Shown here: one piece after another, positions 1 through 64,000 of the stretch
How the letters are laid out: each line of letters starts with the position of its first letter
Numbering within the stretch: the first letter of the stretch is position 1
From: Pempheris klunzingeri
Lineage: Eukaryota > Chordata > Actinopteri > Acropomatiformes > Pempheridae
DNA length: 64,000 bases
Assembly (NCBI RefSeq): GCF_042242105.1
Contig: NC_092034.1
Location: 16,997,644-17,061,643 of the forward strand
Reading direction: 5' to 3'
Program-made: the position numbers and the translations under genes
Notes under the pieces: model-generated
The model's database searches: none
What the model was told of the DNA's origin: nothing
Seen by the model: the letters and a program-made list of their open reading frames with translations, nothing else

Positions 1-531
1 TATTACAAGCTGCCCAACACTGTTTCACCAGCCCACTCAAATACAAAGAAGCAAAAAAGAATTCATTCTGCAGCAGCTCCATGTGCAGCCAAAACAGCAC
101 TATACACCGTTTGATCAGCACCATGCACACATCAACAAGTCACTATAACCTCCTACAGTGACTGTGGTACTGGGCTGCTGTGAAGGGTGGAATCAAAGAA
201 CTGAATCAAGACCTTTTTCCTTGTTCTCTTGCCATTAAACTCCGCAATAAAATCTGTGCAAGCTTGGACACAAACTCCTTTTCCATGGATGTGGTGAACA
301 CACACGTCTAGAGGTGTGATGGTGCAAAGTGTTTGAAATGAGTTCTGACTTTGGTTTCCTTCTATTGGCAGCTCCTGACTCCTGTCAGAAAAATACCACA
401 GCTAAGGAACCACTGGTCTAATCATGAAGACTCTCATGTCAAATAACCACAAAACTATTTCAATTGGAAATGCAGAACAGAAGATGCACGTTCATGGAGG
501 ATGCTACTGAGACGGGGGGAAGATACACCAC

Positions 532-560
532 CTGCACCGGCGATCAGCTCCTTAGCACGG
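532..560 (-). CDS. eml3: possible eml3 micro-exon 6 (29 nt)
   Basis: A 29-nt open segment with acceptor CTCCACAG and donor GTGGTG would add NRAKELIAGA in the correct phase after exon 5, comparable to the ESRGGKDPL stretch of EML3. It is too short to be certain. Nothing further of eml3 was recognised in 1-531. Confidence 0.4.
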
Positions 561-3500
561 CTGTGGAGACAGAAAACAACTGTGTGAGACAGATATACGA
601 CACCATCTCAAGTAAATTAGTAGCTTTTATCTATCAGTATTAATGCAGGCTTTTCATGGGAATGGAATTTTATTATTATTCATTCATCAAGAGATATGTG
701 AGGCTGCGGCAGCCATAGGAAAGAGTGAGCTGTGGCGACAGCTGTGAGTGATGGCAGTGTGGCTCACTTCTCCAGGCTGGGGGAGCGGGTGAGGAGGTTG
801 GCCGAGGATGCCGCCTTCTTGTCCAGACGTTTCCTCTGCCTCTCTGGGTTCACCAGTTTCTCGCTGTTCCTGCGAACCCTGGAACACCGGAGGGCACAAA
901 TCAGATTCAGCACTCGCTGTGGGTCCTCTCACGGCTACTAACTGTTACACCCCCGCACCACACCACTGTGCCTGCATGCACATACACACAGAAACATGCG
1001 TGTCCGTCTTAGACTGTTAGATTTATGTTAGTAACAGTATGTTTTACTTGAATGAGACTATCCCACACTGAAATAGCATGAATGGCCAACACACAGTGGA
1101 TGTTCCAAGTTGTAATAAACTGGAATCGGCCTGTTACCCATGGCCTACAACTCACATTAGTTCTACTGGCCTTCACCCCAACTCCTCATTGGCCTGGGAA
1201 AAATACCCTGATTTCTAAAAGCTGTGCTCAGGCTGCAGCTCTCAAACTGAATTTGACAAGGTCAGATGACCATGAACACCCACCCAGAACAGCACGTGTT
1301 AAACCGTAACTGAACTTATTGTCTCTCAGGGTTTCTTGTGGCACCTCCATTTCCTGGTGACACTTGAAGCATCACTAGAGGAAGTATTACCAACTAAAAA
1401 AAGATTTACTGTCTATCTATGTCACTAGGCTCAGGCCTAGGAACTGAAAGTCAGCTGACAAACCCCCTCTCCTCCAAAATCTCTGTACTGCTGGTCTTTA
1501 AATAAAGTTTTGAATGTAGGGGAGTGAGCACGGAGGCACAGCTTTCCTAGCATCTCTGAGCTGAGGGACTACAGTTTATGTTATCCATCAGCAATAAAAC
1601 CCTCCTTCAAGCTACTATACGGAAGTAGGACAAGAGTACACATGCACACACAAGCATATACACAAGTAAACTAAAGCTGCTCCGCCACTGTGCTTCCTGA
1701 TCAGAGAGGCAATTATTGAGTTCAAAGTAGAGGACAAATCACAGCATGCAAGAGATCCTTGATTTGTTTGAGAAAGACATTGTTAAAAAGAAAGTTTGGG
1801 GGAGATCTGCAATGAAAAAACTCCAGATTTAAGGCAGTTTGTGTGTTTCTGCAAACCCCAGCTGAATGGCACTCTGTATATCTGTATTGTCTTCCAGAGC
1901 AGTCAGCTCTAATATTGTGTGGCTACAGCGAAGCTGTAACAGATAGGACCACTCTGGAGGTTCCTGTCATGGATATTGCCTCTGCTGTACCCCGTTTAGA
2001 CAGATGTGCCACTTCAAAACATTTTCTCTCCTTGAACACTTACATCTGCACAGTCTTGTGAACCCACTGACCTTTCTAAGTGTATACATACTGCAACCCT
2101 ACCCCTGCTCCAAGCCCTTCTCCTACATGATGCTGTGATCAATTACCCACACATCACATTTTCCACTGGACTCAAATCTTTGTGTGCTGTCGAGCTAATC
2201 TTGGATATGTCACTCAGTTAGGATGAGCGCCACCATTATGTTCCGCTAAGGCTTTATGTTTCCCTCGCCCCCTGCTCAAACACATGCAGGCCGGAGCGAA
2301 CATGGCGACAGAACATGTCACCCCCTCCAGTTTCCTTCTCTAACACAGCATAATCTCACCCTGGCAACCTGTTTCATGGAGGGATTTGCAGAGCAACTGG
2401 GGTTTGCAGTTACACAAGTGAGAAACAAGATTCATCCTTAAAAGCCAAGCAATCACTAGCGAGGGAGCAGATGATTATGAAGAGAGCGGTGGTGAGGGGA
2501 GTGACGACAACATCACGCACAGCGGTTTCTTCTCTCCTTCCTGGATGGGGGACAGGGGTGCAGAGCGGGAGCTGAGGTTCTGCTCTGAGGCTCTGACCGA
2601 GGCTGAGGCTGAGCCTGGCTCCTCTTGAGAGCAGCTTCCATCCTGGAAGTCCTCCCGCTGGAGGCCTCTGATGGTGGTTGGCTGAATGGGCTGCTCCACT
2701 GACGACGTCCAGCTCAGCTCCTTTTCCTGCTCTCCTCCTGCTTCTTCGTCGTCCTCCTGCTCATCATCATCATCCTCCTCTTCCAAGCCAGGGACACGGT
2801 GGAGCTTCCCCCGCGTCCCCTCAAGCACAGACTCCGCCGGAGGCAGGGCGTCTTCCAGTTGTAGGCTCTGGGCCCGCCTGGGCAGAGGGACCCTGTCGTG
2901 CCCGGCGTCCTGCCCTGGGAGGGTGAGCTCTGTCTGGGTCGACCTGTTTAGTGTCTCCACTCTTGGCTTCGTGGACACCAAGCTTCCTATGTGGCCATTT
3001 GCATTGGTCACGGTGCTGTCTGACAGTTGGCTAGAGACAGTTCAAAGGTTGAGGTCAACAAAGAAGAGTCACACAGCAAAATACACAGACATCACATGAA
3101 CACAACCAGGCTTCTGAATGGACCAGAATGCCTCTGATGTAACAAGCAATCTGGCTATACCTCATGTGAAACACAACAATGATGGTCCCACGTTATCCCT
3201 CCTGTCTCTAAGCCTTTGGCATCTAGCTCCAGTACCTGGTAGCGGTGTGGCGGATCCCGTCGACAGTTGAGCTGGAGGACAGTTTTCTGCTGCTGGTGCA
3301 GCCGTCTGAGCAGCACACTTGGTCCAGCACTCGTGCGGCACCAGGGTTCACTAGGTGGGTAAGAGAATCAGAGTGTGCGCCATCTAGTGTTGGACTTCTT
3401 TTAAAATGTTCTGTTACTACCACTGATTTGTTTGTTTGCCCTGCACATTTAGGTTTTAATGACACAGGGCCTTACATGACTGTTTTCAGCTCAGCTCAAC

Positions 3501-6500
3501 AATCACTTTTCTAATGATTCTGAAGACAAGTGTTGGATGAATTACTCAACTCATCTTGTGTATCGAATCAAGGGTCCAACATAACATTAGAACACTATCA
3601 GACTGAGCACGTACAAGGAAGAAGGAGCACAACTAAATTATTTTAGATTCCTTCATTGGAGGAGCTGCTGCATGTGATTGTGTACATACAGGGACTCTTT
3701 ATCAAGTCTATGATTGTAAAGTGTGAGAAAACCCCACAGTGTTCCACCGTCCAGTGTAGGATGAGGCTGCGGCGTAGGTGCAGCCTGAGGACAACTCACC
3801 TGCAATGAGCTGCTGTTTCAGTAACGGTAGGAGTTGGTCGTGGAGGCGGATCCTGCGCAGGGCATCAGCCAGTGAGGATTTCAGCAGCGTGATCTCATCC
3901 TCCTGCGCCTGCAGACGCACCTCCATCATGGAAGCTCGGTATGGGAACTCAGCGCTGCTGTCTGCCGACACGTCATCTACAAAGAGACGTCACATTAATT
4001 CATGTCCTCTGAGCTTTAATTTCATTACACCAATCAGATGGCCTGAAGCACGGCTTCTGTAAGCCACAGTGACCCTTGATAGTGATCTTTATTTCATGGC
4101 ACCCTGCTGTCTGAAGGAGAGCAACTAGACACACTTCATGTAGGTGCTATCAGAAGAAAAGGGGTGACGCCTGCATGCTCGCTCCGTGAACAAAACTTTA
4201 CTACTGACGACATTTCAATCCTATTTGGTCGGCTCTTCATCTGGTCAACATGCTTAAAACATGGAACCACAGCCCATATCTCTACATCACACACAACAAT
4301 GGGATGCCAAGCTCTATGAAGGCATCTTTAGTGCCCAGAGAGATGAGCATCCATTTAAGTCCATAGAGAGAAACAACACTAACCAGCCACGCCTCACACC
4401 ATCAAACCTGCATGTCAAACATACAGACCTAACACCAGTACCAACGCCATCTCACACCACATCAGCCACACCACCTACACTTCACCTGCTACTGAGACAC
4501 ACACAGGACATCCTGGGATCAAATGATCTGCTTTCAGAGAAGAGGGAACCATCTTTGTGATGGTTAAGGTCAGGGTAAGGGTTGGGTTAGTTGTTTCTTT
4601 ATGATGGTTAAGGTTAGGGTAAGGGTTGGGTTAGTTATTTCTTTATGATGTTGATCAAAGAGGGTCCTCTCAAACATTGCAGGATAAACATGGGTGTGTT
4701 ATCTGGCATGATGTCCATTTGTAGAGGGGATTACAGATATTCAGAGCATTGTACTCAGAGAGTACAGAGGAGTGTCCAAACCCTCTCAAGGACGCTATTG
4801 TGTGGTGAGCAGAGCTAGTGGTCCGCTGTGTGTGTGTGTGTGTGTGTGTGTAGGACATAGCTGTCTGTGAATGTGAGGAATGCCTCCTTCTGTCCTTGTG
4901 TCACAGAATGGAACAAAGAGGAGCAAGCATCAGGATCATAATTATCCAGTTCTTGCTCAGCCATTGAAGTGTTATTTTAACACTACAGTCCGGCGAAGCA
5001 CAAGCATTAATTGACCGAATGTTGTGAGGAAATGTTTTGCCCACTCAGTAATGACTATCAGTCAATCAATCTGTATTTATACAGCACCAATTCATAACAG
5101 CATTATCTCAACACCCTTTCCATAAAGAGAAGGTCTAGATCAAACTCTTTGATGAAGAGAGAGACCCAACGATTCAGGAATTCAAGAATCCCCACATGAG
5201 CAGCATCAGATATTATATTAGGCAACAGTAGCAGGAAGAACTCCCCTTTAACGGGAAGAAACCTGGAACAGAACCAGGCTCAGAGGGGCGACTAGGTAAG
5301 AGGAGCTCACACACTACTCCTCATGAATCCTTCCAAACCCCGTAGATTCATTTTTAGCAAAGCCTAACAGTCAAGATCCACAACCCGGAATTACACAGTG
5401 CCAGTAATTATAGTCAAATGCTCCATTTCCACATGGACGTGAGCTCTCAGGCAGTTCACGGACATTATCGTTCTCACATGTGCAGTATGTTGGCGAGTTT
5501 CTTGCCCAGGACCAACTCTTAAAATCTTTACCAATGGCCCTTGTAGTAAGAGATGTCTTCACAAATCCATCGTGATGTACATCAGGACTAATCAGGACTA
5601 ATCAGGACAACAAAAGTCATGTCATTTTCACCATTTTCACTTTTTAACAGAATTTTAAAATTCACTACTTCCAGTTACTTTTTATTTGCCGTTTTAACTG
5701 TGCTGTTAAGTTAATGTCAGTGAAAGTCAGCACTTCCTGCACACTCATCACAAGCTCGAAGGCTACATTCTTGACAGGTTTTTAATTTGAAACATCTGCT
5801 GGAAGCATTTGTTCTTACTGCAAGCAGCAAAAGCTCCTGGTCACAGCAGACCAGACTCTCACAGCACAAAGTTCACTGACTTCAGCAGGGATGTGTTTCT
5901 TTCAATAGTCACATAGTGCTGGAGGGAGAAAAACAGGAGAACTGTGATACTTGTGTCAAATTCAAGCATCATGTAGCATCATGTTGATGGTATACAGCGT
6001 GCACACACTGCAGTTGTTTTATAGTTCATCATGAATGAATATCTAATACATAATAATCATCTTTGCGAGACTAAAGTTAATTATTTTGTTAATACACTGT
6101 CAGCTTACGCTTGATCCGAACCAGTTCATACAACAGCCCGTCCAACCACAGTGTTCAGCATTGTTCTGAACAGCGGAGTGAAAAGCCGCCAAAGGAGAGA
6201 GACTCCACGTCATTACAACTGGGAGATCATTTTCAGACAGGCTTTCATAGTAATCACATGTGTCACAAACAGTTGGACAACAAATAGAGTAGGACAGGGA
6301 CGTTCAGACCCTCTCTCTCCTCTCAGCTGACCAATGACCGGGCGAGGCGGGGTGTGAATGTGGGATCTTTGGTCGGACAAAGGGCCTCTAAGCTAGTTAA
6401 GATTGTCTGGCTCATATCAGAAGTGTTTAGTGTAGCTTTGGGTTTTTAACACAACACACACAACGGCATTAGGAGTAGAACTGTGAAAATAATTCAAAAA

Positions 6501-9500
6501 TGACTATATATAGAATATAGCAGTGATCGCTATCACTACTGGGATCAAAATCTCAGTGAATTCATGTTATTTTTTAAACATATCAACATGAACAAGGTCT
6601 TTAACTCTGTTTAATAGCGAGCGGAACATTGAGCATGCACATGAGCTATTAAAGTTAAAATGTTTGATATATAATACCTATATAATACTATATAATACTT
6701 GTATTCTGCATGTTACACATTTTATTACACCATGGTTTTGTTGAATCCCATGTTGTGTGGGGTTTTTTGGAATAAAGTGAAAATGGCCAAAATGAAAGGT
6801 GGTATGAATTCATGGATAATATCTGCAAACCCCGACATATATTGCACATGTTTAAAGCCCCTGGTAGACACAAAACAGAAACAGACAGTAAAAGTTGAGT
6901 TTAGTGAATGGGGCCCATGTGCCCACGGGCTGCTAGCTGCATGATGATGACTGTCGACGCCAGTTTGCCAACTGAGTGATGTAAGGGCAGCCAGAGGTCT
7001 CGTGGAACTTTTGGCATGTCATGATTATCATTGACTGTGGCCTTGCAAGACATTTTCCTTTGGCGCACCACTTTCACTGGAACAGGCGTTTCATCATCAG
7101 CTGTGCACTGGAGGAACTGCTGCTCTGAGGTCTGCCTGAACCCCTCCACACTGATCAGGCGGATGCTAGGTGTGCTACGGAGTCACGAGCTCCGTCCTCA
7201 CTGCTGACCTCAGGCCAAGCAGGGTGATCTTATTGAGTGTGACTGAGACACTTTCATCTGCTAACTGCCAAGTGGAGGAGTAACATGTGAGAGCTGCACT
7301 CAAGTGATCAGTCACATGTATGCCCTATGTGGGACAGCCAATCAGAGACAAGGATGGAGCCTCTTCAGCCCTGTTATTCCTTTGGTTAGCTTTAAAACAC
7401 TCACTCTTTTTGTGTGTGAACTCCATATTCCACTAGCTACTAATGTAATCTACTACAGTCATTACAAACCAATAGAAAACTAAGTGGAAGCCTGGCATCC
7501 AAAGCTGAGCACATTTAAACATGAACAGGTTGGTCTCATCACAACAAGCTATTTTGATGCTACTCTATGAAATGTAGAGAGTACACAAAGGAAGGTGGTA
7601 GAATTCAAAATAAAGTGGTTTAATCAACCTTTTTTACGAGTCTTTATCAAAAATATAATAAAAATATAGAAATAAAATAAAGTAAAAATCAAGAATTATC
7701 TATATCAATTGAATGAGTCCTTCTATCATGATACATTTTTCAGGTACAGCAGCCCTTATGTCTGAGGTCACACTTCCTCCCTGATCCTTCAGATTAAAAG
7801 CCTGCACAGAAACTTCTGGCCAGCAGCCAGAGCAGGAAAGAGGAAGTGTTTGATGAAGTGACACAAGCAGCTCAGTGGGAATTTCCAGTTAAGACCACAC
7901 TTACGTCTCTGCACAGAAAAGAAAGAAGCTGGTTCTGTCCAATCCAACGTGTTTCCCCACACAGTAGTACTGACAGTGAAAAAATGAGAAGCAACCTGTT
8001 TTCTATACGGCCATCTGCTAATGATAGTTAGCATAGCTTAGCAAATGTGTGCATTTTTTTCCCAAATCTTTTTTCACTCCAGTAGACAGTGAAATGCTCA
8101 CAGCGCCTTTATCAGGAGATACAGTCCATTAAAATGATCCCAGACCAGCCCTGACAACAATCTTGACTCATGTCATGACGCTGTGGGATTGTGCGCAATC
8201 CTGAATGGATAGTATTTCATTATTTCTACATCATTTAAGACAGCATGTTAATGTTGAGACAATGAAAAACAACTCATTAAAAAGGGCCACAGCAGCAAAC
8301 AGGTCAGCTTCTTAATGAACTAGGATCTAATCCACTTATAAAAGAGTGACTTCCCGTCTTTCTCCACCAGCCTCACACTGATGGCAAGGCTCCAAAACAA
8401 ATGTCCCAACACTCACTCCTGAAAAACCACAGCGTGTTGATTCACACCTCTAGGCCTTCACACCTGTCTACAGATTTCACAAACAATATGTTGATTAGTC
8501 GAGTGGAATCTTCTCTACTCACTCTGCAAGAATAACATTTCCAAAAATGTCGGACTATTCCACACACAGTAGCAGCAGGAAATGTAATCCTGCAAACTAG
8601 CACGTCTTCAGATTAATGGGGGAGATACAAACATAGGTGATAAGACAGGTGGGAGGCCCCAGTTTAAACACTGAGCCTTCCTGCCCGTGCAGACCTGAGC
8701 AGGAGGTGGCCAGAGCTTTAAAAGCTATCCTACAGCTAACCCTCCTAAACACTGCCTCATGATAAACAATTAAAACATTCCAGGCCTCCCTCTGTGAGAC
8801 TGCTGCTGAAGCATGGACAGGAAAGAGTGAGAGAAGCAGAAACACATGCTAAAAGAGCTCCCATCAGCCAATGAGGAGCATCAAAGCCCCACCATCATTA
8901 AACCCAGAAGAAGCTCAGCGGTGGATGGACACATCACTGTTCAAACTTTACTGGGGGGGCCGTTGGCTCCAGAGACCACGCTCCCATCGTGTGCTGGGCT
9001 CCTGCAGGCAGCAGCCACAGAGACTGTCGGTCCTGGATGTGACGGGGAGGTGTGCTCAGTGAGACCTGACCACAGCTGCCCAGTGCACTGGGGGCCCTGA
9101 CAACACATTCTCTCACTCAGTTTCTCACTGTGAGCAGTGAGGTCCCCCACTCAGATTTCTGCCAAAGTTGGAGCAGTTTTAGTTATTTCACTGAGAAATT
9201 TCTGTATTGCTTTTCGTTTTGCTCTGTGTGCTCTTCTGACTGGTTTGAAGTGGGTGGGGCATTAGGCATAAGGAGGCCATTTCCTCAGTCTCACTGGAGG
9301 ATACCATGGATTTGGTCTAAGCTCAGGGGGTGGTCGATCCAAGATCGAGGACTGCACTGGCTGGTTTGCAACACAGCAGACAGCACAGTTAATCACACAG
9401 CATGTGCATTCAGATAAGCGCGCTCTGCTGCCTTCTTCTGCATCTGTCCGTGTTAACTGTGCCCTGCTCGAGTGTTGGGGAGTTCAAGTTAGAAGCTGAA

Positions 9501-11460
9501 TTACATTTGGTGAATTAGTAACTTTAAGGTAGCCTTGGTATTTTCTAAACCATGCAGCAGGTCCAGTAATGAGTCTGTAATTTGTCACTTACTAACAGGG
9601 CAGGGCAGTTCCACTCTGCAGACACAGTCAGCCGACTCACATGGAGCAGATGGGCATGTGAATGTAGCATGTAAATGTACACCAATAATATAGTGATGTC
9701 CAGCCTACAGATGGATGCTGGGTGGTGTGTCAACAGGCATGCAGCTATGGAGGGAGGGAGAGAGCTGCAGGCTTAGGTTCACCGCCGTGGCTCAACAGTG
9801 TGTTGGATACATGTTGCAGGTAGAGGAGTGTGACATGTGAGTGTAGCAGCAGACTGTCTGTCTAATCTCTGTGGACTGTATATCTCTGTTCGACACCGTG
9901 CTGAGACACCGATCGATTACAAGATGCCCGATCAGCCCCTGAACCTCTGAAACCTGACAATGGAGTGGGCTCCTCTCATTGGCTACTGATGACAGCTGTA
10001 CATACAAATGGCAGCTCTATCAGGAAGCCCAGGCTCTGCCAGTTCGGAGGGCCAGAAACCTAAAACTGAGATTCACTGCTCACGTGTGAATTATCTGGAA
10101 CTTTTCCTCCCATTAGACTCAGCTGGAAATATCTGGACACGACATCACTCGGCCAACTCTCTACAGGAAGGTACACCAAACAGGAAGTGGGTCTTTTCCT
10201 CCAAAGACAGCGTTAATGGCTGAATGTGGCCTCAGGGGGGAAACCTATTAACAGTTCCCAACCAGCCTGGGTCCATCTGCAGCTCCTGCTCACACACAGA
10301 AATAACAAAGTGACAAGAAATGCGAGCCTTCAGGAATACCCATAAGGTCCAAAGCACTGCGGTATTTAAGTCAGCACACAGCACCACTGAAATGTTTCTG
10401 TGCAGTCCATCTTGAAAAAAAAAGAAACTCATTTTGAAAGTCATTTATTTATGGTGCAGAAGGTATTTATGGTGAAGTGTGTCGTGACTGACAGTTTGGT
10501 GGCACCACACCCACTCCAGCTGTAGAAGAGCCTCTTCACAGGATCTGATTTTGGCCGTGGGGCCTGTACTTAGCAGGCTGGTTTTATACATGGACTAGAT
10601 GAATGGAGTGTTTTATTGTCTGGTTTGACTGGTAGTGCCAGCGGTAACACTCCAAAGTCCTAATAAAAAAATGAATGTCTCACAGTGAGTGACAGTCCTT
10701 TTGACATACAGCTGAGTGTAAATATGATTCCTCCTGCTTAGCATCCTCCCTCACCTTTGATGAACAAAACCACACATGCTTAACCTGTGCTGTGTTTAAA
10801 CAGGAGGCAGTCCAAGAAGACAATGTCCTGACATGAAGGAAACTAGTGCACTGAGTATTTTCATTTGGCACAGAGTGCATGCAGTCATATGACTTTAACA
10901 AGGAAAAATGATTCAAAGTCAAGCATTCAAATGTTTTCACCGGACAGGAGGGGGATGAGGAACTGTAATCTGTAAAGAAACTTAAGCTGTCAGACAGACG
11001 TGTCAGAGCTAACAAGTATAACATTTCCCTCTGAGATGGACTGGGGGGAAAGTTTAAAGATGCAGAGAGTGGAAATACTCATGTTAAGTACAAGTACTTG
11101 AGGAAATGTACTTAGTTACACTCCATCAGTGGTGCTAACTTAGAGAGATCACCGGTGTGCAGTGTCTTCGCTTCAGCACTTCAATATGGGACTGGTGATG
11201 GGGTGACTTTAAATACAGCAACAGCTCTGATGGAAAAGAAGATTAATGGGTCACATTCGGCCATTATAAAAAGATACGTTTTAATCCGGTGAATTAGCAG
11301 GCGAATGTTCGGCTGATGGGGGTCAGCTGTCCCCGCATGCTGTGGCCCCCACATCTGAATGCCCACAGGAGATTTCAGGCGGGGCTCTTTGCCACCGTCA
11401 TCTAAACACCAGATCAGTAGAGGACCCAGTTCACACACCCAGAAGCCCCTGATCATAACA

Positions 11461-11507
<47 letters not shown>

Positions 11508-14500
11508 GCATCTCCCAAAGAGTGATTAGAAAGCACTTCCATTAAAGGTCTTCCTACAGTTTAGCTTTCATCACCTCTGCAGTCAGGTTTTTATCAAAAG
11601 TACAATACTGCTCTAACACTGAATCAAACACATACGCACACACTCACACGACTGCTTTCCCGCTCTACTCTGAGCGTCTGCTTTTCTTGTTTTCATTTTT
11701 TCAGTGACTCATAGCTGTTTGGCAGCAGCTCGGGGGAAGCAGGAATTTGATCCACATTCAATTCGCAACAACTGCAGTGGAATTCAGGTTAACATTCAGA
11801 CTTCATCAGATCAACTGTGGGATCGACGGCGTTGTTAGCACTGCGAAAGTAGGAAACGCTCACGTTATGTCACAGCTTCTGGCATTTTTGGTTATTAGTT
11901 CAATGTTTTCAAGTCCTCTAAATGCTTCTCTGTGTGCTAGTTTCCACTGGAGGCGGTGACGTCCCACATTCCTGCTCAAAAAGTGGCAGCGTGCAGAAGA
12001 ACTGCCAGGAAATGATGCATGAATATCAAACATGGCAGACAAGACACTCTTATTTCATCCTCTTGGCTCTTATAAATACTTTTGGAATATTTCGGCAATT
12101 TAAATGGCCCCAAACACTCACTTAGTTTTCAACTTTGAACCAAAAAAAGTTTGCAATAATGAGCCAATCAGTGAGGCGTCTTCTTGTAAAAAGAGTTCAA
12201 ATCTCTTGTGCTAATATGGGGCATATTTCTAAATGAAGCTGAGTGTAATCTGATAACTGACTGATCCACATTCTGTAACTGTGAATATGTATTCAGCTTC
12301 ACATATAAATATCTGCCTGCACCCTGCACCCCCCATAAAATGAAGGGCACCGTGCAGCAGTGAACTAAACCTACGAGCTTTGTGACAAATTATTAATCTA
12401 TGTTTCAGGTTGTGAAGGAAAATCAGCCCGATCAATTCACCAAACTGGTGAATCACACCTCCAACAAGTAAGTGCAAGACCTGAGACAGTTTGACGCTGG
12501 TCAGATGAAAAGCCACCAGTATCCAATGATCCTAAAGAAGGAGGAGAACTTGATTCCAGAGCTGGGAATACAAGCCTCTATTTGATTTCCACTTTTGTGA
12601 AAGGCTTCGGGTCATTCCAGGTCTTGTGGGAGGCTGGCTGCCTGACAGCTGCACAGCCACACTCTCTTGGACTGATGGGAGTCTTTTGTTGCATCTCCGT
12701 GTGCAGCTACACAAGTCTTTCATGCCCAACTGGTTGATGTATGAGTTTACAAAAAGTTCCCTTTTCATCCAGCTTGATTAGAGGCAGAAGTAGAGAGGAA
12801 GCGGCAGATATAATTAGCCTTGCATGCCTTCCCCTTTTTCTTTTAGGCTGCAGTAAATCTGTTTGTAATCTGAGCTACTGCCTCTTCTCCAACTCAAAAA
12901 TGACAGACACGTCTTTGACTTGCATGTAGTGTGTACTATATCTACTGCAAGATATTCTCAGTGTCCACCCACTCATTCTCTCTACCTTTCACCCATGGGT
13001 GCTGCATAATGACCTCAACCACCTACAGATGCCGTTTGTCCCAAAGCACACCGCTCACTGCTCTGAGTTCTCTTCTTTGATTCTGACGCCTCGCCAGCAC
13101 TCGACATCCTGTACGCCCCTGCACTAGTGCCTGAGGTCCCATGTGAGAAGTGAAACGGAGAGCAGCACCGTGCCTGAGAAACACTTTCTCTTCCCCCGCT
13201 GCACCACAGTGTAACTGTATGTTTTTGTGTGACAGTACGGCTCTCACTTGATTCACTGTGTGAAGCATGAAGGGGATGCACGGCAGCACAGACCTTCACG
13301 TTCACCCCCCAACCTTCATGTGAGGTTCATATTTTTAATGATTCATCAGTGATGGACTGTGTAATGCTAGAATGTTACTCCTATAGACAACCCCACAAGT
13401 GGCCTACACAGCCTTTCATCCTCACTTAGCTCACTGTTTGGTTTTGCAGCCCACAACTCCCATCAGCCTCGTCTCCAGCAGCGCTTTTCAGGGACAGAGC
13501 TCTGCTAAAGCAGCTGTGCTCTACCTGCTGTGAAGCTTGATAGATACATCCATACAGTGCAGTCGTAAAAACCATCAAACACTAATGAAACTGGCTCTCA
13601 TGAGGACCGCCCCGGGAAAGGAAGACCAAGAGTTACCCCTGCTGCAGAGGAAAAGTAACCCCAGTGAGAGTGGCTACATGTAGGAGGAGGATGTGGGAGA
13701 TATGAATACTTCGAAACCCAACGTTCCAACATCCGCAAACGAGGATTGCGATCACAACGAGAGACCGATGAGGTACAACAACAAAACAAATTGGGTGAGG
13801 AGGAGAGCAAAGAGCATTACTTGACAATGTCAAGGCGACATGGAGAGAAGTTCGTAGTTACAGGAAGATGTGGGGAAGAAAGCGGTGTCTGGGAAGTACA
13901 ACAAAGAGTCAAAGAGTCGGCCCTGACTGTCCGACTGAAGAGATACAGCAGAAGCAGCAGAACAAACGGGATGTTCTCCACCGAACTGTCCAAAGTGTGC
14001 TCTCAGTGTCAAGGTAATAAGGCTGAGACCGAACAGTGCAGGAAGAGCATATGGGGGAGTGAGGCATCACACAACACCACACTACATGTACAGGCCAAAG
14101 TGACGTCTTTTAACGGCTCGGTTTTGTCGAAAACCCTCAAAAATCTCATGAGGTGATGAAAAGCAGCAGGAATGAAAAAAAGCCCAAAGTGATATTAACT
14201 GATTTTCTGTCAACCTGCTAATCAATAAATGAGCTAATTGTTTCAGCTCTGCATGCAACCAGAATGAATGACTGTGAAATGCCGTGATGGAGTTTGGTAG
14301 AAGAACATTTGTAAGGATTTGGAATGAAAATGTTTTGCACTGATGTTCAATGGTGATACACAAATCACAGCTATCTCAGTCTGAAAGGAATGCAGTCATC
14401 CGACACTGTGAGGACACGTCAGAGGTTTGACGTCTCATTTAGCCGTTAAAGCAGCAGTTGGTTACCCTTTCATGGATCCCTTTCACATTTGTAGGCTAAA

Positions 14501-17500
14501 TTTCTATCTTTCAGCTCCTGATTAACATGTTTAATCGGGGTAAAGGGTGCATGTCCCGCCCAAGTGCCCTTCAAACAGGTTCATCCTCCCACGGTGAGTG
14601 GAGCCTTTGACTTCCGTCATTCGTAAAGCTCCAACAATCGACTGTCACTTCAGCTGCACTAAACATTCATCGGTGGCAGAAGTCAGGCTTCTTCAATCGG
14701 ATTTTTCCATAGGTTCAAAGCCAGCCTGTGTGCTCAGCTGTCTTAGAGAATAAAAGCCTCGACAGCGAAATGTGAAAGAGCCTGAGGGGATGGTACATGG
14801 GAGAGCTCACAGCGCTGGCAGCAGGTTAACATACTGTCACATAGTGTCATACCTGGCTGGAGCAAACACAAGCGCTATGCAAGACCATGCTTGTTCTGCG
14901 CACACACAACATAACAATGAGCTTTGATTGTTGACTGTCGATGGAGAATAAATCTCTGCAGCTCAATGACCTCCCTGAGTGAGGAGCCATGATCTTCACT
15001 TATCCATCTTTGGGGGCGAAGCATGAGTCCACACAAGGTTTTTGTTCTCTCTAATTTCTATAAGATATTCAAAAGGAGGTTCGCATAAAGAGGCAACGGG
15101 CAGATATCATTTCAAGTGTTTGGCACTAGTTTCTGTACTGATACTAAAACTAGCCTTTGAGGAACATGAACAAGTCTCTCTGTAGTATTAATTGCCAATA
15201 AAAATGTCTAAAAGTGTACAAATTGTGGCCTGAAATCAGGAACCGTCAGATCAAAGAATAACAAAAGCATGAATCTGAGCAGACGTGGCAGCTCTCTGCT
15301 CTCTACACACACGCGTTGGTCCAAACACATTCATACTACCCAGAGAAAGCAGTGACTGTCTGCCTCCAGACTCCAGAAACCTCTGAAAGACGCACTATTA
15401 CAACATTCAGGGAAAAACAGTGAAACAGCTGCAATCTGCTGATGCAACTTCCTGCTGATCTCTGCACAACTTGTACCATGTTCCAAGAGTGATTCTTACT
15501 CACAGTGAGCCCTAAGCTAAGGGACAGTTCTGGTGGCCTCGGCCGTGACTGTCATTAGTGTCGGGGACGACAGCACGACACACACCGAGCTCATGGCTGA
15601 GCGCGCTGAGCACAAAGACAATCGTGACGGTCAGGCGGGCAGTAATTATGGTCATAAAACACTGCTTAAAGTACGCTAAAGAAGTCAGCATGGGCACTGA
15701 ATCCGCTTGATATTTTAGTGCGCTGCTGATGGACATGACTGTCCCACAATGCAATGCACAAAGGACACAGAGAAGCTGCAAAAAAAATAAACATCACAAA
15801 AAGAAGAACTGCAGATGCGATGAAACACAATAAAAGCAAAACTACTAAAAACGGACTATAAAGTAAGAAGAAATAAATCTTATTTTGCTGCTCTGGTGTA
15901 CTCCCACAGAACAGACACAAACCCACTTCAGCTCTGCAGCTCTTGTACTTAGAGGAAGTGGTAGCAGATGTGAGTCAACAGATGTTTTGGGATCTTTATT
16001 TGAATAGTTCTTAAGTTGATTAAAACGAGTTTGTTTTTTCTCTGTCCTCTGGTGATCCTCCTCCACCCTTCACTGGCTTCACTTTTATCAGTCTGCTGTG
16101 AGCAGCGACTCCACTATCGCTCTATCCATCAGCGAAACCGTGTTGAATCAACAGATGCTGATATGCATGATGGCACGCTTAAAGAACACTTCTCTGTGTC
16201 TTTGATCCAAGTGTGAAAGCACTGACAGCTGCATAAGAGCAGGTTTGCAGACGGAACGATAGTTCTTTTCTGGGAAGAATCTCTCTGCTCACAGGCACCG
16301 ACGCAGTTTAACTTCCTGTTTGTTTGCAATAAATGCAGGCGTTTATGTGTGCACAGAAGAAGAAAAGAGCACCACCTCAACGTCCAAGGACAAATGCTTT
16401 AACCCCCACGAGTGAACAAAAGACCCACAGACACCGTCTGGCACTGCTGACCCCACCCAAACTCACACAGCTCATTACTATGAACTTTGCCCTCCACGCC
16501 ACCTGTCAGTGCTCACGCTCTTACTACATTCATCAGAGGTGGACCCAGAGTGGATCCTTAAAGGCCGATAGAATAGCCATAGTTTGGAGCAGGACAAAGC
16601 CGATCAGCTGAAATAACATCCCTTCTCTGTGAAGGCCTGACTGGGGGAGGCTGTGCAGCCATCAGCCAGGTTCTGCCAATAACGACAGCATGTTAAACAC
16701 CCCGTCCCGGCTGATTCCTGGGCCAAACCCATCAAATGACCAAGTACCGAATATGCTGGTTCACTAAATGTGTTGTCCAAATTGTCAAAGTAACTGCTTC
16801 CTCACAGATGTTATTAAAATCTAACAAAGTGAGATATTAGGGGACATGTGGCTGTGATCTGACAGTGGGACACACTTCATGCCTCACACATCACACATCA
16901 CAGTATTAGATTTGTACTTTTGCACAAGTCCACCATATTGTGATGCTGCATCAGTACAGTAACTGTTTGCCCCCCCCACTGCAGCCAGACTGCTGTCAGC
17001 CTGCAGATCACACACATGGACGTACTGGACAGAGAGCTGTTCTCATCATCTGACCCAGGACATGGACAAGCCAGTCAGCTGACTGTGAGGAGCAGGCAGG
17101 AGCACATGTATGACCCAGCAGCTCAGCGTCCCTCCCCATGTGATACTCACTGTTCCCCAGTGCAGCCCCACCATTTTACAGGACAAGTAAACACAACATC
17201 AGCACACAAGGTAGGAGGGGGGGGGGGGGGGGGGGTACAGATGTGCAACAAAAGCAGCATTGTTGCAGCTCCTGTTTAACAGTCAGCACCAGGGGGGGGG
17301 CAAAAACTCCACTTGACTTCGGGGGGCATGAGTTAATTTTTCAGATGATGTGCATCATGTACATGACAGCCAGTAAACCAGGGCAAACTTTTCCTCCAAG
17401 TACCGAAGACAGCAGCTACACGGAGAAGCGGACAGAGAGCCCCCGTCAGACAGCAGCCTGTGGTCGGATGTAGTCCTCTGCCCCCACCCGTCTAACATAC

Positions 17501-17710
17501 ACACAAACACCGAGCTCTGCTGAAGATGGAGCTCTGTCCTGGGTATAAGAAGCAGTGGGCCGTGTTCTCCGCCGTGTGTCCGGAGAGGAAGCCGCCAGTG
17601 GGGCAGTGAGGGCGCTCTGGGGAAACGGTCCCTGTAGCGACGGGAGCAGAAAGCTGACAGCGGACACCAGCGGGGCTGTACTCACCCAGGCTGTTGGTGG
17701 AGGAGTCCAT
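532..17710 (-). CDS. eml3: EML3-like microtubule-associated protein, 5' exons (partial)
   Basis: EML proteins bind microtubules through an N-terminal trimerising coiled coil and a C-terminal HELP/WD-repeat domain. Coding exons on the minus strand, each with AG/GT borders and compatible phases, are 17710-17686, 3976-3800, 3350-3236, 3030-2521, 878-768 and probably 560-532, giving about 322 residues. Residues 25-66 contain the family coiled coil (core QEDEITLLKSSLADALRRIR). Exon 4 has the RSTQTEL block that corresponds to SRGTQTE of EML3, which favours EML3 over EML1, 2 and 4. Exon 5 has the basic RNSEKL and KKAASSANLL segment conserved across EMLs just before the HELP domain. The HELP and WD repeats are off the left edge. 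The gene is head to head with ecsit, 3.8 kb away. The start ATG sits in GC-rich DNA typical of a promoter. Confidence 0.9.
768..878 (-). CDS. eml3: eml3 exon 5: basic SSANLL segment
   Basis: 111 nt, acceptor TTCCAG, donor GTGAGC. It encodes VRRNSEKLVNPERQRKRLDK followed by KAASSANLLTRSPSLE, matching the basic region of EML3 that precedes the HELP domain and contributes to microtubule binding. Phase 2 in and phase 2 out. Confidence 0.88.
879..2520 (-). other. eml3 intron 4, no recognised element
   Basis: 1.6 kb between exons 4 and 5. I see no conserved coding segment, simple repeat of note or recognisable transposon. Short open frames on either strand have no family resemblance. Confidence 0.5.
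2521..3030 (-). CDS. eml3: eml3 exon 4: STQTE block and acidic linker
   Basis: 510 nt, acceptor TCTCTAG, donor GTGCGTGATG, phase 2 in and 2 out, so the join reads KKPL-V into exon 5. It contains RSTQTEL, matching the SRGTQTE element of EML3, then a very acidic run (EEEDDDDEQEDDEE, about residues 170-183) and a Ser-rich tail ending SPIQEGEKKP. The plus strand is open here too (poly-Ser/Pro), but that is a shadow of the acidic codons. Confidence 0.85.
3236..3350 (-). CDS. eml3: eml3 exon 3: Ser/Thr-rich linker
   Basis: 115 nt, acceptor CACCTAG, donor GTACTG, phase 1 in and phase 2 out. It encodes a low-conservation linker rich in Ser, Thr and Cys (SSRKLSSSSTVDGIRH). Placed by phase compatibility with exons 2 and 4 and by the absence of stops; it has no recognisable domain. 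Confidence 0.7.
3800..3976 (-). CDS. eml3: eml3 exon 2: N-terminal coiled coil
   Basis: 177 nt, phase 1 in and phase 1 out, acceptor TTTGTAG and donor GTGAGT. It encodes residues 9-67, including the heptad-patterned EML trimerisation coiled coil (QAQEDEITLLKSSLADALRR). This is the most diagnostic eml segment in the window. Confidence 0.92.
4558..4645. repeat. 44-bp direct repeat, two copies, telomere-like words
   Basis: Two adjacent near-identical copies that differ at a few bases, containing GGTTAAGG, AGGGTAAGGGTT and GGGTTAG, then a GTTTCTTTATGATG-like end. The GGGTTA-like words give a telomere-like look, but the unit is 44 bp, not 6. Confidence 0.75.
5060..5300 (-). mobile_element. L2/Maui-type LINE 3' tail (reversed)
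   Basis: Reverse complement of the dispersed tail also found at 25270, 31498, 41978 and 62728. Shared words are AGGAAGAACTCCCCTTTAAC, CCACATGAGCAGCATCAG, GATTCAGGAATTCAAGAATC and an ATTG-type terminal repeat (TCAATCAATC here). 5'-truncated, non-coding. Confidence 0.75.
11462..11505. repeat. (CA)n microsatellite
   Basis: About 22 uninterrupted CA dinucleotides in eml3 intron 1. It forces a Cys-Val open frame on the minus strand that is not a gene. Confidence 0.97.
13604..14150 (+). mobile_element. degenerate transposon remnants (Tc1-like block, then unassigned block)
   Basis: The plus strand at about 13604-13660 translates to GRPGKGRPRVTPAAEEK, resembling the N-terminal DNA-binding region of fish Tc1-like transposases. 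After a frame break, 13746-14156 is open for 136 codons and includes RVKESALTVRLKRYSRSSRT, loosely resembling R4/Rex6-type LINE polyproteins. The assignment is tentative; all frames are broken and no active element is present. Confidence 0.3.
17217..17235. repeat. poly-G run
   Basis: 19 consecutive G just downstream (in the eml3 sense) of the eml3 promoter. Such tracts are often miscounted in assemblies. Confidence 0.9.
17686..17710 (-). CDS. eml3: eml3 coding exon 1 (25 nt) with start codon
   Basis: On the minus strand the ATG at 17710 opens MDSSTNSL and is followed at once by a strong donor (GG then GTGAGT, GT at 17685-17684), ending in phase 1. Joined to the exon at 3976 it continues in frame as DDVSADSS. 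The short coding start before a very large intron is typical of EML genes. Transcription start and 5' UTR lie upstream, within about 17711-17900, and cannot be fixed from the sequence. Confidence 0.75.
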
Positions 17711-17930
17711 GGCGGGGCGTTCGGGCGGTGAGACGGTCTGTGGGGCTTCAGCGGGACGGAGGTGTGTTTTCCATGCTGAGAGGAGTGTCACAAGCCCCGC
17801 CGACGAGCTGACAAGCGTTCGGCTGGGGCCACCACAACACCGGAAACTGTGTAAAAAGTGCTGCGGAGGGTTGGGCCGTCAGAGGGACTACACAAAGGTT
17901 CCCGAGTCACGTGGAATTATGGCGTGAAAA
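17686..17930. promoter_or_regulatory. CpG-rich candidate eml3 promoter
   Basis: GC- and CpG-rich segment around and upstream of the eml3 start ATG (for example GGCGGGGCGTTCGGGCGG on plus). No TATA box is evident. Inferred from base composition and position only. Confidence 0.5.
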
Positions 17931-18049
17931 TGACTAGAAGTCGTGGGGACAAAATAACTTCAACTTCAACTTCGACAAACGCTTCGCAAGTTGAAGGACT
18001 CCTCCGGAAGTCTCGTTCCTCATCATGGCTGCCTTGACACTGTCTTCTC

Positions 18050-18319
18050 CTCTGACTGCTTCCTGTCCCACTGACTGTCTGCTGTCCAGGTGACTGTCTG
18101 CTGTTCTAGTGACTGTCTGCTGTTGTAGTGACTGTCTGCTGTCCCACTGACTGTCTGCTGTCCAGGTGACTGTCTGCTGTTCTAGTGACTGTCTGCCGTC
18201 CAGGTGACTGTCTGCTGTCCAGGTGACTGTCTGCCGTCCAGGTGACTGTCTGCTGTTCTAGTGACTGTCTCCTGTTCTAGTGACTGTCTCCTGTTCTAGT
18301 GACTGTCTCCCGTTCAGGT
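18050..18319. repeat. 19-bp minisatellite, block 1
   Basis: Tandem units of the form GTGACTGTCTGCTGTCCAG or GTGACTGTCTGCTGTTCTA, about 14 copies. This block carries CTGTCTGCTG where later blocks carry CTGTCTCCTG. It lies between the divergent eml3 and ecsit promoters. Confidence 0.95.
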
Positions 18320-18489
18320 GTAAATATTTATTTCATTTCATCACAACCATATATTTATATTTATATTTATTTTTGCTATTTTGTCTTTTCTATTGCTCTG
18401 TTTTTTTCACTCTCCCTGTTTATATTGTTGCTGCTGTAACAAGAAAATTTCCCCCTATGGGGGATCAAATAAAGAAAGTCTCAAGTCTC
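18320..18489 (+). mobile_element. retrotransposon 3' tail inserted in the minisatellite
   Basis: A 170-bp A/T-rich segment interrupts the array and ends with TTTCCCCCTATGGGGGATCA and AATAAAGAAAGTCTCAAGTC. That is the style of fish non-LTR element 3' ends (stop-and-polyA-like, terminal short repeat). The array resumes in register on the far side, so I read it as an insertion. The family is not assigned. Confidence 0.55.
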
Positions 18490-18657
18490 AAGGTGACTGT
18501 CTCCTGTTCTAGTGACTGTCTCCTGTTCTAGTGACTGTCTCCTGTTCTAGTGACTGTCTCCTGTTCTAGTGACTGTCTCCTGTCCCACTGACTGTCTATC
18601 GTCCAGGTGACTGTCTGCTGTCCAGGTGACTGTCTGCTGTCCAGGTGACTGTCTCCC
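18490..18657. repeat. 19-bp minisatellite, block 2
   Basis: About nine copies of the GTGACTGTCTCCTGTTCTA and GTGACTGTCTCCTGTCCAG variants. Confidence 0.95.
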
Positions 18658-19202
18658 AGCTGTCATCATGAAAAGTAAAAAACCAAATGATGATACAATA
18701 AAATAAATGTGACTATCTGTGAACTGACCTGTGCAGTAAATGTCATTTCTGTACCATTCCAATAATAGAAAAAATTAAAATCGCGTAATTTGCATATTTC
18801 CTCTGAAATTACAGGGAAACGCTCAAAGTGAGTCAGAGGCGAGCTGAGCCCCCCCTCAGATTGTGCAATCCCTCCCAAACTGGATTAAACTCATGCTGAA
18901 TGTTTGCAGACACTTTTATTCTATGTCATCACTTTCCATAGAATAGCTTTAGTATTTCACATGTGTAGGACATGTTCAGGCTGCTGGTCTGACAGGGAAG
19001 GTGAAGGTGAGACCACACACACACTGCAGAGCACAGTGAGCACTGTTATTTGTAGGGAATGAGTGTGAATTATGGAAATGTGATGACAAATGAAGGACAG
19101 GGTGCAGAGCACGCAGCGACAGGTTCACTGCTCTCCCTGGGCCAAACCAAATATCTGTGTGTGTGTGAAGATTGGGGATATGATGTCATGGTGCAAGCTG
19201 CC

Positions 19203-19205
<3 letters not shown>
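18658..19205. other. unique spacer between minisatellite blocks
   Basis: 550 bp of unique sequence with no recognisable gene, separating blocks 2 and 3. Confidence 0.6.
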
Positions 19206-19238
<33 letters not shown>

Positions 19239-20689
19239 CTGTCTCCTGTTCTAGTGACTGTCTCCCGTCCAGGTGACTGTCTCCTGTTCTAGTGACTGTC
19301 TCCTGTTCTAGTGACTGTCTCCCGTCCAGGTGACTGTCTCCTGTTCTAGTGACTGTCTCCTGTTCTAGTGACTGTCTCCTGTTCTAGTGACTGTCTCCTG
19401 TCCAGGTGACTGTCTCCTGTTCTAGTGACTGTCTCCTGTTCTAGTGACTGTCTCCTGTCCAGGTGACTGTCTCCCGTCCAGGTGACTGTCTCCCGTCCAG
19501 GTGACTGTCTCCTGTTCTAGTGACTGTCTCCTGTCCAGGTGACTGTCTCCTGTTCTAGTGACTGTCTCCTGTCCAGGTGACTGTCTCCTGTCCAGGTGAC
19601 TGTCTCCTGTCCAGGTGACTGTCTCCTGTTCTAGTGACTGTCTCCTGTCCAGGTGACTGTCTCCTGTTCTAGTGACTGTCTCCTGTTCTAGTGACTGTCT
19701 CCTGTTCTAGTGACCTGACTAGTGACCGTCCAGGTGACTGTCTCCTGTTCTAGTGACCTGACTAGTGACCGTCCAGGTGACTGTCTCCTGTTCTAGTGAC
19801 TGTCTCCCGTCCAGGTGACTGTCTCCTGTTCTAGTGACTGTCTCCCGTCCAGGTGACTGTCTCCCGTCCAGGTGACTGTCTCCTGTTCTAGTGACTGTCT
19901 CCCGTCCAGGTGACTGTCTCCCGTCCAGGTGACTGTCTCCTGTTCTAGTGACTGTCTCCTGTTCTAGTGACTGTCTTCTGTCCAGGTGACTGTCTCCCGT
20001 CCAGGTGACTATCTCCTGTTCTAGTGACTGTCTCCTGTCCAGGTGACTGTCTCCTGTTCTAGTGACTGTCTCCTGTCCAGGTGACTGTCTCCTGTTCTAG
20101 TGATTGTCTCCCGTCCAGGTGACTGTCTCCCGTCCAGGTGACTGTCTCCCGTTCTAGTGACTGTCTCCCGTCCAGGTGACTGTCTCCTGTCCAGGTGACT
20201 GTCTCCCGTTCTAGTGACTGTCTCCCGTCCAGGTGACTGTCTCCTGTTCTAGTGATTGTCTCCCGTCCAGGTGACTGTCTCCCGTCCAGGTGACTGTCTC
20301 CCGTCCAGGTGACTGTCTCCTGTTCTAGTGACTGTCTCCCGTTCTAGTGACTGTCTCCCGTCCAGGTGACTGTCTCCCGTCCAGGTGACTGTCTCCCGTT
20401 CTAGTGACTGTCTCCCGTCCAGGTGACTGTCTCCCGTTCTAGTGACTGTCTCCCGTCCAGGTGACTGTCTCCTGTTCTAGTGACTGTCTCCCGTCCAGGT
20501 GACTGTCTCCCGTCCAGGTGACTGTCTCCTGTTCTAGTGACTGTCTCCTGTCCAGGTGACTGTCTCCTGTTCTAGTGACTGTCTCCTGTTCTAGTGACTG
20601 TCTCCCGTCCAGGTGACTGTCTCCCGTTCTAGTGACTGTCTCCCGTTCTAGTGACTGTCTCCTGTCCCAGTGACTGTCTCTGTCTCCTG
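19206..20689. repeat. (GT)n then 19-bp minisatellite, block 3 (about 76 copies)
   Basis: A GT tract at 19206-19238 runs directly into about 1.45 kb of 19-bp units. Two main unit types alternate irregularly: CTGTTCTAG-ended and C(C/T)GTCCAG-ended. Two units near 19715 and 19755 carry the same internal change (GTGACCTGACTAGTGACC), showing local duplication of pairs. Because 19 is not a multiple of 3, translation gives a 19-residue periodic frame on the minus strand, which is an artefact. Confidence 0.96.
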
Positions 20690-21525
20690 TTCTCCCTTTG
20701 GAACAGGACACCGCAGTGAGGGCAGCCATGATTCTGTCTTTGTCGCCACCAAGAGGCAGGCTTATGTGGTGCAGGCGCATCCTCGATATCACCGACCCCA
20801 ACCCGCAGACTGTCGGGTGTGTGGTTTAATACGTGTGTTACTTTTAACACAAAATTACCTTCACGACAGGGTCCATTCTGGAGAAATGTAACAAACAATT
20901 CAATAAGTCAGCCTAGAAGGAGTCTTTACTGTACGCAGCAGAGGTTTGAGGAACATTTATTTGGGCGCTAATGTTTCCGTTGTTTGGGGGAATAGAATGT
21001 GTGTCGCACCAGGATGTTCAGCTGGCTTTTCAACATGGAGGAGTTCACAGAGAGCTTTTGAAGGAGACTACTACTTTCTTCGTGTACCGTCAGCACCACT
21101 GGTGGGTACAGAGGAAGAGATATACGGCTTCATCTGTCTAATGCATTCAAAAATCACGTATTACAGAATGTGGGGTTTTAATCTTAATTCGCTTGTTATT
21201 TTGCCCCCTGTGTGCCAAATGTTATAGAAAAATGTGCCGGTTTAATGTTTTCTTACCTCTTGGCAAATACTGATACGCAGTAACAGTTTACTGAATAACG
21301 TTTGTGGGTCAAACAGGACCACTCCTCAGTTCGGGTTACACAAAAGCAGTTTCACTCGTCGGCAACATATTTCAGATAAGATTCAGCTGTTGGTGGTGGC
21401 TGCTGCACTGGAGTAACATCACCAGCTAAGTGAATGGGACTCTGGGTATGTCTGACATTTTGGCCGTGTCATGTTTAGTGTCCCTTCGCAGTTCTGTTTG
21501 CTGAGGTGAGTAAGATGACCCCACC
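20690..21525. other. ecsit upstream region
   Basis: Unique sequence holding the ecsit promoter and 5' UTR. A short plus frame at 20946-21227 contains CVAPGC and YYFLRVP, vaguely like the start of a THAP zinc finger, but it lacks the second half of the zinc-binding pattern. No TATA box was identified. Confidence 0.4.
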
Positions 21526-24500
21526 ATGAAGTGTGCCCGCCCCCTGCTCCAGCTGCAGTGTGTCAGACTGCTGGGCCAGTCTGCCCGGTGTGGCCCCCTG
21601 CTCCAGTCAGCCCTCTGCAGTCAGCCCAGCTCGCTCCCTCTCATCCAGCTCCAGGTAAGCCTCAGTCTCCACACATAGCATCCACTCTCTGCTCCAGATG
21701 TGGGTCAGCCGTGACGCCAGAGGTGTTGGCAAAGGTACTATAGCATATAAGAATGATCTGGCCCTTTCCTGAACGACGAGCCCAGTCTTCACTTCAACCC
21801 ACACAGCAGCACATATTACAATGCTTTATTCTTCTCTCTCTCGGCCACAGAGCTCAACAGTAGTCACAAAGTGTTAAAACACGTCACTGCTGCACTGCCT
21901 GACATTCGTCCTTCATCACCATGAACACACACACTGACCTTTTCTTCTATATAATATTACACTTGTTTCAAATATTCCATTTATGTGGAGAGAAATGAGG
22001 AAAGTGCCAGAAGAGCCTGTTAATGAAATTTGGAAAGTATGGTTTTTTTAATAGTAAAGTTGCATAATGAATTTCAGGCCCCTTAAATATGAAAAGACGT
22101 GATGAGAGATGAGATTCCAAATAGAAGAAGGCTTGTTCAGATGTTATTTGTTCCAGTTTATTTTGAATGTACTGTTGAAGGTGGAGTCTATGAATTCAGA
22201 CCTACACATTTTCTCATACAGTGGTTTTGTCGTTCAGCATCCTGTCGACAGGTTCACCCATGAATCAACATGTAATGACTGAGTAGCGAAGGTTAGACGA
22301 GACAAAGCGTCAGCCTTAGTGAGCAGAGATCTGCTCCTCAGACACAAGTCTCTTTTGGACCGCTGGCCTTTGGGTTTCTCACAGAGAAGTCACAGTACAT
22401 CTATTCACTGGTGATGATTCACATTTAGTGAGATAAAAGGAGGACGGGGCAGTGCTGAGTCTCACTGATACTTGGCTGTAAGAATCAGCAGCCAGTCAGG
22501 ACTTTCTTTAAGTTTCTTGTAGAGTTTTGATTTAATTTAATTTCCTTTGCTGTTGACAACACAGCAATCCATGACTGTACATTGTCAGATTCTTAGGCCA
22601 TGGCTGATGGCTTTGTTTTAATGTGTGTTGAATAAATGGCTTATTTAGAACCACACATAGCATTCAGTCTTCAAATCTCTCTCGTGCCATGGACAGCACA
22701 TTTATATTTTCAACCTGCTTAAAACATTTGGTCAGTAACCCAAAATAGAAGCTTTTTCTCTACTATTATTATTATTATTGTCGTCACAGACTGATCATGA
22801 CCTAACATCTAGAGCGCCATTTAGGAATGTGCACAATTCTTTTGCAAGAGTCCTTGAAAACAAAAATGATTGCTTCAAAGGGACTTGAGACTCCTTTCCA
22901 GGGGAGAAAATTGGAAAAAGTTTGTGCATTTCACATAAAACCCCCCCCCCAGAAATACAGCAGCCCCCAAGGGTTAGGGTGCATCAGACATGTAGACATT
23001 TTTTCACAAAAGTCATGCTCTTAAAAATGTGTGTGTGTGTTGGTTGATATTAGTATGTTCTTGTAGTTTTTGTGTGTTTGCAGTAAGACACTCTGTTCTC
23101 CACACTGGCCACAGGTTGTTTCTGTAGAGCTGTATAATACAGAATGTACTGTCACATGTAGGTGTCGAGGCCTTTCCACGGCAGCCCGGCGTGTTCCAAG
23201 AGTCGACCTGTACCGACACAGTTCACCAATGAGGACCACAAGATCAGGGACGGGTCTCTAGTCACCCACGATGACCTGTTTGAGCAGGTGGCCAAAGAGA
23301 CCAAGACCAAGGCCACGTTTAACAAAGTGATGGACGTCTTCACCAAGAGAAACGTGAGACGGCGGGGTCACGTGGAGTTTATCTACGCCGCTCTGATGAA
23401 GATGCCCGAGTTCGGCGTGGAGAGAGACCTGGCCATTTACAACAAGCTGCTGGATGTCTTTCCCAAAGAGGTGTTCGTGCCCAGGAACTTTATCCAGCGA
23501 ATGTTCAACCACTACCCCCGACAGCAGGAGTGTGGAGTGCAGCTCCTGGAGCAGATGGAGAACTACGGTGGGTGTATGGTACAGCACCCAGGCTACTCAT
23601 CGAATGCCTGGGATGCTTTGTGACTTAGAGAAGGCTATTTCAGACAGTGAAAGGCAGGGCTGTGGCTGTATTCTCTCCAGAAGCAAGGGAAATGTGTACA
23701 TACTGGCTTTAACTCATATAATACATACTGCTGCCACTTTAAATCATTTTGTTTCAGGTATCATGCCTAACATGGAGACCAAAGTCCTGCTGGTCCAGAT
23801 CTTTGGAGAGAAGAGCCACCCCATGAGGAAGTACCAGCGCCTCATGTACTGGTTCCCCAAATTCAAACACACAAACCCCTTCCCGCTCCCCCAGCAGCTG
23901 CCTGATGACCCAGTGGACCTGGCTCGCCTCAGCCTGACTCGCATCGCTAACGACCTGGACGCTGACATCACCGTCCACCAGGTTTTTATCACTGACAGGC
24001 TCAGAGTGTTATTCTAAGTGTGTGACAGCATGATGGAAAGGATCCCTACAGAGAGAGACCTGGAAGATCCTTTTGGTTTAACCACAAACAGCACACACAC
24101 CAGACTACATTCACTAAAACAGGGATTTTAGCTCACTGAACACAGGAGCTACAGTCTGTGTTATTGTGTGTTACACACATATTGTGTTGGATCCAAACTA
24201 ATTCTTTAAAAATCAAACAGTAGCACAAATTACCTTAATGATTGAGGCAGCAGTAGACCAGAAACTCCCATGTTCTGGGAGGTAAAATGACGCTATTAGC
24301 CTAGCTTAGCATAGATAATCAGGTTGGCTGGTCCTGTCCAAAGTAGAAAAATACTCCTACCAACACCTCTAAAGCTCACTGATTCATATGCTGCAACTCA
24401 TTTGTTTAATGTGTACACAAACAGAAACGACACGAGGCACACAAGTGTTTCTGTACGGTACACAACATGCCCATCAGTGAGCTTCAGAGGGGTTCGATTG

Positions 24501-26672
24501 AACACGCAGACACGGGATTGATATCCATCTGAACATCTTAGTCTGAGAAATATAGTGTGACTTCTGTGTTCTGTGGCCATTCTGTGCTTCTGAGGCTTAA
24601 TATCCAATGTTAGCATTCAAAAAAACTACAGCTAATACAGACAACTTCATGGGAGCTGTAGTTTTTGCATTCTTTTTTATGTAATTGTCTTGTTTTCATG
24701 TCTATTTCTTTGCTTTTCCCCTTTAGCTGCCCTATACAGACATTACAGAGAGTGGAATACAGATCATACATCCACATATAGTAGGTAAGGAAACTGTTGC
24801 ATGAAGTTACAGGACTCCCGCTGCACGTTGGATAATGTCAAGACTGGTCAAGTCAGGGTATATAACATGTAATCTCTCGAGAATTTCGAGTTTGATAGCA
24901 AAAATTGTTATTTTGCTGTAACTTCACAGGAGTATATCAGATACTGTCGTCTTTGACACATAGTTGCAGTAGATGATTTTCAGCCTGACTGCAAAGGAAA
25001 TCAGAGAAGTCACAGTATTAAACAAGGAAACCACATTCTGTCCATCTCCAACATGTCACATCAGTGCATCATTGTCTGTGTCTCCCTTCTGTCCTGTGTT
25101 GACACCAGGTATCCAGAGCCCCAGCCAGATGGAGCTGCTGGCCAAGCATAACCCGAGCAGGCCGGTGTTTGTAGAGGGCCCCTTCCCTCTGTGGCTGAGG
25201 AAGAAGTGTGTGTACTACTACATCCTCAGAGCTGACCCCACACCAGCTGACGAGAGGGTGGGTAAATCCTCTGATACCTGATGCTGCTCATGTGGGGATT
25301 CTTGAATCCTTCATGTTGAATTCCTGAATCGTTGGGTCTCTCTCTAATTAAAGAGTTTGGTCTGGACCTGCTCTTTGGAGTCTGGAGATAACACTGTTAT
25401 GAGTTGACGCTATATGAATAAAGATTGATTGAAACATGAGAGAGGAGCAGGCTGAGAGAGGTCAGAGGGGCAGAGAAGATCCTGTCTTAGTTGTAGTAAA
25501 GGATTTGTAACTTTACTCCTGCCAAATGTTCATTTTCCTACTTTAAAAGCCAACCTTGCCTGCCAGCCTGTGTGTGTGTGTGTGTGTGTTTCCAACAGTC
25601 TTCCTCTAACAAACTGCTCAGTGATTCAAATGTCAGAATCACAGGTGCTGATCCAGGACGTCCAGATACAGGACGGTGTTCCTTACTCAAGGAAACCGTC
25701 TTCTTCTTAACAGACAGCAGCATGCATGAAAGCCCCTCAGCTGGACAGCAGCTCATCGTCTCAGTGCGTTGTTTGATCAGCGTGGATGAGCTGCAGCTGA
25801 CTAAATTTGCCGGAAGCTGCAGTTGTCTTGATAATCGGAGAAGTCAACAGAAATGATGGAAACAGCTGGCAGAGTCATCTAGGAATCGTTTAATTTCCTC
25901 CCAGAAGAGAAGCTCTGATCTTCCTAAAGCTCAAGGAAAAGCAAAGAGAGCATTTATGACAGCAGACTTGGAGTTAGATGACTTCATCAGGAACCTTCCT
26001 GAGTGAAGAGCTGGGTGCTGAGCATGAGCAGCGGTAGCCACCTTAAAGAGTCTTTAGTCTGGACGATGACCTTCCAATGTTAGCCAGTAAAGGTTTCCTC
26101 ATCTCACTCTGAAGCTCATACAGCTGTAACTGTGTGTCCCCTCCCCAGGTAGAGGAGCCCTATGATCCAGAGAGGTGTTTGGACTATCCCCTGCAGCTAG
26201 ACCTGGATCTGGACCGCGACTTGGGGGACGACGAGAGCTTCAGCGTGGAAGACTGTAAGTTATTAAGAGTGAAACAGTCAGACTGGTGACGGGGCTGAGT
26301 GGTCAGTTGTCATTGTGCAGAGGAGAATAAAAGCATAGGAGGCATCATACTGAGAATGTCATGCTCTTGTGTGTCTTGTATCCAGTGGATGAGGGTCCAG
26401 TCTTTGCCATGTGTATGACCAGCCAGGGAGACCAGGCCACCCTCAGCCAGTGGATCTCTGGTCTCCAGCTCAACAACCCCATCCTGGGCCAGGTCCCCAC
26501 TCTGTTCCGCCTGGAGGCCGGGCCCAAGGAGCTGCAAGGGGCAGCAAACACAGAGTCCGGCCACCACCGGAGACCAGAGCCAGAGACCCAGAGAGAGGAG
26601 AGACAGCCTGAGGAAGAGCCTGAGGTCACAGCGGAGGAAGAGCCGAGGAGAAGCCAGGGGATGAAGCTGTGA
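21526..26672 (+). CDS. ecsit: ECSIT, mitochondrial complex I assembly and Toll-pathway adaptor
   Basis: ECSIT works in the mitochondrial complex I assembly (MCIA) complex with NDUFAF1 and ACAD9, and as a TRAF6-linked adaptor in Toll/BMP signalling. Seven exons fit with GT-AG borders and consistent phases: 21526-21654, 23162-23567, 23758-23981, 24727-24784, 25109-25257, 26149-26254 and 26386-26672, giving 452 residues (human about 431). Residues 1-55 are rich in Arg, Leu and Ser with no acidic residue, fitting a mitochondrial presequence. Residues 60-255 carry the ECSIT core ([53 protein letters not shown]). Residues 255-400 carry the C-terminal domain ([30 protein letters not shown]). The tail is acidic and Glu-rich. 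The start ATG has a good context (CCACCATGA). Confidence 0.97.
23162..23567 (+). CDS. ecsit: ecsit exon 2 (core domain)
   Basis: 406 nt, acceptor CACATGTAG, donor GTGGGT. It starts VSRPFHGS (end of the presequence) and encodes most of the N-terminal ECSIT domain. The minus strand is also open over much of this exon, but only the plus frame shows family similarity. Confidence 0.96.
23758..23981 (+). CDS. ecsit: ecsit exon 3
   Basis: 224 nt, acceptor TTTCAG, donor GTTTTT (weak but canonical GT). It encodes [20 protein letters not shown] and [20 protein letters not shown], aligning closely with human ECSIT around QIFGRKSYPM and NPFPVPRDLPQDPVELA. Confidence 0.96.
24727..24784 (+). CDS. ecsit: ecsit exon 4 (58 nt)
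   Basis: Short exon [19 protein letters not shown], acceptor CCCCTTTAG, donor GTAAGG. It joins exon 5 as HIVGIQSPSQ, matching PHIVGIQSPDQ of human ECSIT. Confidence 0.93.
25109..25257 (+). CDS. ecsit: ecsit exon 5
   Basis: 149 nt, acceptor ACACCAG, donor GTGGGT after ADER. It encodes [20 protein letters not shown] and [20 protein letters not shown], the most conserved block of the C-terminal domain. An L2 tail follows 12 bp into the next intron. Confidence 0.96.
25270..25432 (+). mobile_element. L2/Maui-type LINE 3' tail
   Basis: 5'-truncated tail in ecsit intron 5: CTGATGCTGCTCATGTGGGG, then TTGAATTCCTGAATCGTTGG, then an AATAAAGATTGATTGA end. Non-coding. Confidence 0.8.
25570..25589. repeat. 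(GT)n microsatellite
   Basis: About ten GT units in ecsit intron 5. Confidence 0.95.
26149..26254 (+). CDS. ecsit: ecsit exon 6
   Basis: 106 nt, acceptor CTCCCCAG, donor GTAAGT. It encodes [20 protein letters not shown] and an acidic segment ending SVED, corresponding to the WNLYYPMQLDLEY region of human ECSIT. Confidence 0.95.
26386..26672 (+). CDS. ecsit: ecsit exon 7 with stop
   Basis: 287 nt from acceptor TATCCAG to TGA at 26670-26672. It encodes [43 protein letters not shown] and a poorly conserved acidic tail of about 45 residues ([12 protein letters not shown] type). Confidence 0.96.
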
Positions 26673-26794
26673 TCAGCGGCCACACTGTGACCTGTGACTA
26701 TGTCCATGCTGCGTTTGCTGCGTTGAGGAACTGTTTCATTTAAGTAGAGAACGCACACCAACTTAGAACCTGAAGAGGAACCTGAATAATGTCC

Positions 26795-26800
26795 AATAAA
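26795..26800 (+). terminator. ecsit polyadenylation signal
   Basis: Canonical AATAAA 123 bp after the ecsit stop, in an A/T-rich stretch. The only good signal before the next repeats. Confidence 0.8.
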
Positions 26801-27044
26801 TTTAAAAGAATGTCTGCATCCTCGTGTTAATCTCAGCCAAAGGTTGCTCAGGCTTCATTTCCAGCCTCAATAGGACTTGGGGGGGGTTAGCGTTACATCC
26901 TGTCACAATCTAAATATCAAGCTTTGTAATTATTGGCCCAATAATATATTGTAATTCCTTTACCTACAGTTTAGAGCACAGCTGGTATGTGGGCATGATG
27001 TTCGTATCAGCCAATGTTAGCTTACCACGCACATCAATTTATAT

Positions 27045-27235
27045 TGGGGCGGCTGTGGCTCAGAGGTAGAGTGGGTTGTCCCGGTGGTTCGATCCCCAGC
27101 AATGAGTCAGCATGTCAAGGTGTCCTTGGGCAAGAACCCCAACTGAATGATGTGTGACTGTGAAGGATGTGATGGAAAAGCACTTTGAGGAGTTGAAATG
27201 ACTAGAAAGGCGCTGATAGATAATAGATAAATGTT
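27045..27235 (+). mobile_element. tRNA-derived SINE
   Basis: Starts GGGGCGGCTGTGGCTCAGAG with a box A-like GGCTCAGAGGTAGAGTGG and a box B-like GGTTCGATCCCC, followed by a tRNA-unrelated body (GTGTCCTTGGGCAAGAACCC, AAGCACTTTGAGGAGTTGAA) common in fish SINEs, and a tail with GATAGATAATAGATAA. The tRNA-like part lacks a proper anticodon arm. Confidence 0.75.
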
Positions 27236-27279
27236 TTTTACCGTTACAGTTGAGCACCTACATCAGAACACAGTTGATT

Positions 27280-27750
27280 GATTTCAGCTCAGCATCCAAC
27301 ACAATCTCCCCTTAAACCTGATGCAAGCAGAGCTCTCTGGCCTTGACTACTACACTCCTGGATATTGGACCTCACCAACAGACCCCTGACAGTCCACACT
27401 GGCAGTCACTCCTCCACTGAATTGTTGAACAGTGGAGCCCCCCAGGGCTGTGTGCACAGCCCCTTCCTGTTCACACTGTACAGAGAACTCTGCTGTGACT
27501 CCACCATCATTGGCTGGATTGGATTCCAAACAATGATGAGAATTCATATCAGGAGGACAACAAGAAGCTTGCAGAGCTCTGGAAGGATGCTCAGTAGATG
27601 GACACCCCAGCCACAGCCTGTTCACCTGGACAGAGATACAGAAGGAGCTGCTGTCTCACCATCAGAGCAGCTTCTTTCCTCAGGCAGTGAGACTTCACTC
27701 ATCCTCCCACTGCTCCATTAAACTAGTTCTTTTCTGGAACAGCTGATGGG
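27280..27750 (+). mobile_element. non-LTR reverse transcriptase fragment, internally deleted
   Basis: Frames around 27365-27480 read DLTNRPLTVHTGSHSS and GAPQGCVHSPFLFTLY, the RT palm motif preceding the catalytic FADD box in CR1/Rex1-like LINEs. The catalytic box itself is gone: the sequence jumps to a C-terminal-like SFLPQAVRLH block near 27670. Frameshifts are present; an old inactive copy. Confidence 0.65.
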
Positions 27751-28139
27751 ACAACAACCTGCATCTTCTCGTGCTTCTCTGTGTGCTAGAATGACAAAGA
27801 TATGAACCTGGTATCTTGTCCCTTCTAGGAAGATGACAAAGTTGAACTTTATTAAAGTAATAACAACCTTGAATGGCATGTTATCCTGTTTCTGTCCATC
27901 CAATCCACCTAATATCTGTCAAATATGTATATTAAGCAAGTTTGCTTAAATCTAGCGTTGCGAAGACGAGCATACCGTTGACTCAATCCGACAAGCACGT
28001 AATGTTGTAGTGCTTCTTGTGTCCTCCCTTAGTTTTAACTACTCCACTAGCCCTTCATCAGATTTTCCCTTCGTTACGTGTTTCTCATTTCTTTTAGCAG
28101 GAACAATTTATTGCAATAAGAGAAGTAGGAAAACTGTAA

Positions 28140-29250
28140 AAACCTGAAGTCTTCACCTTTGTCAGTATGGGCCGACCATCCATCCCCCTTGTATTCAGGG
28201 TGCGTCTTACCCTGTGAGAACTCAAACCCCACTTATCACAAGGTAAACTGTCCCCTGCCCAGTGATGACATGTACAGCCGTGTGTCATCATTCAACCGCT
28301 GGCTGTCGAGGTGGTGTCCAGCTAACAATGAGGGCTTCATAGATAACTGGCAGTCTTTCTGGGGAAGACCTGGTCTGATTAGAAGAGACGGCATCCATCC
28401 CACTTTGGAAGGATCTCAGCTCTTCTCTAGAAATCTGGCTTTGATTTGAGTTTATTAGTCCTAAAACTTGACAGTCCAGAGCTGAGACCAGGAGGCAGAG
28501 CTGCAGTCTTACAGGCTTCTCTGCTCCTCCATTAGAACAGTCACCCCCCCAACATCCTATAGAGACTGTGTCCGTCCCCCGACCATTCAAATCATTTAGA
28601 TCTATAAAGTCTAACAGAAGAGGAGTTATACAGAAAAATGTAAAAGTTAATATCACCACTGGCAAAGTCAAGGAGACTTTCAAACATCAGCTCTCTGCCA
28701 TCCAAAGGTGTTTTACTAAATGATCTGATATCAGACCATCATATTGATTTATTGTGTCTGACTGAAACCTGGCTGCTCGCCTTAATGAAGCCACCCCCCC
28801 ATCATATTAATAATATATTAATACTGGACGAGGAGGTGGAGCTGCAGCCGTTTTCAACTCTAGCTTATTAATCAAGCCCAGACCTAAACTCAACTATAAT
28901 TCATTTGAAAGACCTCCTGGTCTGTACTCTGGGTTCCTAACTGAATTCTCAGAGTTTCTATCAGATTTAGTCCTCAGTGTAGACAAAGTAATTATAGTAG
29001 GTGACTTTAATATTCATGTGGACGATGATAATGATGGTCTCAGCACTGCTTTCATCTCACTATTGGACTCAGCTGTCTTCTCTCAGAGTGGAAATGAACC
29101 CACTCACTGCTTTAACCACACCACAGTTCAGTGTCTTTCCACAAAACTCTATTCTGTCGGGCCTGATAATGTTGTCCTATTACTAGACTATGTGCTATAT
29201 GACAAAAATGTCCTCGCTGCTCTCACAGCATTGGTTTCAGAGAAAACTCT
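28140..29250 (+). mobile_element. L2/CR1-like LINE fragment (esterase-like and endonuclease pieces)
   Basis: 28159-28449 reads [20 protein letters not shown] and [20 protein letters not shown], matching the DGIHPT-type block of the SGNH esterase-like domain found in fish L2/CR1 polyproteins. About 28970-29230 reads VGDFNIHVDDDNDGLSTAFI and SLLDSAVFSQSGNEPTHCFN, the apurinic endonuclease segment of the same class. Frames are interrupted between them, and the RT part is absent. Confidence 0.75.
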
Positions 29251-30439
29251 GGCCAACATAGCGAGCAGCTCAAGGGCCAGATGTTTCAACAGAGCTAGAG
29301 GAGGAAGAACATGGGACTGCTTGGGTACACAGACACCAGTCCACATGGGGACCAGGTTGCTGCGTAGCTGCTGGATGTGTAAATAAGCAGCTGTTTGCAC
29401 AAGTTTGACCTAAAAGTTGGTGTGATCACTAGTTGTTTCTGCTGATAACCATTGGTTTTTACAGATTTTAGGAGTTTTAGTCATTTACGGTCAATGATGG
29501 TGGTTTTAAGGTGTGAGTAAACGCTAGACTGAACACCTTAATCCTTCATTTAATGCAGGGCGAGCTGTACACAATGTTGCTGACTTTATATTGAGAAAAG
29601 GTCTAATAGATGACATACAAAATAAATGATACAAATAAATGAATGAATACATTCATAAACAAGAGAAACTGAAAAACTAGCTCAGGAGAAGTGTGGTGGG
29701 GCCAGTGAACGTTGTCCCCCCAGCAGGTTTATCCATCCAGGACACCGACTGATACATCTGATCCGAGGTCGAAATGAGACAAGGAGTGAAAGAAGACGGC
29801 CAAAGTTAGAAAAGGTTTATTACTGAAAAGGCATTGAAACATTCCCTTTGAAGTGGTAAACAAGTCATCAAGTCACATTACATTCTCAGAGGGTAAAATA
29901 GCTCAGCTACCTCCAGCTGTGTTGGAGCTGTGCGGGCAGCTGACTGCCGCAGCGTTGTGCTCAAACAGAGGACTATTTCAGCGTTTTACTCTTGATGAAA
30001 ATCATACAAAAACATGGGAATGAGTTCATCTCTGATACGACTGCTCATCCATTTACTACTCATGCAGGAAAAGCCTTTGGATCCTCAATACTCACAAATG
30101 AAAAACTTTGCCTAACATGGAGCTAACTACGGATATGAATAATGCATCATCAATCATCGCTATATAAGAGGAGATTCAATAAATAATAAATAAAGCTGCT
30201 CAAAAACAGCACAGTCAAAGAAACATTTGGCATCTCATTACCACTTAAGTATTGTGTGTATTTACAGTGCAGAAGGTTGGCGTGATATGAACTGCAGAGG
30301 ATGTGGAGAGTTACAGTAAAAAGACCACATCCACACAACAACCCAACAGCAAACAGGAGTCTAGAGCAGTCTGAGACCTGAACGGCAGCCTGTCGGCACA
30401 ACGTCCTTTATACCACAGCAACAGCAGCTGTTGTGCTGT

Positions 30440-30440
<1 letters not shown>

Positions 30441-30496
<56 letters not shown>
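30441..30496. repeat. (GT)n(GA)n microsatellite
   Basis: About 20 GT units followed by about seven GA units. Confidence 0.95.
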
Positions 30497-30497
<1 letters not shown>

Positions 30498-31497
30498 CAC
30501 AGTTCTTGGAGTTTAAACCTAAAATGACTGTATGGTTTATCGTAACTGTTTGATATCAGAGGGCCAGATACAGAAAGACATCCCAGCTATTCCACCCAGT
30601 TGCTTTATCAGTTGAATTGTTCAACAGTGTTTGATGTACATTATCACTGGGTGAGGTAAAGTGGGTCTGCAGAGGTGATGAAGTGATTGGTCTGGATTTA
30701 AATAGAGAGACAGAAGGAAAACCACAGTCCTCCTCATAGAGATAAAGGCTGGACTCACAAGCGTCTCCAACACGCTGCAGAGTTCTGCTGCTACAGGCTT
30801 CCTCAGTCTGGTGTGACCAGCAGATCGTGGTGGCTAATGTTCATTCCAGTGGAATCACAGCCATTAGTGCATTAACACACAGCTGAAGCTCATGTTTCAT
30901 GTCAGATTTGAGCCTCAGACTCTGACTCTGACCCAAACATGTGCGTTGTTGCTGGCTGTCTGGACAGGGCTGGCCTTTGAGGGCCAGCCACAGAGTCCAC
31001 AATGAAGCAAGCTATTGTAGTTCACTTTTATTTAACCTCCTCTGTAGTCCTCTGAGTAGTGATGAGGCAGGAGTCAATGGTACATCTACATCTTTTAAAT
31101 AAATTGGGCCGACTTGTCGTCCTGTGAGTGGAGCTATCAAGCCTTATCGTCTCTAACACTTTTTATTGAATGAAATGGTGCACACGGTGAACAAAATGCC
31201 AGAGCCAGGAATTACAGACAATGTCCTGACAGTGCTGGCCTTGGCTAGATTAACAGTTCGGCAGCTGGCTCTGCCAATATGGCCGCTACGCCATCAAAAA
31301 TTCTGGGACCAAATTGCTGTACTACTTCCTGGTGTCACGGCCCGCTGCGATAGGTTACATACTGTTAGCTACGCAGACCGTCATGTGACATAAACCTGTT
31401 AGCCAGCAGCAGGTTGTATTTTCAGGATCTCACAGCCAGCAGTGGTCAAACACTGGGTCATTCTGGGCAGATAATAGACATCTTTGGAAAATTATTT

Positions 31498-31749
31498 TGA
31501 ATTCTGGTTCTGTTCAAGGTTCCTTCCTGTTAAAGGGGAGTTCTTCCTCCACTGTTTCCTAATCTAATATCTGATGCTGCTCATGTGGGGATTCTTGAAT
31601 CCTTAATGTTGAATTCCTGAATCGTTGTGTCTCTCTAATTAAAGAGTTTGGTCTAGACCTGCTCTTTATGGAAAGTCTTCAGATAATTTGAGATTTGTTA
31701 TGAATTGGCGCTATATAAATAAAGATCGATCGATCGATTGATTGATTGA
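31498..31749 (+). mobile_element. L2/Maui-type LINE 3' tail
   Basis: The longest of the plus-oriented tails: GTTCCTTCCTGTTAAAGGGG, ATCTGATGCTGCTCATGTGG, GCGCTATATAAATAAAGATC and a terminal (GATT)n-type repeat. Non-coding. Confidence 0.85.
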
Positions 31750-31933
31750 AATACGGTCTCAGCTGTGGCCGCTTCAATATAAGAAATGTCCATGCTGACT
31801 TCCATAAGCCCACATTACAACCTGGGTAGGAAATGAGGTAAACCAACAGATAAACATGACAAGAAGTAGTAATAAAGGTGTGTGTCCTGCTCTGTGGTCC
31901 TCAGACGCCTCCTGCAGTCGTCTCCACTGCTGT

Positions 31934-31950
31934 TCAGTTCCTGTGAGTCT
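31934..31950 (-). CDS. SPINDOC-like terminal coding exon
   Basis: Acceptor GTTTTGCAG at 31951; only ETHRN and TGA are coding. Placed by phase. If this intron were retained, translation would stop four codons later (TAA). Confidence 0.55.
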
Positions 31951-34900
31951 CTGCAAAACAAGTGAGACAGACCGAGTGAAGTGAAAACATGAGAACAGCA
32001 GTAAAATAATGGGTACCTCTCAGAGGTGCTGTAGTAGGACCTGGCCCTCTGTTGCTTCCCTTTCCCCTTACGCGCTTGGCCGAACACCACCCTGCCCTCT
32101 CTGCGGTTATGCTGTACCTGCCAGGGCCCCGCTGTGCTGCTGGAGCTGGCTGGTGAAGAAGCGCTCCCTCTGGGACACCTGCTCGTCCCACGCTTCCAGT
32201 ATTCGCTGTTGCTCCCCGGGCTCCAGGGTCAGGGTGTGCGGGTGGGTCTCGTCAATGTGGGCCCTCACTCCCTCCAGGCTGTGTGAGTACTGCTGCTCCC
32301 CACACACCATGCACACCAGCAGCTGGTTGAGTGGGTCGTAGTCCATGAGGTAGCGGTTCCGCCACACGGTGTCTGAGACAGGACCTTCCTCACCGTTGTT
32401 GTTTTCATAGTCAGCAAGCAGAAACTCGGACTCATCTGAGGAGATAGTTGAAAGAGAGTTTTGTGCCAGTTTTGCCATTTTAATGTGCATTCTGTCAGGG
32501 TCATAAAGTGACTCGCTGGATAGTTCACCTTCTACGGGTGCTGTGTAATTTGAGTACACAAAGGATTCTGGGTCGGTGTCCACTGAAGTACTGTGAAAGA
32601 GACACAACAGTTACATTCATTATTATCCTGCACTGAACTGCAAGCAGAACCGATGTTATGGGAGAAATACAAACTCCTCACCTCAGGAGATGTCCTGAGT
32701 CCTCAGAAGAGTTCCCCCACTGACTAGAGTCCTGCTGAGGGAAGTCAGAGAGAAGAAGTCAGCGTTTGATAAATCAAACTTGAACATGGTCGCGCTGTGC
32801 CGAGTGTCTCATAATTCCCTTCCAGTCTTCGTCTCTTTGCGCTCATTGGACTGGCTTTCAAACAAGCGATGATATCTGGGCTGAGCTGTGGCTCACAGGT
32901 AGAGAACCAATGGTTCAGTCCCCAGCTCTGCACGATCCAGACCCTAAGCCCCAAATGTTCCAGACTAGAAAGGTGTCTATTTAATCAAATCTTTGGGGTC
33001 AGGGGCTAACAACAAGTCAGTATCTTAATGCATTATGGGATCCAACATTTTTGGAACTTGACCCATACGAGAAACTCTGTCAGGATTTCTCTGCCTCTGT
33101 TGCTTTGATTTTGTGTTTTGTTTTTATTATTTTGATCCATTCTTCTTTTAATTTGTCTCTGAAAATAAAAAAGCTGAATCATTTTAGAACTTTATAGATG
33201 ATTGAAGATTATATTTGCATTTCCTTGAACTTCACACAGTCTGTTTCAGCCACATCCTCCGCCATCGCTTCCTAACACCCCCCTAAAATCAATACACTGA
33301 TTTTCTATTGAGGTGTGTCATCACCAGTGGACAAGTATCCTTTCCTGTATTCTGTTCCGCTTATCCTTAAGGGTTGTGGGGGGGCAGGGCCGACATATAG
33401 TGACAGACAACCACTCACACTCACAACCTACGAGCAATTTAGGGTCACCAATCAACCTGCACGTCTTTGGACTGTGGGAAGAAGCCGGAGAACCCAGAGA
33501 AAACCCACACAAGCACAGAGAGAACATGCAAAGTCCACACAGAAAGACCCCAGGCTCAAACTGCAAAGCAACCAGCTGGCAGATTGAAACAGGAACGTGT
33601 GTGTAGAAATGTTGTAAATGAAGCAAAGGTTCAGTCTTTACAAGTTTTTCTTTTACATCTCTTCTGTCTCTTTGTAACTCGGTATCAAGGCTTACTTGTG
33701 TGCTGTGAGGATAAATAGTGATGGTGGAATCAAAACTTCTATGATTTGTGAGCAGACTCCATCAACCATCCATCTTTGAATGTGACATTCTGACTAATCT
33801 GTTCTTCACCATCTAACAGGAACAGAATAATTAGAGCCATGAACCATGTCTTTATGTACCTGTGCTGCTCTGTCTTGTGTTCGTGGGTCCTGGGCAGGCA
33901 GGATGGGCCTCCAGCTGTTGGAGGCTCTCCTTGGGGTGACACCCTTATCCCGAATGGCCTTCCTGGCTCTCTGCTCCTTCTTTTTTATCCTCCAGTACTC
34001 CCGCTTCCTCCTCAGAAATTCCTCCTCAGACTCCCCTGGGATGAGCTTGGGTGGAACCATGGTACTTATAGGTGCCAGCTTGGGGGGGACTTGTATCATA
34101 TGCGTTGGGCTCTGAGATCGGGCACATGGGATTTTTATTGGACTGAGGGTAGAATTTGGAGTTTGAATGGGCGGTTCAATAGGCTGCAGGTTGATGTTGG
34201 ACAGAGGGTTGTCTGGGGGCTTCAGAGTAGGGAGGGAGGGCGCCGGGTCTACATCTGTGCTTCTAGACATCCACTTTTGTGAAGCTGGCATGGCTTGTTG
34301 CTGGTGTTCTGGAGCTCCCACATGGTCGCATATGGTCTGTGAAGGCCCAACATTCAAGTTCACTTGCTCACTTGTGGGTGAACAGGAGACACTGCTGACA
34401 GGCAGTTTGACCTGAAGTGTGTCGGGTGACTGTTCGGCATTACATGTTGTGGGGGTAACAACCAGGACCGTGGGGATACTTTTCCCTGCAGACACAGAGG
34501 CAATGGATGGCTTGGGCTGGAGCGCTGGTTTTGCTGGAGGATTTCCACCCTTAACAGTGTTGATAATGACAAGGGCAGGAGCCTGGAAGACAAAAACACA
34601 ATATGAACAAATGATTTCTCTCAGTTTTCCCACAGGTAAACACCATTAAAACAGCAACCAGGCAATTATCTTTCTGAAACATGCACGTGTGTGTTGCATC
34701 TGTGTAAGTAGGTCCCTCTCAGTCACACTCCACTCTATTTTTGCTGCTCAAGTGTCAAATGCCAGACAGGTTTGCAGCTGAATGATTCAGGTTTCAGCTG
34801 CAGAGAGCACTGGCCATGCCTACATGCCTTCAAGCTTTGTGCTGACAAACACACTGACGCTCACCGCGAGGTCTCATGGCAGAGGCACCAGCGTCTGCAG

Positions 34901-37900
34901 CATCACTTGAAGCACACATCATTCAGATGATGTATAGGGACAAAGGACCGCTTGTAACTAAAACTTTTCATTCCACAAATGTCTGTTATTCAAGGGCTTT
35001 TCTCACAGCTAACAAATGTTCCTGGGGTTTTCAGGGTTAGGGTCCATTTTAACAACGAGTGGTTACCACTGTTGGCATGAAACAACAAATGATCCTGAGT
35101 CTCAGCTACTGGCCTACTGTGAGCCTCTCATGGGAGCTCCTCACTGCCGCTGCTGTCAAATGGGGGAACAGACACACATGCCTGGTGTTCAGATGCTTTC
35201 AAAGTTGAGACACTGTTTGCTAAATGACAAGATAAATAGACATTTCTTTTAAGGACCCTTCTCATAAACACAACCACCCCTTAATGATGATTACCCTTAT
35301 CATCATTAAAAGGATCCATCCATTGTCTATACCTGGAGCCAACCCCAGCTGGCACTGGGCAAGAGGCAGGGACTGGTCACCAGTCAATCACAGGTCGACA
35401 CATAGAGACAGACAACCACTCACACCTGCTGGGAGTTTAGAGTCACCGATGAACCTGGAACCTTCTTTCTGTGGGGCATCAGCACTAACCACTGCAAACC
35501 TCAGGATCATGTCTTAGGCTGTTGCTCTTTCTAAACTCTGTCCTGCTCCCTCACACTGCCTCCGTGTACGACCCAATCAGTCAATGCTGCATGCAGCACA
35601 TTCAGTATTACCTACTTATTACAACACTGGCTGTGTGCTATACTGCCACACAGATGTTGCAGATGCTACAGTATGTACCATCAGTGCACATCACCTGGAT
35701 GTTTTTCTGGGAAAGCCGACTGTTGCACTCTCCGTGTCTGTCTTTCTGCCGGGCCTTTAACCTGGCCCTTTGCTGCCTCTTCATCAGCTTCCAGTACTCC
35801 CTCTTCCTCTGGAGGCTGGTCATACCGCTGTGCTCACCCGCCACACTGCGGTATCTTTGTGCTGATGGCGAGCTGCTGTTCCAGCATTGTTCTTGTGCCT
35901 GACACTGTTGTTCACATTGCTGCTGTGGGTGGAGTTTGTCCACAGTGGGCGGCTGGGTGGCGGGCAGGTGGTGGAGCTTTGGCGGCTCTGGGGAACAGCC
36001 GTTCTCATGACTTTCTGTTTTGGTGCAAAGCCTTTGGGTTCTGTGAGGTGAGGGCGGGCTGCCAGAGACTGCCATGAAGGGGTTAACTATGAAGTTGGAA
36101 GAGGTTTGGGATGAGTGGTCACAGGTGGGATGCAGGACTACCTCACTGGAGGTAGAAAGAGGTGGAGGTGTGTCACCACTTTGTGACGAGTCCTTGAGAT
36201 GAGGGCTTGGTGAACTGGATTGTACCAAGGCATCAGTCTCTGACTGCCAGCTCTTTATCTCCAGGGTCAGGTCAGCAGCGATAGGAGCCACCTCATCTTT
36301 CTCAAAAAAGAGCTGAGGTAAATTTGGCTTCATCTCCTGCTCTGAAGCCTCTTCCATAGACTCTATTTTAATCTCAGTCTGCTCATTGTTACACTCCATC
36401 ACTGTGCTCAGGGATTCTTCCAGAAGTTTCTTCATGGAGGCCACGGCTAGCAGAGTAGTAGCTTGGCTGTCTGCATTCAGAGCTGGGTCACACTCTGGCT
36501 GAGGCGCTGGAGGTGGTGTTGGGGAGGTTGGGGGTTTGATTTCTGGACAGATGGCTTGTTCCGGTTGTGAATTGAGTTGAACTGCTGGCATAGACTCAGT
36601 CTCTTGTTTTATCTCATTTGCATGTGGTGTGACAGGCACGCTGTTTTTGGGGAGAGGTTGTGCATCTCCTGTACGGTTGGCCAGCCTTCCTGACTGCGGT
36701 CCAGGGGTTACTGCTACTGGCCTCTGGGCCTTCCTCCTCTGTAAGGCCGCATTAGCCCTCGTCTGTAAGACGCCTTGCCTCAATCGCGCAGCACAAGCTG
36801 CTCGCTGCTCTCGTTTCTTTATTCTCCAGTACTCCCTCTTCTTTGCCATCCTTTCCTCCTCTGTCAGGCCTGGATCCAGAGAGAGTGCCGATAGTGATGG
36901 GGCACTGCTTGAGACGGCCATTTTCATGACGCAGCCACCGAGGGTCGAGTCTGCTGCCGATCCTCCAGAACCGGCGCTGCGAGGGCTCTGAGGATGAGTG
37001 AGTGTCAGCTGGCACGTTTGAACTGCTAATGAGTGGGAATTAGGACCAGCTGTGCTTTCAAGTTGAGTCCTTGGTCTGATTGGCAGCAGCCTCGGTTTGT
37101 TGACCAACTGACCAGCAAGTGGAAAAGAGACTCTGACCTGAGGTCGGCGGGGTGGGGGTGCGGGCTGGTTTACCCGAATGGGAGCGGTACCTCTCCCTTT
37201 AGAGTCATGCTGATGTTTAGTGATGGGGGTATTATCACGGACTACATCAAGCTCCGCTTCATTTCTGTGTACTGCTGAGCTGTGGTCTGTGGGGGTCTGG
37301 GGAATGTTAACGCTCACTGTCCCGTCCTCTTTGATGAACCCCCCAATGGTCTCAGAGGTGTCGGTAAGGCTGCTTCCTGCTGACTGCGTCAGCACTCTGG
37401 CCCTCCTCATCTCCTCTAGGATCTTCTGGTAACGTTTCACTCTTCGCATTAGAGAGTCCCTCTCCTTCAAGCGAGACTTCACCTCCATTGACAGCTTAGC
37501 TCGCTGTTCGCGCTTTTTAATCCGCCAGTACTCTCGCCGTTTGGCTATTATCTGCTCAGGTGTGTCGTTGGGGTCAATTTTGGGGATATTTCTGGTACCA
37601 AAGACTGAGGCAAGAGATGGGGATTTACATCTGATGTTTCTTTGAGTCATGAAATTCTTCTGGGCTTCGATGAACCTCTGTCTCGGTGTTTTACATCGTG
37701 CAATGCCTCGGGTAACATTGGAAAAATGTCCATAACTTGGAAGCCTTCTGTGTGACTCCCCTGGCTTTTTCACTGAAATCTCACCGGATGGGATGGCTGT
37801 CAGCATTGTCCTTTTCTCACGTGGATTTTGTACTTTTATCTGATCTGTTTGCAGGTTGACTGGAGCTAAACTTCCTGCCACACCATGCAGTTTATCATTT

Positions 37901-38997
37901 ACCCTTTTGGCAGATGGAAATGAAGTTTTGACTCGAGTTGTACACTGCCCCTGGCCTACTCCTCTCAAAGCTGACTGAGATGAAAGATTCTGAAGAATCG
38001 TGGCACCCAAAAATCCAGTCTTTTGTGCCGTTTGCCTCTGTACCGTCATCTCTCTGGCTTTAGCTATCTGAGCTGCCACCTTTGCTCTCTGCTCTCTCTT
38101 TTTGATTCGCCAGTGCTCTCTGCGCCTGGCTGCTCTCTCCTCCTCTGACTCCAGGGAAGGTTGTGAGTTTCCATCACCTTCAGGCCCCTGCGAGGTGACC
38201 AAGGCACACTTTGTTCCACTTTGAGGTGTTGTGTTTGCTGCTTTGCCCTCCGTTTTAATAGAAACAGTGGCACGAGGAGGAGACACGAGAATCGTACCTG
38301 TGGTCACATTGGTCGGTAATGGTTTGGGCTGAATGCGTAATGAAATGTGTCCCTTCTGTTGCGTTTTGGGGACTGATGCGCCCTGCATAGACACACGTGG
38401 CTGAGGTGCTGTTTTAGCGGAGCTGCCATTGGTAATTCTGGTCGCTGTGACTGGAGGCACTGAGGAACTGGTGTTCAGCTGGAATCCACCTGCTGTGGGT
38501 GAGGTAACGGCTCTGCTCACAGCACCCGATGCTGTTCTGCTTCTCTCTGCGGCTGTGTTGCCCTCAGCAGCTTCGGCTGACATGGAACATGATCCTGGCG
38601 ACTGAGGCAAGACCTTGTTGAGCTTCATTGTCTGGAGCCACTTCTCCTTTTGGCTTTCAGTTGCTTCAGCTGAGCTGTCCCCCACTGAGTTTCCACTCTG
38701 CGAAGGAGAGACATTGGCTGTTTTGAGTGACTCATCTTTACTCTGTAATGGAGGAGAAAAAGCAGCAAAGGAGGGGGATAAACTGGGATTCACCACTGCA
38801 GGGGCATTTAAATGTAGCAGCTTTTTCCCTCGACTGTCTTGCACTGGCCTGCCTCTGCGCTCCGACAGTCTGGCCCTCTGCTCTCGTTTCTTGGTTCTCC
38901 AGTATTCTCTCTTTTGGGCGAGGGTGGCGTCATCATATTCTGAGGCAGGCCTGTAGCGGTGGGATGCTGAGTCACCTTTACCTTTTGCAGTTGGCAT
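31934..38997 (-). CDS. SPINDOC-like protein: SPIN-DOC zinc finger plus six KREYWRxKKREQRA modules
   Basis: Five coding exons with GT-AG borders and matching phases: 38997-35695, 34582-33860, 32734-32682, 32590-32118 and 31950-31934, about 1522 residues. Residues about 1445-1500 form a SPIN-DOC-type zinc finger (LMDYDPLNQLLVCMVCGEQQ, then RAHIDETHPHTL, ILEAWDEQ) with spacing C-x2-C-x14-H-x4-H, as in SPINDOC and ZFTA. Six copies of a basic module lie near residues 29, 294, 490, 722, 1069 and 1298. Between them are Pro-, Ser- and Gln-rich low-complexity linkers and three SUMO-consensus sites (IKTE, IKQE, IKIE). An in-frame TGA 27 nt upstream supports the chosen ATG. Human SPINDOC, which docks on the histone reader SPIN1, is much shorter as I recall it, and I do not recall these modules in it. 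Placement beside zfta suggests orthology, but the name stays provisional. No biochemical function is shown by sequence. Confidence 0.85.
32118..32590 (-). CDS. SPINDOC-like exon 4 (SPIN-DOC zinc finger)
   Basis: 473 nt, acceptor TTTCACAG, donor GTACAG. An acidic segment (SSDESEFLLADYENNNGEEG) is followed by WRNRYLMDYDPLNQLLVCMV and the CxxC...HxxxxH finger, then LEPGEQQRILEAWDEQVSQR. The HPHTLTLEPGEQQRILEAW stretch closely parallels HPHTLDLSPSEKSNILEAW of human SPINDOC, which is the main basis for the SPINDOC assignment. Confidence 0.92.
32682..32734 (-). CDS. SPINDOC-like exon 3 (53 nt)
   Basis: Short acidic exon QDSSQWGNSSEDSGHLL, phase 0 in and 2 out, donor GTGAGG. The acceptor is a tandem CAGCAG, so Gln may be included or skipped (32734 or 32731). 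Confidence 0.7.
32880..32950 (+). mobile_element. degenerate tRNA-SINE head
   Basis: GCTGTGGCTCACAGGTAGAG and GGTTCAGTCCCCAGCTCTGC resemble the tRNA-like head of the SINE at 27045. Body and tail are not recognisable. It lies in a SPINDOC-like intron. Confidence 0.5.
33340..33600 (+). repeat. dispersed fish repeat (CCGCTTATCC...GGAAGAAGCCGGAG type)
   Basis: Contains CCGCTTATCCTTAAGGGT, GACAGACAACCACTCACACT, GTCTTTGGACTGTGGGAAGA and GAGAACATGCAAAGTCCACA, a widespread interspersed repeat in percomorph fishes. Partial copies lie at 35312-35480 and 62530-62725. Class not assigned. Confidence 0.75.
33860..34582 (-). CDS. SPINDOC-like exon 2 (sixth basic module)
   Basis: 723 nt, phase 0 in and out, acceptor GTCTTCCAG, donor GTACAT. 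A Pro/Ser/Val-rich linker is followed by GESEEEFLRRKREYWRIKKK and EQRARKAIRDKG, the sixth module copy at about 33964-34009. Its acidic lead plus basic helix matches the copies in the large exon, supporting one gene. Confidence 0.88.
34583..35694 (-). other. SPINDOC-like intron 1
   Basis: 1.1-kb intron. Apart from the dispersed repeat at 35312, no coding or RNA feature was seen. Confidence 0.6.
35312..35480 (+). repeat. partial copy of the same dispersed fish repeat
   Basis: Shares ATCCATCCATTGTCTATACC, AGGCAGGGACTGGTCACCAG, AGACAGACAACCACTCACAC and GAGTCACCGATGAACCTGGA with the family; its 3' half is truncated. It lies in the intron between SPINDOC-like exons 1 and 2. Confidence 0.7.
35695..38997 (-). 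CDS. SPINDOC-like large exon (1101 codons, five basic modules)
   Basis: Single uninterrupted 3303-nt coding segment with donor CAG-GTGATG at 35694. Module copies lie at about 38869-38913 (KREYWRTKKREQRAR), 38080-38126 (RREHWRIKKREQRAK), 37495-37542 (RREYWRIKKREQRAK), 36799-36843 (KREYWRIKKREQRAA) and 35762-35808 (KREYWKLMKRQQRAR). Copies 2-4 are preceded by a short acidic stretch (SEEERAA, DTPEQIIA, TEEERMA). Copy 3 is followed by a likely coiled coil (VKSRLKERDSLMRRVKRYQK). A Gln-rich patch (HPQQQCEQQCQAQEQ) precedes copy 5. Confidence 0.9.
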
Positions 38998-39206
38998 GCT
39001 AGCACCAGCTTGGACAGCCCATCAGTTCTCATCAACAGTACTGGCTGGCGCTTTCCTTGTCACGCTGATTCAGTTCATGCCCTCAGTCCACAATCCTCAC
39101 TGCCATTAACTCACATGTTGCCCTCCTATACGATGCTGTACTAGGTGCTTTCGCTCTGCGGAGCACTGCCCAAACCTCTCAGACATCACATCGGTATGTA
39201 GGGGTC
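38998..39206 (-). promoter_or_regulatory. SPINDOC-like 5' leader with small upstream ORFs
   Basis: A good polypyrimidine acceptor (TCTCCTTTTCCGTAG) ends at 39207, suggesting that the exon with the start ATG begins at 39206 and that a non-coding first exon lies upstream. The leader contains an ATG followed directly by TGA and, overlapping it, a 26-codon upstream frame beginning MSERFGQC. A further donor-like GTGAGT at 39115 leaves the exact leader structure open. Confidence 0.4.
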
Positions 39207-40253
39207 CTACGGAAAAGGAGACAATTCTTACTTAGTAATAAACCTGGTATGATGGGCTGCCAGTAGGCAACAATTTATTAAGCAGCTCCTGACTAAATAT
39301 TTTAATAGAATGTATATTTTAAAAGGACTTCCCAGGTCAAAGATATTATACACTCAGTGGCCGCTTTCTTAAGCAAACCGTACCAACAATTCTGTCCCTA
39401 CAAAGATTATGATGCTCAGGTTTTTGTTAACATTGTAGGTATGAATTCAGCCTCACACTCAGTGGTCATAACACAATCCATCAAACAGCCGTGATGTTGT
39501 GTTTCTGTTGGTTCTGTGTTCATCTAACTATATGAAGTTCACCATTGTGCTAACAGTGAATAGTGCACTGGACTGCCTTACACAGAGGGGGGGCTCTAAT
39601 GTTTTGGACACCCAAATGTAGGGCTGCGACTGACAGTACAGTTATCATTTAATCTCCCCATGATATTCTCCAGGTTGTGCTTGATCTATAAAACGTCAGC
39701 TATTCTTAAAAGTCTGTAAAATGGTGAAAATGCCCACAGGCTTTTAGCAGAGTACATGCTGACACGTAGAAAAGCACACATTAGTAACAAACAGTAACAA
39801 ACATGATGATGACGCTGGATGTCTGAACATTACAGTGACCATTAGAAGCTCTGTGACAGCGGACACTTTCTGCTCCACTTTACCTTCAGGGGCTGTAGTG
39901 TGTAAAATAATCAGCCTGTTAACACTGTTTCATTACAGCAAAACACATGATTTACCTGGTGACACACCACATATTTCAAATGTACGGTAGCCTGGCAAGT
40001 AAAACATCAATCCAACATGTAATACTACATGTGTACATCTCAGATGTGAGGCACATGTGGACAGCTGGTTCATATGTGCTTCAACTGACATTAAAATAGT
40101 GTAGAATCATGATTTTCAGATCAGTCACATTTCTAGAGTGAGACATGAAAACAGTGATCACACTTCACATTTGACACACAGGCCGGAGCGGGATCAGTGT
40201 GACGGCAGTTTCACAGGTGCTTCCCCCGGTCAATCAGAGGTGTGAGCTCTGGC

Positions 40254-40780
40254 TGAATAAAAGCTGTGACTGAGGCTAAATAAAGGCTCTGACTGAGACT
40301 GAATAAAGGCTGTGGACTGAGGCTGAATAAAGGCTGTGGACTGAGTCTGAATAAAAGCTGTGGACTGAGGCTGAATAAAGGCTCTGACTGAGGCTGAATG
40401 AGACTGAATAAAGGCTGTGGACTGAGGCTGAATAAAGGCTGTGGACTGAGGCTGAATAAAGGCTGTGACAGGCTGAATAAAGGCTCTAACTGAGGCTGAA
40501 TAAAAACTGTGACTGAGGCTGAATTAAAGCTGTGACTGAGGCTGAACACAGGCTCTGACTGAGGCTGAATACAGGCTCTGACTGAGGCTGAGTAAAGGCT
40601 CTGACTGAGGCTGAATACAGGCTCTGACTGAGGCTGAGTAAAGGCTCTGGACTGAGGTTGAATACAGGCTCTGACTGAGGCTGAGTAAAGGCTCTGACTG
40701 AGGCTGAATACAGGCTCTGACTGAGGCTGAGTAAAGGCTCTGACTGAGGCTGAATACAGGCTCTGACTGAGGCTGAATAA
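40254..40780. repeat. 23-bp minisatellite
   Basis: About 22 tandem units such as GAGGCTGAATACAGGCTCTG plus ACT and GAGGCTGAGTAAAGGCTCTG plus ACT; the left half is more degenerate (AATAAAGGCTGTGGACTGAG). The minus strand gives an open frame with SLSQSLYSASVRA-like periodicity, judged artefactual. Confidence 0.95.
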
Positions 40781-40832
40781 CGGCCAGGGAGAGGACAGGG
40801 GCTGTCCGTCCTCTCCCTGGCCGTTATTCAGC
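40772..40832. repeat. perfect inverted repeat, 25-bp arms, 11-nt loop
   Basis: Arms 40772-40796 and 40808-40832 are exact reverse complements (left arm begins GCTGAATAACGGCCAGGG) around an 11-nt loop, AGGGGCTGTCC. The left arm overlaps the last 23-bp repeat unit; the right arm runs into the CpG-rich segment. Confidence 0.95.
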
Positions 40833-41230
40833 GGGTGCTTGGCCCGGGCCAGCGGCGGACACCCCTCCGCTCCGCAGTGCTCACACACGTCGTGTGTCCG
40901 TGTGGAGCTCCAGGAAGCAGGAAGGAAGCGGAGCGCCGCTGTCCCTTTAAAGCTGTCCCCGCTATCACACTCCGTCTGTCGAGAGCCATTTTTATTCTTT
41001 ATTCCCAGGCTGTGTGACCAGAAACGCGGCGGGACGAGCCCGCCGAGGCTCGCCTCGTTAACACGGAGAGAAAGGCAGCACAACATGGCCACGTTAGAGC
41101 GGAAATGGAGCCTACAGCGCTGTCTCCGTCTCTCTCGGCGGCACAATGGACACCCTCTCCCCCTGTCCTCACGGACTGGCGCCTGTCTGCGGCTGCCGCC
41201 TGACTAAAACCCGCACATTCCCGCCCCAAA
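40833..41230. promoter_or_regulatory. CpG-rich candidate promoter of the SPINDOC-like gene
   Basis: CpG-dense, GC-rich segment (CCCGGGCCAGCGGCGG, GAAACGCGGCGGGACGAGCC) about 2 kb upstream of the SPINDOC-like leader exon, containing CAACATGGCCACG, a match to a YY1-type AANATGGC element. Orientation and transcription start are inferred only. Confidence 0.45.
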
Positions 41231-41424
41231 GCAGCACGCTGCAAAGCTGTGGAACAAAAACATGCATGCTCGTTACCTGGTAGTTACACCTAACTTTCCG
41301 GGACACTTTAGTGAGCGTTTTGGACAGATATTGTGCCAGGACACTGCAGCTACTTTCCGCCAGCCAGCCGGGCTCTGAGGCTGCCTTGACAACGCTCAAA
41401 GTACCAGGATGTGGGACCTGGATG

Positions 41425-41425
<1 letters not shown>

Positions 41426-41466
<41 letters not shown>
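41426..41466. repeat. (GT)n microsatellite
   Basis: About 20 GT units downstream of the CpG-rich segment. Confidence 0.95.
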
Positions 41467-41468
<2 letters not shown>

Positions 41469-41688
41469 ACACAGAGACAGTACAACACCGACCCCCCTCC
41501 CTTTCAGACCCCAAAACATTAGAAAGCAGTGCATGAAAATGGTTTCATTAATCAGCGACTCTCCTCATTAGTTATTACTAATTACCAGACGGATTCAGTC
41601 ATGAAGCCTCCAATAAGACTCATGGAGCTCCAACTGCTGGACAAAGGTCCACTCAATTATTGGCTTTTTCCACAGATGACCTCCATTG

Positions 41689-41690
<2 letters not shown>

Positions 41691-41754
<64 letters not shown>
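41691..41754. repeat. (GT)n followed by 30-nt poly-G
   Basis: About 17 GT units at 41691-41724 pass into a run of about 30 G. G-runs of this length are prone to assembly error and could form G-quadruplex structures. Confidence 0.9.
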
Positions 41755-41756
<2 letters not shown>

Positions 41757-41812
41757 CACGTTAGATTGACATGTGATCTTCACTTGAAGATCACATGTCA
41801 ATCTAACGTGAA
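41755..41812. repeat. perfect palindrome, 27-bp arms, 4-nt loop
   Basis: Arms 41755-41781 and 41786-41812 are exact reverse complements (left arm starts TTCACGTTAGATTGACATGT) with loop ACTT, directly abutting the poly-G run. Confidence 0.95.
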
Positions 41813-41977
41813 TATGACAAGAACTTGAACTAAGTATTGTAGGATTCACCTCAGCAGCACAACCTCTGTCTGGACAGAAACCTTCATAAGATAAGATATT
41901 ACATTGTGAGATGAATAAATATATTGCACAGTTGGTGTACATTATAGTGCTGTTATAATATATATATATATATATAT

Positions 41978-42153
41978 AATATCTGATGCTGCTCATGTGG
42001 GGATTCTTGAATCCTTCATGTTGAATTCCTGAATCGTTGGGTCTCTCTCTAATTAAACAGTTTGGTCTAGACCTGCTCTTTATGGAAAGAGTCTTGAGGT
42101 AACGCTGTTATGGATTGGTGCTATATAAAAAAAGATTGATTGATTGCTTGATT
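41978..42153 (+). mobile_element. L2/Maui-type LINE 3' tail
   Basis: ATCTGATGCTGCTCATGTGG through GGATTGGTGCTATATAAA and AAAGATTGATTGATTGC. It abuts an (AT)n stretch on the left and the 19-bp minisatellite on the right. Confidence 0.82.
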
Positions 42154-42171
42154 GATTGTCAGAGTAGGTGA

Positions 42172-43650
42172 AGTGAGGTCTACTGGGAGCAGAGAGGTCT
42201 ACTGGGAGCAGTGAGGTCTACTGGGAGCAGAGAGGTCTACTGGGAGCAGTGAGGTCTACTGGGAGCAGTGTGGTCTACTGGGAGCAGTGAGGTCTACTGG
42301 GAGCAGTGAGGTCTACTGGGAGCAGAGAGGTCTACTGGGAGCAGTGAGGTCTACTGGGAGCAGTGAGGTCTACTGGGAGCAGAGAGGTCTACTGGGAGCA
42401 GTGAGGTCTACTGGGAGCAGAGAGGTCTACTGGGAGCAGTGAGGTCTACTGGGAGCAGAGAGGTCTACTGGGAGCAGTGAGGTCTACTGGGAGCAGTGAG
42501 GTCTACTGGGAGCAGAGAGGTCTACTGGGAGCAGTGAGGTCTACTGGGAGCAGTGTGGTCTGCACTGGGAGCAGTGTGGTCTACTGGGAGCAGTGTGGTC
42601 TACTGGGAGCAGTGAGGTCTACTGGGAGCAGAGAGGTCTACTGGGAGCAGTGAGGTCTACTGGGAGCAGAGAGGTCTACTGGGAGCAGTGAGGTCTACTG
42701 GGAGCAGTGTGGTCTACTGGGAGCAGTGAGGTCTACTGGGAGCAGTGAGGTCTACTGGGAGCAGAGAGGTCTACTGGGAGCAGTGAGGTCTACTGGGAGC
42801 AGTGAGGTCTACTGGGAGCAGAGAGGTCTACTGGGAGCAGTGAGGTCTACTGGGAGCAGAGAGGTCTACTGGGAGCAGTGAGGTCTACTGGGAGCAGAGA
42901 GGTCTACTGGGAGCAGTGAGGTCTACTGGGAGCAGTGAGGTCTACTGGGAGCAGTGAGGTCTACTGGGAGCAGAGAGGTCTACTGGGAGCAGTGTGGTCT
43001 GCACTGGGAGCAGTGTGGTCTACTGGGAGCAGTGAGGTCTACTGGGAGCAGTGAGGTCTACTGGGAGCAGTGAGGTCTACTGGGTGCAGTGAGGTCTACT
43101 GGAGCAGTGTGGTCTACTGGGAGCAGTGAGGTCTACTGGGAGCAGAGAGGTCTACTGGGAGCAGAGAGGTCTACTGGGAGCAGAGAGGTTTACTGGGAGC
43201 AGTGAGGTCTACTGGGAGCAGTGTGGTCTACTGGGAGCAGTGTGGTCTACTGTGAGCAGTGTAGTCTACTGGGAGCAGTGTGGTCTACTGGAGCAGTGTG
43301 GTCTACTGGGACCAGTGTGGTCTACTGGGAGCAGTGTGGTCTACTGGGTGCAGTGAGGTCTACTGGGAGCAGTGAGATCTACTGGGAGCAGTGTGGTCTA
43401 CTGGGAGCAGTGAGGTCTACTGGGTGCAGTGAGGTCTACTGGAGCAGTGAGGTCTACTGGGAGCAGTGAGGTCTACTGGGAGCAGTGAGGTCTACTGGAG
43501 CAGTGATGTCTACTGGGAGCAGAGAGGTCTACTGGAGCAGTGATGTCTACTGGGTGCAGTGAGGTCTACTGGGTGCAGTGTGGTCTACTGGGAGCAGTGA
43601 GGTCTACTGGGAGCAGTGTGGTCTACTGGGAGCAGTGAGGTCTACTGGGA
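42172..43650. repeat. 19-bp minisatellite, about 78 copies
   Basis: Unit GGTCTACTGGGAGCAGTGA with AGAGA/GTGAG/GTGTG variants; a few 18-bp (one G lost) and 21-bp (TGCACTGGG) units towards the right half. Higher-order alternation of GAGAG and GTGAG units is visible. Open frames across it (Val-Tyr-Trp-Glu-Gln patterns) are artefacts. Confidence 0.97.
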
Positions 43651-44005
43651 GCAGTGCTGCTTGTAGAGTCTGACAGCTGCTGGAAGGAAGGACCTGCGAT
43701 ATCACTCCTTCACACACTGAGGGTGGAGGAGTCTGTCGCTGAAGGAGCTCTCCAGTGCTCTCAGTGTGTCCTTCATGGGGGGAGTGTCGTTCCGTCTCAT
43801 TGATGATAGCTTTGCCATCATCAGGGGCTGGTCCTGAGGGAGGGGGCACCAACTCCAACATTTTTGCAGTGAAATATTCCTAAAATACAGCTAGAGACAA
43901 CAGGGAGTGTGCATGAGAGCAGGCACAGTTAACATGGCTGAAACATGACTGAAGTCATCACAGCCAAAGTTTTCAGTGCTCCGTCTTCTCACCTCATGTT
44001 TCACA
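43651..44005. other. unique spacer between two satellites
   Basis: About 350 bp separating the 19-bp and 7-bp arrays. A minus frame at 43604-43861 has no family resemblance, although the text CTTCACACACTGAGGGTGGA recalls transposon-derived sequence. No gene supported. Confidence 0.45.
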
Positions 44006-44071
44006 TCTCATCTCATCTCATCTCATCTCATCTCATCTCATCTCCTGTCTTCTGTCTCATATCTCATGTCA

Positions 44072-44114
<43 letters not shown>

Positions 44115-44185
44115 ATACCTCATGTCACCTGTCTCCTGTCTCCTGTCTCATACCTCATGTCTCCTGTCTCATGTCTCATGTCTCA

Positions 44186-44219
<34 letters not shown>

Positions 44220-44606
44220 ATGTCTCAGGTCACCTGTCTCCTGTCACCTGTCTCATGTCTCATATCCCCTGTCTCCTGTCTCAGGCCTCCTGTCTCTGAC
44301 CTCCTGTCACCTGTCTCCTGTCTCCTGTCACCTGTCTCATGTCTCATATCCCCTGTCTCATGTCTCAGGCCTCCTGTCTCCTGTCTCCTGTCTCATGTCT
44401 CAGGTCTCCTGTCTCTGGTCTCATGTCTCGGGCCTCCTGTCTCCTGTCTCATGTCTCAGGTCTCCTGTCTCTGGTCTCATGTCTCAGGCCTCCTGTCTCC
44501 TGTCTCCTGTCTCATGTCTCAGGTCTCCTGTCTCTGGTCTCATGTCTCAGGCCTCCTGTCTCCTGTCTCCTGTCTCAGGTCTCCTGTCTCTGGTCTCATG
44601 TCTCAG

Positions 44607-44660
<54 letters not shown>

Positions 44661-44931
44661 ATGTCTCAGGTCTCCTGTCTCTGGTCTCATGTCTCATGTC
44701 TCAGACCTCCTGTCTCTGGTCTCTTGTCTCCTGTCTCCTGTCTCTGGTCTCATGTCTCCTGTCTCATGTCTCAAGTCTCCTGTCTCTGGTCTCATGTCTC
44801 ATGTCTCAGGCCTCCTGTCTCCTGTCTCCTGTCTCATGTCTCAGGTCTCCTGTCTCTGGTCTCATGTCTCCTGTCTCATGTCTCAGGTCTCCTGTCTCTG
44901 GTCTCTTGTCTCCTGTTTCCTGTTTCCTGTT

Positions 44932-44968
<37 letters not shown>

Positions 44969-45170
44969 ATGTCTCAGGTCTCCTGTCTCTGGTCTCCTGT
45001 CTCCTGTCTCCTGTCTCATGTCTCAGGTCTCCTGTCTCTGGTCTCTTGTCTCCTGTTTCCTGTTTCCTGTCTCCTGTCTCAGGCCTCCTGTCTCCTGTCT
45101 CAGGCCTCCTGTCTCATGTCTCAGGCCTCCTGTCTCCTGTCTCCTGTCTCACGTCTCCCGTCTCCTGTCT
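44006..45170. repeat. 7-bp satellite (CTCCTGT family) preceded by (CTCAT)n
   Basis: (CTCAT)n at about 44008-44042 grades into roughly 1.1 kb of heptamers CTCCTGT, CTCATGT, CTCAGGT, CTCTGGT and CTCAGGC, organised in recurring strings of 28-84 bp. The family lacks stop codons, so three long overlapping plus-strand frames (419, 342 and 279 codons) appear open together. Confidence 0.96.
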
Positions 45171-45232
45171 GTCTCTGATCTCTAATCCAGGAGCAGCTAT
45201 CTGACCTGTCTGTCCACCAGTGGTGGGATCAC

Positions 45233-45234
<2 letters not shown>

Positions 45235-45290
<56 letters not shown>
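45235..45290. repeat. (GT)n microsatellite
   Basis: About 28 GT units, about 600 bp upstream of the zfta start. Confidence 0.97.
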
Positions 45291-45291
<1 letters not shown>

Positions 45292-45909
45292 TGAACACCC
45301 TCCGACCAGCCTGTCATAAACACCAGTACAGTAAAGGAGCAGTGTCCCGGCTGTGAGGGGTCACACCGGGGTGGGGCCCCAGTGTGCCTCCTGTCTTAAC
45401 CATCTCCTCTTCCTCCTCCTCACCATCATCATCATCATCGCATGATTCTGTGAGAACAACAGCTTTAGTATTAGCAGCTTATCAGTATTAGCGCCTGCTG
45501 CTCCGTGCGCCCCCCCCGCCCCATCCACCCCAGCCCGCACCCCGGGGTGGATGTGCATTGTCGATGCTGCTACTGTCTCTTTAAATTTACCCAGGAGCCC
45601 CTTAAGGAGCCCCAGGGGCCCCTAGTCCGGCTCCCCACCCTGAAGACAAGCGAGAGCCTCGGAGCCAGGAGCGGAGGCCGGTGGAGCGGCTTCATGCTGC
45701 CGTGATTGTGGGAAAAGTTAACTTGGCTGCGGTGCGGGGCGCGTGGGGGACATCACGGGCTCGTCGCGGAGCCGCCAGATGCGTGTCGCGCGGTGCCGAG
45801 CGGGGTGAACATGTTCCTGGCGTAACGTGCTGTTGGTACGGGGACATGTCCCACCCTTAGTGAGGGAGGGAGGACCAGCAGCCAGTGTGAGAGCGCAGCC
45901 AGGCCGGGG

Positions 45910-55349
<9,440 letters not shown>

Positions 55350-57786
55350 AAAGGGCTTCCGTCCGTTGCTCCTCACGTGGCCCCCGTTCAGAAGCGGCGC
55401 CCGTCGTCTTTCTTAAAGGGGAATTCAAGTGTTTGTCACACAGGGTCTTATTCTCCTCGTACCTGCTCCTTGTCCCCTCTCACTTTGTTCTGTTATCTGT
55501 CCAAATGACCCAAATCTCTCCAGCGCAGGTGCTGAGTAACATGTTGTCATGACCGGTAGTCATCATGGACAGAAACATGAGAATAAGACCCAGTTTACAA
55601 TACTGGAGTTTCCCCTTTTAATCTGGATCTGAGAGTCCTGCTGGGGGGGGGGGATGTGGCAGGTAACAGCTGCCACACAGGAAACATCACCACCTAAAAA
55701 TGTCCCAAAAAATAAGCGTCCAGCCACTCATCGGAAACTGAAGCCATATCTGCACGGCCTGAGATTTAGATTTGACCCCTGACATCCACGCTGATGGATG
55801 CACTAAAATGTCTGTACCAAATCTCTGTCAAAAGCTACCAGGGTAGTGTGCTCCCCCGGAGGTTTGAGGGGCGCCCGTGTTCCTGCTGGGGGGTAGATGA
55901 ACCCGGTACGTTTGTGCCTAAGGCGCTGTTAAAGCTTGCAGTCATGATGATGATGATGACGATGATGATGATGACTGTCCACACAGAGGAAGAAGCTCAT
56001 CAGAGCACCTCTTGTCTGGAGGAGCAAGCTCAGTCTTTGCACTACAAGTTTGACTTGACAGATTCCAGACGGCACATTTGCATTTGATTAAGAAAACTTG
56101 TGACCTCTGCAGTTATTCCAAACCCCTTGAGATCCTGGGGAGGGTCACTTCAAACCAGTGTGGAGCTCATTAGCTCGCCCCACATGTAGTTAGTACGGTC
56201 ACAGGAAAGCCATTTGAGCCATGGCCCAGTAGGAAAGCGAGGCTGTCCTCCACCAGAGGACCCAGTGCTCGTCCTGTGATCATCCCTCAGAGGAACAAAC
56301 GGTGTTTAAATAAACTGTTTTGTTAGCCCTCACCCTGGATCCCAGCTAGACACCATGTTAGCGGTCGGCATCATCAAATACACACACATGAATTTCACTT
56401 TTGCACTTTCTGGTGTGACCAGCCACTAATTCTGGAACGAGGCTGAGACATTCACAGTCCTCCATGAGTGTCTGGACATTCATTTTTTAAATTCCTAACC
56501 GTCAGATACGCAGAAAGGTGGAACGGACGGGTCGACGACGGCCCGGGGCTGCTTCTGTTCGGGGCCACAGTTTGATGCTCTCAGGAAGTTAGAGTCTTCG
56601 GCGAGGCCGAGCTGAATTAGTTTTACGATCATGTGTCTGAAGACAACACAGCACTTTGTAGTAAAGCCAGCGTTCCCTCTGTTCAGCGGCTGGAGGAGGC
56701 TGTTCGATGTCACTGCTGAAGACAATGAATGGCAGCGTGCAGTCAGAGTTCACATTTCTCTTCTCTATTTAATTCCTAGTTTACAACAGTGAGATTCGTT
56801 CTCTCCCTGTCGGTCTGCAGTGTTGCTCCACCGGCCTGCATCCTTTCATCATCTGCAGCTCATCTTAGCTAAAACTGCACAAACAGAATATGTAAATATA
56901 TGAAAAATAGTTATTTTTCCTTTATACTAGCACTTTTATGCACCCTGGTTTCTACAAAATGTGTTTGTAATTATGTCCAGTTTTTCTACTTCATTGAAGA
57001 TTTCAAAGTGATGATGTTCTTTCAGAGCTGGAGAACTGCTTGTTGGACTTTTACTTTGAAAGGTTTGCTCCAAGCTTTGGTACTGCTTTGTTTTTCTACT
57101 CACTGTACAAAGTGTATGCAACAAAAGAAGCTGAAAACTAATTCTGAGCTGTGAGAAAGAAGCGTCTGCCATAACATGTCACTCTTTCACCTGGAAAATG
57201 TAACTCAGGGATTCTGTTTTCATCAACTACAATTTCATCAGTGATCTTTTAGGCTGTCGACAGATCCGGGATACACGTCAGCTCCGGTTGTTTGGGCGAT
57301 GCCAGAAATACGACAGAGTATCAGGGCTGCTTTTACGCAATCTTGTGAATCATGTTAGGAAAATGAAGTAGTAATTTTAGGAAAAAGCCATCATGCTTAA
57401 AGTTACATTTTGATTCAAATAAAAGTAAAAAAGTCTTTCCGTTACATTCGGATTAAGACATAATTCTGAGAAAGGAGCTAATTAAACGTGGACACTTTGG
57501 AACATAAAGTTGGAATTGAATGAAGCGTGCGCTGAACGTGCACAGCGTCCCTGCTGCTCTGTTGTATTGTGACAGACTTTGCTCTGTGGAAGCTTTTGGT
57601 TGGGAGGTGTTGTTCTAGTGGAGGACGGGTGTGTCCAGACGCCCTCACAGTTCACCGCTCACCGGCCCTCTGTGGCCCCCCCCCACGTCACTACAGGAGC
57701 TCTGAGACAGCACTTAATTATTTAACATAATGTGAGTTACGTTCAGATGGGGTATGATGCATTTGCTTGTGTGTGTGTTTTTACTG

Positions 57787-57825
<39 letters not shown>

Positions 57826-58700
57826 TGGTGTTCACGCTCACCTCTCATCTGTACATGGCCCGCATGTGAGATTCTCTCCTCAGTGATCTGAATAAATAGT
57901 GAACACCGTGAGGCCGCCTGCTGCTTTCACTACTGTCACATCAGCCCAACGTTTCCTGTGCAGCTTCCTACAGTTTCCACACGTCACCTTTGTGTCCGAT
58001 ATGAACAAGTGACATTCTCAAATAAATCCACCGTCTGACAGTTAACGGGGTCACTTGGTGGTTTGATGGCTGGTTAAAATCTGATAAGCCTGGATTAGTT
58101 GAGCTTAGTCTGGAGTATGGTGTCCTGATCATCTCCACAGAGAGGTCAGCTGCATGCCAACACTGAGGCTCTTATTGTGAAGGGCTCCGTACCCCAAGAG
58201 CTTATCCCAAGTTAACATGATTCTAGTCTGCAGAACTGATCCTGCTAATTCTCATCCAGATACCCGACTCCTCAGATGGCGCTTCACATTTGTTTGCATT
58301 GAAGGATTTCTCGTCTTAATAAAAGCTCTAGAGATATTTTAAGCCTGGTTTGAAAAATCCAGGCTTGTGTCAAATGTCCAGACATCAGATCAAGCTAAGT
58401 GTTCTCCCCAGAGAAGACCGCTGCTGTACTTCCTCTAGGTTCACCACTGTGGGGCCTCCAGCCTGTTATGCAACACCAGACTTCAGATGGGATGTCAAGT
58501 AGTATGCTGGTCTGCTCTAAAATTAGACTCAATAATCCTCCGTCCACCCAAACACCATCACACAATCTTCTTATTTTAGATATTTCATCTGGATACATTT
58601 TTAATCCTTGGTCCTCCCACACTGCAGGCATGCTGGGAAATATGTTGTTTTCCTCAAGGCCCCAGAGAGAAGAGAACAGACCCACGGAGCCACAGTCCTT
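55350..58700 (+). other. zfta 3' UTR candidate region
   Basis: No coding sequence recognised. Plus-strand AATAAA hexamers at 56309-56314, 57891-57896 and 58021-58026 are candidate zfta polyadenylation signals; which is used cannot be told. Contains a GAT/ATG trinucleotide tract near 55945-55975 and a (GT)n tract at 57790-57824. Confidence 0.45.
57790..57824. repeat. (GT)n microsatellite
   Basis: About 17 GT units in the putative zfta 3' region. Confidence 0.95.
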
Positions 58701-58709
58701 TGACGTGTT

Positions 58710-61700
58710 TTTATTAATTTCACTTTGACATCAGTACAGAGACCACATACTTTTTTTTTTTTCATTTTTCTTCTTTTTTCCTGCAACATCTTTCTGAAAG
58801 CTTCAAAAATTGGAACCAAAGTCATAGCTAATACAAAACAGAGCTGATGTTAGTGAACAACATCTAGATACCAGTAGAGTCAAAAGCAAAACAGATTCAC
58901 CAGAGACAAAAAAAAAAAAAAAGAAAAAAAACAAAGTCAAACACACTCCTGCCACACACACGCCCATACCTGATGAAAACACAGGGACGAACAGGAAGGA
59001 GAGAAGCAGCATGCTGTGAGGAAACAGGGTCGGATCATTATATATTACACTCTAAAGAAATAAGCCAACTAGGATTCTTCTATGTAACCTTGGTAGCACA
59101 CTAACGCAGCTAAGATGGCCTTCACCGAACTAAAGGCTCATTCAGAGCGCCGAGCAGGACGAAAGCCCGTCAGCTTTTCTAGCGCAGCTTCTCTGGGGTG
59201 GTGAACGTTAAAGGGTCAGTTCAAATTAAAAACTACCTCCGGGGGTATCTAGCATGCAGATAGTTTTGGTTCCGTTTCACTCCTGAAATCAGAGAACCAT
59301 GGTTACATCTGTAATTTATGTGTCATAGTTTCCCTTCAAGCTACTTCGTCCATAAAAAGTGCCCACTGTGTTCTGTGGTTCGTCCAGTCAAAAGTTTGTT
59401 TTGACCAACACTCCATCCATCTGCATGGTGAGAAAAGTCAGAACCCTGGCAAATAAAATGTTCTCGTCTTACAAGAAACTGAATTTATGGGAATCATCTG
59501 TTCCAGTAGCCCCCCCCCCCCCCAGAAACTAAGCTTTTAGATCAGAATAACAACTTAAAGCTACAATATGCAACTTGTCCACATTCAAATAAATAAACAG
59601 GGTGCATGATAACATGAGCAGTGTCTGTATCCACCCCCCCCCCCCAACCCAACCCAACCCAGATAGCTGCTGGGTATCTGCAGCTCATCAACACAAGTGC
59701 TGAGCAGCGGGGGCCATCACCTGCCCAACTGTCAGGGTGCTGGGGGGGGGGGGGCTAACAGCTAACATCTCCTACAAAAAGGTTGCATATTTTGTCTTTA
59801 ACAGCCAGAGTCTGAAGGAGACACCGTGCAGAGGGTCACAGTGAGACGACACGCAGCAGACAGCATGCATGGGGGGGGGGGCACATATCTGAGGAGGAGG
59901 AGGAGTTGTGACTGCATTGAGAGGACATTCAGTATTAAGGGGACATTTACTTTGGGAAACAAGGGAAAGGACAGCAACACTAACATACTTGTCATTTCAT
60001 GTCCTCCACAGATCCATCCCTTAAAACAACATGGACACGTAGCAGTAGTGCTAACATATGACTGGTTTTACCGAGTTCAAAAACACCATCAAAACAAACA
60101 CGAGTAATAATCATATTAAACAAAAGTCAGGGTCAAGAATATGATACAGCCTATAGAGGGGGGGGGGCCTGTTTCCAGCTTACACTAAGACATGCGCCTC
60201 ATGTCAGTCAAAGAAAAGGAAACAAGTGACAAACAGAGCTCTATGCTAACCATCCACACTCCCTATTCAAAGCTGCTCCCCACATCTGTCCCACCCTCCA
60301 TCTCTAAATTGGCTTTGCTGTGGAGTCAAAAATGTGCCTAAAGAAGAGCTCTGGAGGTTTATGTTTGATCCTCAGCCTTCATTTTTAGAATTTAAGGTGG
60401 AGTCACAGCTTTTAAAGTTTTTCCTGTGAACTGATGTTTCTGTGCGTCACGACGGATTCTTACTGTTTCACATCCGCAGGTCTCTTTAAGACCAGCGAAC
60501 AGAGTTTCAGCTGCCGAAAAAGGGGGGGTCTAACTGAGGGGACACCAACAGCTCACACTGTGATTCCATTTACAACATATTAAAGGCAGCATAAGGGAGC
60601 ACAACACGTGAACAGTTTTCATCACGTTGTGCTCCGATGAAACACAGAGTCTAGATTTATTCTGGTGGCACAGTCTTGAAACAAGCCATTTTGGGATTTC
60701 AGGGTGCGAGAACACGTGAGACAACATCTCTTAACTTCTGCGACGATCTGGAGGACACTTAACAGAACTCTTTCAGTGCTGTCGTCGAGCTAGTAGGGAG
60801 TCAAAGCAGCCATCCTATGATTAATATCAATAATAGTAAGAAGTAGTGATGAGAAGAATCAAAATGTACAAGTGAATGTGAGACCTCAACACTTTGTGGC
60901 TCGAGCAGATGCAACAAAAGGAGTTAGGACTGCTGTAAGTGAGGGAACTTTGTTTGAATATAAAAAGCGAGGCCAACGTGTTCCAAACAGCAGAGAGCCT
61001 GTTCTCGTCTGGAAGTGTTCATACTCACAACGACTGCTCGGAAAATGCATCTGATCAAAGGAGGGTGAACTAGACCAAATTATGACAGCTGGCTCGGTGT
61101 TCCAATCCTTTTATTTCAACCTGCTCATGGCTTTCAAACAGAAAAGTTCAGTGCATTGCAGAAACTTACACACAGAAGTGCCTGAAGGTGAATGGAAACA
61201 AAGTAAATACCAGGCCAAACAGCATCAGCACACCCAGTACCAGCTCCTAGAGGGGGCTCCTGGCTGCCCATAGAGCAGCCGCAGAGCGAGATCACACCCA
61301 AAAGGTTGGTTTCTTCCTTTTTTTCTTTATATTTTCCAGCTTTTACCTTGAGGGAAATGTGTGGTTTAAGTACAGACATTTGCTTTTTTTGTGACATAAC
61401 AGTCATCACCCACCCCCTGCTTGCTGTACACAACCAAACCAGCTCATAGTTCAGTCTAGTTCACTTGACCCTACCTCCACTCCCCTGTGGCATGCCCACA
61501 GACAGTCAGGTCGCCGCGGCGTTACATCACTTCCTCCCTAGCGACGTGCTTCCTGTCTGCACAGGCACAGTTCTTTTTAATGCTTGCAAATTAAGCTGCA
61601 CAGTAGTTTTACATTGAATATCGAGTAGCTCAGATTTTCTATCTAGCAGGGTTCAGTGTAGTAGGGTGCTGATGGAGGAGTTAGGGGGGGGTATCTGAGA

Positions 61701-61782
61701 GGGGTAGGGGAAGGTAAGGGGGCTTGAGATGGTGGTGGAGATGCAGATGATGGTGACATGGAGGTTTCTAATGAGGACTTGT
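58710..61782 (-). other. probable rtn3 3' UTR
   Basis: About 3.1 kb after the rtn3 stop without any coding resemblance, ending at a minus-strand AATAAA (58710-58715). Long 3' UTRs are usual for RTN3 and RTN4. Contains poly-T/A tracts (58749-58762, 58906-58930) and several G/C homopolymers (59510-59523, 59744-59754, 59870-59881). Confidence 0.5.
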
Positions 61783-63225
61783 TCATTCAGTTTTGCTGCG
61801 CTTCACAGCTCCGGGAAGTTTCTCTTGCAACCTGTGGGACAAAGAAGAACAGGTGTAAAGCAAAGAGGGACAGTAACCTGGTCAGTGACATCATCACCTG
61901 AATCCCCAGGGCTCATGACGACTGAACTTACTTGGCGATCGTGGTGTTGACTTGAGTACGTGCCACGTCGATGTACTGATCGATCTGGGTCTGCAGGGAC
62001 AGAGGGGGAGCGTCACTGTGGGAACCTCAAAGCTCAAACAAGCAAAGCATCGTTTGGAAAGCTGTGAGCAGACCAGACATCCAGAGAGAGCTGCAGGGGG
62101 GGGCCACAGCTCCACCTCACTGAGCTGACGTGGTTTGGCCACGTTGGAGCTTCACTGACTTCTGCACCGTTCAACAGGAAGAAGAAGCCAGGGCTCGTGG
62201 AAGGGAATTGTTACCCCATTAGGCCTAAGAATGCCTTGTGATTCCCTAGAAGGAGGTGGACTGAGGAGCAGGTGAGGGGGGCGTGTCCCACTACCACCAC
62301 CTGGATGATGGTCACCGCTCTTGTGTAGGCCTCACACCCTTCTGTACTGCTTCTAAACGAGGGAGCGACAGAAAGCGCTCCAGCAGCGCTGGTGATGGGC
62401 TGTTAACGGTTACATGGCGTACAGCCCTGCTCTGCACCGTGTACGACCCTGGTGGAGCACACGGGGCCGAGCAGAGCTGCTGCCTGCTGACCTCGTTGTG
62501 GGAGCTCGAGGTTAACATTTGAAACGCACCCATCCATCTTTTGTCTACACCGCTTATCCTAATGGGTCGCAGGGAGCTGGAATCAATCAGGACCAACACA
62601 CAGTGGCAGACAACATTCACACTCACGCCTTCGGGCAATTTAGAGTCACCAATGAACCTAAGCTGTGTGTCTGAGGAAGCCGGAGCACCCCAGGAATCCC
62701 CACGAGGACCTCAGTCTTCAGGAGTTTTTGAATTCCTGAATCGTTGGGTCTCTCTCTTAATTAAAGAGTTTGGTCTAGACCTGCTCTTTTAGTAAAGCTT
62801 CTTGAGATAAAGCTGTTATGAATTGGTGCTACATTAATAAAGATTGATTGATTGATCAGTCTACATGTGAGCAGGAAGCTCATGGGAGGAGGAACCACCA
62901 GAGGCTACAGACTCAGCCACAGTTTGGTTTAGTTCAGTTCCAAACATTTAATGAGAGCGATCTCAGAGCACACAGCAGGGGAGTGACTTCATCTTCCCAG
63001 CAGCTGGGCAGCCACAGGGGGGGACAGAGGGAGCCTTCAGAGTGTGATGAAGACTCGAGTCACACAGTGAGCTCACTGCTGATGCTCTAACCAGTGGTGT
63101 CATGGCTGCTAGCTCGGCTAGGGAGGGGGGGGGGGGGGGGCATTCACCAGCACCTGGGACACAGAGTCACATTCTCACCTTGTTCTTCTCGTAGACGGGA
63201 GGCAAAGCGAAGAGGAGGATGTCAG
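61783..63225 (-). CDS. rtn3: Reticulon 3, C-terminal exons (partial)
   Basis: Reticulons shape tubular ER through the two hairpins of the reticulon homology domain (RHD). Three minus-strand exons are present: 63225-63179 (47 nt, DILLFALPPVYEKNK), 61990-61932 (59 nt, TQIDQYIDVARTQVNTTIAK) and 61831-61783 (coding 49 nt, LQEKLPGAVKRSKTE, stop TGA). The exon sizes 47 and 59 and the text VYEKxKTQID...AKLQEKLPG match the end of the RHD of RTN3 ([20 protein letters not shown]). Phases join correctly (2-0-2). The C-terminal KRSKTE is less dilysine-like than mammalian KKKAE. Upstream exons lie beyond 64000. RTN3 is preferred over RTN1 and RTN4 because of the KTQID text and the zfta neighbour. Confidence 0.93.
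62530..62725 (+). repeat. partial copy of the dispersed fish repeat
   Basis: CATCCATCTTTTGTCTACAC, CGCTTATCCTAATGGGTCGC, CAATTTAGAGTCACCAATGA and GAGGAAGCCGGAGCACCCCA are family words. Same family as 33340-33600. Confidence 0.75.
62728..62856 (+). mobile_element. L2/Maui-type LINE 3' tail
   Basis: Shortest tail copy: GAATTCCTGAATCGTTGGGT to AATAAAGATTGATTGATTGA. It joins directly to a partial dispersed fish repeat on its left. Confidence 0.8.
63126..63140. repeat. poly-G run
   Basis: 15 consecutive G, about 40 bp past the donor side of the 47-nt rtn3 exon. Confidence 0.9.
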
Positions 63226-64000
63226 CTGGAGGACACGGAGAGAGGACACGTTAGGACAGCGACATACTGAGCAGCAGCACTGCTAAACTTCACTTTGTCC
63301 GTTAGCTGGTCTGGTGTCCGTGGTTACAAAGAGCAGCGTCGGACTGCTGGAAACACCATGCTATGATATGTGATGAGTCTTACTGTGCATTCTGACCTTT
63401 TCCATCATTAAATCACTCATGAAATGATTCATTACATTAATAATTGTGAAAATGTTGGTAAAGAAATAAATGAATACGTCTTATTTCTACATCTCTAGAA
63501 GTCTACATGTATTTCAGCATTTCTTGGTGTATTTAAGGACTGCTCTTTGTATGTATATTCCATTTTTTACATGCTTTATGGATTCACTGAGGTGGGAGAC
63601 ATGACAACACCATTATCTCAGTTCAATCGGTGTCATTTTCACCACTGGTGCATCAAAACACAGAAATAAAGGCCACATTCCTAACTAATAACAGACAAAG
63701 GGAGGCCTGTGGGTGCAGTCAGGCCATCAGTGGGTGCTGTCCATCATGACCCATCATGGGATCGTGGAGTGGTGGGCTGCTCACCACTCCTTATACAACC
63801 TCACAGCCTGAGCCCACGCCACGAGGTCCACTGGCCTACATGGGCATGGTGGCCTCATTAAAACACCCGAGGGCCACTACAGCCTCACTGAGTCTTCAGT
63901 CTGCAGCTTCAGCCTCGACTCGTCTTAGAAAACATCAGAAACCAGCTCTGCACAGAACTGTCTGAGCAGGGCCTCTCTCCATGGTTTCCTGTGGCTTCTT
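63226..64000 (-). other. rtn3 intron continuing off the window
   Basis: No further RHD exon was found. The preceding RHD exon, ending in text like NGxTLLIL, must lie beyond the right edge. Confidence 0.6.

What the first reader, a model, noticed from the sequence alone, without database searches (positions are those of the whole stretch)
31934..38997. SPINDOC-like gene with six dispersed copies of a KREYWRIKKREQRAR module
Seen directly: six near-identical basic modules, five in one 1101-codon exon and one in the next exon, separated by about 170-350 residues of diverged Pro/Ser/Gln-rich linker. The module is invariant at R-E-[YH]-W and at Q-R-A and is preceded by an acidic patch in most copies, while the linkers look fast-evolving. 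That pattern fits a short selected binding unit (DNA, RNA, nucleosome acidic patch or a partner protein), probably an amphipathic helix. From family knowledge, SPIN-DOC zinc fingers occur in SPINDOC (which docks on SPIN1) and ZFTA. I do not recall this repeated module in human SPINDOC. A multivalent adaptor is inference.
Basis: partly seen in the sequence, partly recalled or inferred. Interest (0 to 1): 0.8.

Follow-up and report, generated by a model that had tools for sequence, protein, structure and literature searches.

The report
Six-helix array in fish SPINDOC gene
A fish relative of the chromatin protein SPINDOC carries six scattered, almost unchanging copies of a short predicted helix that matched no known family in the libraries searched, which suggests an unstudied way of gripping the same partner at several points at once.

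Summary
On the minus strand, five GT-AG coding exons (38997-31934) encode an uninterrupted 1522-residue protein with six copies of a 34-residue module and a SPIN-DOC zinc finger near the C-terminus. It is the ortholog of the unnamed fish gene si:dkey-28a3.2. The modules are ancient and individually kept: core identity to the window is 0.95 against 0.60 elsewhere, 480 of 480 modules match the same position in other proteins best, and synonymous sites are saturated. AlphaFold2 makes each module one helix in disorder. No module reached a Pfam cut-off or matched the PDB by profile; one module query found only this locus in the 646-Mb genome. Position beside ZFTA and a finger tree (UFBoot 97; human sequence recalled) support SPINDOC orthology, but the SPIN1-docking peptide is not detectable. 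Most likely the modules fold on a shared chromatin partner, giving avidity; the partner is unknown.

The parts
35695..38997 (-). coding exon 1, 1101 codons, modules M1-M5
   Evidence: homologs (120 of 291 listed)
33860..34582 (-). coding exon 2, module M6
32682..32734 (-). coding exon 3
   Evidence: splice phase joins exon 4 in frame
32118..32590 (-). coding exon 4 with SPIN-DOC zinc finger
   Evidence: PF18658 E 2e-26
31934..31950 (-). last coding exon, ends ETHRN stop
   Evidence: several orthologs end EAHRN, EAHGN or similar
38848..38949 (-). module M1 (aa 17-50)
38059..38160 (-). module M2 (aa 280-313)
37474..37575 (-). module M3 (aa 475-508)
37381..37473 (-). helix continuing M3 (aa 509-539), coiled-coil-like, conserved
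   Evidence: AF2 helix 480-539; identity 0.92-0.94
36775..36876 (-). module M4 (aa 708-741)
36409..36474 (-). second conserved helix, SQATTLLAVASMKKLLEESL region (aa 842-863), unlike the modules
   Evidence: identity up to 0.99; AF2 helix; no Pfam or PDB match
35740..35841 (-). module M5 (aa 1053-1086)
33941..34042 (-). module M6 (aa 1282-1315)
   Evidence: AF2 helix in the ortholog P0127
32182..32367 (-). SPIN-DOC zinc finger
   Evidence: 93.6 bits
36601..36612 (-). psi-K-x-E site IKQE (aa 796), possible SUMO site
   Evidence: kept in 80 of 83 aligned sequences
36361..36372 (-). psi-K-x-E site IKIE (aa 876), possible SUMO site
   Evidence: kept in 71 of 83
47168..55250 (+). neighbouring ZFTA-type gene, divergent; four SPIN-DOC fingers at 47168-47356, 50215-50406, 51134-51322, 55065-55250
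   Evidence: three of its exons match named ZFTA proteins best

Best explanation
The gene is the ray-finned-fish counterpart of SPINDOC: a SPIN-DOC zinc finger at the end of a long disordered chain that carries six dispersed helical docking motifs. Shown by computation: gene structure, six conserved modules, saturated synonymous sites; predicted: helices in disorder. Inferred: each module folds into a helix of about 27 residues on the same acidic surface, most likely on a chromatin protein or nucleosome, so that six weak contacts plus the finger give high avidity, with the long linkers setting spacing. M3, continued by a coiled-coil-like helix, may also dimerise the protein.
For: Core identity 0.95 (six 16-residue cores) against 0.60 for 1243 other residues in 83 aligned sequences, window included; outside modules and finger only two stretches reach module level. 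Of all 87 sequences over 1280 residues in hand, window included, 85 have six modules and 2 have five. Nearest neighbour at the same position for 480 of 480. Synonymous codons differ in 89 of 165 same-residue pairs, 88.5 expected at random. M6 helix at block-mean pLDDT 88-94 over residues 81-110 of P0127; M1-M5 cores all lie inside predicted helices, block means 57-87, while 834 of 1101 residues are under 50. Finger tree: 11 fingers of this gene family plus human SPINDOC against 23 ZFTA fingers, UFBoot 97 (human sequence recalled). Position: divergent beside ZFTA; a pig gene list runs MARK2, SPINDOC, ZFTA ... EML3 (PMC12071171, one passage seen), and an EML-type exon is in the window. Conserved E1, E9 (or Q) and A12 inside a basic helix argue for a shaped protein groove rather than plain charge; this step is inference.
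Against: No partner was identified and no complex was modelled. Direct DNA or RNA binding by a basic helix is not excluded. The SPIN1-docking peptide is not found, so the best-known SPINDOC partner is not implied. AF2 confidence for M1-M5 is moderate. The full-length homologs come from the best 120 of 291, mostly spiny-rayed fishes by name, so six copies may not be general: eel P0209 has 4, Albula P0149 3, paddlefish P0169 2, and other shorter models 1 to 5, though these may be incomplete.
Confidence: 0.45

Rival explanations
1. The modules are dispersed DNA-binding helices that work like the STPR units of FMBP-1: flexible when free, helical when lying on DNA.
For: Similar size (23-residue STPR units) and a similar start, E-[ST]-x-E-[EQ]-R-A-A-R in M2 (sequences); FMBP-1 STPR is flexible when free and helix-rich on DNA, with an E4-R9 salt bridge (PMC4821344, passages seen). 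66 module pieces reported on a four-repeat STPR profile score above shuffles: median 1.9 against -2.0 bits, best 7.7 against 4.0 for the 99th percentile, though one shuffle reached 10.3.
Against: PF21107 is not reported for any module scanned and has no match in the genome; hhalign probability 2.5%. STPR units are tandem, these are not; invariant W3 has no counterpart in the four FMBP-1 repeats. The idea came after seeing the data.
Confidence: 0.2
2. The modules are RNA-binding arginine-rich helices that tether the protein to nascent or nucleolar RNA.
For: Basic predicted helix with an invariant Trp in a disordered chain; the analogy to arginine-rich RNA-binding peptides is recalled, not tested.
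Against: Acidic E1 (458 of 480) and E9 (399 of 480, else Q) are mostly kept and A12 in 479 of 480, unusual for pure phosphate contact (inference).
Confidence: 0.12
3. The gene is an old paralog beside ZFTA, not the SPINDOC ortholog, and its function is unrelated to SPINDOC.
Against: UFBoot 97 grouping; same place beside ZFTA as mammalian SPINDOC; no third strong SPIN-DOC gene in this genome, as the five best finger hits (84-102 bits) are this gene and ZFTA and the next is 53.6 bits.
Confidence: 0.18
4. The modules are recent internal duplicates or a repeat artefact with no selected role.
For: High amino-acid similarity between copies.
Against: Synonymous saturation, position-specific identity in 480 of 480, slow cores in fast linkers.
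Confidence: 0.02

Closest known systems
SPINDOC (C11orf84)
   Same: SPIN-DOC finger grouping at UFBoot 97; place beside ZFTA; a stretch aligning with the reported PARP1-binding segment 115-165 (PMC8568969, section 7 and passages seen), mapped on the recalled human sequence
   Different: 1522 residues against 381 (recalled); six modules, none visible in the recalled human sequence; finger near the C-terminal end; no detectable SPIN1-docking peptide
si:dkey-28a3.2 orthologs in teleosts
   Same: same gene, up to 77% identity over exon 1
   Different: no difference seen in plan; these are automatic models, and no paper in the open library holds the string dkey-28a3.2 in its main text
ZFTA (C11orf95)
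   Same: same finger family, adjacent divergent gene
   Different: three to five fingers in six members as extracted by pattern; no module in 22 ZFTA-type proteins
STPR repeats (FMBP-1, PDB 5d23; Pfam PF21107)
   Same: short basic units with similar helix starts, helical on DNA
   Different: tandem, no invariant Trp, no significant profile match
NF-YA helix A1
   Same: post hoc resemblance over 20 columns, hhalign probability 53.5% in one comparison with a recalled segment
   Different: needs a gap inside the helix; the NF-YA Pfam family is not reported for the modules

Membership tests
SPIN-DOC zinc-finger proteins (PF18658) | finger above curated cut-off 27.3 bits | tested here: met
   91.9 bits, E 2e-26
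SPINDOC | finger groups with SPINDOC rather than ZFTA | tested here: met
   UFBoot 97, 12 against 23 fingers; human sequence recalled, only 23 residues checked against PDB chains
SPINDOC | position next to ZFTA | tested here: met
   window order and pig gene list; mammalian orientation is recalled
SPINDOC | SPIN1 Tudor-3 docking peptide (human 256-281) | tested here: not met
   best phmmer E 13 over 211 fetched proteins plus the window protein; a diverged dock could be missed
SPINDOC | binds SPIN1 and PARP1 | not testable with these tools
   needs pull-downs
STPR domain (PF21107) | profile match and tandem 23-residue units | tested here: not met
   copies start 195-345 residues apart
si:dkey-28a3.2 orthologs | six modules plus finger | tested here: met
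   of 87 sequences over 1280 residues, 85 have six and 2 five; 83 of the 87 also have the finger

The most novel reading that the evidence does not exclude
The module is an undescribed helical docking motif that arose or expanded in ray-finned fishes inside SPINDOC. It turns a small SPIN1 adaptor into a six-valent chromatin tether, with the SPIN1 dock lost or never gained, so fish and mammalian SPINDOC reach chromatin by different means.
Probability: 0.35. Interest if true: 0.7.

Novelty: new variant of a known kind. Interest (0 to 1): 0.55.

Why it matters
A motif kept almost residue for residue six times over, in a gene that automatic pipelines leave unnamed, points to a strong unseen interaction. 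Finding its partner would give a ready-made multivalent chromatin (or DNA) ligand, and would show how a SPINDOC-type protein can work without a recognisable SPIN1 dock. Six natural copies with fixed differences also form a built-in mutant series.

Tried and rejected

Absence of the module in tetrapods and sharks was not properly tested. Searches listed 52 and 55 proteins within limited length ranges (one search had only 200 candidates). Among those with a source name, none with a module is from outside ray-finned fishes, but many are unnamed and no tetrapod SPINDOC was returned. No paper was found for dkey-28a3.2 or the string REYWRIKK in the open library; subscription papers are not held. Searches gave nothing on the module.
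Full report
What is there. The minus strand between 38997 and 31934 holds five coding exons joined by GT-AG introns of 1112, 1125, 91 and 167 bases. The product has 1522 residues and no internal stop. Exon 1 is exactly 1101 codons and holds modules M1-M5; exon 2 holds M6; exon 4 encodes a SPIN-DOC finger at E 2e-26. A module profile finds five modules in exon 1 (241 bits summed) and one in exon 2 (60 bits), against 11 bits for the best other stretch of the window in six frames. In the whole 645.9-Mb genome a 61-residue query built on M3 finds six places, all of them these modules. A second, composite query did not complete, so the uniqueness claim rests on one query.

Which gene. The best database matches are automatic models, many named si:dkey-28a3.2, from many fishes and up to 77% identical over exon 1 (291 hits, of which 120 were listed and used). 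Contigs P0014, P0021 and P0105, of unnamed source, hold six modules and the finger with 281-494 spare bases, most simply spliced transcripts. The large exon and the finger exon therefore very probably belong to one message in relatives.

How the modules evolve. In 83 aligned sequences (window included; chosen for length over 1280, five or more modules and a finger) the six 16-residue cores are 0.95 identical to the window, the finger region 0.89 and the rest 0.60. Of 1121 16-residue windows outside modules and finger, 22 reach the level of the weakest module, and they fall in two places: the helix after M3, and a second conserved helix at residues 839-868. Without the filter on module number, all 87 sequences over 1280 residues have modules: six in 85, five in 2. 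In 80 usable sequences of 81 aligned ones with six (one dropped because the pattern was not found), all 480 modules have their nearest neighbour at the same position in another protein, with no sign of homogenisation. Within the window gene, 89 of 165 same-residue codon pairs differ, as expected for random codon choice (88.5). The copies are therefore old and each held by selection on the protein.

Where copies are fewer. The eel P0209 has four (M1, M3, M5 and M6 by flanks), Albula P0149 three (M1, M5, M6), the paddlefish model P0169 two, and one electric-eel and one catfish model one each. A tree of 50-residue pieces puts M5 near M6 and M1 near M3, but I read no support values. These models may be incomplete, so stepwise growth in copy number is only a suggestion.

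Form. AlphaFold2 with 33 sequences puts each of the five exon-1 modules in a helix (residues 23-46, 285-324, 480-539, 713-757, 1061-1088) within a chain where 834 of 1101 residues have pLDDT under 50. In the ortholog P0127, M6 is a helix at 88-114 with block means of 88-94 up to residue 110, and the finger with a long C-terminal helix is well predicted. Invariant positions are R0, W3, K7, Q10, R11 and nearly A12. Their clustering on one helix side is suggestive only (0.071).

Relation to SPINDOC. In the window a ZFTA-type gene with four SPIN-DOC fingers lies divergent on the plus strand, and three of its exons match named ZFTA proteins best. A pig gene list runs MARK2, SPINDOC, ZFTA and, further on, EML3 (PMC12071171, one passage seen); the window also has an EML-type exon. 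In a tree of 35 fingers, 11 fingers of this gene family group with human SPINDOC against 23 ZFTA fingers with UFBoot 97. The genome shows no third strong SPIN-DOC gene. Yet the SPIN1-docking peptide is not found in this protein or in the 211 fetched proteins. The segment of SPINDOC reported to bind PARP1, residues 115-165 (PMC8568969, section 7 and passages seen), begins on the recalled sequence inside the finger and runs past it; the fish protein keeps the finger and the helix after it. Whether it binds PARP1 is untested.

Mechanism. The most likely reading is a multivalent tether: six like helices that fold on one kind of surface, spaced by disorder, plus a finger. Retained acids (E1, E9 or Q) and the small A12 inside a basic helix favour a shaped protein surface, and the SPINDOC kinship favours an acidic chromatin surface; this is inference. 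The closest working analogy is the STPR DNA-binding unit of FMBP-1, flexible alone and helical on DNA (PMC4821344, passages seen). Membership in STPR was tested and not met. Two conserved psi-K-x-E sites (80 and 71 of 83) suggest SUMO regulation, but the total of three sites is not unusual (1.16 expected, 0.11 of shuffles reach it).

Verdict. A real, strongly conserved and, in the open library searched, undescribed helical module array in a known but unnamed gene; the partner is the open question.

Noticed in passing
window 36409-36474 (-): A second conserved helix, SQATTLLAVASMKKLLEESL, as invariant as the modules (0.99), present in all 83 aligned sequences, in eel P0209 and in electric eel P0210, but not detected in Albula P0149, paddlefish P0169 or catfish P0167; no Pfam or PDB match.
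   Followed up: partly
L012, L017 and over a hundred further places in G000: Beyond this gene and ZFTA, over a hundred dispersed weaker PF18658 matches pass the Pfam cut-off (150 of 367 candidates scored). Two examined lie in ORFs that look, from recall, like hAT/GTF2IRD2-type N-termini, so the finger may descend from a transposase.
   Followed up: partly
window 23162-26669 (+): ECSIT gene exons (ECSIT_N and ECSIT_C) on the other strand, downstream of this gene.
   Followed up: no
window 3711-3989 (-): EML-type N-terminal exon (E 3.7e-8 to an EML4 chain).
   Followed up: no
window 18063-18320, 19235-20680, 40251-40784, 42172-43656, 44041-45170: Tandem arrays of 19/38/76-, 19/38-, 23-, 19- and 7-base units; the last three lie between this gene and the fingers of the ZFTA-type gene.
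   Followed up: no
P0114, P0206, P0035, P0074: Misleading database names within this gene family: prolyl 3-hydroxylase 1, terminal uridylyltransferase 4, mucin-5AC, and a ferret label on a tilapia protein; probably fused or mislabelled models.
   Followed up: no
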